DNA from: Kordiimonas pumila
GTDB taxonomy: Bacteria > Pseudomonadota > Alphaproteobacteria > Sphingomonadales > Kordiimonadaceae
Length of the DNA: 64,000 nucleotides
NCBI RefSeq assembly: GCF_015240255.1
Contig: NZ_CP061205.1
Coordinates: 3,334,501-3,398,500 of the forward strand
Direction: 5' to 3'
Notes under the pieces: generated by a model
Told to the model about the DNA's origin: nothing
The model's database searches: none
The model's input: the letters and a program-made list of their open reading frames with translations, nothing else
Made by a program: the position numbers and the translations under genes
In this document: positions 1 through 64,000 of the stretch, piece by piece
Numbering within the stretch: the stretch's first letter is position 1
Layout of the letters: every line of letters begins with the position of its first letter

Positions 1-176
1 CCCCGCTTGCCGAAACCCTGACAGATGCCTTTGGTGACTTTAAATTTGAAAATCTCCATGATACTTCAACAGGCTATAGCATCAGCATCAACCACCCTGA
101 TTACACCTCACAAATTATAGAAGTCAGTGGTATTTTAGCGGAAAGTAAGGTGCTTGACATCTCCCTGAGCCGATAG
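1..176 (+). CDS. C-terminal end of a protein with a carboxypeptidase-regulatory-like (Cna-B-type) domain, partial
   Basis: An open frame runs from the window edge (codons start at base 3) to TAG at 174-176, giving about 57 residues. The fragment contains TDAFGDFKFENL followed by GYSISINHPDYTSQ. This is the pattern of a carboxypeptidase-regulatory-like beta-sandwich, where the DAFGDF turn precedes a strand. Such a domain closes some 4Fe-4S ferredoxin-type oxidoreductase subunits, for example the small subunit of pyrogallol hydroxytransferase, so the missing part may be an iron-sulfur subunit. That identity is inference, since no cysteine cluster lies in the window. A strong terminator follows 25 bases later. 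Confidence 0.55.
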   Translation, partial: PLAETLTDAFGDFKFENLHDTSTGYSISINHPDYTSQIIEVSGILAESKVLDISLSR

Positions 177-200
177 CCTTCCCATTTGGCTCAGCCTTAC

Positions 201-230
201 AGACGCTGCATACTTTGCAGCGTCTTTTTT
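201..230 (+). terminator. Rho-independent terminator
   Basis: A perfect 10-bp stem (AGACGCTGCA / TGCAGCGTCT) encloses a short loop and is followed directly by a run of six T. It lies 25 bases after the stop of the cut-off plus-strand gene and just before the 3' end of the convergent deacetylase gene. Confidence 0.9.
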
Positions 231-246
231 GTATGCCGTCAAGCCT

Positions 247-1125
247 TTACATGCAGTTCGCACGGTACCAGTCATTTATTTCGCCGCCCGTGGTTTGCCA
301 AATATCATCATGCCCCGCAATATAGGCAAGAGCTGCTTTAAAGTGCTTCATCCTAAAAGGGTGGCCTGTGATAAACGGATGCAATGATATGGACATCACC
401 CGTGGTAGCTCAAGCGCTTCTTCGTACAGCACATCAAACTGGTCTTTAATCATTTGGCCAAAAACCTCTGCCGATGTACCCTTACCCATAATTGTAGGCA
501 CGTCATTAAGCTCAAGCGTATATGGCATTGTCAGCAAGGAACCCTTTTCAACTTTCATTGGTACAGGCAGTTCATCATGGGCATAGTTTGAAACATATTC
601 GATACCCGCTTCAGCGAGAAAATCAGGCGTTTTAAAGCTTTCTGCCAAGCACATGCCCAGCCAGCCCTTTGGCCGTTTACCTGTTGCTTTTTCTACAATA
701 GCAACATTTTTGCTTATGAATGCACGTTCCTCATCTTCCGTCATCACCGTCATGATGCTGGTGTTGTTATCACCCTGCATGCCCCATTCCCAATCCCGGG
801 CATTGCCTTCCTCGATAATCTGCGGATATTCGCGGCACACATCACTGTTCAAATTCACCGTTCCTCTAAAACCATATTCATCCATAGCTTTCATAATGCG
901 CCATAAGCCAACACGGTTGCCGTAATCTCGCCAGCCATGGTTCAAAATATCGGGACTATACTGCATTGTCATCGGGTATACAGCATGCGCAAGCGACGTA
1001 GACCCAAAGGGCACATGCTCAATATTCACATAAATCATTACCGCCAAACGCTTCCCGCCGGGAAACTTGACAGGCTTTCTATTTATGATTGGTTCGAAAT
1101 CGTATCTGGGTGACTGAGTAGACAT
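247..1125 (-). CDS. Polysaccharide deacetylase family protein, PuuE-like
   Basis: The 292-residue protein has the NodB/PuuE-type fold signature: an N-terminal FPGGKRLAVMIYVNIE strand, then the RDYGNRVGLWRI segment typical of PuuE-like (cofactor-independent allantoinase) members, GTVNLNSDVC and a C-terminal SLHPFITGHPFR. PuuE-type enzymes open cyclic ureides; chitin-type deacetylases are more distant. At the position where relatives usually carry a GH.-N.S metal-ligand stretch this protein reads MQGDNNTS, so a metal-binding His appears replaced by Gln. Activity is therefore uncertain. No signal peptide is visible, so it is probably cytoplasmic. The ATG at 1125 has an AAGGATG Shine-Dalgarno. 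It is transcribed divergently from the TonB receptor. The family call is firm and the substrate is unknown. Confidence 0.8.
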   Translation of the reverse strand: MSTQSPRYDFEPIINRKPVKFPGGKRLAVMIYVNIEHVPFGSTSLAHAVYPMTMQYSPDILNHGWRDYGNRVGLWRIMKAMDEYGFRGTVNLNSDVCREYPQIIEEGNARDWEWGMQGDNNTSIMTVMTEDEERAFISKNVAIVEKATGKRPKGWLGMCLAESFKTPDFLAEAGIEYVSNYAHDELPVPMKVEKGSLLTMPYTLELNDVPTIMGKGTSAEVFGQMIKDQFDVLYEEALELPRVMSISLHPFITGHPFRMKHFKAALAYIAGHDDIWQTTGGEINDWYRANCM

Positions 1126-1557
1126 AATATCATCCTTTATCGTTCATACGTATCAAAACACACTCTCTTAGGGATGATAGGTATATTTTTTAAATTTTGT
1201 GGATCCATATAGAAATCTCCCCATCTCTATAAAGAATAACCGATTCCCCACAAAAACCTTATAATACATCAAATTTTTAAGCAAACATTTTACTCTATAA
1301 AATGATTAGATACTTGACTCCCCAAAGATATAGTGACTAAAGTGCATCCACAATAGGGGAGAAATCGAACACCATTTATATGCGCACTGCCATTAGGTTG
1401 CACCTTAGTTGCACTTTCTGGCCTGCGCTGCCTTCCACTCCATTTGCGGCGCCAGTTCGCAAGGAGAAAAAGGGCTGTCGCATATCTGCCAGCATTACGG
1501 GGAAGTAATCTGCCAGCCTCTATTACAAGGGAATTTTAGGGAAAACCGGAGGGAACT
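1126..1557. promoter_or_regulatory. Divergent intergenic region with a direct repeat before the TonB receptor
   Basis: These 432 bases separate the deacetylase from the TonB receptor and hold no convincing gene. The deacetylase-proximal half is AT-rich; the receptor-proximal half is GC-richer. A 10-base direct repeat ATCTGCCAGC occurs at 1484-1493 and 1508-1517, 24 bases apart start to start and 40-75 bases before the receptor start. It could be a regulator site, which is inference. A GGAGG Shine-Dalgarno lies at 1548-1552. Confidence 0.45.
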
Positions 1558-3747
1558 TTGATTAACAAAAAACGTACTCAGCCAGTACGCTTATCCAGCA
1601 GGGCCTTTATGCTCGCTGGGTGCAGTGTTGTTGGCCTCCTCGGCGCAAGCAGCCTTGCCTATGCCGAGCAAACTGCCGCTGACGAAACCACCGTATCAGA
1701 TGCGGGTACAGCGTCAAAAGGCACTTATGTTATTGAAGATATTGTTGTAACGGCGCAAAAGAGAAGCGAAAGCCTGCAAAAAACACCCGCGGCCGTTACA
1801 GCCTATAGCGGCATTTCCCTTGTAGAAAAGGGGGTAACAGACCTGCGAGCCGCACAAACCATTATTCCTAACGCCCGCTTGCAGCAAGAGGGGGCCACCA
1901 CACAGGCCTTTCTGCGCGGTGTAGGCTCGAACCTTGATTATAGTAACATCGAACCCACCATCGCTTTTAACTTTAACGGCGTGTTTATCCCGCGCGAAGG
2001 CACCAGCGCGCCGCTTTTTGACCTTGAGCGCCTTGAGGCCCTGCCCGGCCCACAAGGAACACTGTACGGGCGAAGCGCCCTTGGTGGTACAATCAACGTA
2101 GCGTTTAAGCGCCCAACACCGGGCGAATGGGAAACAAGCGGGGTTGTAGAAGCTGGAAATTATGACATGGTGCATGTTTCACTTGCCCAAAATATTCCGG
2201 TTTCAGACACACTCGCTGTACGTGCAGCGGCTGATTACACCTATAATGAAGGTTTTATGGAAACAGGAGCCTATTCCAAGGATGATATCGCTGGCAGGCT
2301 TAGCCTTCTCTATACGCCTTCGTCTGATGTTAGCCTGTATATGTGGGGTTACGGCGTATCAAAAGACGGGCGCCCTTCAAACCTTGTCAACAAGGGAACA
2401 GACCCCGAAACATTTGAATATAGCGAAAATGAGTTCCTGCGCGACCGCGCTTGGGACGACCTAAGGCCCGGCCCACTTGCGGCCTTGGCACCCTTTGGGC
2501 AACCTGTTGCAGAAAGCCAAGTATATGATAACTGGGTCGCAGGCGCTGAACTAGAAATTGCGCTCGGCGATAATATGAGCCTTACCTATATTCCCTCATA
2601 CTTCTATCTAGACTCGTCTTCCAGCTACTGGCTGGGTGCTGTACCAGCACGCATTTCCCAGCATTATAATCAGGTGACACAGGAACTGCGCCTAGCGGGT
2701 GATACCGATAACCTAACATGGCTGGTGGGGCTTTATGCCTATCATGTTGTAAACTACGGCGATTATTTTGTACTACCCGGCACTGCTTTTGAGACACGCA
2801 GCAGTGATGTGCTTCGCAACCGCATTAAAGGCGCTGCCGTGTTTGGTCAAGCCACCTATAGTGTCAGCGATACATTCCGCCTCACCTTTGGGGGGCGCTA
2901 CAGTAAGGATGATAAAAAAGCCAACGGCGTCTCCCCCCTTGACGGCGCAGACTATACATTTGATAGAGACTTCAGCCGGTTTGATTTCAAGGTCGGCACA
3001 GAATACGATGTCTCTGACAGCGTTATGGTTTATCTCACATACCAAACGGGGTATCTGCCTGGCACCTATAACGAGGTTGCAGCGACAGCAACAGATGATA
3101 ACCTTGTAAAACCGGCAAAACTGTCTGCCTTTACAGGCGGCTTCAAGGCTCGGTTTATGGACGGCCAACTACAAATTAACAGTGAAGCCTATTATTATTC
3201 CTACACTGACCTTCTTATTCAGGCCTATGACCAAAGCAAGGCGTATAACCCAATCTTTAATGCTGACAAGGTTGAGATATACGGCAATCAGCTTGATATT
3301 ATCTTCAAACCTTCAGCCTCTGACACTTTAAGCCTGAATGTTGGGTACCTCCATGCCCGCAACAAAGACTTCATAACCCCAGAAAGTGATGATTTCACAG
3401 GCTTTAGCCCGCCGTATGCCGCAGACTGGACCATTATGGGTAATTATGCCCACGACTTTGAAACCGCTGGCGGCTTTATTCGGGCACAGGCAGATGCCCG
3501 CTATGAAAGCGAGTGGTACGCAGACTATGTGCATAACCTTGGCGTGCGCCAACAGCCTCACGTGAAATCAAACGCCACCCTGACCTATTACCCAGACGAC
3601 AGCAACTGGACCTTAGGGCTATGGATCAAAAACATCACAAACGAAGCCGTTCTCGCTGCAACAGCCGCAGCAGGCATACCCGGACCGGGCACAGCTTATC
3701 TGGAAGAACCCCGGACGTTCGGTATTCGCTTTACGTTTGATTATTAA
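1558..3747 (+). CDS. TonB-dependent outer-membrane receptor
   Basis: The 729-residue protein has an export signal (hydrophobic stretch MLAGCSVVGLLGASSLAYA, cleavage expected near residue 36), a TonB box-like IEDIVVTAQKR, a plug domain (GPQGTLYGRSALGGTINVAF) and a beta-barrel ending in FGIRFTFDY with a terminal aromatic. It should import a bulky substrate across the outer membrane with TonB-ExbBD energy. It resembles the catabolic (pesticin/FyuA-like) receptors more than siderophore receptors. The start is TTG, chosen because a GGAGG site sits 7 bases upstream. An ATG at 1609 would lose the basic N-region of the signal. It heads the plus-strand SDR/SnoaL genes, so the imported compound may be their substrate. 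Confidence 0.93.
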   Translation: MINKKRTQPVRLSSRAFMLAGCSVVGLLGASSLAYAEQTAADETTVSDAGTASKGTYVIEDIVVTAQKRSESLQKTPAAVTAYSGISLVEKGVTDLRAAQTIIPNARLQQEGATTQAFLRGVGSNLDYSNIEPTIAFNFNGVFIPREGTSAPLFDLERLEALPGPQGTLYGRSALGGTINVAFKRPTPGEWETSGVVEAGNYDMVHVSLAQNIPVSDTLAVRAAADYTYNEGFMETGAYSKDDIAGRLSLLYTPSSDVSLYMWGYGVSKDGRPSNLVNKGTDPETFEYSENEFLRDRAWDDLRPGPLAALAPFGQPVAESQVYDNWVAGAELEIALGDNMSLTYIPSYFYLDSSSSYWLGAVPARISQHYNQVTQELRLAGDTDNLTWLVGLYAYHVVNYGDYFVLPGTAFETRSSDVLRNRIKGAAVFGQATYSVSDTFRLTFGGRYSKDDKKANGVSPLDGADYTFDRDFSRFDFKVGTEYDVSDSVMVYLTYQTGYLPGTYNEVAATATDDNLVKPAKLSAFTGGFKARFMDGQLQINSEAYYYSYTDLLIQAYDQSKAYNPIFNADKVEIYGNQLDIIFKPSASDTLSLNVGYLHARNKDFITPESDDFTGFSPPYAADWTIMGNYAHDFETAGGFIRAQADARYESEWYADYVHNLGVRQQPHVKSNATLTYYPDDSNWTLGLWIKNITNEAVLAATAAAGIPGPGTAYLEEPRTFGIRFTFDY

Positions 3748-3753
3748 GCCAAC

Positions 3754-3785
3754 ATACGCCTCTGGTAACAATGCCGGAGGCGTAT
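3754..3785 (+). terminator. Hairpin between the receptor and the SDR gene
   Basis: ATACGCCTC and GAGGCGTAT form a 9-bp stem immediately after the receptor stop, followed by a weak CTATATTTTA tail. It may terminate partially and so set the receptor-to-enzyme ratio; the short T-run makes full termination uncertain. Confidence 0.6.
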
Positions 3786-3810
3786 CTATATTTTAAAGGG
3801 ATGTATCTTA

Positions 3811-4578
3811 GTGACACGGGAACTGGAAAATAAGGCAATTATTGTAACGGGCGCAGGCGGCGGCATTGGCCGAGCTGCGTGTTTGGTGTTAGCTAAAGCC
3901 GGTGCCAAGCTTATTATCAGCGACATTTCAAAAGCGGCGGGTAAAGAAGCCTGCGACGCTGTCAACGCAAACGGTGGTACGGCAGAGTTTTTTGCGGCTG
4001 ATCTCGGGCAGGAACAAGATGTGAAAGCTCTTGTCGACGCATGTGTCAGCACATATGGCAGCCTTGATGGCGCTTTTAATAATGCAGGCCTAGAGCAGCG
4101 CAACAAGCCTTTGGACCAGCTTTCCCTTGAAGAATGGGAGAACGCGATCAGGATAGACCTTACAGCCGTTTTTCTGTGTCTTAAATACCAAGTAAAAGCC
4201 ATGCTTAAAACAGGCGGAGGCGCCATTGTAAACACGGCATCATCCCTTGGTCAGGTTGGTCTGGCTGGTGCGTGTGAATATGTATCCGCTAAACACGGTG
4301 TAGTGGGTTTAACCCGAGCCGCTGGTGCTGACTACGGCCAGCAAGGTATCCGCGTAAACGCAGTGTTACCCGGCATTACCCGCACCCCGATGATCGCACG
4401 GCTTTCAGAAGACCCTGCCCTTGCAGACGTTTTTGGCCGCTTGAAACAAAGGCACTCCATGGGGCGTTTCGGCGAGCCATCAGAAATCGGCGATGCTGTA
4501 AAGTGGCTACTCTCTGACTCAGCCTCTTTTGTAAATGGTGCAGCAATTGCTGTTGATGGCGGATATCTATCTATTTAG
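3811..4578 (+). CDS. Short-chain dehydrogenase/reductase (SDR)
   Basis: The 255-residue classical SDR has the NAD(P)-binding TGAGGGIGRA near residue 13, the NNAG motif, a catalytic Ser in ASSLGQ and the YVSAK catalytic Tyr-Lys. An Asp after the second strand (SDIS) favours NAD(H). It should oxidise an alcohol or reduce a ketone. The start is GTG at 3811. It lies 26 bases after the receptor hairpin and 19 bases before the SnoaL-like gene, so probably in one transcript with the second SDR downstream. No substrate can be read from the sequence. Confidence 0.9.
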   Translation: MTRELENKAIIVTGAGGGIGRAACLVLAKAGAKLIISDISKAAGKEACDAVNANGGTAEFFAADLGQEQDVKALVDACVSTYGSLDGAFNNAGLEQRNKPLDQLSLEEWENAIRIDLTAVFLCLKYQVKAMLKTGGGAIVNTASSLGQVGLAGACEYVSAKHGVVGLTRAAGADYGQQGIRVNAVLPGITRTPMIARLSEDPALADVFGRLKQRHSMGRFGEPSEIGDAVKWLLSDSASFVNGAAIAVDGGYLSI

Positions 4579-4596
4579 GGAATACGGGAGTTTATA

Positions 4597-4968
4597 ATGG
4601 CACGAAACTGGGTACCAGACTTTTACCGGGATGCCGATACAGTTGATATTAACAAACTAGCACCGTGGTTTGATGAAAACATCGAACTACGGTTTGGCAA
4701 TGCGCCGCCAATCCATGGCCATGCTATGGCTGTTGAAACCCTGCGCGAGTTTTACAAAACCATCAACGGCATGCGGCACGTGCCCGAGCACATTGTATTT
4801 GAAAGCGATACTGTTGCCGTACAACTCGGCAAAGTGATCTACACCACCCTTGATGGCCGCGACATATCGCTGCCCGTATCAAGTCACCTTAGGCACACAG
4901 CAAAAGGCACGCTGGACCGGCTGTGGATATATATAGACATCGCCCCCCTATATGCGCCCGCTGAATAA
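4597..4968 (+). CDS. SnoaL/NTF2-like domain protein
   Basis: The protein has 123 residues with the order of a cone-shaped NTF2 fold: N-terminal helix, WFDENIELRFGNAPPIHGH, then the paired strands around FESDTVAVQLGKVIYTT. Members bind small hydrophobic ligands or act as cyclases, isomerases or dehydratases. The gene lies between two SDR genes in the same transcript, which suggests an isomerase or hydration step between two oxidoreductions; that is inference. ATG follows an ACGGGAG site. Confidence 0.7.
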   Translation: MARNWVPDFYRDADTVDINKLAPWFDENIELRFGNAPPIHGHAMAVETLREFYKTINGMRHVPEHIVFESDTVAVQLGKVIYTTLDGRDISLPVSSHLRHTAKGTLDRLWIYIDIAPLYAPAE

Positions 4969-4997
4969 CACCCAATACACTTGCAAAAGGCAGAAGA

Positions 4998-5768
4998 ATG
5001 CAAAACACATTAGATTTAGCTGGTAAAGTTGCCCTCGTAACCGGGGCATCCACGGGCATTGGCCGCGCCACAGCAAAAGCCTTTGCACGCGACGGGGCAA
5101 CTGTGGTGCTCGCCGACATTAACGAAAAAGATGCAGGTGATCTTCTGCAGGAGCTTGATAAGAGCGGGGCAACAGCCTGTTTCATTAAAACCGATGTAGC
5201 AAGCCCTTCTGATGTCGAAGCCCTCACAGCAGAGATCATAAACCGTTACGGCAAACTGGACTGTGCCTTTAATAACGCAGGCATAGCAGGCCCCATGGGG
5301 CAAATGCTTGATGGCTATACGCTTGAAGACTGGGACCGGGTTTTCAGCATTAACATCAGAGGTGTAATGCTGTGCATGCAACAGCAAATACGGCAGATGC
5401 TAAAACAGGGGTCTGGCACCATTGTAAATACCGCATCCATTTGGGGCTTTGTCGGTGCCATGGGGTGCAGCGCTTACGTTGCTAGCAAGCATGCCGTTGT
5501 TGGCCTTACCAAAGCTACTGCCATAGAATATGCACCAAAAGGCATACGGGTAAACTGTGTTAGCCCAGGCACCATTCGCACCCCTATTATCAAACCGGCA
5601 ATAGACGCCTTTGATAATTTTGAAGAAAATATGATTGCAGCCCACCCTATTGGCCGCCTCGGTGAACCTATTGAGGTGGGGGAAGCTGTTGTATGGCTTT
5701 CAAAACCGGCATCCTCTTTTGTCGTCGGGCAAAATCTGCCTGTGGATGGCGGCTTTACATTGCAATAA
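4998..5768 (+). CDS. Short-chain dehydrogenase/reductase (SDR)
   Basis: A second classical SDR of 256 residues, with TGASTGIGRA, an Asp in ADIN for NAD preference, NNAGIAG, Ser in TASIWG and YVASK. It is clearly paralogous to the SDR at 3811 but diverged, so the two probably act on successive or alternative hydroxyl groups. It is the last gene of the plus-strand run and converges on the PPOx-like gene 57 bases downstream. A short interrupted inverted repeat (GGCATACCATAAGG / CCTTATGG) lies after its stop but has no T-run. Confidence 0.9.
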   Translation: MQNTLDLAGKVALVTGASTGIGRATAKAFARDGATVVLADINEKDAGDLLQELDKSGATACFIKTDVASPSDVEALTAEIINRYGKLDCAFNNAGIAGPMGQMLDGYTLEDWDRVFSINIRGVMLCMQQQIRQMLKQGSGTIVNTASIWGFVGAMGCSAYVASKHAVVGLTKATAIEYAPKGIRVNCVSPGTIRTPIIKPAIDAFDNFEENMIAAHPIGRLGEPIEVGEAVVWLSKPASSFVVGQNLPVDGGFTLQ

Positions 5769-5825
5769 ACCAGCTACGGCATACCATAAGGAAAGGGGAT
5801 CACCCTTGCCCTTATGGTGCCCACA

Positions 5826-6461
5826 TTAATAAAGCTCGTCTTTCAGTGCCTGATTATACATGGCGTTCAGATCTTCCGACGTGTGATCTGGAATATCCAC
5901 AAGGTCTTTCATAATTTTACCAACCTTGGGATAGCTAGTAACATCTGGCCAACTATCTGACACCCACAAGTGAGAGCGCTTGAACGCCTTGCCGCAGTGG
6001 AAATAAGCCTGTTCAACTGACACTTTAACCGCAACCTTGGGTTCTTTATTGAACTCAACAAGGCTTTTAAGCAATTCAGGGTCGCGGGTAACTGTTGCCG
6101 CCCCATTAATGCGCAGAAAAACATCAAGCGTTGGCACAAGAAGCAAAAGCGCACAGCGACCAGTGGTAATGATGTTTGAAATGGTTTCCAGTTTGTTATT
6201 GCCCGGCCAATCACCAAACATCACCGTTTTACGGTCGAGCACATGGACAAACCCAGCCTCACCGCCTCGCGGGGAAACATCAAGCCCCTCCATGCTTTCT
6301 GATGACACAGCAACAAAAGGGCTTCTGCGCACAAAATCAACCATATGATCATGCAAAAAATCAAGCATCGTGTCTGTCGCCATCGGGCTTGGTTCGCCGT
6401 AATATTCTCTAAGTTCTTCAAGGCTGTTAATGACAAAAGTGTCTGCTGATTTCATTTTCAT
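5826..6461 (-). CDS. Pyridoxamine 5'-phosphate oxidase family (PPOx-like) flavin-binding protein
   Basis: From the chosen ATG the protein has 211 residues. FVRRSPFVAVSSE, SPRGGEAGFVHVLDRKTVMFGDWPGNN and IGAAL-type strands (LLLLVPTLDVFLRINGAATV) are the split-barrel FMN/F420-binding fold of the PPOx family. The frame stays open to 6743, but that extension overlaps the upstream gene. ATG 6461 or 6455 follows a GAGGAT site, and 6455 has the better spacing. It is the last gene of the minus-strand operon with the ornithine-cyclodeaminase-like, MFS and cysteine-hydrolase genes, 28 bases after its neighbour. A flavin-dependent redox step is inferred. Confidence 0.8.
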   Translation of the reverse strand: MKMKSADTFVINSLEELREYYGEPSPMATDTMLDFLHDHMVDFVRRSPFVAVSSESMEGLDVSPRGGEAGFVHVLDRKTVMFGDWPGNNKLETISNIITTGRCALLLLVPTLDVFLRINGAATVTRDPELLKSLVEFNKEPKVAVKVSVEQAYFHCGKAFKRSHLWVSDSWPDVTSYPKVGKIMKDLVDIPDHTSEDLNAMYNQALKDELY

Positions 6462-6489
6462 ATCCTCATAACGGCGGTAACGATTACCC

Positions 6490-7470
6490 TTAAAACGCAG
6501 CTTCAGTTCCAAAGCCTTGTTCTTTTGATTTTGTGTAAAGATACCACCCGCTGGCAAGGTCTTGCACAACATGGCCAAGCGATTTGTATATTGTGATCTC
6601 TGTGTCGCTGGTGCGTCCAGGATGTTTGCCGTCCAGCACTTCGCCAATCTCTGCAAGAATATGGCTATCATCAACAAGACCAGCTTCCTTAGCGCGCAGA
6701 AACTCAGCGCCCTGTGCCAGAACAAACGGTGTGTGGTCTGCAAAAAATTCTGCTTTTGCCACTAAGCTATTATCTATTTCTGCAGGGCCTGCATGGCTTG
6801 ACCCCACTACATTCAGGTGCGTGCCGGGTGCAACATCTTCGCCCATTAGGACCGGCTCATAAGCCGATGTGGTTGTACAGATAATATCGGCATCCCTTAC
6901 CGCACTCTTAACACTGTCGTGTGGGAGGCACTCGATGCCTGTATGTTTCTGGATATTGTCGGCAAACGCCCTGCACCGTTCTGCACTTCTGCCCCACACA
7001 GTCACGCTGGTTATATCCCTGACTTCTTTCATCGCTTTCACATGGGCTTCTGCTTGTTCGCCGTAGCCAAGCACAGCAAGGCGGCTTGCATTTTTTCGCG
7101 CCAGTGCATCTGTTGCAACCGCACTAGCCGCAGCGGTGCGAATACCTGTAATTTCACCCGCATGCAGCATTGCCACCATTGCCCCTGTTTCAGGGTCAAA
7201 CAAAACAACAGGGCCTTGGTGAGACTGCAAACCTTTTGCAAAATTCTCAGGGTATACGCTAATAATTTTAGCACCAAACTCTGCCGTTCCCCCCATTGCG
7301 CCCGGCATCACACCAAACATATGGCCTGCATCCATTTTCAGGATCTGGCGCGGCAACTGAAGTGTTTCACCGCGTGCAAGCGAAACCATCGCAGGCCTCA
7401 GCAAGTCAATACAGGCCCCCATAGAAAGGTGCTTCTGAACATCTTCACGGCTTATAATTCTAACTGACAT
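6490..7470 (-). CDS. Ornithine cyclodeaminase / mu-crystallin family protein
   Basis: The protein has 326 residues from the ATG at 7470 (MSVRIISREDV), which has a GGAAGAA site; the upstream extension to 7539 overlaps the MFS gene. The family pattern is clear: PRQILKMDAGHMFGVMPG, the Lys-containing GAKIISVYPEN, TGIRTAAASAVATDALAR, and the Rossmann-type LAVLGYGEQAEAHVKAM with VTVWGRS. Members are NAD(P)-dependent cyclodeaminases or imine reductases acting on amino-acid-like or cyclic imine substrates. Its neighbours (cysteine hydrolase upstream, PPOx downstream) fit catabolism of a nitrogen compound. True ornithine specificity is not supported. Confidence 0.88.
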   Translation of the reverse strand: MSVRIISREDVQKHLSMGACIDLLRPAMVSLARGETLQLPRQILKMDAGHMFGVMPGAMGGTAEFGAKIISVYPENFAKGLQSHQGPVVLFDPETGAMVAMLHAGEITGIRTAAASAVATDALARKNASRLAVLGYGEQAEAHVKAMKEVRDITSVTVWGRSAERCRAFADNIQKHTGIECLPHDSVKSAVRDADIICTTTSAYEPVLMGEDVAPGTHLNVVGSSHAGPAEIDNSLVAKAEFFADHTPFVLAQGAEFLRAKEAGLVDDSHILAEIGEVLDGKHPGRTSDTEITIYKSLGHVVQDLASGWYLYTKSKEQGFGTEAAF

Positions 7471-7504
7471 AATATTTCTTCCACTCGTTATCGCGGACAC
7501 AGCA

Positions 7505-8758
7505 TCAAGATAAAGCATCACTGTGTTTATTCTTTTCAAATGACATATAAAGGAATGTTAGTCCAAAAAAAGTAACAAGAAGAATAGACACACTAAGCGC
7601 ATATGCGATTGAAAACACGCCCACTGTAGGCGCAAATTTATCGCTCATAAAGCCAACAAATGGCAGTCCAAAGGTAAGCGATGAGATATTTGCGATTGAG
7701 ACACTGATCGCCACCGCGAGTGCCCTAACCTCTGCTGGTGCCTCACGTTGAATCAACGTAACTGCAGGGCTAAGATAAGCAAACACGCATATGTTAAAGG
7801 CAAACATAGCCACTACAGCAAGCATAAAATGAGCTGTAAACAGTGTTACCAGCAGGCAGGGAATACACAGAATGGTCGCACCAAAAAGCACCTTAAACTC
7901 AACATACTTTACTTTGGCCCTGAAATAATCACAGATAAAGCCACCGCCCAAAACACCAATACCCCCCCCAAGCCCTATGGCAAAGCCTGTATAAATACCT
8001 ATTTCTGCCGTAGCTATGCCGTGTACCCGAATAAAAAACGCTGGCAACCAAGCCCCACCAGCATAAACAGTGAATGTAGCACAGGCCAAAAACACTGCAA
8101 GAAAACGCAAGTGCTGTGTCTGCCACAGCACTAAAAGCGATGCTTTCAAGCTTGGTGGCTCAGGTCTAGTGCCCGATACAGCGCGTGGGTCGCGCAGAGT
8201 TAATAAAATAATGACCGCCAATATTATGCCCGGGATGCCTGCCGCAATGAACGCTGCGCGCCACCCCCAAGCTGCCCCTGCCATACCGCCTAGAAACATG
8301 CCTAAAAAGCTCCCGATAGGGGCACCAAGGAGCAGTATAGACATTGCTGTTCCCCGGGTTTTTTCTGGGAAAAAATCTGGCACAAGAGTTGTGCTAGCGG
8401 GATGAGAACCAGCCTCGCCCACACCAACACCCATGCGCGCAAGGAATAGCTGGGTGAAGTTCACGGCAAACCCGCTAAGCGCTGTAAAACAGCTCCACAG
8501 CATTAGAGCTGCTGAAATTAACCGAACACGGTTCACCCGATCAGCCAAACGACCCAGCGGAATACCAAGAATGGAGTAAAAAATACCAAATGCCGTACCT
8601 GTTAAAAGCCCAAGCTCGGTATCCGTAATATCAAGGTCTGTTTTTATATCCTGCGCGAGAATATTGATCACATGCCGGTCAAACAAATTTAAAACACTAA
8701 CTGAAAACAGCAGGAATAATGCCCAGTTCCGAGAGCCTGCTTCTGTCTTTTTGTTCAT
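7505..8758 (-). CDS. MFS transporter
   Basis: The 417-residue protein has about 12 hydrophobic segments and the major-facilitator loop motif GRLADRVNRVRLI between helices 2 and 3. It begins FSVLNLFDRHVINILAQDI, typical of the anion/aromatic-acid or hexuronate-like MFS branch that uses proton symport. Its ATG at 8758 overlaps the TGA of the cysteine hydrolase by four bases (ATGA), so the two are translationally coupled. It probably carries the compound the hydrolase acts on, or its product, across the inner membrane. Substrate not determinable. Confidence 0.9.
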   Translation of the reverse strand: MNKKTEAGSRNWALFLLFSVSVLNLFDRHVINILAQDIKTDLDITDTELGLLTGTAFGIFYSILGIPLGRLADRVNRVRLISAALMLWSCFTALSGFAVNFTQLFLARMGVGVGEAGSHPASTTLVPDFFPEKTRGTAMSILLLGAPIGSFLGMFLGGMAGAAWGWRAAFIAAGIPGIILAVIILLTLRDPRAVSGTRPEPPSLKASLLVLWQTQHLRFLAVFLACATFTVYAGGAWLPAFFIRVHGIATAEIGIYTGFAIGLGGGIGVLGGGFICDYFRAKVKYVEFKVLFGATILCIPCLLVTLFTAHFMLAVVAMFAFNICVFAYLSPAVTLIQREAPAEVRALAVAISVSIANISSLTFGLPFVGFMSDKFAPTVGVFSIAYALSVSILLVTFFGLTFLYMSFEKNKHSDALS

Positions 8759-9558
8759 GCTGATGCCAAGCTTTTAACAACATCAGAAGATGTAACTGTA
8801 AACCCAAAACAAAAGCGCACGTTATGGTAAGTTGCTTGCAGGCAAAAATCAGGTGATGTCGTTGCAGTGCAATCTTCCAGCAGGATTGTATCATAGCCGT
8901 GGAAATTGGCATCCATCAGCGTGCCTAAAACACAGTGGTCCGCATTCACCCCTGCAAACATGACAGTTTTAATTCCCATGTTACGCAAAATGGAATCCAA
9001 CGGCGTATCCCAAAACCCGCTAATACGATGCTTATCGACATACACATCATCAAGGCCTTGCGTCAGATCAGCAATAATCTCAGCGCCCCAGCTACCCTTC
9101 TGCAATACATTATAGGTTCGCACAGAGCTTTGCAGCGTGCCTGACAAACCCGGTGCCATGCCATTAGGATTAAAAGGGTGCTGCGTACTGGGTGACAAAT
9201 TGTGTTTATCTGGGCGCACCCCCCATCTAACCCATATAACCGGAACATTGTTTGCGCGCAGGCTTTTGGTAACCGCATTGATGGGCAGTGCAAGCGAACG
9301 CGCTGGCGCAGTATCAATGCCCATACCGCCGATCCAGCCTTCTGGGTGGCAAAAATCATTCTGCATATCAATAATAATCAAGGCTGTTTTGGCCATATCC
9401 ACAATCAAACTTTGCGGCTGTGCTTTTAATTCTACAGCTTTTGCCGCCATTTCTTGCCGGCGCATATCAACCACATGATCACTTAGGCGGTAGCTATTAC
9501 GGCTAGCTTCGCCTAGCTCAAACCAGCTTTTTGTATCGGGAAGCATATTCCTGTCCAT
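8755..9558 (-). CDS. Isochorismatase-like cysteine hydrolase
   Basis: The 267-residue protein carries the triad of the isochorismatase-like hydrolases: Asp64 in IIDMQNDF, Lys176 in VDKHRISGF and Cys209 in GVNADHCVLGT. Length and the HRISGFWDT segment resemble RutB-type ureidoacrylate/biuret amidohydrolases more than true isochorismatases, so hydrolysis of an amide or ureido bond is likely. It is the first gene of a four-gene minus-strand operon. ATG 9558 has a GAGGGG site. The divergent MarR-like gene 243 bases away may control this operon. Confidence 0.87.
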   Translation of the reverse strand: MDRNMLPDTKSWFELGEASRNSYRLSDHVVDMRRQEMAAKAVELKAQPQSLIVDMAKTALIIIDMQNDFCHPEGWIGGMGIDTAPARSLALPINAVTKSLRANNVPVIWVRWGVRPDKHNLSPSTQHPFNPNGMAPGLSGTLQSSVRTYNVLQKGSWGAEIIADLTQGLDDVYVDKHRISGFWDTPLDSILRNMGIKTVMFAGVNADHCVLGTLMDANFHGYDTILLEDCTATTSPDFCLQATYHNVRFCFGFTVTSSDVVKSLASA

Positions 9559-9801
9559 GATTACCCCTCACAGTTGGTGCAGCCATCTGGCCCATTGTTT
9601 ATTTTAACAATTTATATACATATCATTTATAATTTATCAACGAAATATATTTTAAATGCTATTATTTTAAAATCAATAACATGGTAACAAAACATCTAAA
9701 TCATGAGATTATTAAAACAAAACATTGACAAGCCACGGATTTAAAGTTCCATACTGCCCTCCTGCAGATATGATTTTTTACGACGATTAAAGGGGATAAT
9801 T

Positions 9802-10308
9802 ATGTCGACGAAACAAAAGCAACCTGAGCATTCCATTGATGGTGACCAGCTATCAGAACTAGAACTGACCCTTACAGTTCTATGGAATTCTGTGCGCCGG
9901 TGGATGAGCCAGCGCAGCAACTCAAGCTCTATTAATGGCCTGTCTGACATCGACGTTTTTCTGCTGCACTTACTCGTGTACAGAAACCGCCAACTGCGAG
10001 GCATTGATCTGGCCTTTGCCCTTTCAATTGAGGACATGCATCTGGTTTCATATTCACTAAAAAAGCTTGCGCGCCTTGGCCTGACAACCAGCGAAAAAAT
10101 CGGCAAAGAAGTGTTTTATTCAGCAACAGATATGGGCAAGGAACATTATAGCGACTTCCAGAATGATCGTAAAAAATTTCTGGAACCAGCTATTAATTTC
10201 ATTTCCCATCCAGACTATGACATTCAGGCACTAAACAGCTTCCTAAGGGCAATTTCTGGTGCTTATGAACAGGCTGCACGGTCTGCGGCCTCCACTAAAG
10301 GGCACTAA
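9802..10308 (+). CDS. MarR-like winged-helix transcriptional regulator
   Basis: The protein has 168 residues. LSDIDVFLLHLLVYRNRQLRGIDLAF, then EDMHLVSYSLKKLARLGLTTSEKIGKEVFYSAT is a winged helix with recognition helix and beta-wing as in MarR proteins, followed by a C-terminal dimerisation helix. The 243-base gap to the divergent cysteine-hydrolase operon is AT-rich and has no obvious perfect palindrome. Autoregulation and control of that operon are likely from position only. The ATG at 9802 follows an AAGGGG site. Confidence 0.75.
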   Translation: MSTKQKQPEHSIDGDQLSELELTLTVLWNSVRRWMSQRSNSSSINGLSDIDVFLLHLLVYRNRQLRGIDLAFALSIEDMHLVSYSLKKLARLGLTTSEKIGKEVFYSATDMGKEHYSDFQNDRKKFLEPAINFISHPDYDIQALNSFLRAISGAYEQAARSAASTKGH

Positions 10309-10320
10309 ATAGTATATCAA

Positions 10321-10351
10321 GCGTAGCGGCGCAAAACCACACCCGCTACGC
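10321..10351. terminator. Hairpin between convergent genes
   Basis: GCGTAGCGG and CCGCTACGC form a perfect 9-bp stem with a 13-base loop between the convergent regulator and lipoprotein genes. No T-run follows on either side, so it may be a rho-dependent or mRNA-stabilising structure rather than a classic terminator. Confidence 0.5.
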
Positions 10352-10373
10352 TATAAACCAGCAGTCTTCTTAA

Positions 10374-10928
10374 CTACTCGGGCGCAGCAAAAACCATTGG
10401 CCCCGCTGAAAACCAGTCAAAGTCATCTATGTAAGTGTTCACTCCTTCGCTTGTGGTCAGTGTGAAGGTGCAAAGCATACGTTTGCCTTCGTTCATCACC
10501 GTGCAGTCTTCTGAGTAACTACCAAGCCCGGGAATATCACCGTGGTTCAAGACCCGCCCTTTTTCTGGCGATGAGACAACAGTCATCATACCACTGCCCT
10601 TAACCTCTACTGGCTCGCCGCCGTATTCACCGTCCCACGAGGTTACCCTTACATGACCCTCAGGGTCTGCTTCCACAGAAACCCAAACAAGCCGCTGGCC
10701 GTCATCTTTGATCACCCACAATGTGTGAGTGCCCGGCATAAACTTTTTCGAACGTTCCTGATTAAGAACCCATATACCTTCAGGCATATTGCCTTTGTAA
10801 TCCGCTGGCCCAGCTTGGTCGGCATGACAGCCTGATGCTAAAGCTGCAAGCGAGATACTGCCGCATAGAAGCAGCCCAGAGGCTTTTTTCAATATACGAG
10901 TAACTGGACGTACAATAGTCACAAACAT
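10374..10928 (-). CDS. Putative lipoprotein of unknown function
   Basis: The 184-residue protein has a basic N-terminus, a hydrophobic stretch and a lipobox-like ALASGC with Cys34, so it is probably lipid-anchored after signal-peptidase-II cleavage. The mature part contains GIWVLNQERSKKFMPG and two Cys (SEDCTV, MLCTF) that could form a disulfide. It looks like a small beta-rich exported domain. No family is recognised. A downstream partner of the TonB receptor at 11046 is possible, since both point the same way, but the terminator at 10992 lies between them. ATG 10928 has an AAGGAG site. Confidence 0.7.
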   Translation of the reverse strand: MFVTIVRPVTRILKKASGLLLCGSISLAALASGCHADQAGPADYKGNMPEGIWVLNQERSKKFMPGTHTLWVIKDDGQRLVWVSVEADPEGHVRVTSWDGEYGGEPVEVKGSGMMTVVSSPEKGRVLNHGDIPGLGSYSEDCTVMNEGKRMLCTFTLTTSEGVNTYIDDFDWFSAGPMVFAAPE

Positions 10929-10991
10929 TTCGGAGGCTCCTTAGCTTTTACATGCGCCTTAATTTACCATAGCAATCTTGGTGATAGCAGG

Positions 10992-11023
10992 AAAGAAAAG
11001 GGCAGCCACTTTATGCTGCCCTT
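10992..11023 (-). terminator. Rho-independent terminator of the second TonB receptor
   Basis: AAGGGCAGC / GCTGCCCTT forms a 9-bp stem starting about 23 bases after the receptor stop. On the minus strand it is followed by TTTTCTTTC, a usable T-run. Confidence 0.85.
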
Positions 11024-11045
11024 AGTGTTTTATCCTTCAAGCAGG

Positions 11046-13388
11046 CTAGAATTGATACCGCGCCTGGAACATAATCTGGCGTGGTGGTTCCTGCCCCTGA
11101 AAGAGACTACCAAAAGAGGTTGGTTGATACCCAGAGAAATTAATCACGGTTTTATCAAACAGGTTTTTACCAATGATATCAAAGCCCCAGCCACTGTCCG
11201 CAATATCAAGCGACAGGCGCGCATCCATACGGCCATAGCTATCCTGAATGGATTGTTCATCATCTGTAGAGTAGGTAAAATAACTGCTAGAGAAAATACC
11301 AATCACCTCGGCTGTCATCGTATAATCTTCTGACACATCATACGTATAGGTTGCAGCAACATTACCGCTCCACTTCGGTGAATAGAGCGTGGGACGACCA
11401 CTTAAATCCTGTACAGTTTCACCCTCATATTGCTGCGCATAGGTTGGTGCAGCATTAGGATAGCTACGGTATGTTGAATCCAGATAGGTGGCATTAGCTG
11501 CAACCTTGAAGCTAGATGACACAAGCCATTGCATCTCCAGTTCCACACCTTTTGAACGCGAAGCAGCTGCGTTGCGAACGATATTAATGAGGCCACCGTT
11601 GCTATTAGTACCCTGAATAGAAACCTGCAGATCAGAAAAGTCGTTCCAGAACAAAGCAAGATTCATGCTGACAGTGTTATCCAGAAACTCACCCTTGATA
11701 CCCAGTTCGTAAGCATCAACAAATTCTGGGTTAAACGGATAGTTAACCGGGTCTGCAGATGTATCAGCAACACTGAAGCCGCCAGACTTGAAGCCGCGCG
11801 AATAGGAAATGTATGTCATCACACCATCGTTCAACTGATATTGCAGTTTGGCGGATGGCAACAGGGCATCGTCCTTGCGGTCAAGATTAATAACGCCAAC
11901 ATTACCAAGCCCAAGCGAACCTGCTATAGCTTCAACATCAGCAGGGAACCGTTCAACGCCGCCGTAATTCTCAGTTGCGGTGCCGTAAATTAGTGCCCAG
12001 TCAAAATCTTTCTTCACGATACTGCCGCGAATACCGCCAATAAGTTTCAACCTGTCAGTCACATTCCAAGTGAAAGACCCAAAGGCTGAGTAAATATCTT
12101 CGGTTTGGTATGCGTTTACACGCTGGCCAAGTGGCAGATAAGGGGCTAAGGGCGCAATGCCGGAGAACGGGCCTGTCAAGAAGAAATAGCTCAGTGATTG
12201 CTCAATATCGAGCGTATAGTGCTGGTAGTAAACACCGGCCATATATTCAAACGTTTCACCGACAGGCGATGCAATCCTGAATTCCTGACTGAACTGTTTG
12301 TATTCCTCTGGCGCTTGAACATTTAACAAGTGCTGTGTTGTGCCATCATCATCCAGATCAAGGTTATATTTATAACCGCCGTAACCTGTTGTAGATGTAA
12401 GAGTATGATCCCCCATCTGGTAGTTAATGGTCAGAACACCTTCATATGTTTTGAGGCGGATTTCGTTACCTTCGTTTGCGACATACTCTTTTGTGTCCAG
12501 ACCAATTGGCACACCTTCAGAAAGGTTCAAGGCACAAAAGCCTGCTGCTGTATAAGGCTCTGGCGGCGGGCAATCTTCTTGGCGCAGGATCAAGCCGCCT
12601 TTATTTACGCTTTTACCAAATTCGCCTTTTAGAATGATCTCAAGATCTTCCGATGGTTCATAAAGCGCCGTAGCACGGAAAGCATAGTTATCTTCATTAG
12701 GTGAGCGGTCATCTGTATTAACGTTTTTCAAATAGCCCTTTTGGCCATTAAGTGTGCCTGCAAAACGCAGTGCTAGTTCATCTGTAACCGGTGTGTTCAC
12801 CGCGCCCTCTAAGGCATAGTTGCCGCCGTTTGAGCCACCAGGACCAATAAGGCCGCGGGCCCAGCCTTCCGTTTCGTGGCTTGGTTTTTTAGTAACAATA
12901 TTAAAAGCACCCGCGATAGCGCTGTTACCAAAAAAGGTACTTTGTGGGCCTTTCAAAATCTCTACATGGTCAAGATCAAGGAACGTTGCCGCCGAATTAC
13001 GTGAGCGGCCATGGTAGATATTATCAACAAATGTACCGACAGATTGATCAAATGACTGGCTTTCACCAGACCCCGTACCGCGCATATAATAGGTACTGGA
13101 GCGACCACTACCAGCAACATGGATAGACGGGTACAATTCAGCGAGCGTTACAACAGATGTCAGGTTTTGCTGGGCAATAGCAGCAGCTCCCACAACCTGC
13201 ACTGATATTGGCACATCTTGCAGGCTTTCATTCCGTTTCTGCGCCGTCACCACAATCTCTTCAAACGAAAAATCGCTCGTGTCTGCAGCCGTACTTGCCG
13301 GTGCAATAGCGGCTGAAGCAGTTAAGAGCGCCACATAACCACAACCACTGCGTAAGCTTTTTTGAATCTTTTTATTTGTTATTTTCAT
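11046..13388 (-). CDS. TonB-dependent outer-membrane receptor
   Basis: The 780-residue protein has a signal peptide (LTASAAIAPASTAA), a TonB-box-like SFEEIVVTAQKR, a plug domain (YYMRGTGSGESQSFDQS, LKGPQSTFFGNSAIAGAFNI) and a 22-strand barrel type C-terminus ending QIMFQARYQF. The ATG has a GGGAGG site. It lies downstream of a small NTF2-like gene on the same strand (75-base gap), with which it may be co-transcribed. It belongs with the catabolic TonB receptors; no siderophore-type domain call can be made. Confidence 0.93.
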   Translation of the reverse strand: MKITNKKIQKSLRSGCGYVALLTASAAIAPASTAADTSDFSFEEIVVTAQKRNESLQDVPISVQVVGAAAIAQQNLTSVVTLAELYPSIHVAGSGRSSTYYMRGTGSGESQSFDQSVGTFVDNIYHGRSRNSAATFLDLDHVEILKGPQSTFFGNSAIAGAFNIVTKKPSHETEGWARGLIGPGGSNGGNYALEGAVNTPVTDELALRFAGTLNGQKGYLKNVNTDDRSPNEDNYAFRATALYEPSEDLEIILKGEFGKSVNKGGLILRQEDCPPPEPYTAAGFCALNLSEGVPIGLDTKEYVANEGNEIRLKTYEGVLTINYQMGDHTLTSTTGYGGYKYNLDLDDDGTTQHLLNVQAPEEYKQFSQEFRIASPVGETFEYMAGVYYQHYTLDIEQSLSYFFLTGPFSGIAPLAPYLPLGQRVNAYQTEDIYSAFGSFTWNVTDRLKLIGGIRGSIVKKDFDWALIYGTATENYGGVERFPADVEAIAGSLGLGNVGVINLDRKDDALLPSAKLQYQLNDGVMTYISYSRGFKSGGFSVADTSADPVNYPFNPEFVDAYELGIKGEFLDNTVSMNLALFWNDFSDLQVSIQGTNSNGGLINIVRNAAASRSKGVELEMQWLVSSSFKVAANATYLDSTYRSYPNAAPTYAQQYEGETVQDLSGRPTLYSPKWSGNVAATYTYDVSEDYTMTAEVIGIFSSSYFTYSTDDEQSIQDSYGRMDARLSLDIADSGWGFDIIGKNLFDKTVINFSGYQPTSFGSLFQGQEPPRQIMFQARYQF

Positions 13389-13463
13389 TCCAACCTCCCA
13401 ATTAGCTTCTCATGTTTTGAAGCTGCTTTCTACTGAAACCAAATCTCTTTCAACCCCGCAAAA

Positions 13464-13910
13464 TTAGGCACTAGGGTCATCCACAATCCCAATCATATGA
13501 TGATCAAATATCTGCCAAACTTCGCCGTTATGCCGCCAGCCATTCAGGTACGCGACAGATTTACCGTGCGTTAATTCGGCGAGATCACTTCCTGAGGGCA
13601 TGCCTTCAGCAATGGCTGAATTGTCACTAAATTCTTCTTCGTTGTATTTAACGATACCAATAGTAACGACCGTATTAGCGCTCACTTGCTGCGCCGTTAC
13701 TTTCTGCCACTCGGTGTCCATTTTTTCGATGGCTTTATCGAGCTCAATCATTTTTGCTTTATCAACAAAAAGCGTTGGCCATGGTTGGGCTGTTCCTGAA
13801 AAGTCATCGGCAAAATGACGCTCAAACCAATCATATTGCTTGTTTGCAATCGCAGCGCCCCACTGGTCATACAAAACCTTAAACTGCTGAGACAAAGCAT
13901 CCATAGTCAT
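13464..13910 (-). CDS. NTF2-like / SnoaL-like domain protein
   Basis: The protein has 148 residues from ATG 13910, preferred over the GTG at 13916 because the GGGAGA site is then 6 bases away. The N-terminal helix (LSQQFKVLYDQWGAAIANKQYDWFERHFADDFSG) and later strands AYLNGWRHNGEVWQIFDHHMIGI match the DUF4440/SnoaL cone fold. No catalytic residues can be assigned. It precedes the TonB receptor, so it may act on or bind the imported compound. Confidence 0.65.
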   Translation of the reverse strand: MTMDALSQQFKVLYDQWGAAIANKQYDWFERHFADDFSGTAQPWPTLFVDKAKMIELDKAIEKMDTEWQKVTAQQVSANTVVTIGIVKYNEEEFSDNSAIAEGMPSGSDLAELTHGKSVAYLNGWRHNGEVWQIFDHHMIGIVDDPSA

Positions 13911-13984
13911 ATTCACTCTCCCTTACGCTGCATGACAAACCACCACACAGCATTACTCCAAGACCATACTAGTAGAATCATGAC

Positions 13985-14025
13985 GATAATTTATTAATTT
14001 ACTTATAAAATGTCAATAAATTATC
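13985..14025. promoter_or_regulatory. Long inverted repeat, candidate operator
   Basis: GATAATTTATT at 13985-13995 and AATAAATTATC at 14015-14025 are perfect reverse complements separated by 19 bases, about 75-115 bases upstream of the NTF2-like gene. The rest of the 13911-14235 gap is AT-rich and holds no gene that I can support. Confidence 0.5.
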
Positions 14026-14200
14026 ATCGTAATGTATTCATAATGAATATATCGGAGAGTAAAACACGAACTACGTGTGAAAAATAATAATATAAAACAA
14101 ATAGATAATTATATTCAGGCGTCAAAAAGCAAACATGCCTGCAAAGGCAAAAGCCATATGCAAGCATGCAAGGTCGGTTTAAAATAATGTAATTCTGGCT

Positions 14201-14224
14201 ACACCCGCCTCTAGCAGCGGGTGT
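14201..14224 (-). terminator. Hairpin after the serine-hydrolase fusion gene
   Basis: ACACCCGC / GCGGGTGT forms an 8-bp GC-rich stem 12 bases after the stop of the minus-strand gene. The following minus-strand sequence lacks a continuous T-run, so it is a weak terminator candidate. Confidence 0.5.
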
Positions 14225-14235
14225 AATACAGCTTC

Positions 14236-16578
14236 TTAATGTGCAGGTTTTATATTTTCAAAAATAGCATTCTGCACCGCGTAGGAACGCCAATCATCAA
14301 AATCAAAGTGCCACCATTCATACTCGTAAACGGTAAAGTCTTCAGCTTCCATTGCCGTTTTCAACACGTTACGGTGCCAACGTTGCAGCGATGTCCCCCC
14401 CGGATAGTAGGGGAATGAACGCTCAGACATTTCATCATACAGACCAACCATTTTAATAGGCTCCCCTGTTTTCAGATCATAAAGTGTCAGATCAACTGCG
14501 GAGCCCCTATTGTGGCGTGACCCCTGCGATGGGTCTGCTACAAAGTCTTTGCCAGACATAGGTGTCGCATCCCAGAAAATTTTGGTGACGTACCAAGGCC
14601 TATAAGCATCATGAATAAGCAGGCCGTATCCTTGTTTTTTCAGCCTTTTTGCCGCCCGGCCAAGTGCCTCTGCGGCAGGGCGCTGCATAAAGGCCCGAGC
14701 AGACGAATAAACTGGTGTACCAAGGAAGTTATCATTCGATGCATAGCGGATATCAAGTTTAATATTGTCGCTGTAAGCTGTCACATCCACTAGGTCAGAC
14801 TGCTTAAAGGTGCCGTCTTCATGAGGCGGGCTGGCAGCAAGTGCTTCTTTCCTCAATTCTGCAATAGGCTTCACCGGGTCAATCTTGAAGACATGGCCAT
14901 CAATACCGCCAACCTCTCTTCTTTCAAAAGAAATACCATTAAGGCTAGCCGTATAGACTTTATCCTCACTGTTCTTTTTAAAGGTTATTTCTTCATTTGG
15001 GTACAGGCCATGTGGAGGAAACTTAAAAGTGCCATTCCCCAAATCGGTAAGCGGATAATCAGTCGCCCATTCAATAAGGGCATGCAGCTTGCCGTCTCTT
15101 TCGCTGATATACAAAACATTATGGTCCCAGCCATACTCCCCAAGATACTGTACCCATTCCGGCTTAACAGGAGCGGGCTTAACATCTTCTGCAGCAGCAT
15201 AGTCTTTGCCAAAGACAGTAACGCTAGCATCCGTAAAGCGAATATCTTCACTGTAAGCGACCATATCATCAATAACGATAGCATGGTTGTCTGTTGCTCG
15301 AAGCCTCAGTGACAGGTCATTAACGCGCTCTATATAAAGGTCTTTAAACAGGCGGTATATTCTAATGCTTTCATCCTGGTTTTTATAAAGCCCTGCCACT
15401 TTGGCAACCATGTCATCAGAAACAGGCTTTGTATATGTATAAACAGGTAACGGCTTGCCTTCTTTTTGGGCCATAAGCGCCCTGAGGGCATAATCCGCAA
15501 TCCTGTTAACAATGCCGTTTGCCATATCCATATTGGTTGAAATGGCTACACCGATCTTTTTGTTCGGCAACACTTTCATTTGCGTCGCAAAACCATAAAT
15601 AGCACCGCCGTGCGAGACAGACTTTTCTCCGTCCAGTTCACTCAGCATAAAACCGATACCAAACGAACGATCACGGGCGCTTTTCACATCTCCTTGCGGG
15701 GACCACATTTGATCAAGCGTATCTTCTTCAATAAAACGGCCATTTACGCCCTGCCCCTTATCTATAAGCGCTTTCATGAACAGGGCCAGATCACCCATTG
15801 TCGCATACATGCAGCCAGCAGGTGCGATACCCAGCTCAAATGTTGGAGCAATAGAACGAGTACCCTGATAATTTATCATATAAGCTTCAGGGAGACTTTT
15901 CCGAACATGAGCAGACGGCACAAAGGCACTGTCTTTCATACCAAGAGGTTGTAGAAGATTAGTCTCCAGAACCTCTGCAAATGGCTTGCCTGCAACCTTT
16001 TCCAGAACTCGGCCCACAACAGCAATGCCTGCATTTGAATATTGCACCTTTGTCTTTGGTGCATATACCAGTGTTGTACCGTTCAGGCTTTGAACAGTTT
16101 CAGCTAAGGACGGCGCTTCAGGGTCAAAATAACTACCAACAGGCGTTTCCCGCACCAGACCTGATGAATGGCTCATCAGCATACGCAGCGTAATAGGGGT
16201 GCCGTAAGGGTTATGGGGTTTAAAGTCTGGCAAATATGTTGTTACAGGAACATCAAGGTCCAGCAGGCCTTTCTCAACATAATGCATAACGGCAATGTCA
16301 GTGAATAGTTTTGAAACTGATCCAATGCGGTACGTAGTATCATTATCAGCCTGTAGGCTTGGGTTCTTTGCATCAGCACCTACACCGCCCGACCAAACAA
16401 TGCCGTTTTCGTCAACAAGCACAATAGACAGCATTGGCAAGCCTTTATCTGCTGCTTCATGCTCAATAATATCCTGTACCTTTTTAAAAGGTGCACCCGC
16501 ATCTTCTGCAACAAGAGGTATCACTGCCAGCAAGCAGGCAGTGATACATGCGGTGATAACCATATAAAAGCGTTTCAT
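14236..16578 (-). CDS. Exported fusion: class-C beta-lactamase-type serine hydrolase + VanX/DdpX-type D-Ala-D-Ala dipeptidase
   Basis: The 780-residue protein has a signal peptide (1-24). The serine-hydrolase domain carries S87-V-S-K90 (SxxK) and Y180-S-N, the class C beta-lactamase/esterase signature, and runs to about residue 390. A middle beta-rich part (about 390-590) resembles the C-terminal extension of such hydrolases. From about 598 there is a peptidase M15D domain: R660 in AYRP, H689 and D696 in SRHNRGSAVDL, E754 and H757 in EYEWWH. The D-to-second-H spacing of 61 equals that of VanX. Both active sites look intact. It should act in the periplasm on D-amino-acid-containing peptides or their esters. 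The CocE-type hydrolase lies 9 bases upstream in the same operon. Each half alone is a known family; the combination is unusual. Confidence 0.88.
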   Translation of the reverse strand: MKRFYMVITACITACLLAVIPLVAEDAGAPFKKVQDIIEHEAADKGLPMLSIVLVDENGIVWSGGVGADAKNPSLQADNDTTYRIGSVSKLFTDIAVMHYVEKGLLDLDVPVTTYLPDFKPHNPYGTPITLRMLMSHSSGLVRETPVGSYFDPEAPSLAETVQSLNGTTLVYAPKTKVQYSNAGIAVVGRVLEKVAGKPFAEVLETNLLQPLGMKDSAFVPSAHVRKSLPEAYMINYQGTRSIAPTFELGIAPAGCMYATMGDLALFMKALIDKGQGVNGRFIEEDTLDQMWSPQGDVKSARDRSFGIGFMLSELDGEKSVSHGGAIYGFATQMKVLPNKKIGVAISTNMDMANGIVNRIADYALRALMAQKEGKPLPVYTYTKPVSDDMVAKVAGLYKNQDESIRIYRLFKDLYIERVNDLSLRLRATDNHAIVIDDMVAYSEDIRFTDASVTVFGKDYAAAEDVKPAPVKPEWVQYLGEYGWDHNVLYISERDGKLHALIEWATDYPLTDLGNGTFKFPPHGLYPNEEITFKKNSEDKVYTASLNGISFERREVGGIDGHVFKIDPVKPIAELRKEALAASPPHEDGTFKQSDLVDVTAYSDNIKLDIRYASNDNFLGTPVYSSARAFMQRPAAEALGRAAKRLKKQGYGLLIHDAYRPWYVTKIFWDATPMSGKDFVADPSQGSRHNRGSAVDLTLYDLKTGEPIKMVGLYDEMSERSFPYYPGGTSLQRWHRNVLKTAMEAEDFTVYEYEWWHFDFDDWRSYAVQNAIFENIKPAH

Positions 16579-16587
16579 ACTCTTACC

Positions 16588-18522
16588 TTACTGCGCTGCG
16601 CTAGCGGTTACATCTTGGTTACCGGTCAAGACAGGTAGCTCCAGATGAGACGGAAACTGGACGGAGCGATAAATATCATGCTCGGCAGTCTTAAAGTCTT
16701 TTTCCGTTGCACGATAAATATCCATAAATTGCTGCGGGTTGCGGTCGTAAGCCGGGAACCAGCTACTATGAACCTGCACCATAATCCGGTGCCCCTTTTT
16801 AAAAGTATGGAACTTATCCCAGATATTGAACGAAATAGGGGTCACTTTGCCCGGCTTAAGTGGTTTTGGGTCACTCATGCTTTCACGGTATTTAGCGCGC
16901 ATAACTTCAACACCAACCAGCATCTGATAATCACCCATTTTTACCTTTTGATGTTCAATCTCCACATCGGGCGCATCGCCAGGGTACACATCAATCAGTT
17001 TCACAAAATAGTCTGCGTCTGTCCCTGTTGTCGATACAAATAGACTAGCAAGAATAGGCCCTGCAATGGTGATGTCCTCCTCTAAAACATCGGTACGGTA
17101 TGTCAGAACATCAGGTCGCGTAGACACTTGGCGCTGGTCTTCTATCATCCAGTCATGGCCCGGCGCTGTGATAATCTCGGTTGAAAAGGGTACAGGCTTT
17201 GCCGGGTCATTCACATATTTATCAAATGCTTTTTTGCTTTTATCGGCAGGTTTATTGAACGACAGCTTGCCGCCTTCCTGAAAATACAGGTTTTTAACTT
17301 TACTGGCTTTAGGCGGCCACTGGTCAAACCTGTGCCACTCATTGTTGCCGGTTTCAAATACAATTGCCTCAGCCGGGTTCCAGTCCCCCTTGCCTTTCAG
17401 GTTATATTCAAAGAACGGGAACACAATGTTCTTTTGGTAATATTCAGAGGTTTTTGAACCAAACTGAATATCCCCAAGATATGAACCATCCATAGTAAGC
17501 CAGCCGCCATGACGCCACGGCCCCACAACAAGCGTACTCTTGTTGCCCGGCGTGGTTTTTTCTATCTCGTTATAAATAGAGATCGGGCCGTAAAAGTCTT
17601 CTGCATCAAACCAGCCTGCCACATTTAAAATGGAGTGGTTGATGTTTTTCATGTGCGGCAAAGCCACCTGATCTTTCCAAAACTTATCATAGTTAGGATG
17701 GTCGATAAAATCATTCCATGCAGGAATGGCGCCGCCGAAATATTTTTCATTCAGTTCTGATGTTGGTCCTGCATTCAAAAAGAACTCATAACCCCACGGG
17801 GTTCCATAATCAAAAGGCTTGGCAAGCTCGGTGGTTAGATCATCACGCTTGCGCGCTGCAAAGTTCATCCAGCTAAAGCTATACATCAGCCGGAAAGCAC
17901 CATTATGGTGCCAGTCATCGCCGACAAACATATCAGACGGTGAGGCTTGCGGTGATGAAGCAACAAGCGCCGGGTGCGCATCCACCATACCCATTACGGT
18001 TGTCCAGCCGGGATAGGAAATGCCCCACTGCCCTACCTTGCCGTTATTTCCTTCTATATTATGCAGCAACCACTCAATGGTATCATAGTTATCTGTACTG
18101 GCATCAATAGCGACAGGATCATCCTTGTTGTCACGAATGCTGCGAATAACCTTAAAGTCACCTTCTGACTTATAAGTGCCGCGCAGGTCCTGCAAAACAA
18201 TGATATACCCCGACTTCAGGAAATCAACCGACGGTGCCATGCGCATAACAGGCGGAAAATCATCACCGTAAGCTTTAATGGAATAAGGTGTTCTGAACAA
18301 AAGAATAGGATAGTCTTTTGAACGGTCCTTCGGCCGGTACACCGCAGTGAACATCTTTTTGCCGTCACGCATGGGGATAGAATATTCCGCCTTGTCGTAG
18401 TGCGCTTTAACATCGTAGTTTTCATTTGCATCAGCATACACTGGCGGCTGTGCCAAAAGCATGACCAGAACAACTGCAGGCCAAAGTGCCACCTTGTTCA
18501 AAACCCTATATATCTGTATCAT
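16588..18522 (-). CDS. Exported CocE/NonD family alpha/beta hydrolase (X-Pro dipeptidyl-peptidase-like)
   Basis: The protein has 644 residues from ATG 18522, which has GGGGAG 7 bases upstream; longer frames to 18573 have worse ribosome sites. The signal peptide is VALWPAVVLVMLLAQPPVYA. The catalytic nucleophile Ser sits in GQWGISYPGW, and WFDAEDFYGP and GPWRHGGW provide the Asp and His regions. The C-terminal jelly-roll (PASLFVSTTGTDADYFVKLIDVYP) is standard for the family. Members cleave acyl esters or X-Pro peptides. It is upstream of and almost touching the serine-hydrolase/VanX fusion, so the two periplasmic hydrolases probably process one peptide- or ester-like compound. Confidence 0.9.
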   Translation of the reverse strand: MIQIYRVLNKVALWPAVVLVMLLAQPPVYADANENYDVKAHYDKAEYSIPMRDGKKMFTAVYRPKDRSKDYPILLFRTPYSIKAYGDDFPPVMRMAPSVDFLKSGYIIVLQDLRGTYKSEGDFKVIRSIRDNKDDPVAIDASTDNYDTIEWLLHNIEGNNGKVGQWGISYPGWTTVMGMVDAHPALVASSPQASPSDMFVGDDWHHNGAFRLMYSFSWMNFAARKRDDLTTELAKPFDYGTPWGYEFFLNAGPTSELNEKYFGGAIPAWNDFIDHPNYDKFWKDQVALPHMKNINHSILNVAGWFDAEDFYGPISIYNEIEKTTPGNKSTLVVGPWRHGGWLTMDGSYLGDIQFGSKTSEYYQKNIVFPFFEYNLKGKGDWNPAEAIVFETGNNEWHRFDQWPPKASKVKNLYFQEGGKLSFNKPADKSKKAFDKYVNDPAKPVPFSTEIITAPGHDWMIEDQRQVSTRPDVLTYRTDVLEEDITIAGPILASLFVSTTGTDADYFVKLIDVYPGDAPDVEIEHQKVKMGDYQMLVGVEVMRAKYRESMSDPKPLKPGKVTPISFNIWDKFHTFKKGHRIMVQVHSSWFPAYDRNPQQFMDIYRATEKDFKTAEHDIYRSVQFPSHLELPVLTGNQDVTASAAQ

Positions 18523-18897
18523 TAACATTCTCCCCAGAATGATTTTCTGCACATTCACCCATATACCACGCATACCATTTTGATATATTATCTCAATGTA
18601 GGTTTGGCGTATCTATTGGAATAAAGCAGCTAAAATTAATTATTAGGCAGCCATAATATATAAATATAATGCATTGTAAACATATATGGCAGCTATAATA
18701 ATAAGATGGAGTGTGAGATGTTGACAACGATATGGAGGCTATAAACTCACCAAAAGCCAATGCCTAGCCATTTCAAAGCCCTGCTATACAAATTTCTGGT
18801 AAATACTCTGCATATCCACTAACAAACTACATGATAAGTAGAGAATACATACAGTTCTCCGCTCTGGTTAGTATCAAACCCTTATTCAGGAATAGGT
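18523..18897. promoter_or_regulatory. Divergent intergenic region between CocE-type hydrolase and Rrf2 regulator
   Basis: These 375 bases are AT-rich with short runs such as TAATATATAAATATAATGC, consistent with promoters on both sides. I see no gene, hairpin terminator or perfect palindrome in it. An AGGAATAGG Shine-Dalgarno precedes the Rrf2 start. Confidence 0.4.
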
Positions 18898-19332
18898 ATG
18901 ATATCGCAAAAAGCCAAATATGCTCTTCGTGCCCTTTTAGAACTCGCGAAAACAAAGCCAGGTGAAGCACTTCTGATTACAGAAATCGCTGCACGCCAAA
19001 ATATTCCTAAAAAATTTCTTGAGCAAATCTTGCTCGACCTTAAACACCAAGGCCTATTACATAGTAAGCGGGGGCGCGGCGGCGGTTACAGCCTTTTAAG
19101 GGCCCCCAATCTTATTAGCTTTGGCCAAGTTTTGCGTATCATTGATGGCCCGATGGCCCCCTTACCCTGCCTTAGCCGCATGGCTTACCGGCTCTGTGAA
19201 GATTGTACAGACGAGCATGCCTGCGAAATTCGTCGCGTTTTTGCTACCGCTTATGAACAAACAGCCAAGGTTCTTGATAGCACGACGCTGGCTGATGCTA
19301 TTACCGCAGGGAAGCTTCCTATAGAGCCTTAG
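18898..19332 (+). CDS. Rrf2 family transcriptional regulator with cysteine cluster
   Basis: The 144-residue protein has an N-terminal winged helix (MISQKAKYALRALLELAK, IPKKFLEQILLDLKHQGLLHSKRGRGGGYSL), which is the Rrf2/IscR pattern. Four cysteines follow in the order C-x8-C-x2-C-x5-C (PCLS, CEDC, ACEIR), more than the three typical of IscR/NsrR, so binding of an iron-sulfur cluster is plausible but unproven. It may sense redox, NO or iron status. It lies divergent from the CocE operon and converges on the LuxR gene 61 bases downstream. Confidence 0.85.
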   Translation: MISQKAKYALRALLELAKTKPGEALLITEIAARQNIPKKFLEQILLDLKHQGLLHSKRGRGGGYSLLRAPNLISFGQVLRIIDGPMAPLPCLSRMAYRLCEDCTDEHACEIRRVFATAYEQTAKVLDSTTLADAITAGKLPIEP

Positions 19333-19393
19333 AGCGCCTACTATACAAGCCAGCAGGCTAATAGAACAGACCAGTTAGTAGATATGCCACTAA

Positions 19394-22114
19394 CTAAGAC
19401 GAATACTCAGGTACCATGCCCTGGTTTCTTACAAGCTGTACTAATTCGCTCCGTTTTGACACATCAAACTTGGCAAAAATGCTCTTCAGGCGGTATTTAA
19501 CTGTGTTGGGGGAAATACCCAGTTGGAGCGCAATTTCCTTATTGGAAAACCCATGCACTAATTCTTTTAAAACCTCTATTTCGGCTATGGTTAAAGCATT
19601 TTCATCCTTTAACCTGCTTTTCTCCCAATTCTTCATGTCTCTTTTAAGGTCGATAAGAAAATTTGTTCGGTATCTGTCTGCCGGTAGCAGCGTATCGCTC
19701 TTAAGAATTAAGGTCACAAGCGGCAGTAACCAGTAGGTATAGTTGATATATGTTTGCTTAAACCCTTTAAAAAGGCCTTCCTGCAAAGCCTGATCAAACA
19801 GGGCTGCAGCTTGCATTGTATCCCCCCGGCCATACCGCGAAATGGCAGCAACACTATACAGAGCAATAAGATGGCGGGTATCCCCTGAAGCTTCTGCGGC
19901 CTTACTGTGCTCCGCAATAAGGGCATCTACCTGTTCATGCTGTCCATTAGACAGATAAAAAATACCAAGCCCAATCGCTATATGACCACTCATAAAATGG
20001 AAGGGCTGTTTTTCAGTTTCCAGCGCGGCTTCAAGGGAGCCAACATAAGGCTGAGCTTCCATATGCTGGCCGTTCTGGCATAAATAAAAAATAGTCTCGC
20101 AGTCAGCGAGCAGTGAAAGGCGCTTCAAATACCGCGATTTTGCAACGGCCTTTGCGCGTTCCAGCAATCCAAGAACCTCATTAATGCCAGAGCGCTGCCA
20201 AGCAATAGCAGCGGCAGATGAATATGCTGCTGCATACAGTTCAAACCAGCCATCGGCTTGTTCAATAAGTGATAAGGCATCTAAAAGTCTGGTTTCTGCC
20301 TCATCAAAGGCATGCCGTTCAACAAGAAGCTCCGCTAGAAAAATGGCATTATGGGCTGCAAGGTCCGTGTTTTCCCCAAGGCGAATATCAATTTCTTTTT
20401 CATTTTGTCTAAGAATAACTTCTGCCTCATCCAGCCTGCCTTGCGCAAAATATGCCTGTACCTGCTTAAACCTTATAAACATTTCACCGTACAGGGATTG
20501 TAAAATGCGGTAGTGGCTTGCCGCCTCAGCACACGCTTCGTGTGTTTGCCGAAACAGGCGCATAGCATAACATTTTGTTGCCAGCGAATCTGACAGCAAC
20601 GCGTGTAACAGATGGTCCTGCTTTGGGATTTGCTGTTTCAGGGCCTCTATCTCGCTAATCTCTTCAAACGAAACACGGTCATCGGCATAATCTGAAAGGG
20701 TATTTTCGATTATCTTATGATCGATCATATCCTGCTCAGACCACAGGTCGTTATTATCCGTGTTTAACTGCTTAAACCGCTGGTGCGCTTCATCAATATT
20801 ACCCGCCTTGATCAGCAAAAAAACCCGCGCCAGTAAAAGCTTCGGAAAATTCTCAATTGCAGCATCAGCAAGCTTATGGATAGCGGCACGGATAATCTCG
20901 ATCCGACCATCCATAACCATACGCCAGCCACCCGCATCACTTAGAATAGAGGCTGCTAAAGTATCGTTATGAGCTTGCTGTGCATGATATATGGCGCGCC
21001 TTATATACCCACGTTCTTTAAGCCATGTCGCGGCCTGCTCGTGCATCCCCTGAACTGCATCAGGATGACGCTTTTTAAGCATGTCACGTAAATATTCCAG
21101 AAAAACAGCATGAAAACGAAACCACTGACGATCGTTTTCAAGAGGTTCTAGAAAAAGGTTACGTTCATAAAGCTGTTCCAATATCAGCCAGCCATCAGAA
21201 CGGTTTGTAATGGTATTAGCAATATCGCCGTTTACCCGGTCAAGAATAGCGGTTTTCATTAAAAAATCTTGCTCGTCTTCAGGCAGTTCAGACAAAACCT
21301 GTTCGGTAAGATAGCGCGCCATATCAGTTGTTTTTTCAGCAAATTCAGCTATTTGCCCAACGCGTTGCTTGCTACCTAATAACCATAACCGCAGCATCTG
21401 CAATGCCATTGGCCAGCCTTCAGTATATTGCCAAAAATTGCCTATCTGCCTTATATCCGTGTCCGACATATGAAGATCAAGCAGGCTTGCCGCCTCTTCT
21501 AGCGAAAAGCGTAAATCATTTGCGGTAATTTCAAGTAAATCATCGTGCGCACGCAGGTTTTCAAGGTCGATATTAGGTCGCCATCTAGAGGCAACTACAA
21601 AGTGCACATGTGCCGGCATATTGCGCAATAAAATGCGAAAAAAGCTGTCCGTTTCATCAGATTGAATGCGGTTATATTCATCAAGAAAAATCACCAGCGG
21701 CCTGTCACTGACAGCAACTGCGTTGATAAATATAGTCATCAAAACCTTCAATGACATTTTTTCGTCAACACGGCCAATATTTGAGAGAACGCTTTCTTCC
21801 AAGTAGCCCGACTTGATACAGGCTGTAATCACATGGATGATAAAAGCAGACTGTGAGGCCTCTTCCTCCTCCAACGTCAACCACGCTGTTGCAACTTTTT
21901 GCTTCTGAAGTGTTTTAAGCCACTGGCTTAACAGGCTGGTCTTTCCGTACCCTGCTGCCGCATGAACAACAGTAAGCCTGCAAGCCAGAATTTCCTCAAT
22001 TCTGACCAGCAGGTTTCTGCGTTTTATATAGCCTTTACGACTTTGGGGTGCGAGCTTAGTAGACGCAACCATTGCTATCGAAGAAAAGGCTCCATTTTTG
22101 GTATCTGGATGCAT
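19394..22114 (-). CDS. Large ATP-binding LuxR-family (MalT/LAL-like) transcriptional activator
   Basis: The protein has about 906 residues. Near residues 50-70 is a Walker A in HAAAGYGKTSLLSQW, then a Walker B-like LVIFLDEYNRI and the STAND-ATPase winged-helix region. A long helical TPR-like sensor covers about 380-820. The C-terminus is a LuxR HTH: LTIAEIEVLKELVHGFSNKEIALQLGISPNTVKYRL. Such proteins bind an inducer with ATP and activate target promoters as oligomers. The start is ATG 22114 or TTG 22120; the latter has better spacing to AAGGG. It sits directly downstream of the amidohydrolase and TonB receptor, which makes it the best candidate for the regulator of the ACCCAT-repeat promoters at 26.3, 27.5 and 31.6 kb; that link is inference. 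Confidence 0.9.
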   Translation of the reverse strand: MHPDTKNGAFSSIAMVASTKLAPQSRKGYIKRRNLLVRIEEILACRLTVVHAAAGYGKTSLLSQWLKTLQKQKVATAWLTLEEEEASQSAFIIHVITACIKSGYLEESVLSNIGRVDEKMSLKVLMTIFINAVAVSDRPLVIFLDEYNRIQSDETDSFFRILLRNMPAHVHFVVASRWRPNIDLENLRAHDDLLEITANDLRFSLEEAASLLDLHMSDTDIRQIGNFWQYTEGWPMALQMLRLWLLGSKQRVGQIAEFAEKTTDMARYLTEQVLSELPEDEQDFLMKTAILDRVNGDIANTITNRSDGWLILEQLYERNLFLEPLENDRQWFRFHAVFLEYLRDMLKKRHPDAVQGMHEQAATWLKERGYIRRAIYHAQQAHNDTLAASILSDAGGWRMVMDGRIEIIRAAIHKLADAAIENFPKLLLARVFLLIKAGNIDEAHQRFKQLNTDNNDLWSEQDMIDHKIIENTLSDYADDRVSFEEISEIEALKQQIPKQDHLLHALLSDSLATKCYAMRLFRQTHEACAEAASHYRILQSLYGEMFIRFKQVQAYFAQGRLDEAEVILRQNEKEIDIRLGENTDLAAHNAIFLAELLVERHAFDEAETRLLDALSLIEQADGWFELYAAAYSSAAAIAWQRSGINEVLGLLERAKAVAKSRYLKRLSLLADCETIFYLCQNGQHMEAQPYVGSLEAALETEKQPFHFMSGHIAIGLGIFYLSNGQHEQVDALIAEHSKAAEASGDTRHLIALYSVAAISRYGRGDTMQAAALFDQALQEGLFKGFKQTYINYTYWLLPLVTLILKSDTLLPADRYRTNFLIDLKRDMKNWEKSRLKDENALTIAEIEVLKELVHGFSNKEIALQLGISPNTVKYRLKSIFAKFDVSKRSELVQLVRNQGMVPEYSS

Positions 22115-22176
22115 GAACAATCATTACCCTTACCTTTAAGACAAGGTATTTTAAACACGTTCAGGTACACTTCAAC

Positions 22177-23934
22177 CTACAATCCTTCCAGATTGCCATA
22201 AAGTGGCTTACCTTCAAACATTGTTAATAATATTTTTGTCTTTCCGATATCGTATACAGGAATAGTAAAAACATCCTGATCCACCACAACCAGATCTGCA
22301 TTTTTACCAACAGTTAAAGAGCCTGTTTCATTTTCCCTATGATTTACACGGGCTACCGTCAGGGTATAGGCCTCTATTGCCTGCTCGAGAGTTACAGCTT
22401 CGTTAGGCAATAAAGGCTGCGCATCCGGGTCCCCCAGTGCTCTCCGTGTCAGCGCCACTTCAATACCCATGAAGGGTTCAGCAGGTGCAACGGACCAATC
22501 AGACCCATAAACCATTTCGCCGCCAGCCTGAAGTACACTGTGGGCAGGATAAACATGTTTCATACGCTCAGGTCCCACACGCACCGCCGTAAGCTGCATG
22601 TATGGATCCATCGTTGACCAAAGCGGCTGGAAATTGGCAAGAACGCCAAGCTCGGCAAACCTTGCCATATCTTGCGGTGTAATGAACTCGGCGTGTGTAA
22701 TTTGGTGATGGTTTTTTGTAACACCATTATGCTTTCGGGCATATTCAAACGCATCAAGTGACATACGGATACCTTTGTCGCCTATAGCATGGATCATTAC
22801 CTGAAAGCCCTGTTCATCAAATTGCTTCACAACTTCATTCAAAACATCCGGCTTTAATGTTGGCTCCCCATGTTCCCCGTGTGCGTCACTATAGGGTTCG
22901 AGCAACGCTGCTGTTCGCTGGGCAATAACGCCGTCAATCCATATTTTAAGGGTATGAGAAGCAATATTTGGCCCTGCAACACTTTTCGCAACCGCCATAA
23001 GGTCTGGAATCTGTTCCATGCCAGCCTCATTATTCCATTTTACCGCAACCTCAATATCTGCTGTTAAGGCATCTTCTGCCTGCAATGCCTTATAGGCTTC
23101 CACAATCGGGCTAACACCGTCAGCATTCACCTCCACGCCAGCATCCAGAATATTGGTAATGCCGATCGTGTTCAAATGGTTGATCGTATAGGTGATCGCC
23201 TTCATTAAATCTTGCTGCGTAGGACCCGGCAAATACGCGGCGACCAGATCTTTAGCTGTTTCCTGCAGACCACCAAGCAATTCACCCGTAACAGGGTCGC
23301 GGTCAATACGCCCGTTCAGAGGGTCAGGTGTATCTTTGGTGATGCCCGCAAGCTCCAGAGCTTTCGAATTTACCCATAAGCTATGCCCACCTGTCGAGCG
23401 AAAAACCAGCGGCCGGTCAGATGATATTTCATCCAGCAAGCCTTTGGGTGGTATGCCATCAGGCGGGAACAGGCCAGGCCGCCAACCCACGCCGTAAACC
23501 CATCGGTCCGTATCGGTTTCATCCACACATTTTTTAATAATATCTGTATAGGCATCAACTGTTTCTGCAGCGTGCATTGAACAGCGCGCATAAGCGAGGC
23601 CGCCGTATACCGGGTGCACATGTGCATCACCAAAGCTTGGGAGGACAAGTTTTCCGCCCAGATCAATAACTTCTGTTTTATCACCGCGCCATTTATCGGT
23701 GTCAGCATCACTGCCCACCGCCAGAATTTTACCGCCACTAATCGCCACCGAAGTAGCCCAAGGGTTATCTTTATCTACCGTATAGACTTTTGCATTTTTA
23801 AAAACGATGTCCGCTGAAGGCATACTATCAACAGATGCGTCGCATGCTGCCAAAAACATCCCACCAATTAACACGCTGAATATCTTGCTTGCGCTAGAGT
23901 TAAAAAAGAAACTCGATACCTTGCCAATCATCAT
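22177..23934 (-). CDS. Exported amidohydrolase, YtcJ-like, predicted lipoprotein
   Basis: The 585-residue protein has a signal with lipobox FLAAC, giving a lipidated Cys around residue 30. The amidohydrolase core follows: VLPSFGDAHVHPVYGG supplies the HxH metal site, then MIHAIGDKGIRMSLDAFEYA, HHQITHAE, VYGSDWSV and the C-terminal QAIEAYTLTVARV / GKNADLVVVDQDVF beta-sandwich. YtcJ-type enzymes hydrolyse amide, imide or formamide bonds; the lipobox places it in the periplasm. It is downstream of the TonB receptor at 24017 (82-base gap with terminator), so it may cleave the imported compound before the inner membrane. ATG at 23934 or 23931, with a GGGGATA site. Confidence 0.9.
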   Translation of the reverse strand: MMIGKVSSFFFNSSASKIFSVLIGGMFLAACDASVDSMPSADIVFKNAKVYTVDKDNPWATSVAISGGKILAVGSDADTDKWRGDKTEVIDLGGKLVLPSFGDAHVHPVYGGLAYARCSMHAAETVDAYTDIIKKCVDETDTDRWVYGVGWRPGLFPPDGIPPKGLLDEISSDRPLVFRSTGGHSLWVNSKALELAGITKDTPDPLNGRIDRDPVTGELLGGLQETAKDLVAAYLPGPTQQDLMKAITYTINHLNTIGITNILDAGVEVNADGVSPIVEAYKALQAEDALTADIEVAVKWNNEAGMEQIPDLMAVAKSVAGPNIASHTLKIWIDGVIAQRTAALLEPYSDAHGEHGEPTLKPDVLNEVVKQFDEQGFQVMIHAIGDKGIRMSLDAFEYARKHNGVTKNHHQITHAEFITPQDMARFAELGVLANFQPLWSTMDPYMQLTAVRVGPERMKHVYPAHSVLQAGGEMVYGSDWSVAPAEPFMGIEVALTRRALGDPDAQPLLPNEAVTLEQAIEAYTLTVARVNHRENETGSLTVGKNADLVVVDQDVFTIPVYDIGKTKILLTMFEGKPLYGNLEGL

Positions 23935-23971
23935 TATCCCCGCCTCACTTAACCAAAAATATCATAAACAC

Positions 23972-24007
23972 AAAAGCACCACGGCACCTCCCGGTACCGT
24001 GGCTTTT
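23972..24007 (-). terminator. Rho-independent terminator of the third TonB receptor
   Basis: On the minus strand an A-rich/T-rich stem (AAAAGC...GCTTTT) extends an inner CACGG / CCGTG pairing just after the receptor stop and ends in a TTTT run. It separates the receptor from the amidohydrolase, so the amidohydrolase may be read through only partly or have its own promoter. Confidence 0.7.
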
Positions 24008-24016
24008 ATTCAGGTC

Positions 24017-26173
24017 TTAGAACTTGCGGCTTACAGTTGCCACTATGCGCCGGTCGATCCCTGGGGAACAAGCACCGTATGATGGCGGGCTCCACATTGA
24101 ACAGGCCGCATAATATTTTTTATTCAAAACATTATTGGCGTTTAATCGGAAACTCCAGTCTTTGTAAAACGCTTCAACTGTAGCATCAACAAGCGTAACC
24201 GAAGGTGTTTCAAAGATGTTGTAATAGTCAATTTTTGACCCAACATACCGTACACCAGCACCAGCCCGAATGATCATGTCACCTGAATTGACAAAGTCAT
24301 TCATTGCCCAGAAAGAAGCACCGTGTTCAGGTAAGTCTTCAACCCTGAAACCTTCACGGCCCTGATTATCACTGGTAATTTCAGCTTTGGTATAGCTGTA
24401 GGCAGCTGTCAGCGTAAGCGTTTCAAACACATTGGCAAGCGCTTCAAACTCAAAACCTTTTGAATTGATTTCGCCAGACTGAATGAAGTTCTGGATATTA
24501 TCAGGGTCTGTTGTCAGGAAGCCGGATTCAGTGATATCGAAGTAAGACATCGTGATCAGAGTTGATTTATTAGGTTGATACTTCACACCAACTTCATACT
24601 GCTTGCCAGCCTGTGGATTATAGGCATTACCATAAAAGTCACCGCCAAATACCGGCTGGAACGATTCTGAATAGCCCGCATAAGGGGAAAGCCCGCCGCC
24701 CACATCAACAATCACACCAAAACGCAGTGTCGTTGCATGGTTTGGTTCTTCTTCAACACCACTAATTTCCGAGGTTGACCGGTCACGGCGAATACCCGCA
24801 ATGAAGGTTACACGGTCTTTATATTTAATCTGGTCCTGCAGATAGATACCAAGCTGGGTGCTTTTTGTATCATAGCCATTGGTAAAACCTGAATCGACAT
24901 CAACATAATAATCAGGGTTTGTAAGATCGAGCGGCGCAGGGCTACCACCTGCATAACACCCAAAGAAACCTGCATAGCCATCACAGGAAAAGCCTTCGCG
25001 GCGATCCTGTTTGAATTGGGTATAATCTACACCAACCAGAACCTTATGTTCAAAAACACCTGTATTAAAGTCGAACTTAACGTTGTGATCAGAGTTTAAA
25101 ATTTTATATGTCTCATCAAGAACATAAAACTCCCGCTGAATAATGGTTTCGTCAGCGTCATTAAAGGGCGTAACACCATCTGCCGTATCGGCATATATTT
25201 CAGCATAATCAACATCATGCTCGTAATAACGCATACGACCAGAGTAGCTGATCCAGTCTGTAAACCTATGGTCAATCATAAGCGTACCAGACGTATGCGT
25301 GGTGTCCATATGGTTAAAATCTTTGTCACCGACAAAGAAGTCGATCGGGAGCCTGTCCTCTTTACTTGCGCCCTGTGTTTTTGAGAGCGGTAGATAGGTC
25401 TGTGTGCCCATATCATCTTTCTGGTAAAGTACCAGAAGCGTAATATCTGTATCCGGGCCGGGCGACCATGTGACCGAAGGCATAATAAGGATACGATCAT
25501 CGGCCTGATCTTCTGCCTGTAATTTAGCGTCCCTAAACAGGCCTACAAAACGGGTTGCAACTGTATCGCTCACACCACCAGTTACATCAACCATAAACTG
25601 TTTGCGGTCATCGGTACCAAACTGTACGCCAATTTCACCGCCAAACTCAAAATTCGGCGTTTTACTAACAGCATTAAGAATGCCGCCTGAGCCACCAGCA
25701 CCATAAAGCACAGCTGAAGGCCCGCGCAACACCTCTGCCCGCTCCAGTGTAAATACTTCCATCCGGGCGCCGTATACGAAGTCCGGCATTCTGTTAAGGC
25801 CATCAATATACTGTGCTACACCAAAACCACGAGCCGAAAAACTGTCATAGCGGGTATCGATACCAGCAAGCTCTGTAGCAACGCCTGCGCTGTACCGGAA
25901 AATATCCTGAAAGTTTGTTGCCCCTTGTTCCTTAAACTGATCTTCAGTGATAACGCTGATCGCCTGAGGAATCTCCATAATTTTAGCGTCAGTTTTGGTT
26001 GCTGCCCGCGCTGAATCAGCAATAATCACAATCTCTTCAAATATCTCATTATCTGCAGCATCCTGTGCATATGCAGCAGCACCTGTCATGCACACACAAG
26101 CCGTGCTTGCCATTAAAATACGGCGCGACAACTGTCTGATGTTGCGATTTTCGGAATTCAAATATTCTGTCAT
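24017..26173 (-). CDS. TonB-dependent outer-membrane receptor, siderophore-receptor-like
   Basis: The 718-residue protein has a signal peptide (MASTACVCMTGAAAYA), TonB-box-like EIVIIADSA, and the plug motifs IPQAISVITEDQFKEQGATNFQDIFRYSAGV and VLRGPSAVLYGAGGSGGILN that mark the FhuA/FpvA-type receptors. The barrel ends RRIVATVSRKF. Despite the siderophore-type plug, its setting beside an exported amidohydrolase and hydantoinase genes suggests a cyclic amide or peptide ligand, possibly metal-bound. ATG has a GGGAAG site. It is one of the three genes preceded by the ACCCAT-N14-ACCCAT promoter (26311-26373). Confidence 0.92.
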   Translation of the reverse strand: MTEYLNSENRNIRQLSRRILMASTACVCMTGAAAYAQDAADNEIFEEIVIIADSARAATKTDAKIMEIPQAISVITEDQFKEQGATNFQDIFRYSAGVATELAGIDTRYDSFSARGFGVAQYIDGLNRMPDFVYGARMEVFTLERAEVLRGPSAVLYGAGGSGGILNAVSKTPNFEFGGEIGVQFGTDDRKQFMVDVTGGVSDTVATRFVGLFRDAKLQAEDQADDRILIMPSVTWSPGPDTDITLLVLYQKDDMGTQTYLPLSKTQGASKEDRLPIDFFVGDKDFNHMDTTHTSGTLMIDHRFTDWISYSGRMRYYEHDVDYAEIYADTADGVTPFNDADETIIQREFYVLDETYKILNSDHNVKFDFNTGVFEHKVLVGVDYTQFKQDRREGFSCDGYAGFFGCYAGGSPAPLDLTNPDYYVDVDSGFTNGYDTKSTQLGIYLQDQIKYKDRVTFIAGIRRDRSTSEISGVEEEPNHATTLRFGVIVDVGGGLSPYAGYSESFQPVFGGDFYGNAYNPQAGKQYEVGVKYQPNKSTLITMSYFDITESGFLTTDPDNIQNFIQSGEINSKGFEFEALANVFETLTLTAAYSYTKAEITSDNQGREGFRVEDLPEHGASFWAMNDFVNSGDMIIRAGAGVRYVGSKIDYYNIFETPSVTLVDATVEAFYKDWSFRLNANNVLNKKYYAACSMWSPPSYGACSPGIDRRIVATVSRKF

Positions 26174-26310
26174 TTGTTTCTTCCCTGCATCTCACGTATA
26201 AAGGGCATAATGCCCGTGATTTTTCTGCGTGTCATTAAGAGCGAGTGTTCCAAGAACTACTCATGCCAGTCTATTGTAGAACCGCCCACTCCCTTGGTTC
26301 TTGCTCTATG

Positions 26311-26373
26311 ATCGTATGCCGTGAAACCAGAAGTCCCAACCGAGATAATGGGTGTTTTTGCTTTAATATGGGT
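26311..26373 (-). promoter_or_regulatory. Shared-regulon promoter A (third TonB receptor)
   Basis: On the minus strand, ACCCAT (26373-26368), 14 bases, ACCCAT (26353-26348), 8 bases, a -35-like TTGGGA, a 17-base spacer and -10 TACGAT (26316-26311). The gap from the repeat to the -10 is 31 bases, the same as at 27.4 kb. The start codon is about 137 bases downstream. The remainder of the 335-base gap 26174-26508 holds a short palindrome GGGCATAATGCCC near the receptor start and no supported gene. Confidence 0.65.
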
Positions 26374-26508
26374 AACAATTTTAAACAAAAGGGCAGAGTT
26401 CTGTGGAAAAAGAGTAGATACCCATTAACCTTCCAAAAGCTAAACAGGCCAAGCAGCGGCCCTCTATTCACGAGGACAGCGCTTAGCCTGCTTCATAAGA
26501 ATGCTGGG

Positions 26509-27381
26509 TTAAGGCTTTGTGTTAAACACCAAGCTGCTCTCAATAACCAGAACAGTATCTTTCTTGTCTTTATAGGCATCGAACTCAGTAGTTTTTCCTT
26601 CAAGCCCAATACTAACACGCCAAGGCCCAGCGACTGGTATACGGAACTCGCCCACACCATTTACTAACGGAGAAGCAAGGCCCCATGTATCGCCAAAACT
26701 TGCGTTATAGGCAACAATCTGGGTTTCTTTTAAAAGAGGTTCACCGTTCATCAGCACCTTAAAGCGTACCTTGTCACCCGGTTTCGCTTTTTGCAGATCA
26801 GACAAGGGCACAACCTCCAGCGGCAAGCCAATCGGGGCTGGCATAGTCCATTCACCTGCGGTAAAGACGCCCTTCGCCAACAACACATTATAGCCTTCGC
26901 CCGTTACTTTCGCGCCCTTTGGCAGCTTGTCTATCGCAGTGTTAATAAAAACAGAGTTTCCTTCCTTGCCTTCATACACTTGCACATGGGTGACATGTGT
27001 TTTAGCCACAATCTGGTAGGTGCCTTGTTCTGCATCAGCATTGGTCACAAACTTACGTCTGCCGGTATCTATTTCAGCTTGAAAAGTCATACCTGAAGAC
27101 AGAGTTTGTTTTTTCTGAGTAACCGGTTCAGGCGCGCCGAGAGGTGTGCGCTTGCCACTAGGGTCAACAACAGTATAGTCTTCAATGGTAACTGGCCACC
27201 AGTCAGGTGTTAACAATTCACTGCCTGACGACATTGAATCGCCGTATCCAAGGGATGCAATAACCTGCCTGTCAAATTCAGGAACCACATTGATCCAAAG
27301 TAGGTTATGGGCGTTTGCGGGCCCCGCAAGCAACGCTAAAGCACTCATTCCAGCAAACAGCGATTTATATCCGAATTTCAT
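26509..27381 (-). CDS. Exported DUF4198-like protein
   Basis: The protein has 290 residues from ATG 27381, chosen for its GGAGAGGG site; an upstream in-frame start adds only MERAE-type residues. A signal peptide ends near ANAHN, so the mature protein begins with a histidine as many DUF4198/metal-handling proteins do. The body is beta-rich, with repeated sandwich-like stretches (KVRFKVLMNGEPLLKETQIVAYNA, FRIPVAGPWRVSIGLEGK). DUF4198 proteins often accompany TonB receptors for metals (CbtA/NikM-like), so a periplasmic ligand- or metal-binding role is plausible. It lies between the permease operon and the receptor and has its own ACCCAT promoter. Confidence 0.75.
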   Translation of the reverse strand: MKFGYKSLFAGMSALALLAGPANAHNLLWINVVPEFDRQVIASLGYGDSMSSGSELLTPDWWPVTIEDYTVVDPSGKRTPLGAPEPVTQKKQTLSSGMTFQAEIDTGRRKFVTNADAEQGTYQIVAKTHVTHVQVYEGKEGNSVFINTAIDKLPKGAKVTGEGYNVLLAKGVFTAGEWTMPAPIGLPLEVVPLSDLQKAKPGDKVRFKVLMNGEPLLKETQIVAYNASFGDTWGLASPLVNGVGEFRIPVAGPWRVSIGLEGKTTEFDAYKDKKDTVLVIESSLVFNTKP

Positions 27382-27443
27382 TTCAGCCCTCTCCATATAT
27401 TATGTTTATTGCCTTAGTCACAACGGTTAATCATCATGCCTTG

Positions 27444-27506
27444 ATGGTATGCATGAAGAGCCATGCCCCCAACAGTTATGATGGGTATATTCTACCGAAT
27501 ATGGGT
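27444..27506 (-). promoter_or_regulatory. Shared-regulon promoter B (DUF4198 gene)
   Basis: On the minus strand, ACCCAT (27506-27501), 14 bases, ACCCAT (27486-27481), 8 bases, TTGGGG as -35, 17 bases, TACCAT as -10 (27449-27444). The repeat overlaps the last codons of the upstream permease gene. Layout matches promoter A base for base in spacing. Confidence 0.65.
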
Positions 27507-28784
27507 GACATCTGGCTGAGGGGACCATTTACGCAGGATCATATGCAATACAACTGCAACCAGTGTTGCATCTAAGGCTGGCGCTGTTGTTAAGGCGATA
27601 ACATCATACATGCCTGCAAGCCCAACTGCGGCTGAAACCAGCCATGTTACGATACTACGCCACCTGACAGACGGGCCTTCTGTCAGGTTTTTTGCGTCGT
27701 AACCGTTTCCAAATACCGTGAAGTTGTCGATCACATAAATTGCTGCGATTGGTGGAATAATAACGCCTAATAACAACAAGAAAGGCACAAAGGATTCCAC
27801 TATACCCACAACAGCCATAATGCCGCCAATTAACGCCCCAACAATCGTAAAGACCCACGGCTTAATAGACCGTATAGTCGCGGCCAAACTGAGGCTGTAG
27901 GAATACAGGTTTACAGAGTTTGCAGTCCATGTTGAAAACACCAGAATAACAAGCGCAGGAAGCCCAAGGCCAAACCCGGTTATAATATTCATAATATCCA
28001 CATCGTCTGTTGCCATGGTTGGCACTGCCGCCAAAAGAACTAAAAGCGGCGTCGCTATAGGGAACGACAGCAACATACCAATAACAGCTTGCTTATTTGT
28101 AGTAATAAACCGCGACAGATCAGGCATCGCCGCCACCGTTAGAAGGTTCCCCCCCACGATTGTTGACAACGCAACACCAAATGTCATCGCAACAGGCGGG
28201 GTTGGGTCAGTCATAACCACACCAAATTTTTGAATACTCATCACAAAAACAGTTATGAAAATACCCAATAATATCGGGATGGCCCACAGGGCTAATTTAT
28301 TAATAGCCTTAAAGCCAAAAATTGTGGTGATGGCCATAAGCAGGCTACCTGCCATTACAATGACACCAAACGGCCCCGCTATGTGATATAATTCTCTAAT
28401 AGCAGCAACCATGGCGCTGCCAAAAAACGACGCATTCACACCAAACCAGCCCAAGTGTATGATAGCCAGCATAATATTAACAACAACCGCACCTTTCAGG
28501 CCGAAAGAATGTTGCACCAAGAGGTATGTGGAAAGGCGGGAACGAACACTTGCAATAGCAGTAAGTGACCCCATTATACATAAAATAACGCCGCCCAGAA
28601 AAGCACAGAAAAGCGCATCTTTTAACCCTAAAGCGCTCCCCACCTGAGCACCATTTAAAAACGTCGCCAAGCCAACATTGATACCAATAATAATAGCCGC
28701 CACGCGCCAGCCACTAATAGTTTGCTCTTCTGGGACAGTAGAAACTGAATAATCTTCAATTGTATCTGTTTCACTGAGCATCAT
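27492..28784 (-). CDS. NCS1-family permease (cytosine/purine/hydantoin type)
   Basis: The protein has 430 residues from ATG 28784, with a GGAAAGG site; it overlaps the end of the DUF917 gene by 14 bases. About 12 hydrophobic helices begin SGWRVAAIIIGINVGLATFLNGAQVGSALGL, the CodB/NCS1 opening helix, and LATYLLVQHSFGLKGAVVVNIM (as STYLLVQHSFGLK here) matches the family's substrate-site region. NCS1 permeases symport nucleobases, allantoin or hydantoins with Na+ or H+. Its place as third gene after hydantoinase/oxoprolinase and DUF917 genes points to uptake of the compound those enzymes process. Confidence 0.88.
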   Translation of the reverse strand: MMLSETDTIEDYSVSTVPEEQTISGWRVAAIIIGINVGLATFLNGAQVGSALGLKDALFCAFLGGVILCIMGSLTAIASVRSRLSTYLLVQHSFGLKGAVVVNIMLAIIHLGWFGVNASFFGSAMVAAIRELYHIAGPFGVIVMAGSLLMAITTIFGFKAINKLALWAIPILLGIFITVFVMSIQKFGVVMTDPTPPVAMTFGVALSTIVGGNLLTVAAMPDLSRFITTNKQAVIGMLLSFPIATPLLVLLAAVPTMATDDVDIMNIITGFGLGLPALVILVFSTWTANSVNLYSYSLSLAATIRSIKPWVFTIVGALIGGIMAVVGIVESFVPFLLLLGVIIPPIAAIYVIDNFTVFGNGYDAKNLTEGPSVRWRSIVTWLVSAAVGLAGMYDVIALTTAPALDATLVAVVLHMILRKWSPQPDVTHIR

Positions 28785-29919
28785 TAGAGCCTTTCCAGCC
28801 ATTCAAGGCCTCTATAGATCTATACCTATCAGACATGCCAAAAGCTTTCGGCCCCATAATTTCAAGAGCTTCCGGTGTCCTCAAGACACTGGGTGCACTT
28901 ACACCCACTACTTTCACCCGCTGCCCGTACTTAATTTGCTCAGTCGTTATTGTATGCGCCGTTTCTCTATCCATCACTGAAATAATATCAGGAACCGTTG
29001 CATATATTTTATCGCCCACACGGGCGATCAGATTTTCGTTTTGGAATTCTATTTCCATCTGGTTTTTACCGGCAAAATCTTCAATCAATAAATGCCCAAC
29101 AGAAAAACCCTGTTTTGTCTCTCGTTTCACATCCATAATTTTACCGTCGAACAGAATGCCAGCGGCACCATAATGCGGAAAGGAGCGCATGACATCGAGC
29201 AATGCCTCAAACGGGTCTGCGCCCTTTTCTTTGGCTTCCCGAATACTGCGGCCAATTTCTACAGCGATTGACAGCGTTCCGTGAATAGCATGGTCTTTTA
29301 CCTGTTTCCCGCTTTGAACATATTCAAACAAATGGCATATACCACCCAGTGATACCGCCGCGGCGCGTGCAACACGCTCTTCTGTGATATTATCGACCGC
29401 ACCGATCACAAAAGAGTTCCCTTTGGCATCTGTCAGCACAGCGGGGCTTGCAGAAACACCGTGCACATTAAAGATAACCATTTGAGATTCAGGAAATGCC
29501 CGCCCCATGCCGTCGCAGTCCACAACAGGCAACCCTGTTTTAACGGCAAGAATAAGCGGAGCCAAACCATTGCTGCCGCCAATTTCCACAGGGAAAACCG
29601 CATTCACTTCCCGGCCCATTATTTCTTCCAGCATTTCAAGGCCTGCAAGAGCTTCCGTGCCACTTGGCAACTTTTCCAGCGACACCGTAGGGGCACCAAG
29701 CCAGCCGCACGGCGCAACCAGATCTTTATCAGAAAGTTTGCTCGCAGGTATCAAATCAATATGAAAATCTGGGCCCTTTTTCTCAATTAATATGGAGAGC
29801 TCAAGCAAAGCATAATGGGGGTCACCGCCACCGCCTGACCCTAAAAATGCACACCCAACAGCAAGGTCATTAAGAGCTTGCTGGTTAAGTGTTACCGGTT
29901 TTAAATCACTCTCAAACAT
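28771..29919 (-). CDS. DUF917 family protein
   Basis: The 382-residue protein has the family opening LAVGCAFLGSGGGGDPHYA, PCGWLGAPTVSLEKLPSG, and the EIGGSNGLAPLILAVKTGLPVVDCDGMGRAFPESQM block. DUF917 proteins are almost always paired with hydantoinase/oxoprolinase proteins and are thought to form a complex with them; a relative is the S-methylthiohydantoin desulfurase. Here the partner gene is 3 bases upstream and the permease overlaps downstream, a tight three-gene operon. Its own catalytic chemistry is not established. Confidence 0.9.
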   Translation of the reverse strand: MFESDLKPVTLNQQALNDLAVGCAFLGSGGGGDPHYALLELSILIEKKGPDFHIDLIPASKLSDKDLVAPCGWLGAPTVSLEKLPSGTEALAGLEMLEEIMGREVNAVFPVEIGGSNGLAPLILAVKTGLPVVDCDGMGRAFPESQMVIFNVHGVSASPAVLTDAKGNSFVIGAVDNITEERVARAAAVSLGGICHLFEYVQSGKQVKDHAIHGTLSIAVEIGRSIREAKEKGADPFEALLDVMRSFPHYGAAGILFDGKIMDVKRETKQGFSVGHLLIEDFAGKNQMEIEFQNENLIARVGDKIYATVPDIISVMDRETAHTITTEQIKYGQRVKVVGVSAPSVLRTPEALEIMGPKAFGMSDRYRSIEALNGWKGSNDAQ

Positions 29920-29922
29920 AGC

Positions 29923-31521
29923 TCACGCATTCTTTCCAACATTTTTCCCAAGAGCTAGATCACCCACAGCTTTGACACGCAGTTGCGCTGTGTTTCCTGG
30001 CATGTAACTTAGAAAAACTTCGTCCACATCAATAATACTTATGGTTTTAGGGTCAGCCCCGGCATGCACCACTTTCTTAACTGCCGTTTCCTGCAAGGAA
30101 CGCATAGCCTCCTCACGCGGTACAGTATCATACGATACAATGCTCTCGGCTTCACCGCCCACTTGGGCAATGGCAGCGCCTACCGCATTTGCAACTGATG
30201 CATGCTCAGGCCTAATAACAGTTGAGGCCCCCATAAGGTTTTCACCAACAAGCACACTGCCGCCGCCTACAAGGATCACCGGCACTTTACCTTGGGCGGT
30301 TTTCATACGGTCCAGCCCATCTTCCATCATCTTCTGGAATTGCCGCAGCAAGCCTTTAACCACCACCGGGTTCATTTTAGGCAATAAGGATGCATCACCA
30401 AAAGACGCCAGCCCCCCGGCCACCGCAATATCGCTTGCAGTCAAAACAGTGCCGCCAAACAAATAGCTATCTGAATTAAGGCGGTAGCCAACAGAATCAG
30501 GACCAACAGTGAAGCTATCCACCGCTAAACTATCTTTGTCGTATGCGTCAGGCTCAAGGTGAATACGTGTGCCGCCGCCAAGCCCAATAGCTAGAATATC
30601 TGGCATACGGAAATTTGTACGCACGCCTCCAATATCAACCGCGACAGACGATTCCCGAGGGAAACCATGTGTCAGGGCCCCAATGTCTGTTGTTGTGCCC
30701 CCAATATCCATAACCAACGCATCTTTCAAACCTGTCAGGAAAGCCCCGCCGCGCATGCTGTTTGTTGGCCCAGAGCCAAATGTTAAAACAGGGTAACGCG
30801 CAGCATATGACGCAGAAATAAGCGTGCCATCATTCTGGCTTATATAGAACGGCGCAACAATACCCAGTTTATCCAGTGCGCGCTTGAAAGACGTAATGAC
30901 ATGCCCCGCCATATCGACAAGCGATGCGTTCATAATGGTCGCATTCTCTCTTTCTAGAAAACCTGACCGACCAAAAGAAGCAGACACTGTTACCGCAATA
31001 TCAGGTGCTTCTTCCTTAAATATAGCAACGGTTTTTGCCTCCATAGCCGGGTTTATTAAGCCAAAAGTGCAAGAGACTGCCGCTGTTCGAAGCCCGGCAT
31101 CCCGTATTTTTTTTACAGCACGGCGCACTTTCTCTTCATTAAAGGGGGTAAGTTCACTGCCATCATATTCATAGCCACCGGGCAATAGAAACACCGTCTC
31201 CCCCATGTGTGTGCGGAGATCCGACGGCCAACCGCTCATCGGCGGCAGGGCTTCGCTTGCCGGGCTACCCAGCCTTATTATACCAACTTCCAACAGGCCA
31301 CGTCGTTCCACGAGGGCATTTGTAAAATGGGTCGTTCCAATCATGACACATTCAAGTGCTGAGCGGTCAACATTGGCGTTTTTGAGGACAGCTTCTATAA
31401 CTTCTATAATACCATCAGTAACATCAGCTGTCGTTGGGCTTTTAGCCCATGACAAAACTGTTTTACCCTCAAGAAGTACAGCATCTGTATTTGTGCCTCC
31501 TACATCAATACCCAGTCGCAT
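29923..31521 (-). CDS. Hydantoinase/oxoprolinase family ATPase
   Basis: The protein has 532 residues from ATG 31521; a TTG at 31527 is an alternative start. LGIDVGGTNTDAVLLEG is the phosphate-1 loop of the ASKHA fold, IGTTHFTNALVERR follows, VMDIGGTTTDIGALTHG is the phosphate-2 region, and VILVGGGSVLVGENLMGA the adenosine motif. Members use ATP to open lactam, hydantoin or oxoproline rings. It is the single-chain (HyuA-like) type with no HyuB partner; DUF917 fills the partner slot. It heads the operon behind the ACCCAT promoter C. Confidence 0.92.
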   Translation of the reverse strand: MRLGIDVGGTNTDAVLLEGKTVLSWAKSPTTADVTDGIIEVIEAVLKNANVDRSALECVMIGTTHFTNALVERRGLLEVGIIRLGSPASEALPPMSGWPSDLRTHMGETVFLLPGGYEYDGSELTPFNEEKVRRAVKKIRDAGLRTAAVSCTFGLINPAMEAKTVAIFKEEAPDIAVTVSASFGRSGFLERENATIMNASLVDMAGHVITSFKRALDKLGIVAPFYISQNDGTLISASYAARYPVLTFGSGPTNSMRGGAFLTGLKDALVMDIGGTTTDIGALTHGFPRESSVAVDIGGVRTNFRMPDILAIGLGGGTRIHLEPDAYDKDSLAVDSFTVGPDSVGYRLNSDSYLFGGTVLTASDIAVAGGLASFGDASLLPKMNPVVVKGLLRQFQKMMEDGLDRMKTAQGKVPVILVGGGSVLVGENLMGASTVIRPEHASVANAVGAAIAQVGGEAESIVSYDTVPREEAMRSLQETAVKKVVHAGADPKTISIIDVDEVFLSYMPGNTAQLRVKAVGDLALGKNVGKNA

Positions 31522-31561
31522 AGGCAATTATCTCACTTCACATACATATTTATCTGCATGA

Positions 31562-31625
31562 ATTGTACGCAGTGAGCACACCGGAACGCGACACCCCAAA
31601 TGGGTCTTTGTTAGCTATGATGGGT
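31562..31625 (-). promoter_or_regulatory. Shared-regulon promoter C (hydantoinase operon)
   Basis: On the minus strand, ACCCAT (31625-31620), 14 bases, ACCCAT (31605-31600), then 32 bases to a TACAAT -10 (31567-31562). The -35 position is weak (no TTG at 17 bases), which suits an activator-dependent promoter. The start codon is about 40 bases below the -10. Confidence 0.65.
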
Positions 31626-31692
31626 AGATAAGCAAATATTTTGGGTAATCTGTTATCTTTTACAAGATTCCAGCCTACGCTGAGCACACCGG
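31573..31692. repeat. Imperfect duplication inside the divergent promoter region
   Basis: TGAGCACACCGG occurs at 31573-31584 and 31681-31692, preceded in both by a TACGC block. A TGGGGTG stretch (minus strand) also recurs beside each, so about 30 bases look duplicated at a 108-base distance. One copy covers the spacer of promoter C. The whole gap 31522-31969 (448 bases) otherwise holds only a minus-strand frame (31550-31798) without ribosome site or recognised family. Confidence 0.5.
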
Positions 31693-31969
31693 GGCACCCC
31701 ACTATAGTCTCTTCATAAGCCAGTAAATTAATAGCCTCGCTTACTACATATCCTACTGGGTTTTCACCGACCTGACCGCTAATAACAGCACGCACCAATA
31801 CCCTTGTTGAATAGCCTCAATGACTATTTTGTCTTTGATTACACGGCCTTTTCTTGGGATATCAAATACTCCACGTTCCACCGCTGAACGGGTGAGGAAC
31901 ACCGTTACTTTTAATACGGCAGTTAAACGTGCCTCTACAACAAAGGGGCCTTTGAGTATTGAGGAAATT

Positions 31970-33259
31970 ATGAAAAAGTCTATATACGCGAAAACAGGTT
32001 TTACTCTTTTTGCGCTCTTTTTTGCCTCAGTACTGGCTTTTCTGGACCGGCAACTTCTCAATATTCTTGTCAGGCCCATACGCACTGATATTGGTATCAG
32101 CGATGTAGAATTCAGCTTACTGCAAGGTATTGCTTTTGCTCTGGTATATTCGGTGGCAGCCTTTCCTATGGCATATCTGGCTGACCGGTTTAGCCGTAAA
32201 AAAGTGATACTCATCAGTATATTAGCATGGAGTGTGATGACTGTTGCCTTTGGTTTGGCCAGCAGTTTCTCAATGCTTCTACTTGCTCGCATTGGCCTTG
32301 CGCTCGGCGAGGCAGGGCTTTCCCCGGCCTCCATTTCAATTCTGCGGCAAATCTACCCGCCAGAGCGGCAATCCTTTGCGGTCGCCATACTTACAATCAG
32401 CGTTTATATTGGTGGTGGTATTTCCATGACAATTGGCGGGCCTGCCCTTGCCGCTCTTGAAACGCATGCAGAGGCTATCCCCTTTGGACTTGCCCCTTGG
32501 AGGGTTCTCTTCATTGGCTGCGGCATTCTTGGTGCCCTTGGCTTGGCGTTTCTTACCCTTATGCCGGAATATAAACACGCGCCGCAAGCGCAGGGCAAAA
32601 CCTCCCTGAGCGCATTTTTCAAACTACTCAAGCTAAAACGGGCCAGGGCACTTGCCTATCTTGCCGCCATTACCGGCCTGAGCGCTCTTTTATATGCTGT
32701 CATGGCGTGGACACCTGCCATGTTTATGCGCTCTCATGGCTGGAGCGAACAACAAACAGGGCTTGCATACGGTATCGCCTTTATAACAGGCGGCGTCATT
32801 GGGGCGCTTGGCGGCGGCAAGCTGGTCGGGCGGCTGGTAAAGCATGGGCCAGACAACGCCACAGTTATTGTCATTCGCTACGCTGCAATTTTACTTGGTG
32901 TATCGACCATTCTCTCTGCTGTAGTTTCCAGTGGATATACAGCACTTATATTTGCAAGCACCGCCATGGTCGGCGTTGGCACAGCCATTTCCCTTGGGGC
33001 CTTTGGCTTTCAAGCTTTATTCCCGCAACAATTTAGTGCACGCGCTGTTGCTATATATTTATTGATACCCGGCACACTGGGTGCCTCTTTGGGCCCAAGC
33101 TCTATACCTGTTATCGAACAGTTTCTGGCGCATGAAAAAGGCACAGGCATGGCACTTGCCGTCTTTGCCGGGATGATGGCACTCTGGTCTACCTTCTGGC
33201 TTAGCGCGTTCCTTCGGTTTCCCCATGTTGCCCATGAAGATACGATTTCAGAGGCATGA
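31970..33259 (+). CDS. MFS transporter
   Basis: The protein has 429 residues from the ATG at 31970, which has an ideal GAGGAAATT site; the open frame back to 31820 is not needed. FLDRQLLNILVRPIRTDIGIS and AYLADRFSRKKVI are the helix-1 and loop-2/3 signatures shared with the MFS gene at 7505, so both belong to the same anion/aromatic-acid-like branch. About 12 helices. It is divergent from the hydantoinase operon and 104 bases before the gamma-glutamyltransferase-like gene, perhaps carrying its product or substrate. Confidence 0.9.
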   Translation: MKKSIYAKTGFTLFALFFASVLAFLDRQLLNILVRPIRTDIGISDVEFSLLQGIAFALVYSVAAFPMAYLADRFSRKKVILISILAWSVMTVAFGLASSFSMLLLARIGLALGEAGLSPASISILRQIYPPERQSFAVAILTISVYIGGGISMTIGGPALAALETHAEAIPFGLAPWRVLFIGCGILGALGLAFLTLMPEYKHAPQAQGKTSLSAFFKLLKLKRARALAYLAAITGLSALLYAVMAWTPAMFMRSHGWSEQQTGLAYGIAFITGGVIGALGGGKLVGRLVKHGPDNATVIVIRYAAILLGVSTILSAVVSSGYTALIFASTAMVGVGTAISLGAFGFQALFPQQFSARAVAIYLLIPGTLGASLGPSSIPVIEQFLAHEKGTGMALAVFAGMMALWSTFWLSAFLRFPHVAHEDTISEA

Positions 33260-33363
33260 AATTTTTGAATATTGCACATGAGCATAAGGTCTTTGCATTG
33301 CTCTTCAGCCACTCGCTATAGCCATACATAAATACCACCTGCCACGTTTAGGAGCATATAAAA

Positions 33364-35187
33364 ATGGATCATTTCACCACCCGGCCTGAACTTTGTGGCA
33401 CGTTTGGTGCTGTGGCTTCTACACACTGGATAGCAAGTGCTGTAGCCATGCGGATACTGGAAGCTGGCGGTAACGCGTTCGATGCTGGCGCATGCGCGGG
33501 TTTTGTGTTGCAAATTGTTGAACCCCACCTCAATGGTCCCGGCGGCGATGTGCCCATTCTTGTTACCCGCGCAAACGATACAGGGCCAACCGTCATATGC
33601 GGTCAAGGCCCAGCCCCTGCAGCGGCAACAATTGAACACTTTCAAAACCTTGGGCTTGATCTTATTCCCGGCACAGGCCTTCTTGCCCCGTGCGTACCGG
33701 GTGCCTTTGGTGCATGGCTTACTATGCTACGCGATTATGGCACTGTATCTGTGCGCGACGTTTTGGAACCCGCCATTTATTACGCCAACAACGGCCATCC
33801 AATATTAAAAAATGCAGTCAACACCATCAACTCAGTTAAGGAGCTTTTCCAAAATGAATGGAAAACGTCCTCGGCAACATTTCTGCCGAATGGCTCTGCA
33901 CCTGAGCCTGGGAGCCTTTTCACTAACAAGCCTCTCGGCGCTTTTTATGAGCGTGTCATCAAGCACGCAGAAAGTGTGAGTGGTTCCCGCGAGAAACAAA
34001 TCCAAGCCGCGATAGATTATTGGTACAAGGGCGAAGCCGCAGAAGTGATTGAACGCTTTTGCACGGAAACCGAGGCCCTTGATGTCAGCGGTCAGCGTCA
34101 CCGCGGCCTTTTAACCGCTGACGACTTGAACAACTGGTCTCCTCCCCTTGAAAAGGCAACATCTGTCACACACGGCGAATATTCACTTTTTAAATGCGGT
34201 GCGTGGAGCCAAGGCCCTGCTCTCTTGCAGGCCGTGCAGATCTTGCAAGGGTCTGGCATAGCCGATTATGCACCAGAAAGTGCCGATTATGTGCACCTAG
34301 TAACGGAAACAATCAAGCTTGTGATGGCAGACCGTGACGCATGGTACGGCGACGAAATAGACGTACCCATGGAGACGCTGCTAAGTAAGGATTATGCCAA
34401 TATGCGCCGCAGTTTCATTGGTGACACTGCATCTCTTGAAATACGGCCCGGCACCCTAAATAGTACAGCGCCAAAACTACCACCTGTTCACCCCAAAGGG
34501 GCACAAGGGGCACCGTCTGCCATTGCAGGTGGCGGCGAGCCGACAATGGCGCAGAACACAGCTACAACAAGCCTGCCTCTTAACAAATTCCAACGCGGCG
34601 ATACCTGTCATATTGATGTGGTAGACCGTTGGGGTAACATGGTTTCTGCCACACCATCTGGTGGCTGGTTACAATCAAACCCCCTTATTCCAGAGCTTGG
34701 GTTTGCCCTTGGCACCCGTATGCAAATGTTCTGGTTACAGCCTGGACTTCCTAACTCGTTAAAGCCGGGCAAACGACCCCGCACAACCCTGACACCGTCC
34801 ATGGCATTCAAAGATGGCAAACCCTATCTGGCCTTTGGTACACCGGGCGGAGATCAGCAAGAGCAATGGTCACTGCAATTGTGGCTGAACCATATTGTTC
34901 ACGGTCGCCCCTTGCAGCAAGCAATCGAGACACCCGCCTTCCATACCGATCATATGATCGCAAGCTTCTGGCCGCGTGAAGCGTCCCTTGGTTCTTTAAT
35001 CATGGAAGAGCGCTACGATAGTGCAACAATATCAGAACTGCAAAAACGCGGGCATCATATCACCGTTGGTGCGCCTTGGTCAGAAGGCAGGCTCTCTGCT
35101 TGCTCCTATGAAAGTGGTGCAGGTGGCACACTCTTACGGGCAGGCGCCAACCCACGCGGCATGCAGGGCTATGCGATTGTCAGATAA
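33364..35187 (+). CDS. Gamma-glutamyltransferase family Ntn-hydrolase
   Basis: The 607-residue protein opens with STHWIASAVAMRILEAGGNAFDAGACAGFVLQIVEPHLNGPGGD, the large-subunit pattern. Self-cleavage is expected before the Thr of GDTCHIDVVDRWGNMVSATPSGGW, which aligns with the Thr-Thr-His nucleophile motif of E. coli GGT; the second Thr is Cys here. The small subunit ends with LQQAIETPAFHTD and RGMQGYAIVR. There is no signal peptide, unlike periplasmic GGTs, so a cytoplasmic amidase/acylase role is likely. It is followed by a strong terminator. Confidence 0.9.
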   Translation: MDHFTTRPELCGTFGAVASTHWIASAVAMRILEAGGNAFDAGACAGFVLQIVEPHLNGPGGDVPILVTRANDTGPTVICGQGPAPAAATIEHFQNLGLDLIPGTGLLAPCVPGAFGAWLTMLRDYGTVSVRDVLEPAIYYANNGHPILKNAVNTINSVKELFQNEWKTSSATFLPNGSAPEPGSLFTNKPLGAFYERVIKHAESVSGSREKQIQAAIDYWYKGEAAEVIERFCTETEALDVSGQRHRGLLTADDLNNWSPPLEKATSVTHGEYSLFKCGAWSQGPALLQAVQILQGSGIADYAPESADYVHLVTETIKLVMADRDAWYGDEIDVPMETLLSKDYANMRRSFIGDTASLEIRPGTLNSTAPKLPPVHPKGAQGAPSAIAGGGEPTMAQNTATTSLPLNKFQRGDTCHIDVVDRWGNMVSATPSGGWLQSNPLIPELGFALGTRMQMFWLQPGLPNSLKPGKRPRTTLTPSMAFKDGKPYLAFGTPGGDQQEQWSLQLWLNHIVHGRPLQQAIETPAFHTDHMIASFWPREASLGSLIMEERYDSATISELQKRGHHITVGAPWSEGRLSACSYESGAGGTLLRAGANPRGMQGYAIVR

Positions 35188-35218
35188 GTAACCACATACT
35201 ATGTTTCCCAATACACCT

Positions 35219-35253
35219 AAGGCCAGTACATTTTGTACTGGCCTTCTTTTTTT
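35219..35253 (+). terminator. Rho-independent terminator of the GGT-like gene
   Basis: A stem AAGGCCAGTACA / TGTACTGGCCTT with a 3-base loop is followed by an eight-or-more T-run, 32 bases after the stop. Confidence 0.92.
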
Positions 35254-35359
35254 ACCGCTGGTGCTTCAGCATATAGACCACTGTCTTATAAAAGCCCCCC
35301 TCTGCATCTATTTGGCTTCCTCAAGCCTAATGTTTTGCCTGTTCATACTTCACGCACAT

Positions 35360-35387
35360 AAAGGCCACCTATAGCTAGGCGGCCTTT
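35360..35387 (-). terminator. Hairpin after the fourth TonB receptor
   Basis: AAAGGCC-A-CCTA pairs with TAGG-C-GGCCTTT around a TAGC loop, one mismatch in 12 bp, 30 bases beyond the receptor stop. The minus-strand tail lacks a clean T-run, so termination efficiency is uncertain. Confidence 0.55.
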
Positions 35388-35416
35388 ATTGTAGCGTTTT
35401 ATACCTATTCTAGGTT

Positions 35417-37600
35417 TTAGAACTTAAAGCTAAAGGATGCCATCACACTGGCAGGTTTCCCTGGCGCCCCAAGCCCTATACCCGGGCCAAAAACATCTGG
35501 CGTATATTCTGTGAAATACTCTTCATCAAAGATATTTTCGCCGCGAATTGCCAGTTCCCATTTATCATCCGCATCACCAATAGAGGCACGCAGGTTCACA
35601 ATAGTCTGCGCTGGTTGAGATGAAACATTCGGCACATCCCAGTAAAATAAACTGATGTGGCTAACATCTGCCCGCAACCCAAGCACAAGGTCATTCCCTA
35701 CCGGTTTGCGGTAATCAAGCGCTGCATTACCTGAAAACTTTGGCGCATTTGGAACACTTAGACCATCAACAGGCTCTAGGTTATAAAGAGCATCTTCATC
35801 ATCCCATTCTGATTTCAGATACCCTCCTGAGGCAGAGAAGGACAGCTCTGGCGTCAACATATAGCTAATGCCGCCCTCAAGACCATAACTTACAGACCGG
35901 CCAATGTTGGTGATTTCCTCAACAATAAAACCTGAGTCAGGATCAACAAACCGGTTTTCCAGCTGACGCTTACTATAGGTGATATAAAAGGCTGCAATAT
36001 CATATGTTAGCCTGCGATCAACAGCTGTACCCTTCAAACCAAGCTCATAATTTGTTGCTTTTTCAGCTTCATACGGCGACAAGCTTCCAGAAGCCACATT
36101 CGCTTTTCCGGGTTCTGATCCAAGAGCAATATTACTATATATCATGGCATTATCGGTTAGGTCGTAGGAAAGCGTTACCTTAGGCAGTATAATTGTGTCA
36201 TTCACATCAACATCGCTCACGCCGACAACTGCACCCTTATATTCTGAACGGGCAACACGCAGGCCACCACCAATTTTAAAGGCACCAAAACTATAGTTTG
36301 TGGTCGCAAACAGTGCATACTGCTTTTCATCGGTATCACCGTTATTAAAGTCTTTAATAAACAGCGGTCCACCACTGTCAACGCCCAAAAACAAATCAAT
36401 ATTATTCGTAAGCGCCCTATTATCAACGCTCGAATAATAACCACCAACAAGCCAGTCAAACGGCCCTGAACCATTAGATGTTAAGCGTAGCTCCTGCGTG
36501 AACACGGTTGTATCATCGCGGTCACCGTTTGTTGCAAAAACACCGTCCGCGGAACCATAATCCAGATCCCACCCAAGTGCAGTTGTGCGTTTTGTGTATG
36601 AGGTTACGGACGTAAGGTCAGCGAAATCAGTAGTATAGTTCAAGGTCAGGATACCGCCGTCAACTTTCCGGTCATTATAAACATCGTTATTAAAGTCAAC
36701 CACGCGGCTATAGTCAGCACCGTCAGCTGCGACCACATAGATATTACCACCATTTTCAATCTCATTATGGCGGTAGCTGAAATCAGCAGTTAAATTCTCA
36801 GAGATTTCCCATGCCAGCGCCAGCCTTATGCCCCATTCATTTGTCATCCCGGGTTTATTACCCAAGAAAGAATTGCTGGTATAACTGTCGGTATGATTAT
36901 AATAGCCCGACACGCGCGCCGAAAGCTTATCTGCTATAACAGGTGTATTGATGGCACCAAAGAAGTTGCGGGTATCAAAAGCGCCATATTCAGCTTTACC
37001 TTCCACACCAAATTCACCTGTTGGCTTTTTCAGAACATATTTGATAGCCCCGCCCACATTACTGCCGCCATAAAGCGTACCTTGTGGACCTTTTAGAATT
37101 TCAATGCGCTCAACATCTTCGATGGAAGCAGACTGATCTGTGAAGTTTTGAACATCATCAACATAAAAGCCCACACCCTGCGTATTACCAAAAGACCCCA
37201 CGCCGCGGATAACCACGTTCGGCTCGTTATCTTGCCTACGGTTAAGAATAATGTTCGGTGTTTGCCGCCCTATATCATCAAGAGAGGTGATCCCAGCCCG
37301 TTCAATATAGTCTGATGTAAAAGCATCGATTGTCTCTGGAATACTAGTGAGGCTTTCACTACGTTTCCGTGCCATTACAATAATTTCATCCATTACAAAT
37401 TTCTCGGATGAAGAATCTGTATCTGCGTTCATATCCTGTGCCGTAACAGCGGGTGACATATGGACAAGAGCCATCGCTGAACCTGCTAGCATTAAAGATT
37501 TGATCGACATAGCCCACTTCCCTCCAGCTCCAGATGTATTTTTAATTCCTGTAAGTCCCAAGCGCTGGGACTGTCGTTTTTGTTCCGTCTGGCTTTTCAT
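35417..37600 (-). CDS. TonB-dependent outer-membrane receptor
   Basis: The 727-residue protein has an unusually long N-terminus before the signal hydrophobic segment (SLMLAGSAMALVHMSPAVTAQ). ATG 37600 and ATG 37510 both have GGAGG-type sites, and the shorter start gives a more normal signal peptide. A TonB-box-like MDEIIVMARKR, plug (RVERIEILKGPQGTLYGGSNVGGAIKY) and barrel ending VMASFSFKF follow. It lies about 100 bases downstream of the FAD monooxygenase on the same strand and is probably co-expressed with it and the alpha/beta hydrolase. Family certain, ligand unknown. Confidence 0.92.
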   Translation of the reverse strand: MKSQTEQKRQSQRLGLTGIKNTSGAGGKWAMSIKSLMLAGSAMALVHMSPAVTAQDMNADTDSSSEKFVMDEIIVMARKRSESLTSIPETIDAFTSDYIERAGITSLDDIGRQTPNIILNRRQDNEPNVVIRGVGSFGNTQGVGFYVDDVQNFTDQSASIEDVERIEILKGPQGTLYGGSNVGGAIKYVLKKPTGEFGVEGKAEYGAFDTRNFFGAINTPVIADKLSARVSGYYNHTDSYTSNSFLGNKPGMTNEWGIRLALAWEISENLTADFSYRHNEIENGGNIYVVAADGADYSRVVDFNNDVYNDRKVDGGILTLNYTTDFADLTSVTSYTKRTTALGWDLDYGSADGVFATNGDRDDTTVFTQELRLTSNGSGPFDWLVGGYYSSVDNRALTNNIDLFLGVDSGGPLFIKDFNNGDTDEKQYALFATTNYSFGAFKIGGGLRVARSEYKGAVVGVSDVDVNDTIILPKVTLSYDLTDNAMIYSNIALGSEPGKANVASGSLSPYEAEKATNYELGLKGTAVDRRLTYDIAAFYITYSKRQLENRFVDPDSGFIVEEITNIGRSVSYGLEGGISYMLTPELSFSASGGYLKSEWDDEDALYNLEPVDGLSVPNAPKFSGNAALDYRKPVGNDLVLGLRADVSHISLFYWDVPNVSSQPAQTIVNLRASIGDADDKWELAIRGENIFDEEYFTEYTPDVFGPGIGLGAPGKPASVMASFSFKF

Positions 37601-37702
37601 TTTTCAGCCTCCCTTTGATCATTTGTTTTATTTTATGGTTTTTAGTAGTTTACAGAGCGCACTTGTCCTGTCGGTGCGACATCACTGTCACGCCGGTACG
37701 TT

Positions 37703-38920
37703 TTATGGTCGTAAAGCAGCCATGTCGTAATCTGGTAGCTTGAGCGAACTATGTATTTTCCTGGAAGACCGGCTCACCAAACCCAGCCTTGCAAGAAGCG
37801 GTGCCAGCCGGATCATATTATTGCGCATCCACAGCTTAAAAGCTGTCTCGGGCCCAAAAATATCAGCGCCGTCACTGGCCGTTGCCTGATTAGCCTCAAT
37901 AAACTCGCGGGCAGTTGCTTCATATGCTTTAAAGGCTTCTGCATAATCGCTGTGCGCCGCAAGCTCGCTTGCCAGAACATAAGCCCCTACAATAGATGTG
38001 CTGGTGCCTTGCCCTGAGAAAAATGACGGGCCGTACGCTGCATCACCGCACAGCGCCACCCGACCAGACGACCATTTCGGCATATGTATTTGCTGCATTG
38101 CATCAAAATACAGGTCATCACTATTTTCCATAGCCTTAAGCAGTTCAGGTAACATCCAGCTTTGATTGCCGAATGCCTGCTTGATAGACTGACGCTGCAA
38201 TTCAGCATTAGACAGTTCTTCTCGCGTAGGCTCTGGCCTTTTATAAACAAATAAAATATGCAGAATGTCTTGGTCGCCTATAGCATAAACCATGGCAGAC
38301 TGGCCAACAGAGGTGCGTACTTTTGCTTCCTTAGAAAACCCGTAAGTGTTGGGGATTGTGCAAATACCAAAGCAGTAACCCAAATATTTGCTGAATTGCT
38401 TTTCAGGGCCTAAAATCAGCCGTCTGGTATTTGAGTGCAATCCGTCACCCGCAAGAACAAAGTCGTAGCGGTCTTTTTTGCCGCTTTCAAACTCGATATC
38501 AACACCATCGCCATCATCCTTCAGCGCCTTAATAGATTCGCCAAAAACATAATTAATATTGTCGCGGGTTGCGTCATAAAGTAGCGACGACATACGGCCC
38601 CTCGGCAGCTCAACATCCCTGCCTTCAGCGCCAGCCAGTGTTTCATAGTCAACTTCGCCTATGATTTTATCTGTTGCGCCAATAAAGGTAATAAGCCGGG
38701 ATTGGATATGCTCTTTCTGCAATGCAGGCAGCAGGCCCATCCGCTCAATAACATCTATGGCCGTGCCACGGACATCAATTGGGTAGCCTCCCATTCTTAT
38801 ACTGTCGGAACGCTCAATAATGGTTACATCAAAACCGTACTTATGCAGCCAAAACCCAAGTGTTGGCCCCGTAATACTCGCACCAGATATCAGCACTTTA
38901 CGCGGTGCAGAACTTGCCAT
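37703..38920 (-). CDS. FAD-dependent monooxygenase
   Basis: The protein has 405 residues from ATG 38920, with a GGAAAGG site. VLISGASITGPTLGFWLHKYGFDVTIIERSD is the Rossmann FAD-binding start, FVLAGDGLHSNTRR the DG motif, and ALCGDAAYGPSFFSGQGTS the GD motif of group A flavoprotein hydroxylases (TetX/PhzS-like). It should hydroxylate an aromatic or polyketide-like ring with NAD(P)H and O2. No membrane segment. The alpha/beta hydrolase ends upstream by about 100 bases on the same strand, and the TonB receptor follows downstream. Confidence 0.9.
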   Translation of the reverse strand: MASSAPRKVLISGASITGPTLGFWLHKYGFDVTIIERSDSIRMGGYPIDVRGTAIDVIERMGLLPALQKEHIQSRLITFIGATDKIIGEVDYETLAGAEGRDVELPRGRMSSLLYDATRDNINYVFGESIKALKDDGDGVDIEFESGKKDRYDFVLAGDGLHSNTRRLILGPEKQFSKYLGYCFGICTIPNTYGFSKEAKVRTSVGQSAMVYAIGDQDILHILFVYKRPEPTREELSNAELQRQSIKQAFGNQSWMLPELLKAMENSDDLYFDAMQQIHMPKWSSGRVALCGDAAYGPSFFSGQGTSTSIVGAYVLASELAAHSDYAEAFKAYEATAREFIEANQATASDGADIFGPETAFKLWMRNNMIRLAPLLARLGLVSRSSRKIHSSLKLPDYDMAALRP

Positions 38921-39024
38921 GAACGAAACCTTTCCCTTAATATCAACCCCAAGCAACATAAGGTTGCTGCCTAATTTACTTTTACGATGCCATGATCAGT
39001 CCCTGTGGAGCATGGCCTTAAAAC

Positions 39025-39801
39025 TTAAACCTGTGACAGTATGAATGCCCGAACAAAATCAGCTGTACGCTGTCGATGCTGGAACGTAAGACCGTGACGG
39101 CTACCCTCCAGAATATGAACTTCTGCGCCCGGTATCCGCTCGGCCATCCAAAAAGCTGTATCTGCATCAACAAGCGGGTCTTCATCCCCTTGCAAAATCA
39201 GCGTCGGTGCTTTTATCTCGGCTAGGCGGTCCCGCACATCATGCTGCGCTACTGCAGCCATCCGGCGCGCTAAAGATGCTTCATCCCTAATTTTCAAAGC
39301 GGCTTTTGTTTCCGCAATCAGGTCTGGGTCATTATCAATCGCATCTGGCGATACCACCGTACCCAGCATAAAACGCGCAACAACTTCTGGCCCTTCACTT
39401 CGCAGGGCAGCCATATCTGGCGCATTAAACTGGGCAGTACTGGGGGCAGTTGCACCAAGTATCAGGCTCTTCACCCGTTCAGGGTGTGCAATAGCCAGCG
39501 TCATTGCAACTATGCCGCCATAAGACGTGCCCATAACATGGGCCTCCCTCAGGCCCAATGCCTCGATAAAGGCTGCCGCATCCCTAGCATGGTCAAAAAC
39601 ATCATACCCCACGGGTTCACAGGGGCTATCAGGAGAATCCCTCTGGTCGCATGCAATAGCTCTTATACCTTCCCCTAAAAGAGGCCGGAACACATCAAAC
39701 TGGGTTCTGTCAGCATTGCTACCGTGCAGCAGTATCAGAGGCTCCCCTGAACCGCTTTCCACGTAAGCAAGGTCAATTCCATTTGCCCTGACGTGCGGCA
39801 T
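39025..39801 (-). CDS. Alpha/beta hydrolase
   Basis: The protein has 258 residues from ATG 39801, chosen for its GGAGGG site. LILLHGSNADRTQFD holds the oxyanion HG, the nucleophile Ser is in MGTSYGGIVAM, the acidic residue in LQGDEDPLVD, and the His in SRHGLTFQH. The single-domain fold with lid DNDPDLIAETKAALKIRDEASLARR is like 3-oxoadipate enol-lactonase or C-C hydrolases. Following a flavin hydroxylase in the same direction, ester or ring-cleavage-product hydrolysis is a reasonable inference. Confidence 0.88.
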   Translation of the reverse strand: MPHVRANGIDLAYVESGSGEPLILLHGSNADRTQFDVFRPLLGEGIRAIACDQRDSPDSPCEPVGYDVFDHARDAAAFIEALGLREAHVMGTSYGGIVAMTLAIAHPERVKSLILGATAPSTAQFNAPDMAALRSEGPEVVARFMLGTVVSPDAIDNDPDLIAETKAALKIRDEASLARRMAAVAQHDVRDRLAEIKAPTLILQGDEDPLVDADTAFWMAERIPGAEVHILEGSRHGLTFQHRQRTADFVRAFILSQV

Positions 39802-39924
39802 ATATACACCCTCCAGTATTACAAGGTCAGGTAATGGCAATTACAGGCGATTACACCGAACCCACTTTATAGTTATCATTGAACACTTCTTATACTGTTT
39901 TTCTCCATACCGTCCAATATAACA

Positions 39925-39936
39925 TACTCATGAGTA
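39925..39936. promoter_or_regulatory. Perfect 12-bp palindrome upstream of the alpha/beta hydrolase operon
   Basis: TACTCATGAGTA is its own reverse complement, about 125 bases upstream of the hydrolase start in an AT-rich gap (39802-39993). It could be a dimeric regulator site; no regulator is tied to it. Confidence 0.4.
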
Positions 39937-39993
39937 GCATTACTTTTGGATATACATATATTTATGCCAAAGCATGTTTGGTGCATAATCCAC

Positions 39994-40026
39994 ACCAAAA
40001 AGAAAGGCTGTATAAATACAGCCTTT
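39994..40026 (-). terminator. Rho-independent terminator of the VOC gene
   Basis: AAAGGCTGTA / TACAGCCTTT forms a perfect 10-bp stem with a four-base loop; on the minus strand it runs into TTTCTTTTT. It lies about 40 bases after the VOC stop. Confidence 0.9.
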
Positions 40027-40066
40027 ACCAGTCTCTCATCACTTGATTAGCCCGTCGTGAATCATA

Positions 40067-40456
40067 TCAGCACGGTGCTAATTCAATCATATTACCTGAG
40101 GGGTCTCGCACAAAAATTTGCTTCACGACAGTTGTTGGCCCGTGTTGAACTTCATAGCCGTGAGCTTTAAGGGCTGCTTCTGCTGCATCGATATCGCTCG
40201 TCAGAAAAGCAACATGGTTTGCAACCGGGTTAATTTGATCAGGCGGTGTTCCCGTCGCTGAACTGGAAGGCACTTCCATTATATGCACCTGCGAATCCCC
40301 CGCCTGTAGCCATGCGCCTTTCACAGTAATTTCTTCAGGCCGGTATAACCGTGTGCACCCCAGCACACCTTCATAAAACTCTAATGCTGCATCCAGATCG
40401 TCAACCCGAAATGAAACATGATGCACAGTACCAACCAGAGCAGATGTTTTGCTCAT
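40067..40456 (-). CDS. VOC-fold (glyoxalase/bleomycin-resistance/dioxygenase) protein
   Basis: The protein has 129 residues in two beta-alpha-beta-beta-beta modules: VHHVSFRVDDLDAALEFYEGVLGC and NHVAFLTSDIDAAEAALKAHGYEV. His13-type and the NHVAF His plus the terminal FVRDPSGNMIELAP Glu supply the usual metal site. Size fits a single-domain dimeric lyase/epimerase or ring-cleavage enzyme. It is divergent from the TetR gene, whose candidate operator lies between them. ATG has a GGAGAA site. Confidence 0.85.
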   Translation of the reverse strand: MSKTSALVGTVHHVSFRVDDLDAALEFYEGVLGCTRLYRPEEITVKGAWLQAGDSQVHIMEVPSSSATGTPPDQINPVANHVAFLTSDIDAAEAALKAHGYEVQHGPTTVVKQIFVRDPSGNMIELAPC

Positions 40457-40611
40457 TTCAAATTCTCCATCTTTTAAATGACTGCCTGTCTACAGTATCG
40501 GCCAGGCATATTATGTGCTGTTTGTCAGGCTATATCGGCATCAAAAATTGTGCCCGATCTGATAATAACACCTAGCACCATTTCTTTTTCATACAGGTCG
40601 AATTTCATAAA

Positions 40612-40644
40612 GTCTACTTAAAAGTAGATTTTTATTAAGTAGAC
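40612..40644. promoter_or_regulatory. Nested inverted repeats, candidate TetR operator
   Basis: TCTACTT-AA-AAGTAGA (40613-40628) is a perfect 16-bp palindrome. In addition, GTCTACTTAA (40612-40621) is perfectly repeated inverted as TTAAGTAGAC (40635-40644). Three AAGTAGA-type half-sites thus sit between the divergent VOC and TetR genes. The rest of this 293-base gap shows nothing else. Confidence 0.65.
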
Positions 40645-40749
40645 ATAAGCTATTTTTTTCGGTAGCAGTTTTATCAATATTCTTCCATAAGCAGGCTGTG
40701 AAGTACGGCCCTTAGAACACTTAGATTTTTCATGCTCCAAAGGTAATTA

Positions 40750-41436
40750 ATGGCACCGCACAAAATAGAAAATAGCACCGCGAAAGAGGCCCCCTTGAAA
40801 AAGAGAGCACGCACAAAACACACACCTCGCGCGGAAAAAACCCGTGCCCGCCTAGTTGATGCCGCTATTGATGAGTTTGCAGAATTTGGATTTCATAATT
40901 CAAAAATCAGCAATATTGTTGCCCGTGCCGGCGTCACCCAGCCAACCTTCTATTTTTATTTCGACACAAAAGAAGCAATCCACGAATATCTGGTAGAACG
41001 TGTACGCATGGAACTAACCGGACTCATTGAAACAGCCAGAATTCCGGCAACCACACCCGCATCTGACGTTATGGACAAACTGCGCAACGCAATTGAAGTC
41101 TTTCTGAAGTATTTCGAAGAAAACCCTAAGCTTGCCCCGATAGGATATTTTGATGGCATCAAAAGCTCCGCAATAAGAGAAGAAATTGTTGCACTGGTTT
41201 CACGCAATATTGCTTTTGAACAAGGCGCAGGATATTGCCGCCCTGAGCTTGATCCGGTCTTCATGTCCCATTGCTATAACGGCAGCCTAGAGCGACTGAT
41301 ACGGGTATACTTACTAAGTGGCCAATATGATGCTCATGCACTCGCAGAAAAGGTCGCCAATCTCTATGGCTATGGCTCAGTCCCTAAAAGCTTTTTCGAC
41401 AGTACCGCCGGTGAGCACAATAACCTCAAATCCTAA
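40750..41436 (+). CDS. TetR family transcriptional regulator
   Basis: The protein has 228 residues. A basic, Lys/Arg-rich tail (residues 1-28) precedes the TetR HTH: EKTRARLVDAAIDEFAEFGFHNSKISNIVARAGVTQPTFYFYFDTKEAIHEYLVE. The C-terminal helical domain is the ligand pocket. The nearby inverted repeats at 40612-40644 are its likely operator, giving control of itself and the divergent VOC gene, and possibly of the FAD-monooxygenase operon. It converges with the LysR gene 19 bases downstream. Confidence 0.9.
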   Translation: MAPHKIENSTAKEAPLKKRARTKHTPRAEKTRARLVDAAIDEFAEFGFHNSKISNIVARAGVTQPTFYFYFDTKEAIHEYLVERVRMELTGLIETARIPATTPASDVMDKLRNAIEVFLKYFEENPKLAPIGYFDGIKSSAIREEIVALVSRNIAFEQGAGYCRPELDPVFMSHCYNGSLERLIRVYLLSGQYDAHALAEKVANLYGYGSVPKSFFDSTAGEHNNLKS

Positions 41437-41455
41437 TATGAACAGACAGTTCCTT

Positions 41456-42403
41456 CTATAGCGGCAAACTTGCACCACCAGACGCTTTAGAATCCAGGAC
41501 CGCTGTTGGCCAGTCGCCTTTACTCACCAGATCATGCACCAGTCTAATAATCAACGCTTCAAGCTCTTCCACCGCTTTTAGGCCGCAGCGGCTCCAGTTT
41601 GTTGCAATGGTCCACGATACATCCAGCCCCTTAATTGGCACAAAAGCCAGTTCACCTTCTGGGCGCTGAGCAACCACACTGCAAGGCGCGATACCATAGC
41701 CCACTTTTCTCACAACAAGATCAACAAGCATGGATGAACTATTCACCTCACTTCTAACATTTAGATCATCACTGCGATGAGGGAACTTGCGATCAATATA
41801 AAGACGGAGTGTTTCAGGAAACCCCGTAAGGATTAAGGGCAACTCCAACAAATCGTCTACATCAATATTATCACCGAAGGCAGCACGGTCTTCCTTGCGG
41901 CATATCAGGCATATGCTTTCCACAAGCAACGGCGTAATGCGCATGCCGCTTTCTGTAACATTTGGCAAAATTGCCATATCCAGCGAGCCTTCCAAAACCT
42001 GTTTTCGCAGTCTAGGGCTGGAATTCTGTAGCAGGTTGAGCCTACAAAGCGGAAATTGTGACAGAAAACCTGCCACAGCCGGTAAAACCAGCTTTGATTG
42101 AATAGAGTGAGGGGCCCCCAAAGTAACCACGCCTCTTGGCACGCCGTCTTCCGCTGCCATGCCTTCAAGCAAATGCCGAACGCTACCCAACACCTCAGTC
42201 GCGTGTTCGTAAAAACGAACCCCCGCATCCGTTAAAGAAACACCTGAACTGTGCCTCACAAAAAGGTTGCTCTCAACCTCCTCTTCAAGCTTGGCTATAG
42301 ACCTGCTCAAAGCCGGTTGGGCAACCCTCAGGTCTTGCGCACCGCGAACAAAACTACCTGCATCGGCAATAGCTTTAAAATAGCGTAACTGGCGTAGCTC
42401 CAA
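41456..42403 (-). CDS. LysR family transcriptional regulator
   Basis: The 315-residue protein has an N-terminal winged helix (MELRQLRYFKAIADAGSFVRGAQDLRVAQPALSRSIAKLE) and a two-lobed effector domain from about residue 90 (GVVTLGAPHSIQSKLVLPAV). The start is TTG at 42403 with a GAGGGG site. It is divergent from the NTF2-like gene and the PLP enzyme; an interrupted inverted repeat at 42435-42468 lies between. It probably regulates those two genes. Confidence 0.9.
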   Translation of the reverse strand: MELRQLRYFKAIADAGSFVRGAQDLRVAQPALSRSIAKLEEEVESNLFVRHSSGVSLTDAGVRFYEHATEVLGSVRHLLEGMAAEDGVPRGVVTLGAPHSIQSKLVLPAVAGFLSQFPLCRLNLLQNSSPRLRKQVLEGSLDMAILPNVTESGMRITPLLVESICLICRKEDRAAFGDNIDVDDLLELPLILTGFPETLRLYIDRKFPHRSDDLNVRSEVNSSSMLVDLVVRKVGYGIAPCSVVAQRPEGELAFVPIKGLDVSWTIATNWSRCGLKAVEELEALIIRLVHDLVSKGDWPTAVLDSKASGGASLPL

Positions 42404-42434
42404 TGCAAGATCCCCTCAATAAAGCAATACCTTT

Positions 42435-42468
42435 TTGCTATACTAACATGGCTAAATACCGTTAGCAA
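42435..42468. promoter_or_regulatory. Candidate LysR binding site
   Basis: TTGCTA-TA-CTAAC (42435-42447) is mirrored by GTTAGCAA (42461-42468) in the divergent gap, an interrupted dyad of the kind LysR proteins bind. Confidence 0.45.
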
Positions 42469-42637
42469 TACTTGAGAACTTTACAAAAAAGGGAAAAATC
42501 ACCGTATTCCATCGTTTAAAAAGAGCCAACCCATACCTTAAATGAATACTGTAAATCCATCTTTAGTATTAGAGACAGCATTCAATGCGCGGTATTTAAA
42601 CAAGAAAGAGACATTAAAATACCTTGAAGGAACTATA

Positions 42638-43015
42638 ATGACTGACATGCGCGAGCAACTTATAGAGATGGAAGAATTACGTGCCCGATCAATCGCGAAC
42701 GGCGACATCGAAACTTTAAGTGCAATGACCAGCGAAGATTACATTCATGTTGACGCACACGGTAACCTTCGAACAAAGTCCGATTTTCTGAACACCCTTT
42801 CAAAGGGCCCGGCAAAATATATTTCCTATATTTCAAGCGATAATATTATATCAATCCACCACGGCACGGCAATTGTAACAGGTTGTTTTGAAAACACGAA
42901 TGTCACGCCAGACGGTGTTAAACACAGCAGAACCGGCAGGCATGTCAGGGTTTATATTCAGCGCAATAACCAATGGATTAACACCCTCCATCAGGGCACA
43001 GAAATACAAAAATAG
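42638..43015 (+). CDS. DUF4440/NTF2-like protein
   Basis: The protein has 125 residues from ATG 42638, chosen for the GAAGGAACT site; the frame extends to 42542 without a ribosome site. LIEMEELRARSIANGDIETLSAMTSEDYIHVDAHGNLRTKSDFLNTL is the DUF4440 N-terminal half, and RHVRVYIQRNNQWINTLHQGTEI its last strands. Usually a small-molecule binding or isomerase-like domain. It is followed by the PLP enzyme 80 bases downstream. Confidence 0.75.
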   Translation: MTDMREQLIEMEELRARSIANGDIETLSAMTSEDYIHVDAHGNLRTKSDFLNTLSKGPAKYISYISSDNIISIHHGTAIVTGCFENTNVTPDGVKHSRTGRHVRVYIQRNNQWINTLHQGTEIQK

Positions 43016-43095
43016 CATACACCAAGCTTTGCATGCGATATGTACTCTCTCTAGTCAGTGACACCAATAAGCGATTGCCGTTAGGAGGCCCCAAA

Positions 43096-44052
43096 ATGGT
43101 AAACCCCAACGTAACAGACATTCCCTTATCTGAGTTTAAAGATGCACAAAATAGAATCCGGGGCATCGCCATTAAAACACCCCTTGTAAAGCTGCAGGTT
43201 GAAGGTGATAGAGAGATATATCTAAAACTGGAAAACCTTCAGCCCGTTGGTTCCTTCAAAATTCGCTGCGCAGCAAATGCCTTGTTAAAACGGATTGATC
43301 TTGTCAAAAACGGTGCATCAACAGCAAGTGCAGGCAACTTTGCGCAAGGCCTTGCCTATGCAGGTCGCACACTTGGCATCCCCATAAATACATACGTGCC
43401 GGAAACCGCCGCACAAAGCAAAATAGAGGCCCTGAAAAGGCTAGGATCAAAAGTTACCCCCATACCCTACAAAGACTGGTGGGCAATGCTGGCAAACCCT
43501 TCTAGTGACCCTAGCTTTATTCACCCAGCAACAGATCCTGATGTGCTGGCTGGCAATGGCACCATTGCCCTTGAAATACTAGATGAACTCGCGGATACAG
43601 CCACTGTTATTACACCCTACGGCGGCGGCGGCCTTTCTGTGGGTATAGCAACAGCACTAAAAGCAGCAGGTGCCAAGACAAAGCTTATCGCCTGCGAAAC
43701 TGAAGCTGGCGCCCCGCTTCAGGCCGCGCTTACAGCAGATAAGCCAACCCAAGTTGAATTCAACACTAAAACATTCATAACAGGCATGGGGGGCCCCACG
43801 GTTTTATCGAGCATCTGGCCATTGGCAAAGGCACACATTGCTGGCACTGTGCAAGTTTCCCTCGCACAAACAGCGGAAGCCATTAAACTTATGGCCGAAC
43901 GACACCATATTATAGCAGAGGGCGCAGGCGCCGCACCGGTTGCAGCCGCCCTATCGCATGCTCACCTTGAAGGCCCTATTGTTTGTGTTGTCTCTGGCGG
44001 ACATCTCGATGCCAACCACCTTATTACAATTTTGCAAGGCAATGTGCCATAG
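43096..44052 (+). CDS. PLP-dependent threonine/serine dehydratase-like enzyme (fold type II)
   Basis: The protein has 318 residues from ATG 43096, with a TTAGGAGG site; a longer frame begins at 43033. Lys55 in KLENLQPVGSFKIRCAANAL is the Schiff-base lysine, SAGNFAQGLAYAGR contacts the substrate carboxylate, and GGGGLSVGIA binds the PLP phosphate. The C-terminal SGGH replaces the usual SGGN. It lacks an ACT regulatory domain, so it is of the catabolic type. It should beta-eliminate a hydroxy-amino acid to a keto acid and ammonia. Hydroxyaspartate is possible, but threonine or serine is equally so. Confidence 0.87.
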   Translation: MVNPNVTDIPLSEFKDAQNRIRGIAIKTPLVKLQVEGDREIYLKLENLQPVGSFKIRCAANALLKRIDLVKNGASTASAGNFAQGLAYAGRTLGIPINTYVPETAAQSKIEALKRLGSKVTPIPYKDWWAMLANPSSDPSFIHPATDPDVLAGNGTIALEILDELADTATVITPYGGGGLSVGIATALKAAGAKTKLIACETEAGAPLQAALTADKPTQVEFNTKTFITGMGGPTVLSSIWPLAKAHIAGTVQVSLAQTAEAIKLMAERHHIIAEGAGAAPVAAALSHAHLEGPIVCVVSGGHLDANHLITILQGNVP

Positions 44053-44096
44053 CACTCATGGCATAAGCCTCTGGCCCTTTAGGGAATGAACAGTGT

Positions 44097-44972
44097 TTAA
44101 GAATAAGCTCGCAGCACTTCCCTGTTCCGCAGCAAGGCCCCGCTGGTGCGTATCATTTCTGCCAGCGCAAGAGCTGGCCCTTTTCTAGCGGCATGACCGC
44201 CGATCAACACAAATTCGGTATCCCCTAAAGCAGGCAAGCTTTCATCCATAATTTCCACTAAACCTGAAGGCACAAGAGACCGTGCATGGGGTGCTACACC
44301 TAAGCCAGCCAGCGTCGCAGCATGCACACCGCTTTGGCTGCTACTTGAACAAACCAGCTGCCATCTCTGCCCATGCTGTTCAAGAACAGCCAACGCCGTT
44401 GCCCTCGTTAAAGCAGGCGGGGCCAATGCAATTAAAGGCACTGGGCGGTCTCTATCTAGCCGAAAATGCGGTGCCGCGATCCACACAAGCGGCTCGCGCC
44501 AAACCAAATCACCATATATTTCACCCGGATTGCGCTTCAGAAACACCAGATCAAGGCTACCTAAAGTAAGTTGCTCACGAAGCGAGACGCTTACTCCCAC
44601 TGTTAGTTCAAGTTCCACTTGAGGATGCTCAAGCGTGAAACGCCGCAGGGCATGCGGCAACCCACTCAGCACCACATCTTCTGAAACACCAAGCCTAATG
44701 CGCCCCTGAATATCATTATCGGAAAAATGGCTGTGCGCCCGCGCATTAACTTCCAGAATAGACGCCGCAAAACCAACCATGGCCTCCCCGTCTTTTGTAA
44801 TTTTAACGGAATGTGTATCCCTGACAAAAAAACGCCGATCGCAAGCATGTTCCAGCTTCCGCACATGTTCACTAACAGTCGACTGCCGAAGATTAAGACG
44901 CTTAGCTGCAGCCGTAAAGCTTAGCGTTTCAGCTACAGTTATAAAGCTTTTAAGCCAAACAGGGTCAAACAT
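44097..44972 (-). CDS. LysR family transcriptional regulator
   Basis: The 291-residue protein has the HTH FDPVWLKSFITVAETLSFTAAAKRLNLRQSTVSEHVRKLE and the effector domain from GRIRLGVSEDVVLSGLPHALRRF. The pair FDPVWLKSF and HARSLVPSGL resembles LrhA/HdfR-type members. It is divergent from the symporter-like gene at 45066 with a 93-base gap holding a short inverted repeat, so it probably controls that carrier. Confidence 0.9.
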   Translation of the reverse strand: MFDPVWLKSFITVAETLSFTAAAKRLNLRQSTVSEHVRKLEHACDRRFFVRDTHSVKITKDGEAMVGFAASILEVNARAHSHFSDNDIQGRIRLGVSEDVVLSGLPHALRRFTLEHPQVELELTVGVSVSLREQLTLGSLDLVFLKRNPGEIYGDLVWREPLVWIAAPHFRLDRDRPVPLIALAPPALTRATALAVLEQHGQRWQLVCSSSSQSGVHAATLAGLGVAPHARSLVPSGLVEIMDESLPALGDTEFVLIGGHAARKGPALALAEMIRTSGALLRNREVLRAYS

Positions 44973-45006
44973 CTTGTTATTCCATTATGCGATAACAGTT
45001 ACTTTA

Positions 45007-45021
45007 GTAAACATAGTTTAC
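45007..45021. promoter_or_regulatory. Inverted repeat between LysR and carrier genes
   Basis: GTAAAC-ATA-GTTTAC is a perfect 6-bp dyad with a 3-base centre in the 93-base divergent gap; it fits the T-N11-A form of LysR sites. Confidence 0.5.
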
Positions 45022-45065
45022 AATAGCAATATTTCAGACAATGATAGCTTTTAAAGGAGATTACC

Positions 45066-46055
45066 GTGCTGAAACGACTATATCAGGCTTTTGACCCCTA
45101 TATTGCGCTTATGTTTGCCACGATACTGATTGCGGCCATTATGCCTGCACATGGCAAAGGAGCAGTTGTTGCGGGCACCGCAGCTGATATTGGCATCATT
45201 TTTCTGTTCTTTCTGTATGGTGCACGCCTCTCCCCCCAAGCGGCGCTCGGCGGCCTGCTTAACTGGCGGCTTCATATTGCAGTGCTTCTCAGCACGTTTG
45301 CACTTTTTCCAGTGCTTGGGCTTTCTTTACAGTATTTTATTCCAGCCAGCTTCCCTCCCGCTTTGGTAACCGGCATTTTATTTCTCTGTGTGCTGCCCTC
45401 TACCGTTCAGTCATCCATTGCTTTCACATCAATCGCCAGAGGGAACGTTCCTGCTGCCATATGCTCAGCGTCTGCATCAAACATGCTAGGGGTCTTCATA
45501 AGCCCTATTCTCGCCGGGTGGTTACTACAAGCCCAAGGTGTTGAATTATCCTTCGGAATTTTTAGGGACATTACCTTGCAACTCTTGGCCCCCTTCCTTG
45601 CGGGCCAGTTACTGAGGCGCTGGATTGGGGGCTGGATACAGGAAAAGAAAGCCGTTCTTAGCTACGTGGACCGGGGCTCTATTTTGCTCATTATTTATGT
45701 TGCTTTTTCCAAAGGTATGGTGGACCACATCTGGCAACAGGTTGAATTATATGATCTTATTTTCTTGTTTGGGGTGCTCACCCTCTTGCTGGCAGTTGTT
45801 CTTGCTATAACCGCTCTTATTGCCCGTAAACTTTTGCATCTAAGCCGAGAAGACGAAATCGTATTACAGTTTTGCGGCTCTAAAAAATCGCTAGCAAGTG
45901 GGCTGCCTATTTCCAGTGTGCTTTTTGCAGGCCCTCAGGTTGGCTTAATTATTCTACCCTTAATGCTGTTTCACCAATGGCAATTAATTGTCTGCGCGGT
46001 ACTAGCGCGCCGATATGCTGCACAGCCTGAGCTAAAAACGGATTTGGTAAAATAA
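45066..46055 (+). CDS. Bile acid:sodium symporter-like (BASS/YfeH-type) carrier
   Basis: The 329-residue protein has about 9-10 hydrophobic helices. IFLFFLYGARLSPQAALGGLLNWRLHI, FLCVLPSTVQSSIAFTSIARGNVPAAICSASASNMLGVFISPI and LQFCGSKKSLASGLPISSVLF are hallmark stretches of the SBF-like (YfeH) branch. Such carriers use Na+ to move organic anions. The GTG start at 45066 has AAAGGAG 7 bases upstream. Control by the divergent LysR gene is likely. Confidence 0.88.
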   Translation: MLKRLYQAFDPYIALMFATILIAAIMPAHGKGAVVAGTAADIGIIFLFFLYGARLSPQAALGGLLNWRLHIAVLLSTFALFPVLGLSLQYFIPASFPPALVTGILFLCVLPSTVQSSIAFTSIARGNVPAAICSASASNMLGVFISPILAGWLLQAQGVELSFGIFRDITLQLLAPFLAGQLLRRWIGGWIQEKKAVLSYVDRGSILLIIYVAFSKGMVDHIWQQVELYDLIFLFGVLTLLLAVVLAITALIARKLLHLSREDEIVLQFCGSKKSLASGLPISSVLFAGPQVGLIILPLMLFHQWQLIVCAVLARRYAAQPELKTDLVK

Positions 46056-46113
46056 TACCCTAGCCGGATGAGAACGGCATTGTCAGGTAAACGCTATCTG
46101 GCAAACATAAATG

Positions 46114-46155
46114 TACCGCCCTTCCCTAACAGGAAAAGGCGGTAAATGTGTTTTT
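46114..46155. terminator. Bidirectional terminator
   Basis: TACCGCC pairs with GGCGGTA between the convergent carrier and isocitrate lyase genes. Inner CTTCC / GGAAAAG pairing extends the stem, and GTGTTTTTATA follows on the plus strand. Confidence 0.7.
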
Positions 46156-46167
46156 ATAGATCAGCTA

Positions 46168-47805
46168 TTAGCTGAATTGGTTCATTGTGTTGTCTTCACC
46201 AGATGCTTTAAGCGCAGCTTCACCCGCGAAATATTCCTTGTGATCATCACCAACATCGGAACCCGCCATATTCTGGTGCTTCACGCAAGCAATACCTTGG
46301 CGGATTTCCTCGCGCTGAACCTGCTTCACGTAACCGAGCATTGCTTCTTCACCAAAGTAGCGCTTCGCAAGGTTGTCAGTAGACAGTGCAGCCGTGTGGT
46401 AGGTTGGCAGCGTGATCAGGTGGTGGAAAATACCTGCGCGCTTGGAGCCATCCCGCTGGAAGGTGCGAATTTTCTCGTCGGCAACAGCCGCCAATTCCGT
46501 ATCGTCATAATCAATGCTCATCAAGTTGGCACGGTCGTATGATGATACATCCTTACCTTCGGCGGTCCACGCATCAAATACCTGCTGGCGGAAGTTCAGT
46601 GTCCAGTTAAACGACGGCGAGTTGTTATAAACCAGCTTCGCGTTCGGAATAACATCACGGATTCTGTCAACCATACCTGCGATCTGCTCAACGTGTGGCT
46701 TCTCTGTCTCAATCCACAGCAGATCAGCGCCGTTTTGCAGCGAGGTGATGCAATCAAGAACGCAGCGGTCTTCGCCAGTGCCAGCCTTGAACTGGAACAA
46801 GTTCGATGGCAGGCGTTTCGGGCGCAACAGTTTGCCCTCGCGGTTGATTACAACATCGTTTGCCTTCAAATCGCCAGCAGCCACTTCTTCACAGTCAAGG
46901 AAGCTATTATACTGGTCACCAATATCACCGGCTTCTTTTGAGTATGCGATCTGCTTGGTGAGGCCAGCACCTAAGCTGTCTGTGCGTGTCACAACAATAC
47001 CGTTGTCTACGCCCATCTCCAAGAAGGCATAACGGCAAGCGCGAACCTTAGCGAGGAAGTCCTCGTGCGGTACAGTCACTTTACCATCTTGGTGGCCGCA
47101 CTGCTTTTCATCAGACACTTGGTTTTCGATTTGCAGCGCACACGCACCTGCTTCAATCATTTTCTTCGCGAGCAAGTAAGTTGCTTCTGCGTTACCAAAA
47201 CCAGCGTCAATATCCGCAATGATAGGCACAACATGGGTTTGATAATTATCAATCTTACCTTGAACTTCCTTTTCTTGCGCTGCATTGCCAGTCTTGCGTG
47301 CAGCATCTAGGTCACGGAACAACATACCCAGTTCACGGGCATCAGCCTGCTTCAAGAAAGTATAAAGCTCTTCAATTAAGGCAGGAACAGAGGTTTTTTC
47401 GTGCATGGACTGGTCAGGCAGCGGGCCAAACTCAGAGCGAAGCGCCGCAACCATCCAACCAGAAAGATACAGATAGCGCCCTTTCGTGGTGCCGAAATGC
47501 TTCTTGATAGAAATCATCTTCTGCTGACCAATAAACCCGTGCCAACACCCAAGGGACTGCGTGTAATCAGCCGGGTTAGCATCATAAGCTGCCATATCCC
47601 TGCGCATGATATCTGCAGTGTAACGTGCGATATCCAGGCCAGTGTGGAAGCGGTTCTGTGCACGCATACGTGCCACTGCTTCGGCATCGATACCGTCCCA
47701 GGTTCCCTTGTAACTCTTGATCAAGTTTTGAACATTTTGAATGTCATCTTGATAACTCATAGTCTTGGCTCCATCTGGTCTTGCAGTATTATTATCATAA
47801 GGCAT
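46168..47805 (-). CDS. aceA: Isocitrate lyase
   Basis: The 545-residue protein cleaves isocitrate to glyoxylate and succinate in the glyoxylate shunt, used for growth on acetate or fatty acids. ACALQIENQVSDEKQCGHQDGKVTVPHEDFL carries the KxCGH active-site signature (here KQCGH), and VVPIIADIDAGFGNAEATYLLAKKMIEAG the Mg-binding region. Its length matches the ~530-residue proteobacterial class, longer than E. coli AceA. ATG 47805 has GAGGAG; MSYQDD at 47760 is an alternative start. It is divergent from the ScfR-like regulator with TTGTAA repeats between them. Confidence 0.96.
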   Translation of the reverse strand: MPYDNNTARPDGAKTMSYQDDIQNVQNLIKSYKGTWDGIDAEAVARMRAQNRFHTGLDIARYTADIMRRDMAAYDANPADYTQSLGCWHGFIGQQKMISIKKHFGTTKGRYLYLSGWMVAALRSEFGPLPDQSMHEKTSVPALIEELYTFLKQADARELGMLFRDLDAARKTGNAAQEKEVQGKIDNYQTHVVPIIADIDAGFGNAEATYLLAKKMIEAGACALQIENQVSDEKQCGHQDGKVTVPHEDFLAKVRACRYAFLEMGVDNGIVVTRTDSLGAGLTKQIAYSKEAGDIGDQYNSFLDCEEVAAGDLKANDVVINREGKLLRPKRLPSNLFQFKAGTGEDRCVLDCITSLQNGADLLWIETEKPHVEQIAGMVDRIRDVIPNAKLVYNNSPSFNWTLNFRQQVFDAWTAEGKDVSSYDRANLMSIDYDDTELAAVADEKIRTFQRDGSKRAGIFHHLITLPTYHTAALSTDNLAKRYFGEEAMLGYVKQVQREEIRQGIACVKHQNMAGSDVGDDHKEYFAGEAALKASGEDNTMNQFS

Positions 47806-47917
47806 CTCTTTTCTCCTCTAAACAAATCTAGCATTCCCCTTACGGGAATCAGCTGATCTGCCTTGAGGCCAGTTGATAAGCTTTTCTTTCCGTTTTTGCA
47901 CACACCAAAAAGTGAAC

Positions 47918-47962
47918 TTGTAAAATATTACAAATTATTTTGTAAAGTTGTAATATTTGTAA
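47918..47962. promoter_or_regulatory. TTGTAA repeat cluster, candidate ScfR/RamB operator
   Basis: TTGTAA-AATA-TTACAA (47918-47933) is a perfect dyad. TTGTAA recurs as direct repeats at 47940, 47948 and 47957, all in the 185-base gap between isocitrate lyase and its divergent regulator. The start of the regulator is 29 bases beyond the last copy, which suits autorepression plus control of aceA. Confidence 0.65.
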
Positions 47963-47990
47963 TATTATGAATGTAAGAAAAGAGGTAAAC

Positions 47991-49382
47991 ATGGCAACAG
48001 AGCGCAGTACATTCATGGGTCCAAGAATACGCCGCCTTCGGCGTGACCTTGGTCTTACACAGGTTGTAATGGCAGAAGACCTTGATGTCTCGCCGTCCTA
48101 TATCGCCCTTATTGAAAACAACCAGCGCCCCGTTACCGCAACAATGCTTTTGAAGCTTGCCGACATTTACCGCACTGACATTGCGTCGTTAGCGCGGGGT
48201 TCCGGAGATGATTTCAATGCCCAAATGATCGCAGTATTCAAGGCCCCTTTATTCTCTGATCTTGGGCTTTCCCCGCTCGAAATACAGGATTTCGGCAGCA
48301 CTTTCCCCGCCACAGCAGAGGCCGTGATCCGGCTTTATACAGCGTATCAGGAAGGCCAACTAGCCTTAGCCGACCAATCCGGCGGTGAAACAGCAGGGCC
48401 TGACCCCGTGAGCGAAGCGAGACGTTTCCTCGCTGCACGCAAAAATTACTTTATAGAAATTGACAATCGGGCAGAGGATTTATCACAGGATATTAAGCGG
48501 GCCGGTGGCTATGAGAAATATTTTGCCGACCAGCGCCTAAAGGTTCGACACCTGCCTTCTGATGTCATGGTCGGGTTTACGCGGCGCCTTGATATGCACC
48601 GCAGGGAAATCATTTTGGATGAAGCACTTGATAAAGCCAGTGCAACTTTTCAGCTTGCACTGCAAATTGTCTATATGGAGATGATAGATGTCATTTCAGA
48701 CATTCTAGCAGGCACTAGTTTCGACACTGAAAGCGGTGAAAAACTGACCCGCCGTGCCCTAGCCAACTATGCTGCCGGCGCTATCATGATGCCTTACCGT
48801 GCCTTTGCGAAAGCTGCAAAAACCCGCCTCTATGATATTGAGGCAATAGGGCGCCAGTTCGGCGCCAGTTTTGAGCAGGTCGCACACCGCCTAACAACAT
48901 TGCAAAAGCCGGGACAAGAAGGTGTACCCTTCTTTTTCATTAGGGTGGATGCTGCTGGCAATGTTTCCAAGCGCTTGGACGGAGCGGGCTTTCCCTTCGC
49001 CCGGCACGGTGGTTCGTGCCCACTCTGGAGCCTTCACGGTGCCTTTAGTAACCCGCGACGGGTTTTAACACAGTGGGTGGAACTACCGGACGGTGAGAGA
49101 TTTTTTTCCATTGTGCGCACAGTAACAGCGGGCGGAGGTGGTTACGGGCGACCCAGCATGGAACGCGCCATTGCCCTTTGCTGTTCATCACAGCATGCCC
49201 ATAAGCTCATTTATACAAAGAATACAGAAATCTCGGCTGTAAAACCAACGCCGATAGGTATCACATGCCGCCTGTGCCACCGCGCTGACTGCCTTGCCCG
49301 CGCAGAGCCGCCCATTGGCCGCGCACTTCTGTCGGATGATATTCGCCGGCCAGTAACACCGTTCGGTTTAGCAGACCCCTAA
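47991..49382 (+). CDS. Short-chain fatty acyl-CoA regulator (ScfR/RamB family)
   Basis: The protein has 463 residues from ATG 47991, with an AGAGGT site. N-terminal XRE-type HTH: GPRIRRLRRDLGLTQVVMAEDLDVSPSYIALIENNQRPVT. The central region resembles the IrrE/ImmA-like domain (EMIDVISDILAG, LTRRALANYAAGAIMMPY), and the C-terminal DUF2083-type part ends in a Cys cluster TCRLCHRADCLARAEPP. Family members sense acyl-CoA and control glyoxylate-shunt and propionate genes. Divergence from aceA strongly supports that role here. Confidence 0.9.
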   Translation: MATERSTFMGPRIRRLRRDLGLTQVVMAEDLDVSPSYIALIENNQRPVTATMLLKLADIYRTDIASLARGSGDDFNAQMIAVFKAPLFSDLGLSPLEIQDFGSTFPATAEAVIRLYTAYQEGQLALADQSGGETAGPDPVSEARRFLAARKNYFIEIDNRAEDLSQDIKRAGGYEKYFADQRLKVRHLPSDVMVGFTRRLDMHRREIILDEALDKASATFQLALQIVYMEMIDVISDILAGTSFDTESGEKLTRRALANYAAGAIMMPYRAFAKAAKTRLYDIEAIGRQFGASFEQVAHRLTTLQKPGQEGVPFFFIRVDAAGNVSKRLDGAGFPFARHGGSCPLWSLHGAFSNPRRVLTQWVELPDGERFFSIVRTVTAGGGGYGRPSMERAIALCCSSQHAHKLIYTKNTEISAVKPTPIGITCRLCHRADCLARAEPPIGRALLSDDIRRPVTPFGLADP

Positions 49383-49532
49383 ACCACGCCCCGACCCCCA
49401 TTAAACACGAAACGTGTACAGTTTGTATATAGATTACATATTGTACATGATTAAAATACCAATACCGTATGTGTAGCTATATGTCGCCGTAAGGGAACGA
49501 CTTCCAGTTTGCTAACATAGGGAGACAACGTC

Positions 49533-51581
49533 GTGAAACTATTCTGGGTTCTGCTGTCATGCTTTTATCTGGCTATTCCTGCACAGGCTTTAGAAAGAAA
49601 ACTTCAGCCAGATGATATCTTCTCCCTTCAGTATGCATCAGACCCACAGGTTTCGCCCAATGAAAAACAGATCGTTTACGTACGACATTTCAGCGACGTA
49701 ATGACAGACCAACGCTACGCCAACCTAGCGCTGGTTACCGTTGATGGATCAAGCCATACTGACCTAACGCACGGCAACCAGATCGATACCTCACCCCGGT
49801 GGTCACCAGACGGAAAAAAGATAACCTTTATTTCTAACCAGTCAGGCTCCCCGCAGTTGCTACTCCTTGATGTTGCAACCGGCAAAAAAACAGCCCTTAC
49901 CCAGTTAGATGCCAGGCCCCACGCCTATGCGTGGTCACCAGACGGCGCACGGATTGCGCTGATTAAGAATGACCCTGCCGCACCTCTGACAGTTGCGGAA
50001 CCTGCAAACAAACCCAAAGGCGCTGAATGGTCTCCCCCTATTGTTTATACAGACAGGCTGGGCGGGCGGGCCAACGGAGTTGGGGCAGAAGAACCGGGCA
50101 CCAATGAAATTTATATCCTTGATATAAAATCAAAAAAACTGACACAGCTCACAAAAGACGCCCGTGAATGGGGCCGCTATGGACATGCGAACCACACATA
50201 CCATATTGCCTGGGCTGACAATGAGACCATTTTGTCGGTAGCACGTGACCAACACGCGGAAGAGTTTGCGCTAAAAGACCCTAATATATTTGAAATTTCC
50301 GCCTCAGGCGGAAAAGTTCGCCAAATTACAGACCGGGTGGGGCCTGACAACACGCCCCTAGCATCACCAGATGGCCGCTATATTGCCTATGTGGGGTATG
50401 ATGACAAAAAGCGTGGTTACCAGATCGGCAAGCTATATGTGATGGACCGCGAAAGCAGGAAAATTTCGGTTCTGGGAGAAAACTTTGACCGGACCCTTAA
50501 AAAACCGGTTTGGCGGCAGGACAGCAAAGCCCTTTATGCCATGTATGATGACCACGGCATCACTAAAGTAGCGGAGTTTAATTTGTCTGGCGAGCAAACA
50601 GAGATTGCCGCGAACATAGGCACAGGAGGCACCAGTTATGGCGGCGGGTCATATTCTATTGTAGGAAAAACCATAGCTCTCACCGGTACATCACCAGAAC
50701 TGGTGGGGGACATCTTTACAGGCCATGTTGGCAACCCCTTGCACCAGCTTACGGATCTCAATAAAAAACTTATGGACAACATCACACTCGGTCATGTTGA
50801 AGAAATAAACTGGGCATCCTCGCATGATGGCTGGCCAATGCAAGGCTGGGCAATTTACCCTCCCGATTTTGACAAAAGCAAAAAATACCCACTGATCCTT
50901 GAAATTCATGGAGGGCCATGGCTGAACTATGGCCCACGCTTTGACGCCGAAAAACAGCTTTATGCCGCGGCAGGGTTCATTGTGCTTTACCCCAACCCCC
51001 GCGGTAGCACCAGCTACGGCGAGGAATTTGCCATGGGCATTCACCATCTTTACCCCGGCAACGACTATGATGACCTGATGTCAGGTGTTGATGCAATGCT
51101 CGATAAAGGCTTTGTCAACAAAAACAGGCTGTATGTGACAGGTGGCAGTGGCGGCGGGCTGCTAACCGAATGGATCACGGTCAAAACCGACCGTTTTCAG
51201 GCAGCAGCCTCCTTCTATCCCGTCACAAACTGGGTAAGTGCTGTAACAACCACAGATATTCCGTCCTTCCTGCAAAGCTGGTTCCCCGGTTCACTTTGGG
51301 AAAACCCCGAAGCCTACCAAAAATTTTCACCCCTGTATTTCGCTGACAAGGTTAAAACACCCACCTTAATCATGTCGGGAGACAATGACTGGCGCACACC
51401 CTTTTCCGAGGCAGAACAGTGGTTTGGTGCCCTTAGGCTCAACAATGTAGACGCTGTATTGGCACGGGTTCCGGGTGAATCTCATGGGTCTTCTGGCTGG
51501 CGCCCAAGCCACCAGATCGAAAAAGTGGAGAGTGTAAAAGCATGGTTTAACCGCTATAGCACAACAGTATCAACTCACTAA
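49533..51581 (+). CDS. Exported S9-family (prolyl-oligopeptidase-like) peptidase
   Basis: The 682-residue protein has signal peptide [15 protein letters not shown] seven-bladed WD/TolB-like propeller (repeats of [15 protein letters not shown] type) is followed by the catalytic alpha/beta domain from about residue 425. The nucleophile Ser is in [13 protein letters not shown], Asp in [15 protein letters not shown], His in GESHGSSG. It should be a periplasmic acylaminoacyl- or dipeptidyl-peptidase. The GTG start at 49533 has a GGGAGA site. It is the last core-like gene before the accessory region. Confidence 0.92.
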
Positions 51582-51604
51582 CGAAAGCGCCTAAGCTTGG
51601 CCTA

Positions 51605-52033
51605 ATTGGACGGTTCGCTCGTGAACTGCAGACCGACCCCATCGGCTATGAAGATAATATGAACATGTATGGCTACGTAGCTAATGATCCGGTGAATGGG
51701 ATTGATCCAACGGGGGAAGTAACATGCAGTATTAGGACAACAACATATGATGTTACTGCTAGTTCCGGCAATCAGTCAGCTTTTTTAGGCTCTCAGACGG
51801 TATCCACGGTGGAGGGTTGCTACTGGGAGGGTACAAATGCTGTGTCGCGCTTTTTTGAAAAAGGGGCATTTTCTACCCTATTTGAGGCTCATAAACTATT
51901 GAAAGATACCTGGGGGGCTCATGAGCTAACTGGTGAAGAATTTGAACAGAATATGCAGGAAATATATAAAAATGCAGCCTTTCCAGATGGTGTGTTACCA
52001 ACCCCTGCTCAATACCTAATGGATATCTGTTAA
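51605..52033 (+). pseudogene. Orphan C-terminal tail of an RHS-repeat protein
   Basis: In one frame the sequence reads [20 protein letters not shown], then [18 protein letters not shown], the RHS-associated core that ends every RHS toxin's repeat shell, followed by a unique 100-residue tip. No RHS shell, start codon or ribosome site precedes it, and it begins 24 bases after the S9 peptidase stop. It is therefore a broken-off or displaced toxin-tip cassette, as seen at the ends of RHS loci after recombination. The tip ([18 protein letters not shown]...) matches no toxin I recognise. Confidence 0.8.
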
Positions 52034-52044
52034 ATTGGCCATCG

Positions 52045-52395
52045 ATGGATAAAACCTCAATTGTTAAAGATGGAAAAACATATGTGGAAGGAACAATTGT
52101 AAGCTATGACGTAACCAGAAAATATATAGTGGGGTTAAGGCTTAAACTTCAGCCTGTTGTATGTGGAGACACTCAAAATACCATGGTTACAAATACCAAA
52201 ATGTATTTTGTTTTGAATAAAGCGAATGGAAACTTGATTCATTATACCTCTGAAGAGAAGTTTAAAGCAAAACTGACAGAGTTGGATATAGCGGATGACG
52301 TTGAACTAGACTATTCACAATTAGATTTTGTATGGAAGTATGAATCCACAGGATATAACTATAGCGCATATAGGAGATCATGTCAGCCTAAGTAG
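52045..52395 (+). CDS. Hypothetical protein after the RHS tip
   Basis: The 116-residue protein begins 11 bases after the RHS tail stop. It is beta-strand rich (TYVEGTIVSYDVTRKYIVGLRLKLQPVV), acidic near LDIADDVELDYSQLDF, without signal peptide or membrane segment. Directly following an RHS tip is the usual place for an immunity gene, so it may be one, but no family is recognised and the Shine-Dalgarno is weak. It could also be a continuation of the tip through a frameshift. The 190 bases to the next gene show only an AT-rich spacer. Confidence 0.5.
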   Translation: MDKTSIVKDGKTYVEGTIVSYDVTRKYIVGLRLKLQPVVCGDTQNTMVTNTKMYFVLNKANGNLIHYTSEEKFKAKLTELDIADDVELDYSQLDFVWKYESTGYNYSAYRRSCQPK

Positions 52396-52585
52396 GATGT
52401 TTCTAAAAGGCACTGCCAGAAAAAAGTTTTCTGCACGGTTTTCGGGGCTGTAAACTGGTGGAATGCCCAATCATTTTTGTTACTTTAAGTCATCATCTGA
52501 AGGTGTAAGAATTTCGGGGAACATAATATTTAAGTGCTATAGTATGCTGTGAAAGGTGGATATGGTTTAGCAGCGTATGGCCTTA

Positions 52586-53623
52586 CTAATTGCCATTCCG
52601 CATTCGTAGAATTTGAATAATACGGTCATAAACAATGTCTGTAAGCAATTCTGTATCATCGCCGTTCGTATTCACAAACTGGATCACTACCGTATCAATA
52701 TCTCTGTGATAACGCGCTATACTTACATAGCCTAGCACCCAGCCTTTATGCTCGTATTCATAAATTGACGCGTATATATCCTGCTCTTTATCAGTAAATA
52801 ACGTGCCATCATTTAGAGCTCTCAGAAAAACACCCACATCCTTAGCGGTTGCAACATACCCTTGATCAAGCTCTTTAAGGTCATCGTCATACCCTACAAA
52901 ATAGCCGCTCATAAGCTCGCCTAAATTAATATCATTTATGGAGAAAAAGGTTCGTTTCAGGCCAAGGGGCACTAATATTTCATCTTTAATATAGTGTTTG
53001 TGATCATAGCCCAGCGTCTTAGTCATTATCTTACCAAGCAGCAGGTAATTTGTGTTGGAATAGCTGTAATCGCTCCCCGGCTTAAAATCTGCTGGTGTGT
53101 CTAAAATCAAATTTAAGTTTTCTTCGCGCCCAATAGATTGTTCTGACCAATGAAAATCATCATGATCTGTGTAATTTGGTATGCCGCTTCGGTGTTGCAC
53201 CAACATGCGTACTGTAATCTCGTCAGCATACTCAATGCGCCCCACGAGCGACGGCACATAGTCCGCAAGCGTTCCATCAAGTGACAAGGCGCCGTTCGCT
53301 ACAAGTTTAGCTACGGCAGACGCATTATACAATTTGCCGATGCTCGCAATTTTGAAAAGCGCGTTTGGATCTGCAGGAATTTTTTTATCTCTATTATGCC
53401 AGCCGCTGGCATAAAATTCAGCTTCTTGTCCCTCCTTTTGGACATAAACAATGATGCCATCCAAGCCATGGTTAACTGCCTCATCAACTTGTTCTTGAAC
53501 GGTCGCAGGGAGAGGGGCAAAATAATAAATCGCAAACTCCCAAGGGGCGAATATCAATATGCTGCTGACGGTCAAAAAAACCGCTATCATCACTCGTATT
53601 ATTAGTTTTTTTCTATTTTTCAT
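52586..53623 (-). CDS. Serine hydrolase, class-C beta-lactamase-like, membrane-anchored
   Basis: The protein has 345 residues from ATG 53623. An N-terminal hydrophobic segment (VMIAVFLTVSSILIFAPW) acts as signal anchor. FKIASIGKLYNASAV holds the SxxK catalytic Ser-Lys; YSYSNTNYLLLGKIM holds the YxN motif. This is a D-alanyl carboxypeptidase/esterase-type fold facing the periplasm. It is shorter than and not closely similar to the serine hydrolase at 14236. It sits alone in the accessory region. Confidence 0.87.
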   Translation of the reverse strand: MKNRKKLIIRVMIAVFLTVSSILIFAPWEFAIYYFAPLPATVQEQVDEAVNHGLDGIIVYVQKEGQEAEFYASGWHNRDKKIPADPNALFKIASIGKLYNASAVAKLVANGALSLDGTLADYVPSLVGRIEYADEITVRMLVQHRSGIPNYTDHDDFHWSEQSIGREENLNLILDTPADFKPGSDYSYSNTNYLLLGKIMTKTLGYDHKHYIKDEILVPLGLKRTFFSINDINLGELMSGYFVGYDDDLKELDQGYVATAKDVGVFLRALNDGTLFTDKEQDIYASIYEYEHKGWVLGYVSIARYHRDIDTVVIQFVNTNGDDTELLTDIVYDRIIQILRMRNGN

Positions 53624-53795
53624 ATTCACTCGACTTTGACATCAAACATGGGTGCATAACAATTTATCAAGGCAACTTCATAATAGCGCATAAATAAGCT
53701 TTATAGCTGTACTAGTTACTAAGGTGTGGACTCAATTGCGCCAACACCCGACGCAAAAGAGCAGCAATGCTGTATCACTTCCAGACCGATTATGC

Positions 53796-54530
53796 CTAAA
53801 TAGTTTGGTAAATCGGCGCGTATATGCCAGTGAACATATGTTTTGGGCGAAGCTGGAAGCTGCCATCAACAATGCGAGCATTTTTAATTCGGTCTATTCG
53901 GAACACTCGGGATGACAATCGAAGGTGATCCCACGCCAAAATATACCATATAGGCCAATTCAGCAGTATATACTGCGTCTCAATCACACGAAGAGTTCGC
54001 TCGCCTGCCTCAGATTGATATTCGATCTCCAAGAAATTCCGCCGTAAAAATGATTCCGCTATACTCTCGGAAATTCGCTGATCTGGTGCCGTATAATGGG
54101 ATACTATATTGTTTGCCGCATTGTCGCCAATCATTATACGTTTACGGATAGTGCTGACTGAGCTTCGCTGCTTTTGAGGGAAGGCTTGGAAAAGCTTCTG
54201 CTTGATAGCTTTCAGATTGCCAGTTAGCAGTGGTGATTGCAGAGACTCCATAATCGCTAATGAGAGTATTAGTTCAACTACCTCATGATGGTTTAAATTC
54301 AGGCGTTCAATTCCCCACCGACCATTCAGGCGAATACCTCCCCCACGCCCCCTATCCGATTCAATGGGATAACCGGCATGCCTTAGCTCTGCCAGTTCAC
54401 GCATCAACGTACGCTGGCTAACACCCAGATGTTCACGTAAGTCTGAGGTCTTCCAGTGCTCCTCAGATCGAAGCAGGCCGATGAGGCGGTTACGCCGCTC
54501 GGCACGTTGTTCAAAGCTGGTATTTATCAT
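53796..54530 (-). CDS. YafY-type HTH and WYL-domain transcriptional regulator
   Basis: The protein has 244 residues from ATG 54530; the frame extends to 54644 but would overlap the divergent promoter. HTH: RLIGLLRSEEHWKTSDLREHLGVSQRTLMRELAELRHAGYPIESDRGRGGGIRL. The WYL domain follows at about 140-220, with LEIEYQSEAGERTLRVIETQYILLNWPIWYILAWDHL. WYL domains bind small ligands or nucleic acid. It is divergent from the glutathione transferase; the TGCCATATA direct repeat between them overlaps its promoter. Confidence 0.85.
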   Translation of the reverse strand: MINTSFEQRAERRNRLIGLLRSEEHWKTSDLREHLGVSQRTLMRELAELRHAGYPIESDRGRGGGIRLNGRWGIERLNLNHHEVVELILSLAIMESLQSPLLTGNLKAIKQKLFQAFPQKQRSSVSTIRKRIMIGDNAANNIVSHYTAPDQRISESIAESFLRRNFLEIEYQSEAGERTLRVIETQYILLNWPIWYILAWDHLRLSSRVFRIDRIKNARIVDGSFQLRPKHMFTGIYAPIYQTI

Positions 54531-54539
54531 CAGTTTAAT

Positions 54540-54569
54540 ATGCCATATAACGGCATAAATTGCCATATA
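54540..54569. promoter_or_regulatory. Candidate WYL-regulator operator
   Basis: TGCCATATA occurs at 54541-54549 and 54561-54569, exactly 20 bases apart, and the first copy also forms an inverted repeat ATGCC-N7-GGCAT (54540-54556). It lies just upstream of the regulator start in the divergent gap. Confidence 0.55.
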
Positions 54570-54667
54570 CTTCAAACCAGTGGGAATAATCCACTCTAAA
54601 TGGCAATAGCCCATAGCCATCAAAGTATTTTTCAACTTCTCCATATGGATACGAGGAACTCTAAAAT

Positions 54668-55273
54668 ATGAAGCACTACTTCAACCCAATGAGCCGGGCA
54701 GTCACCACTGACTGGATGCTTAAAGAACTTGATGCTCCGCACGAACAAATCATCATCGACTTTACAGACGAGAATAATTTGTCGGACTTTCGAAAAATTA
54801 ACCCTATGGGTAAGCTGCCTGCACTTGTGGATGGTGGAACGGTGGTTACAGAAGTGGCTGCCATCTGCGCATACCTTGCTGACAAGTTTCCGGAAAAGGG
54901 GTTGGCACCTGCAATAGGTTCTGTTGACCGTGCTACTTATTATCGTTATCTGTTTCTTGCAGGTAACACAATTGAGCCTGCACTCACACTTGCAGCTGCT
55001 GGAATACAGCATCCTGAGCCAAGGTCAGCTGGATGGGGGGACATACCTCGCGTATTGGCCACTATAGAAGTAATGACCCCCGAAACGGGTTGGGCGCTGG
55101 GCGAGCAATTCACCGCTGCCGATGTCGTCTTTGGCGGTCTGCTAGACTTCTCGGTTCTGTTTAATCAGATCGATGCATCGCCAAAGGTTGCTGCCTATAT
55201 AGCGCGTATCCGGCAGCGGCCATCTTATCGAGAGACCCATGAAGCATTCATCGAAATGGCTGGGGCAGAATAG
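54668..55273 (+). CDS. Glutathione S-transferase family protein
   Basis: The protein has 201 residues. The thioredoxin-like N-domain (MKHYFNPMSRAVTTDWMLKELDAPHEQIIIDF, NPMGKLPALVDGG with the cis-Pro, and VVTEVAAICAYLADKFP as the glutathione-binding SNAIL-like turn) and the all-helical C-domain (GEQFTAADVVFGGLLDF) are complete. It should conjugate or reduce electrophiles with glutathione in the cytoplasm. ATG has a GAGGAACT site. Regulation by the divergent WYL protein is probable. Confidence 0.9.
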   Translation: MKHYFNPMSRAVTTDWMLKELDAPHEQIIIDFTDENNLSDFRKINPMGKLPALVDGGTVVTEVAAICAYLADKFPEKGLAPAIGSVDRATYYRYLFLAGNTIEPALTLAAAGIQHPEPRSAGWGDIPRVLATIEVMTPETGWALGEQFTAADVVFGGLLDFSVLFNQIDASPKVAAYIARIRQRPSYRETHEAFIEMAGAE

Positions 55274-55346
55274 TACCTATTCTCAGATAACACATGTAAA
55301 TTGCTTCGCCTGAAAAGAAGTGCCTATAACTTAAATACTTAAAGCG

Positions 55347-55511
55347 TTTCTGTTTTATATTGATACAGGTTTTATCCCTCCCAGCGCGGGCGAAGCCCGA
55401 GTGAAGCGAGCCTTGCACCGTGCAGAGCGTTGCTCTGTCAAGATGCCCGCCAAAGTTTGTGTCCGCGTAGGAAGGGGGTATGAAGGGATAAAATCCAGCC
55501 TTAAACAGAAA
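55347..55511. repeat. Structured MITE-like palindromic element
   Basis: TTTCTGTTT (55347) is matched inverted by AAACAGAAA (55503-55511), and GGTTTTATCCCT (55368-55379) by AGGGATAAAATCC (55484-55496). Inside, GCGGGC (55386-55391) pairs with GCCCGC (55445-55450) and smaller hairpins CGGGCGAAGCCCG and AGAGCGTTGCTCT fill the centre. The whole 165 bases can fold into one branched cruciform. No gene is present. Its right end touches the IS fragment exactly. It is most likely a non-autonomous element or a structured RNA. Confidence 0.6.
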
Positions 55512-55786
55512 TGAGATGCCCCTAGATTTGTAGACACCTTGCGCTTTATAAAATGGAAGCAAGGAGTTTATAGATTATGCCGATAGGTGTTCGTTATACA
55601 GAAGAGTTTAAGCGTGATGCTGTAGCACAAATCACTGACCGAGGTTATTCGGTTAAAGAGGTTGCAGAGCGTCTCGGGGTTTGCACGAAGTCCCTTTATG
55701 GCTGGAAGCGTCAATTCCATAAGCCCGCCAAAGAACGCAAGCAGGAGACTACTGATAGTACGGAGGTCCGTCGGTTGAAGGCTGAA
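55512..55786 (+). mobile_element. Truncated IS3-family (IS51-like) element, left end
   Basis: The proposed left inverted repeat starts TGAGATGCCCC at 55512. OrfA follows at 55577 (AAGGAG site) with RYTEEFKRDAVAQITDRGYSVKEVAERLGV and SLYGWKRQF, the HTH of IS3-family OrfA. IS similarity stops after 70 residues (EVRRLKAE) at about 55786, where a 5' gene fragment on the other strand begins. OrfB and the right end are absent. The frame runs on to 55843 by chance. Confidence 0.8.
55577..55786 (+). pseudogene. Truncated IS3-family transposase OrfA
   Basis: Only the first 70 residues of OrfA remain, including the helix-turn-helix but not the leucine-zipper or frameshift region, so no active transposase can be made. 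Codon reading past 55786 enters unrelated sequence. Confidence 0.8.
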
Positions 55787-55953
55787 ACTGTCGCATCGCC
55801 ACTTATAGTAACATCGCCTATAATGCTAGATACATATTCATAACCTTGCCATGATAAACTCGTATCAAACGTTTGTGTCTGGTCATTATAGCCAACAATA
55901 CTTTTAAGTTCAGAAATTTGAGCCGCCGTAAATGTATATTGCGTCTGAGACAT
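55787..55953 (-). pseudogene. 5' fragment of an unrecognised array gene, cut by the IS remnant
   Basis: It starts at ATG 55953, 18 bases after the stop of the 311-residue gene. About 55 residues (MSQTQYTFTAAQISELKSIV, DTSLSWQGYEYVSSIIGD) are followed by the reverse strand of the IS. It occupies the same place relative to its upstream membrane-protein gene as the intact gene at 57310 does relative to the lipoprotein gene, so I take it as the N-terminus of the matching gene of the next cassette. The sequence itself matches no family that I know. Confidence 0.6.
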
Positions 55954-55971
55954 CGAATAGACCCTATTACT

Positions 55972-56907
55972 TTAGTTTTGGAATACAGGCAGCAAATCTA
56001 GATCAACTTGCCAGTGATCAAGCAGCTCCATAGCTGCAACTAATATATCTTCCCACATATCCACACGCTCACGAGTGAAATGCATGACAATATTCAAGTT
56101 GCGATCTGGGAAATAAAACTGACTAGAACATAACATGCTAAATGAATCGGCACACTCTATCATGAACTGATAGGGGTGATTTTCGGGATTGCGATAGTAA
56201 ACACGCCCAATACCCCACCCCTTATCTGCGTTCAAACCATTAGGTAACTGTCGCGCTGAGCTTAACTTTTCAGGAATGACAAAATCCCCCGAGGTTGACT
56301 GGCGGGTAATAATCCCTGACGGTAATATAATATCACCATCCGGTTTTTTAAATTTACGGCGCCACATATGTTCTGGCGTACCGCCACTATTTAATTTCTC
56401 ATTGACAAGAGCCTCCACACCAAATGATACAAGATAATGATCTTCACTTGGATATGGCCGACCCTGCTCACATTTATAGGCCTTCGTCATAAGCGAATAA
56501 CCGACAGGCATTTCAGGATATCTTTTTTCAGGCATCCAAAAAGTCCACCATGTCCCAAACAACGGAGTGTTAGGATCAAAGCGAGACTCTTCTTCCCATG
56601 TCAGCCAATTCAAACTATAACCAATGGGCATACGGTAATAGAAAAAGCCATTCCCATCAGCTTTAGGTGCTTTTACAAGCCCTATAGTTTCAAGTGGCGT
56701 ACCCGCATCTGGAGGATTGGAAAATTTTCCCCGCGTTGCAGTTACACGGGGGTTATCAGGTTTGATATATCGGGGGCACCCGTACTCATCTAATAACTCA
56801 CCACTTAGCGGGGCTTTTCTATAATATTCTTTTTCTGGCCAAATAAGAATAATTAATAGTGCTAAGGCTATTGCTATTATTCCATATCTAGGCCGTAACT
56901 CTCTCAC
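55972..56907 (-). CDS. Membrane-anchored hypothetical protein of the cassette array
   Basis: The 311-residue protein has one N-terminal transmembrane segment (YGIIAIALALLIILIWP), then a soluble, Trp/Tyr-rich part (LTWEEESRF, GTWWTFWMPEKRYPEMPVG, MIECADSFSMLC) probably in the periplasm. The GTG start overlaps the TGA of the chimera gene upstream (GTGA), so translation is coupled. No family recognised. An immunity or inner-membrane partner for the neighbouring unknown proteins is a guess from position. Confidence 0.65.
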   Translation of the reverse strand: MRELRPRYGIIAIALALLIILIWPEKEYYRKAPLSGELLDEYGCPRYIKPDNPRVTATRGKFSNPPDAGTPLETIGLVKAPKADGNGFFYYRMPIGYSLNWLTWEEESRFDPNTPLFGTWWTFWMPEKRYPEMPVGYSLMTKAYKCEQGRPYPSEDHYLVSFGVEALVNEKLNSGGTPEHMWRRKFKKPDGDIILPSGIITRQSTSGDFVIPEKLSSARQLPNGLNADKGWGIGRVYYRNPENHPYQFMIECADSFSMLCSSQFYFPDRNLNIVMHFTRERVDMWEDILVAAMELLDHWQVDLDLLPVFQN

Positions 56908-57299
56908 TTTTCCCCTCCCAGCTTGATGATGGACTTCTCACCTGTCTTAGGGTCGGTTTTTTGCATATGAAGGGTCATGCCCTTAAGGGGGCCGGTGATC
57001 AAGTCATGGAGGCAGGCTTCCACCAGCCTGTCTTTGGTGGCGAAGGGGCACACAAGGTCCACGAGCCACAGCTCAAGTTCACCCTCTTTTACCTTCGGTG
57101 GGCTCAGGTCCACCGGCTTGCCAGCCTCAAGGAACTCCTTGGGCCATTTGTAATACATGCTTTGGGCAAGGCCCTCGCGGCGGCAAAGCTCAGCGATAGA
57201 GCCTTCCCCGCGTAGGCTTTCCAGCACAATGCGGATGTTCTTAACTGTTTGCTCAGCGACAGCTTTGCTGCTAGCAGACTTAGTGGATTTAGCTTTCAT
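56904..57299 (-). CDS. Chimera: transposase OrfA N-terminus fused to HlyC-like acyltransferase C-terminus (copy 1)
   Basis: The protein has 131 residues. Residues 1-61 (NIRIVLESLRGEGSIAELCRREG, YKWPKEFLEAGK) are the HTH start of an IS3-type OrfA. From about 62 it switches to ELELWLVDLVCPFATKD, LVEACLHDLITGPLKG, KTDPKTGEKS, which matches the end of toxin-activating lysine acyltransferases (HlyC has WFIDWIAPFGD and VDPKTHVGKV). The conserved Asp is kept but the N-terminal catalytic His is missing, so it cannot be a normal acyltransferase. Coupled by GTGA overlap to the membrane protein downstream. A near-identical copy is at 58897. Confidence 0.7.
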   Translation of the reverse strand: MKAKSTKSASSKAVAEQTVKNIRIVLESLRGEGSIAELCRREGLAQSMYYKWPKEFLEAGKPVDLSPPKVKEGELELWLVDLVCPFATKDRLVEACLHDLITGPLKGMTLHMQKTDPKTGEKSIIKLGGEK

Positions 57300-57387
57300 T
57301 CTACATTCCTTACGTCACTTCAAATGAAATCAAAATCCTCTCTTGTGCAATCCCTAACTTTGGCCCCATAGGACCTGACGGGGAACA
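56904..57387 (-). repeat. Cassette module, copy 1
   Basis: It spans the chimera gene, its leader and the last 26 codons of the upstream gene. It is matched by 58897-59383; alignment breaks at both ends in unrelated genes. The OrfA half and leader differ at only a few positions, the HlyC-like half at many more. Confidence 0.85.
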
Positions 57388-58092
57388 ATTAGGATCAGTT
57401 TCTTCAAAGAAATAAGAGACCCCCGCGGGATGTATATCATTAGGATTGTCAAATCTCGCTTGAATTGAGGCTAGCACGCCGGTGTCAAAATCAGAAAATG
57501 AAGAGTTGTCTAATTGCGGTAAATAGTCATCATTATACCAGCCACCCAATTGCTCCATAGCCGGTATTTCGATTGGATTGTAGGACACCATGTTTCCGCC
57601 GCCAGCATCGGCTATTTCTATTGCAGAAATATCATCAAGGCCTGCCGTCTGAACCTGAAAAGAACTTCCATTAATGGTTATTATATTGTCAACGTTTACA
57701 GTTGTTGAAACATCGCTAACATTGCTAAGCTGCCCAAGTCCAGATTCAATCAATATAGACCACTGCACAGCCAAATCATCTGGTATAAAATCAGGGTTTA
57801 AAATGTTTACATCGGCCGAACTGGTTGGCCCTGAATTTACCAACATGTCCCTAGTAAAAGTAAAATCTTCTATAGACAACGATTCTAGTTTAGAGTTTGC
57901 TTGAAATAATGCCCCTTCAATAATTTGGTAGTCAAAATTTTGAGTGACCATAAATGAAGAAAATGCATTAAGCTCTCGATCTTTTATCAGGTTATTATAA
58001 TGGTTAAATGATGCAATATCTTGTAACGCATTATGCCATATTGATAGAATTTGGCCTTCATTGGTTTCCCAAAAGTTTTGTAGATCAGACAT
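57310..58092 (-). CDS. Unrecognised cassette protein with conserved C-terminal tail
   Basis: The protein has 260 residues from ATG 58092, with GGAAGTGA as ribosome site, 1 base after the lipoprotein stop. It is acidic and Asn/Asp-rich (TTVNVDNIITINGSSFQVQTAG, LDNSSFSDFDTGVLASIQARFDN) with no signal peptide or membrane segment. The last 26 residues (CSPSGPMGPKLGIAQERILI and on) are encoded within the duplicated module and recur upstream of the second chimera, so this gene is a variable body joined to a shared tail. The chimera follows 10 bases later. Function unknown; an effector whose export or modification depends on the tail is inference. Confidence 0.6.
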   Translation of the reverse strand: MSDLQNFWETNEGQILSIWHNALQDIASFNHYNNLIKDRELNAFSSFMVTQNFDYQIIEGALFQANSKLESLSIEDFTFTRDMLVNSGPTSSADVNILNPDFIPDDLAVQWSILIESGLGQLSNVSDVSTTVNVDNIITINGSSFQVQTAGLDDISAIEIADAGGGNMVSYNPIEIPAMEQLGGWYNDDYLPQLDNSSFSDFDTGVLASIQARFDNPNDIHPAGVSYFFEETDPNCSPSGPMGPKLGIAQERILISFEVT

Positions 58093-58093
58093 T

Positions 58094-58900
58094 TTATTCA
58101 CTTCCAATCAAATTGAATTTGGCAAATTTGTGCCGTAATGCCATGCAAAGTGACTTAATGCCCCTTGAGCAAGTCGCACCATATAGCTTAGTAGCAATTT
58201 CTAGTTTTACTTCTGAAGGCGTATCTTGCTCGTCAAGATACGGGCTATAGCAAGTAGAAACAGCGATATCATATTTGATAGCAAAAGCTGCATCACGACA
58301 TGAATCCATCATGGCAATTGCTTGACTATATTGCTGAGACGACAGAAAAATCCTAGCATAGTTTTGCGTTGACAGCATCAGATGAGACTTCAAACTGCGT
58401 GATGAAGTAATCGTCAACAGATTCTTAGCAATACCCACAGCTTGATCACTAGACTGATAAAAGTCGATATCAACACCAAGCTCTCTCGCGAGGCTATATA
58501 GTTGGAATTTATAAAACCGATGCCACAACGTATTATCCGACTGCTCTTTATTTATGAGCTTTTCGACAATCACTTTTGATTGCTGTACTTTCTTAGCGCG
58601 AAGTAAATGGTTTGCTATTTGAGTAGCAGCATACTGCCACGTTGAATAATCACCCTTACCTTCTAAAAGGCCTTCTATTTGAAAGACAATCACTTCTGCC
58701 TGAGCATCGTCCCTCAATGACACCGTCACATAGTTATTGAGCAGTCTACGAATTTCTGCACAAACAACGTTTTTGGTTCCCTCATCCCAATATCTTAAGC
58801 AAGAGTTTTGCGGATACACCTGCTCACTCTCCGCTTTGGATTCTGTTTGACAAGCACTAAGACAAACAAAAACAAACAATATTGGAACTATCCCCTTCAC
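58094..58900 (-). CDS. Putative TPR-like lipoprotein of the cassette array
   Basis: The 268-residue protein has a signal ending in lipobox CLSACQ, so a lipid-anchored protein is expected. The mature part is helical with repeated A/L-rich stretches (ATQIANHLLRAKKVQQSKVIVEKL, QNYARIFLSSQQYSQAIAMMDSC) of TPR/Sel1 character and several Cys, perhaps disulfides (NSCLRYWDEG, VVCAE, ATCSRGIKSLCMAL). The GTG start overlaps the chimera stop by GTGA. It may partner or neutralise the protein encoded directly downstream; that is from position only. Confidence 0.65.
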   Translation of the reverse strand: MKGIVPILFVFVCLSACQTESKAESEQVYPQNSCLRYWDEGTKNVVCAEIRRLLNNYVTVSLRDDAQAEVIVFQIEGLLEGKGDYSTWQYAATQIANHLLRAKKVQQSKVIVEKLINKEQSDNTLWHRFYKFQLYSLARELGVDIDFYQSSDQAVGIAKNLLTITSSRSLKSHLMLSTQNYARIFLSSQQYSQAIAMMDSCRDAAFAIKYDIAVSTCYSPYLDEQDTPSEVKLEIATKLYGATCSRGIKSLCMALRHKFAKFNLIGSE

Positions 58901-59295
58901 TTCCCCCCTCCCAACGTAATTACAGACTTTTCCCCAGTCTTGGGGTCGGTCTTTTGCATCTTAAGTGGTATGCCCTTTAAGGGACCGGTGATGAGGTCAT
59001 GGAGGCAGGCTTCCACAAGCTTATTGTCCTTGGTGGCGAAGGGGCACACAAGGCCCACCAGCCACAGCTCAAGTTCACCCTCTTTCACCTTTGGGGCGCT
59101 CAGGTCCACTGGCTTGCCAGCCTCAAGGAACTCCTTGGACCATTTGTAATACATGCTTTGGGCAAGACCCTCGCGGCGGCAAAGCTCAGCGATAGAGCCT
59201 TCCCCGCGTAGGCTTTCCAGCACAATGCGGATGTTCTTAACTGTTTGCTCAGCGGCAGCTTTGCTGCTAGCAGACTTAGTGGATTTAGCTTTCAT
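58897..59295 (-). CDS. Chimera: transposase OrfA N-terminus fused to HlyC-like acyltransferase C-terminus (copy 2)
   Basis: The 132-residue protein has the same two-part build as the copy at 56904: OrfA HTH to EAGK, then ELELWLVGLVCPFATKDNKLVEA and KTDPKTGEKSVITLGGGK. It has one extra residue (DNK for DR). The OrfA part is almost unchanged, while the acyltransferase part shows many substitutions, several of them synonymous or conservative, so the frame seems maintained by selection. GTGA coupling to the lipoprotein gene. Confidence 0.7.
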   Translation of the reverse strand: MKAKSTKSASSKAAAEQTVKNIRIVLESLRGEGSIAELCRREGLAQSMYYKWSKEFLEAGKPVDLSAPKVKEGELELWLVGLVCPFATKDNKLVEACLHDLITGPLKGIPLKMQKTDPKTGEKSVITLGGGK

Positions 59296-59383
59296 TCTAC
59301 ATTCCTTACGTCACTTCAAATGAAATCAAAATCCTCTCTTATGCAATCCCTAACTTTGGTTCCATAGGGCCTGACGGGGAACA
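58897..59383 (-). repeat. Cassette module, copy 2 with a relic tail
   Basis: It is the second copy of the module at 56904-57387. Its upstream part (59305-59383) encodes the same tail CSPSGPMEPKLGIA but a CAA-to-TAA change stops it early, and the body of that gene is missing, so it marks a third, decayed cassette. Confidence 0.8.
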
Positions 59384-59750
59384 CTGCTATAATAATACAC
59401 TCATACGTAGCCCGCTAATTGAGAGTGGGCAAAACCGCAACGCCCCCGCTGAACCCAGTTCTCGGGGGTGTATCCATTTTAAAGAGCTTTAATTACTTAT
59501 CGGCGGGTAATATCCTGAATACAAATTCAGTGTATTGTTAAACTTTTAAACCCTCAAAATCTAATGAAAATGAACCCGATTATTCCTGATTCTGAGAGGA
59601 AAGTCATGGCACGTTGCTATAATGAAATATCTTTGCGCTAAAACAGCAAAATATACTTAAAAAAATTGTACCACACTTTGTACCACAAACTGTACTACAA
59701 GGGCCATTTTTGCAAATTTAAGTTATTGATTTTATTGATAAAAAGGAAAA
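59384..59750. other. Gene-free spacer next to tRNA-Ser
   Basis: There is no supported gene. It holds a GC hairpin CCCCCG / CGGGGG (59443-59468), an AT-rich stretch, and the three iterons at 59666-59699 listed separately. Confidence 0.5.
59666..59699. repeat. Three 12-bp-spaced iterons, candidate integrase arm sites
   Basis: TTGTACCACA at 59666 and 59678 and CTGTACTACA at 59690 form a regular array with period 12, about 50 bases from the tRNA-Ser 3' end. Such arrays beside a tRNA end are typical arm-type sites of tyrosine integrases. Confidence 0.6.
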
Positions 59751-59840
59751 TGGCGGAGAGGAAGGGATTCGAACCCTCGATACCGTTACCAGTATAACAC
59801 CTTAGCAGGGTGCCGCTTTCGACCACTCAGCCACCTCTCC
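59751..59840 (-). tRNA. tRNA-Ser (anticodon GCU)
   Basis: On the minus strand the 90-base gene begins GGAGAGG and ends CCTCTCC-G-CCA, a perfect 7-bp acceptor stem with encoded CCA. The anticodon loop reads CT-GCT-AA, giving GCU for Ser (AGC/AGU codons). A long variable arm with ATACTGGTAACGGTAT stem-loop and GGTTCGAATCC T-loop confirm a class II tRNA. Confidence 0.97.
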
Positions 59841-59970
59841 GCCGCCGTGAATACCGAAGGGAAAGTGCGGAGTCAACGTAACAAATACACCTTTTGAAAA
59901 AAAAATATATATATTCGAAATTTTGCATGTAAAATACCCTCAATTTGTACAGTTTCAGGAAGGAATTACG

Positions 59971-61287
59971 ATGAACAAGCTTGCGATTGCACTTCTCGCG
60001 TCCAGCATACTAACAAGCCTACCGACAAAAGCAGAAAGCCCACTTCAGGCCGATATCAATGCTGATTACCCACACCTTGAAAAGCTATTTAAGCATTTGC
60101 ACAGCAACCCTGAGCTATCTTTTCAGGAAACCGAAACATCGAAACGCCTTGCCGCAGAACTGAAAGCCCTTGGCTACAGTGTTAGCACCGGTGTTGGCAA
60201 AACGGGCGTTGTAGCCGTAATGAAAAACGGGAAAGGCCCCACGGTTTTGATTCGCGCCGATATGGACGCCCTGCCCCTACAGGAAAAATCAGGCCTTGCT
60301 TATGCTTCCACCAAAACGCAAGTGAACCTTGACGGGGTGGAAATGCCGGTGATGCACGCCTGCGGGCATGACATGCATGTCACGGCGCTTGTGGGCACTG
60401 CCAAACAAATGGCCACGAGAAAAGACCAGTGGCAAGGCACCCTTGTGCTGATCGGCCAACCGGCAGAGGAAGCATACGGCGGCGCGCAAGCCATGCTGGA
60501 TGACGGGCTATACAGCAAGTTCCCCACACCGGATTATGCCCTTGCCCTTCATGTTGGTTCGGCCGATGTTGCTGGCAAAATCTATTACCGCGCTGGCACC
60601 ATGTATAGTTCTGCCGACAGTGTAGAAATTATCGTGCCCGGCATTGGCACACACGGCGCTGCCCCGCAGTACGGCAAAGACCCGATCGTGATCGGCGCGC
60701 AGATTGTCACCGCACTGCAAACATTGATCACGCGGGATATATCGCCGCTTGAAGCAGGTATTGTAACCGTGGGCACCTTCCATGCGGGCACCGCTGGCAA
60801 CATCATCCCTGATCAGGCGACCATGGCGCTCACTGTGCGCGCCAACAGCGACGAAGTGCGCGAAACCCTGCTCACCGGCATAGAGCGCATTGCCAAAAAC
60901 ATGGGCCGCGCCGCCGGCCTGCCGGAAGACAAATTGCCCTACATGGTGCACAAGGGCGGCTATGAAGTAACCAAAAATGATGCATCCCTCACCACCCGGC
61001 TCGACAGCACCTTCAAGGAAAAGTTCGGCGCTGACCGGATTGTTGCTTACGAACAGCACAATATGGCTGCGGAAGACTTTACAGACTTCACCCGCACACC
61101 CGAAAATGTACCCGGTTTTTACTTTATGGTAGGCGGCACACCGGCAGAAGCCTTTGAAGCAGCGAAAAACGGCGGCCCCGCCATTCCGGGACACCATAGC
61201 CCTGTGTTCAAAATCGCGCCAGAACCGTCGATTAAAACCGGGGTAGAGGCCATGACCATCGCCGCGCTTGAACTGCTGGAGAAATAG
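59971..61287 (+). CDS. Exported M20-family amidohydrolase (hippurate-hydrolase-like)
   Basis: The protein has 438 residues from ATG 59971, with an AGGAAGGA site; the frame from 59923 is longer but lacks a signal. Signal peptide LAIALLASSILTSLPTKA. LIRADMDALPLQEKSG, the metal motif MHACGHDMHVTALVG, GQPAEEAYGGAQAM and AAEDFTDF are the M20D/amidohydrolase residues; the central lid domain GIGTHGAAPQYGKDPIVIGAQIV is complete. It should cleave N-acyl amino acids in the periplasm. Confidence 0.92.
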   Translation: MNKLAIALLASSILTSLPTKAESPLQADINADYPHLEKLFKHLHSNPELSFQETETSKRLAAELKALGYSVSTGVGKTGVVAVMKNGKGPTVLIRADMDALPLQEKSGLAYASTKTQVNLDGVEMPVMHACGHDMHVTALVGTAKQMATRKDQWQGTLVLIGQPAEEAYGGAQAMLDDGLYSKFPTPDYALALHVGSADVAGKIYYRAGTMYSSADSVEIIVPGIGTHGAAPQYGKDPIVIGAQIVTALQTLITRDISPLEAGIVTVGTFHAGTAGNIIPDQATMALTVRANSDEVRETLLTGIERIAKNMGRAAGLPEDKLPYMVHKGGYEVTKNDASLTTRLDSTFKEKFGADRIVAYEQHNMAAEDFTDFTRTPENVPGFYFMVGGTPAEAFEAAKNGGPAIPGHHSPVFKIAPEPSIKTGVEAMTIAALELLEK

Positions 61288-61323
61288 CCGTAAAACTGCT
61301 CTGCAACCACCAAAGGGAACAGC

Positions 61324-61797
61324 ATGAGCAGAAACGACCCTAAAAACCAAAACAGCGGCTACAAGGTGCCACGCCTGTTGCCGCTGCATTTGTTTGTGCT
61401 GGCGGCAGGGCTTTCCCTGTGGCTGGGCCATATGGAAACGGGTGCTTTCACGCTCACCACTGGTGGGCTGGCGGTGCTGGCAGCGGCGGCTGGCATCACA
61501 GCATGGTCTGCCGTTACATTTGCACGCGCCAAAACCACCATCATGCCGGGCGCCAAACCCGCAGCCCTTATCACAAATGGGCCGTTCCGCTATTCGCGCA
61601 ACCCCATATACGGTGCAATGGTGCTGGCGCTTGCGGGCCTGTGGTCATTCACGGGCGGCTTTAGCCCCTTTATGGTGTTGCTGCCTTTTATAGCCTTTAT
61701 CCAGAACCGCTTTATTGCAATGGAAGAACGGCATATGCTGGCTGTGTTCGGCGAGGAATATCTGGTATACTGCATGCGCACTCGCCGCTGGCTTTAG
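61324..61797 (+). CDS. Isoprenylcysteine carboxyl methyltransferase-like / PEMT-like membrane protein (copy 1)
   Basis: The 157-residue protein has about four hydrophobic helices. FARAKTTIMPGAKPAALITNGPFRYSRNPIYGAMVLALAG and FIAMEERHMLAVFGEEYLVYCMRTRRWL are the SAM-binding ICMT/PEMT C-terminal signatures. It should methylate a lipid or carboxyl group at the inner membrane. A related gene of the same length follows 34 bases later in one transcript. Confidence 0.88.
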   Translation: MSRNDPKNQNSGYKVPRLLPLHLFVLAAGLSLWLGHMETGAFTLTTGGLAVLAAAAGITAWSAVTFARAKTTIMPGAKPAALITNGPFRYSRNPIYGAMVLALAGLWSFTGGFSPFMVLLPFIAFIQNRFIAMEERHMLAVFGEEYLVYCMRTRRWL

Positions 61798-61831
61798 TTA
61801 GCTACCACCCATACATTGAGGGAGAAGCACC

Positions 61832-62305
61832 ATGACTCACCCTAAAACAGATACAAGCCCCCCATACGGGGTGCCGCGTATTTTGCCGCCGTATGTTTTT
61901 ATTGCCGCCATGGTGGCAATATATTATCTCGGCAAATGGGAAACCGGCGAGCCGGTCGCCTACAGCCTTTCAGGCGGCCTTGTTATGGCACTTGGGCTGC
62001 TTATCGCTATTGTTGCCAACAGGCAGTTCAAGCGCGCGCGCACCACTATTTTACCGGGCGACAAGCCCACAAAGCTTGTAACCACTGGCATGTTTCGCCG
62101 TTCGCGCAACCCCATGTATATTGCCATGACCGTGGTTCTTGCGGGTTACTGGTCGTGGGTGGGGGGCTATAGCCCGTTCGGCGTGCTGGTGCTGTTTTTG
62201 CTTGTTATGCGCTACCGCTTTATCGCGATGGAAGAAAAACATCTTCTGCACACATTTGGGGCAGATTACCAAGCTTACTGCATGCGCACCCGCCGCTGGC
62301 TGTAA
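61832..62305 (+). CDS. Isoprenylcysteine carboxyl methyltransferase-like / PEMT-like membrane protein (copy 2)
   Basis: The 157-residue protein is a paralogue of the gene at 61324: FKRARTTILPGDKPTKLVTTGMFRRSRNPMYIAMTVVLAG and FIAMEEKHLLHTFGADYQAYCMRTRRWL. Identity is high in the methyltransferase core and low in the N-terminal helices, consistent with an old tandem duplication and altered substrate. ATG has a GGGAGAAGC site. Confidence 0.88.
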   Translation: MTHPKTDTSPPYGVPRILPPYVFIAAMVAIYYLGKWETGEPVAYSLSGGLVMALGLLIAIVANRQFKRARTTILPGDKPTKLVTTGMFRRSRNPMYIAMTVVLAGYWSWVGGYSPFGVLVLFLLVMRYRFIAMEEKHLLHTFGADYQAYCMRTRRWL

Positions 62306-62365
62306 TTTCCCCCAAAGCCGCATTTCACCGTAGCGCACACAGAAAAGCTGCTATATAAGGCGCAT

Positions 62366-63874
62366 ATGGCTTATAAATCGCTTAGAGATTTTATCGATAT
62401 ACTGGAAAAAGAAGGCCGCCTTGTGCGGGTTTCAGAGCCGGTTTCCACGCATCTGGAAATGACCGAGATCGGCACCCGCGTGCTGGCGGCTGGCGGCCCT
62501 GCAGTGCTGTTCGAGCATGTGATAAACGAGCGCGGCGAAAAAGCAGACATGCCCGTGCTGATCAACCTGTTCGGCACGGTTGAGCGTGTGGCGTGGGGGA
62601 TGAACCGCGAACCGCACGAACTGCGCGCCGTGGGCGAAACGCTGGCGTTTTTGAAGCAGCCAGAACCACCCGCTGGCGTAAAAGACGCGCTTAAAATGCT
62701 GCCGCTTGCCAAACAAGTGCTGGCGATGAAACCAAAAACGGTGAAAAAAGCCCCCGTACAGGAAGTGGTGCTAACGGGCGATGATATTGACCTTTTTAAA
62801 CTGCCCATTCAAACCTGCTGGCCGGGCGAGCCTGCGCCGCTGATAACATGGCCCTTGGTGGTAACAAAGGGGCCATCTGGCGCACCGGAAGATAAATTTA
62901 ATCTGGGCATATACCGCATGCAGCGGGTAAGTAAAAACCAAACGCTGATGCGCTGGTTAAAGCACCGGGGCGGTGCGCAGCAATATGCAAGGTGGAAAGA
63001 CCAGAAACGCGAGCCTGTGCCCGCTGCCGCCGTGATTGGCGCGGACCCCGGCACCATTTTGGCGGCGGTAACGCCCGTGCCAGACACACTGAGCGAATAC
63101 CAATTCGCCGGTTTGCTACGCGGCAAAAAGGTGGAACTGGTAGACTGTAAGACCGTGCCCCTCAAAGTGCCCGCCACCGCAGAGATTGTGATCGAAGGTT
63201 TCGTGAGCCTGGACGATTACCGCGCCGAAGGCCCTTACGGCGACCACACGGGGTATTATAACAGCGTAGAACAGTTCCCGGTGTTTAACGTAACCGCCAT
63301 CACCATGCGGAAAGACCCAATTTACCTTTCCACCTACACCGGCAAGCCGCCTGATGAGCCAAGCGTGCTGGGCGAAGCGCTGAATGAAGTGTTCATCCCG
63401 CTGCTGCAACAGCAGTTCCCCGAAATTGTGGATTTCTGGTTGCCGCCAGAGGGCTGCAGCTACCGCATTGCGGTTGTGAGCATTAAAAAAGCTTACGCGG
63501 GCCACGCCAAACGGGTGATGATGGGCGTGTGGTCGTTCCTACGCCAGTTTGTATATACCAAATTTGTAATTGTGGTGGACGCTGACATTGATTGCCGCGA
63601 CTGGAAAGAAGTGATGTGGGCGATTTCTACCCGGATGGACCCGGTGCGCGACATCGTGACGGTGGAGAACACCCCGATTGATTACCTTGATTTCGCCTCC
63701 CCCGAAAGCGGCCTTGGCGGCAAGCTGGGGCTGGATGCCACCAATAAAATAGGCAACGAAACCCACCGCGAATGGGGCCGCGAGATTTATATGGAAGCGG
63801 ATGTGGTGGATAAGGTGGATGCCCTATGGGACACCCTCGGCATACCGGGTAGCGGCAAGAAGATTTGGAAATAA
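62366..63874 (+). CDS. ubiD: UbiD-family decarboxylase
   Basis: The 502-residue protein fits the prenyl-FMN-dependent decarboxylase family: [20 protein letters not shown] at the start, [49 protein letters not shown], and C-terminal [27 protein letters not shown]. Length and the C-terminus match the ubiquinone-pathway UbiD (4-hydroxy-3-octaprenylbenzoate carboxy-lyase) rather than the shorter phenolic-acid decarboxylases. No UbiX gene lies in the window. Confidence 0.92.
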
Positions 63875-63877
63875 CAC

Positions 63878-64000
63878 CTACAGTGTGTACGGGATACGCA
63901 CACTGACAGAAGCCTGAAAATCTTTTGTATTACGGGTCACAAGCAATGCATTGTTTGCAATTGCCGTTGCTTCAATAATCGCATCAGGCAGCTTTATTTT
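63878..64000 (-). CDS. PIN-domain (VapC-type) protein, C-terminal part
   Basis: The window cuts this gene. The last 40 residues read KLPDAIIEATAIANNALLVTRNTKDFQASVSV, the PIN-domain end with the Asp of LPDA and the TRNTKDF acidic motif of VapC ribonucleases. It is probably the toxin of a VapBC pair; the antitoxin would lie outside. It converges on ubiD with a 3-base gap. Confidence 0.85.
   Translation of the reverse strand, partial: KIKLPDAIIEATAIANNALLVTRNTKDFQASVSVRIPYTL

Follow-up and report, generated by a model that had tools for sequence, protein, structure and literature searches.

An exported S12–M15D fusion protein of Kordiimonas pumila belongs to a widespread architecture and may hydrolyse D-peptides

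Genes and Features at the Kordiimonas pumila Locus

We identified, on the minus strand of the window (i.e., the 64,000-nucleotide stretch of Kordiimonas pumila DNA analysed here), a 780 aa ORF that runs from 16578 down to 14236; the plus-strand reading of the same interval contains many stops. Behind a predicted signal peptide, the encoded protein carries an S12 serine hydrolase domain, followed by two small β-barrels and, last, an M15D (VanX/DdpX-type) zinc dipeptidase domain (Table 1). In the AlphaFold2 model, the N-terminus forms a helix (residues 2–18) and residues 20–24 have low confidence. A lipobox-like ITAC is possible within the predicted signal peptide (lipobox pattern scan). The inverted repeat just past the stop codon may, as read from the sequence, mark the end of the transcript; it has no adjoining T run and is absent from the terminator scan listing. 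An 11-bp hairpin at the start of the gene was rejected as a conserved element, as the same hairpin was not seen by eye in six other folded fusion starts.

Table 1. Features of the fusion gene and its surroundings in the window.
Feature	Position	Strand	Basis and details
S12–M15D fusion gene	14236..16578	-	780 aa ORF
Signal peptide, predicted	16507..16578	-	~residues 1–24, read from sequence
S12 serine hydrolase domain	15517..16476	-	residues 35–354; Pfam PF00144; S87, K90, Y180, N182, H323
First β-barrel	15190..15417	-	~residues 388–463; strands in models
Second β-barrel	14914..15165	-	~residues 472–555; VIA-align and Foldseek
M15D zinc dipeptidase domain	14287..14802	-	residues 593–764; PF01427; R660, H689, D696, E754, H757
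Perfect inverted repeat (9 bp), just past fusion stop codon	14200..14225	-	read from sequence
CocE/NonD-family S15 hydrolase	16588..18573	-	TIGR00976 E 2.5e-81; PF02129 and PF08530; 9 bp upstream of fusion
Rrf2-family regulator	18898..19332	+	PF02082 E 2.4e-38
MalT-like LuxR-type regulator	19394..22120	-	PF17874 and PF00196; MalT model under cut-off (296.6 of 537 bits)
TonB-dependent receptor, downstream of fusion	11046..13388	-	PF00593 and PF07715
Further TonB receptor	24017..26173		

The CocE-type hydrolase gene and the fusion gene probably form an operon, as an earlier note on this DNA had proposed, since they share a strand and are only 9 bp apart; a CocE-like gene was also present at 4 of 77 other fusion loci (see below), an excess that was not significant. 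The Rrf2-family regulator gene is divergent from this two-gene unit, and two TonB receptors are present, in line with the note's placing of such receptors nearby. Among the window's 54 ORFs, a search at E 1e-3 with ten seed families (DgcN, DgcA, NSAR, GNAT, M19, D-aminoacylase-like, YkvI-like, APC permease, D-serine ammonia-lyase, and M55) yielded no match, and neither a Van-type ligase family nor a resistance cassette was found among the 18 of these ORFs whose proteins were scanned with Pfam. The genome of the window encodes three DgcN homologues (at 0.69, 1.29, and 2.85 Mb, versus 3.33–3.40 Mb for the window), none of them close to the fusion, the distances being ~0.5 Mb or more; one DgcN/DgcA cluster of this genome spans 1.28–1.30 Mb. 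Six of the 18 S12-type matches in this genome (fusion counted) are located within 15 kb of one of these homologues, with 0.40 expected, a count in which tandem copies are not independent.

Domain Assignment and Catalytic Residues

Both domains were assigned well above the Pfam gathering score of 27, with 198.7 bits (E 1.8e-58) for PF00144 Beta-lactamase (S12) and 112 bits (E 4.1e-32) for PF01427 Peptidase_M15. All three S12 motifs (SxxK, YxN, and HxG) are present, as SVSK (S87/K90), YSN (Y180/N182), and HGG (H323), and the M15D motifs comprise YRPW (R660), SRHNRGSAVD (H689 and D696), and EWWH (E754 and H757). By analogy with VanX, H689, D696, and H757 would be the zinc ligands (H/D/H), E754 the catalytic Glu, and R660 the substrate Arg. 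The combination of S12 and M15D in one protein behind one signal peptide, with catalytic residues at the positions named in the earlier note, was thus borne out by the Pfam and residue checks.

In an alignment of 50 fusions (A2; the window protein, those of genomes G015 and G011, and 47 of the 77 public loci, the other 30 having ORFs that were long, truncated or unchosen), the five M15D residues are kept in 50/50 sequences and the S12 residues in nearly all (S87 49/50, K90 48/50, Y180 49/50, and N182 49/50), both active sites being kept, as had been claimed. The G011 copy, a long branch (2.43), is an exception, with an S12 part that lacks SxxK and YxN (AVSE; ~40 residues deleted) and an intact M15D domain. 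The f8 g26 lineage, a different one, has a separate protein made up of the second barrel and M15D, which matches residues 448–776 or less.

Neither half reached an NCBI equivalog cut-off. The fusion scored 100.3 of 320 bits for VanX and 149.9 of 176 bits for DdpX; the M15D half is, on its sequence, an M15D relative that is not to be filed as VanX or DdpX. By phmmer, VanX (1r44) was matched over residues 605–762 (E 1.4e-21). Scores for AmpC β-lactamase, AmpH, and the PRK13128 D-aminopeptidase were 64.8 of 415, 111.4 of 266, and 50.2 of 443 bits, respectively. In NCBIfam, AmpH- and DdpX-type models matched the respective halves best, both under cut-off. A role in vancomycin resistance was rejected, given the VanX score under the cut-off and the lack of a Van-type ligase among the 18 scanned window proteins; the antibiotic-processing role suggested in the earlier note found no positive support.

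Predicted Structure and Comparison with Known Enzymes

The AlphaFold2 model built from alignment A2 had a mean pLDDT of 90.9 and a pTM of 0.85. The best solved structures for the S12 domain were Pab87 (2qmi) and the esterase IS11 (7spn), both with Z 41.4 and thus equally close to the S12 half, among listed PDB matches of Z 36–41; structural kin also include ClbP, the DL-peptidase Lip3, and class C β-lactamases. When the whole model was compared by VIA, matches to the S12 domain took up the entire list, which is why VanX is missing there, and its absence carries no meaning.

In the model, the second barrel resembles the C-terminal barrel of the S12 D-aminopeptidase DAP (1ei5), SurE, Ulm16, and IS11 (VIA-align Z 10.1–12.5 over 79–85 residues, rmsd 2.0–2.5, identity 14–21%); the alignment to 1ei5 residues 421–519 gave Z 11.0 and rmsd 2.4 over 83 residues, and 1ei5 was also the best Foldseek match (E 4.7e-5). 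In the search for a likeness between the first barrel and that of 1ei5, Foldseek aligned 202 columns (TM 0.34) and the VIA rows spanned mostly the second barrel. An internal sequence repeat as the origin of the two barrels was rejected (local score 29 versus 22.5 ± 3.7 for shuffled sequences, maximum 40).

Ochrobactrum DAP and the PBP-type cyclases SurE and Ulm16 share with the fusion an S12 core followed by barrels, to which its second barrel aligns, but are not known to carry an M15D domain. The D-Ala-D-Ala dipeptidases VanX and DdpX (MEROPS M15D) share the M15 domain with its zinc and catalytic residues but are single-domain proteins. S12-only relatives, encoded on Nitratireductor and Ensifer plasmids, match the S12 domain and barrels (residues 23–554 or 27–554, 33–34% identity) but lack M15D, and two of them show, by eye, no signal peptide; of two plasmid loci inspected, the Nitratireductor gene is located among genes for an ABC importer, a dipeptide epimerase, and a D-serine ammonia-lyase, and the Ensifer gene among genes for an ABC importer, an alanine racemase, and M55. 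The CubicO S12 D-peptidase Pab87, an S12 core with a barrel, was the best phmmer match of the S12 half (E 3.4e-35) and superposes on the predicted model with rmsd 5.9 over 396 residues. In the available part of their paper, its authors report a D-preferring aminopeptidase with muropeptide DD-carboxypeptidase activity and set its gene among peptide transport genes; the domains that they mention there include a single lipocalin but not M15D (PMC2651629). Pab87 is a self-compartmentalising protease with an octameric chamber; the comparison made here covers its sequence and the fold of one chain.

Spread of the Fusion Architecture

Of the 80 loci that scored best in a scan of public genomes, 77 encode the fusion in one ORF (identity of at least 46%; the other three, L082, L083, and L116, gave no single ORF and were excluded), in Planctomycetota, Acidobacteriota, Gemmatimonadota, Bacteroidota, and other phyla. 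The architecture is therefore widespread, which rules out its rarity and overturns the earlier note's view of the pairing as unusual. It is sparse in Alphaproteobacteria; when 385 genomes from across the class were sampled and up to two candidates scored in each genome listed, no copy other than that of the window passed E 1e-80. By the note's own terms, a common and already characterised architecture would have refuted its reading, and this holds by half; it is common, but we found no published description of an S12–M15D fusion in the open-access literature searched.

D-Amino-Acid Genes beside Fusions in Relatives

Genes of probable D-amino-acid conversion are linked to the fusion in a minority of relatives. 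Among alphaproteobacterial loci, homologues of DgcA (L028), DgcN (L030), or both (L029 and L032) were found close to the fusion, and one or both were found at six planctomycete loci, in one of which (L136, from Stieleria tagensis) the DgcA and fusion frames overlap. A DgcN homologue is encoded in 19 of the 33 planctomycete genomes with a whole-fusion match (including L082, which is not a single ORF); in six of these 19, it is located within 10 kb of the fusion, with ~0.06 expected by a calculation by hand. The function of these homologues is uncertain because those scored fell below the NCBI equivalog cut-offs (464.9 of 480 and 390.6 of 400 for DgcN and DgcA in alphaproteobacteria; 283–287 of 480 and 214–226 of 400 in planctomycetes).

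A different set of neighbours was found at five acidobacterial or gemmatimonad loci (L085, L088, L118, L119, and L133), which carry NSAR/OSBS-family genes above the curated cut-off of TIGR01928, a model named o-succinylbenzoate synthase; judging from family membership, these neighbours may have racemase (NSAR) activity. In L118, L119, and L133 the gene adjoins a GNAT-like gene (weak matches, E about 1e-5), and L119 also contains an M20 hydrolase. Other examples include an amidohydrolase–S12–M15D protein in one frame (L122), an M55 D-aminopeptidase gene adjoining the fusion (L076), and a D-serine ammonia-lyase gene adjoining it (G011).

In a comparison whose seeds were drawn from fusion loci, whose loci are phylogenetically non-independent, and whose control regions were limited to 48 genomes of planctomycetes, acidobacteria, and gemmatimonads, inversion-type genes (DgcN, DgcA, NSAR, or GNAT) were present at 17/77 fusion loci versus 1/79 control regions, D-aminoacylase-like genes at 13/77 versus 1/79, and S12 genes at 15/77 versus 1/79; M19, YkvI-like, CocE-like, GNAT, and M20 genes, each alone, did not differ significantly from controls. 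An inversion-type gene was absent at 60/77 fusion loci, and 55/77 had neither this nor a D-aminoacylase-like gene, many contigs being short. We use "YkvI-like" and, for model PRK09061, "D-aminoacylase-like" as provisional labels; the YkvI-like protein had no Pfam or NCBIfam match. Permeases, enzymes of racemase families, and other hydrolases are also among the recurrent neighbours, and RpiR/SIS-like regulators occur at 5/77 loci (one of the five was scanned with Pfam).

The DgcN–DgcA D-glutamate pathway was reportedly worked out by Yu et al. in 2023, and an NSAR route that turns D- into L-amino acids, with GNAT and deacylase steps, is said to go back to Sakai et al. in 2006. The former is described in PMC12363236 and PMC10845958, the available parts of which do not mention the fusion. 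Homologues of its enzymes occur near the fusion in several alphaproteobacteria and planctomycetes; the GNAT-like and NSAR/OSBS-family pairs of L118, L119, and L133 resemble the latter route, with activities suggested by their families only.

Proposed Function and Alternatives

The reading that we favour, with a probability of about 0.58, is that the fusion is an exported bifunctional D-peptide hydrolase that releases D-amino acids or short D-peptides, which feed carbon and nitrogen catabolism. We infer its substrates, the order of steps, their location, and the activities of the neighbours as follows. The S12 domain, with its DAP/Pab87-like barrels, would cut peptides at D-residues in the periplasm or at the cell surface; the M15D domain would split the resulting D-terminal dipeptides; permeases would import the products; and cytoplasmic enzymes would invert or deaminate the D-amino acids. 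This last step may involve DgcN–DgcA homologues via N-acetylation (the N-acetyl-D-Glu route) in some alphaproteobacteria and planctomycetes, GNAT and an NSAR-family racemase via N-acylation in some acidobacteria and gemmatimonads, and D-serine ammonia-lyase in one relative. The nutrient role proposed in the earlier note is thereby supported and made more specific by the probable D-to-L conversion genes beside the fusions of several relatives, but such genes are missing from the window; the window copy, remote from the DgcN/DgcA clusters of its own genome, would still serve D-amino-acid use. Peptidoglycan stem peptides, a leading natural source of D-peptides, would be the likeliest substrate source, so we do not regard the contrast that the note drew with wall recycling as established. 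The muropeptide cleavage described for Pab87 in the available part of PMC2651629 bears on this point as well.

The same chemistry would serve a periplasmic DD-carboxypeptidase and D-Ala-D-Ala dipeptidase that recycles the cell's own stem peptides and does not forage, and the AmpH- and DdpX-type best matches, the RpiR/SIS-like regulators, and the lack of catabolic partners in the window all fit such turnover. We nevertheless consider it rather unlikely, as the fusion is patchily distributed in the 385-genome sample, its partners in relatives are catabolic, and none of the 25 most-matched Pfam families of the nearest neighbours is a wall-recycling family (135 of 197 candidate ORFs scanned; 109 further families matched). 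About equally unlikely is that M15D alone does the enzymatic work, with S12 serving as an esterase for something else or in a structural or regulatory capacity; while the degenerate S12 part in G011, the separate barrel–M15D protein of the f8 g26 lineage, and the closeness of IS11 are consistent with one functional half, a scaffold would not be expected to keep its catalytic residues in 48–49 of 50 fusions, and the G011 copy sits on its long branch. Least probable of the alternatives is that the protein inactivates antibiotic or toxic peptides with D-residues, which S12 would open and M15D finish: ClbP, Lip3, and the class C β-lactamases among the structural kin of S12 point this way, but the 18 scanned window proteins include no resistance cassette, permease, racemase-family, and hydrolase genes are among the recurrent neighbours, and an M15D dipeptidase would presumably contribute little.

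Implications

Peptides rich in D-amino acids contribute to the refractory organic nitrogen that oceans and soils contain, and, to our knowledge, little is known of the hydrolase side of their breakdown by bacteria. The main text of a D-amino-acid survey (PMC12363236) uses none of the terms dipeptidase, VanX, D-aminopeptidase, and D-aminoacylase. What is new here is that the neighbour genes of relatives point to D-amino-acid scavenging; one domain is no basis for naming such genes β-lactamase or VanX. More tentatively, and at somewhat less than even odds, the S12–barrel–M15D protein may be the signature enzyme of widespread, undescribed D-peptide utilisation loci, analogous to polysaccharide utilisation loci. 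These would have been assembled more than once among phyla of the sea and of soils, for feeding on peptidoglycan or on other refractory organic nitrogen rich in D-residues. Such loci would combine an outer-membrane receptor, the fusion, further D-specific hydrolases, a permease, and, for D-to-L inversion, either of two unrelated modules (N-acetyl or N-succinyl). With two intact active sites of D-peptide type, tied in distant phyla to two inversion modules, the fusion offers one directly testable candidate.

Organization of the fusion gene

The fusion, which carries an S12 and an M15D (VanX/DdpX-type zinc dipeptidase) domain behind an N-terminus that reads as a putative signal peptide, is preceded by a CocE/NonD hydrolase gene with a gap of 9 bp, in agreement with the partnership proposed in an earlier note. 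Pfam searches placed two regulators upstream of this pair, one of the Rrf2 type and divergently oriented, the other MalT-like, and one TonB receptor downstream, bearing out the claimed proximity to such a receptor. A position check found the catalytic residues named in that note (S87, K90, Y180, H689, D696, E754, and H757), as well as N182, H323, and R660. A second copy of the CocE-type gene occurs elsewhere in the genome, with 95% identity across 644 aligned positions, and probably represents a recent duplication. No counterpart of an 11-pair hairpin at the start of the fusion gene was seen by eye in six related fusion starts.

Features of the window and of the compared loci (L, genome loci; G, genomes; G000, the genome of the window)
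Feature	Position	Strand	Description
Fusion gene	16578 down to 14236	minus	780 aa
S12 Beta-lactamase domain of fusion	residues 35-354		Pfam, well above cut-off
M15 domain of fusion	residues 593-764		Pfam, well above cut-off
11-pair hairpin	16518-16547	minus	within putative signal-peptide coding part
CocE-type hydrolase	16588-18573
Second CocE copy	L064:6169-8106 (G000:C1 about 3909169-3911106)		S12 hydrolase and TonB-type receptor nearby
Unfused S12 hydrolase	52586-53629		PF00144
Permease and hydantoinase region	27492-31527 and 33364-35187		purine/cytosine-type permease, S-Me-THD-like protein, hydantoinase/oxoprolinase unit; gamma-glutamyltranspeptidase nearby
Degenerate fusion, G011	L034:9002-11230
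Amidohydrolase, S12, and M15D in one ORF	L122:8153-12322		1389 aa (Pfam)
S12-M15D-S12 fusion	L136:9878-13471		Pfam
Second S12-like part in front of fusion	L108:8499-12113; L096:9701-13210		read from sequences only
Gene order	L028		DgcA, CocE, M19, S12, S12, fusion, MacB-like
Gene order	L029		amidohydrolase, DgcN, M19, S12, DgcA, fusion, permease
Gene order	L030		amidohydrolase, permease, DgcN, hydrolase, fusion
Gene order	L032		M19, amidohydrolase, permease, DgcN, DgcA, then fusion and S12

Structure and conservation

In an AlphaFold2 model built from 50 fusions (pLDDT 90.9, pTM 0.85), the S12 half matched Pab87 (2qmi) and IS11 (7spn), both with Z = 41.4, and the DL-peptidase Lip3 (Z = 38.7). 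Modelled alone (pLDDT 88.8, pTM 0.68), the inter-enzyme region appears to form two small beta-barrels, of which the second matched the C-terminal barrel of Ulm16, IS11, the D-aminopeptidase DAP, and SurE (Z 10.1-12.5); residues 1-555 thus resemble a DAP-like S12 enzyme, apparently extended by an M15D dipeptidase. S12-only relatives with the same layout occur in Nitratireductor and Ensifer (residues 23-554 or 27-554, 33-34% identity), and separate second-barrel-plus-M15D proteins of a related family occur in L035, L042, and L043 (residues 448-776 or less, 47-48%). These three are among the loci of genus g26 that contain M15D without S12; neighbours of the L035 gene encode a GGDEF/EAL protein and a PLP enzyme resembling cysteine desulfurases, with a similar arrangement seen by eye in other g26 loci.

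Both halves are kept. In an alignment of 50 fusions (the window, G015, G011, and 47 of the 77 single-ORF loci described below), M15D residues R660, H689, D696, E754, and H757 were invariant, S12 residues S87, Y180, and N182 were kept in 49, and K90 in 48. An exception is G011, in which SVSK is replaced by AVSE and a deletion of approximately 40 residues before the YxN site is accompanied by loss of that motif; its M15D half is intact, and it forms a very long branch in the tree.

Distribution of the fusion

Among 118 genomes, comprising that of the window and those of relatives, a full fusion was also present in G073, G100, G014, G015, and G007 (54-68% identity), along with the degenerate G011 copy and a G104 copy cut off by a contig end; a class-wide sample of 385 genomes contained no fusion at E 1e-80 except the window's own. 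A contig scan of public genomes identified at least 557 relatives, and 77 of the best 80 loci encoded the fusion in one ORF. These single-ORF loci represent Planctomycetota, Acidobacteriota, Gemmatimonadota, Bacteroidota, Ignavibacteriota, KSB1, and Alphaproteobacteria; the architecture is thus widespread and, contrary to the earlier suggestion, not unusual. Six alphaproteobacterial copies, including the window's, formed one clade (98/83), with G011 outside it, a placement made unsure by its long branch.

Linkage to putative D-amino-acid genes

Alphaproteobacterial fusions cluster with DgcN and/or DgcA homologues, M19 dipeptidase, PRK09061-type amidohydrolase, a putative permease, and further S12 enzymes (see table). 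Of these cluster genes, the permease alone was present in L033 (G104), next to the cut-off fusion, and none was seen by eye on the L031 (G015) contig. In G011, a D-serine ammonia-lyase gene adjoins the fusion (TIGR02035, 455.5 of 368.25 bits), with DgcN-DgcA approximately 12-13 kb away. G000 carries this cluster at approximately 1.28-1.30 Mb, from which the fusion is absent, and two further DgcN-DgcA pairs. An S12 hydrolase lies within 15 kb of each of its three DgcN-DgcA-like pairs (L060, L061, and L062, at 2.85, 0.69, and 1.29 Mb).

When the ORFs neighbouring the fusion at the 77 loci (766 in total) were clustered, a mixed hydrolase cluster ranked top, with S12 genes from 23 loci, enolase-superfamily genes from 14, and DgcN from 9. 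DgcN and DgcA homologues were found near the fusion in six planctomycete loci; in L101, L111, and L136, DgcA and the fusion share a strand and are directly adjacent or overlapping, whereas they are separated by an Asparaginase_2 gene in L109 and by a protein with an amidohydrolase-like part in L096, and the pair is divergent in L108. Homology is distant: at the two scored loci, DgcN reached 283-287 of 480 bits and DgcA 214-226 of 400. In L085, L088, L118, L119, and L133, the enolase member belongs to the OSBS/NSAR family (TIGR01928, 315-345 bits; cut-off 200.65), a model commonly matched in these genomes (above cut-off in 27 of 31 searched). A GNAT-like gene adjoins it in the last three loci, and L119 also carries an M20 hydrolase and the permease; this combination is reminiscent of the D- to L-amino-acid conversion pathway reportedly described by Sakai et al. 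in 2006. In L076, an M55 D-aminopeptidase gene adjoins the fusion. A Pfam scan covering 135 of the 197 ORFs that were candidates for nearest neighbour at 73 non-alphaproteobacterial loci matched 134 families, most once or twice; Beta-lactamase was the commonest (5), followed by amino-acid permease, enolase superfamily, and esterase (4 each).

Flanks of the 77 loci (1.03 Mb, Bacteroidota and other phyla included) were compared with 79 arbitrary contig stretches (80 selected, one absent; 1.16 Mb) from 48 of 64 planctomycete, acidobacterial, and gemmatimonad genomes. Inversion-type genes (DgcN, DgcA, NSAR, or GNAT) were present at 17 fusion loci vs. one control (a GNAT match), amidohydrolase at 13 vs. 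one, and S12 at 15 vs. one; 55 of the 77 loci had neither inversion-type genes nor amidohydrolase. Without the four alphaproteobacterial loci, matches to the DgcA seed (NSAR-type included; 11 vs. 0, p = 1.8e-4), DgcN (6 vs. 0, p = 0.009), amidohydrolase (10 vs. 1, p = 0.0025), and APC permease (8 vs. 1, p = 0.01) were in excess, with p values that are optimistic because the seeds were drawn from fusion loci and the loci are related. Taken singly, M19, YkvI-like permease, CocE, GNAT, and M20 showed no significant excess over controls. DgcN is held by 19 of 33 planctomycete genomes (21 copies) and lies within 10 kb of the fusion in six.

Putative function of the fusion

The fusion is linked to putative D-amino-acid genes in relatives, and our best reading, with a probability of roughly 0.58, is that it is an exported D-peptide hydrolase whose products are imported and then inverted or deaminated. 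The S12 half, for which Pab87 is the nearest characterised precedent (PMC2651629), would attack D-residues of oligopeptides; the M15D half would act on the dipeptides left, and the resulting D-amino acids would be imported before inversion or deamination. Substrates, step order, location, and neighbour activities are all putative in this scheme. Candidate sources of the peptides are peptidoglycan of other cells, the bacterium's own wall, and other D-peptides. The ten seed families (including DgcN, DgcA, NSAR, and D-serine ammonia-lyase) gave no match among the 54 window ORFs, where the fusion is accompanied by CocE only; this lowered the probability of the D-peptide hydrolase from 0.60 and very slightly raised that of one rival explanation, a role on the cell's own wall.

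Both halves are members of known families, and public genomes commonly encode the joined protein; searches of an open-access library listed no paper on it. Because the fusion is linked to two different inversion routes, its function can be tested.
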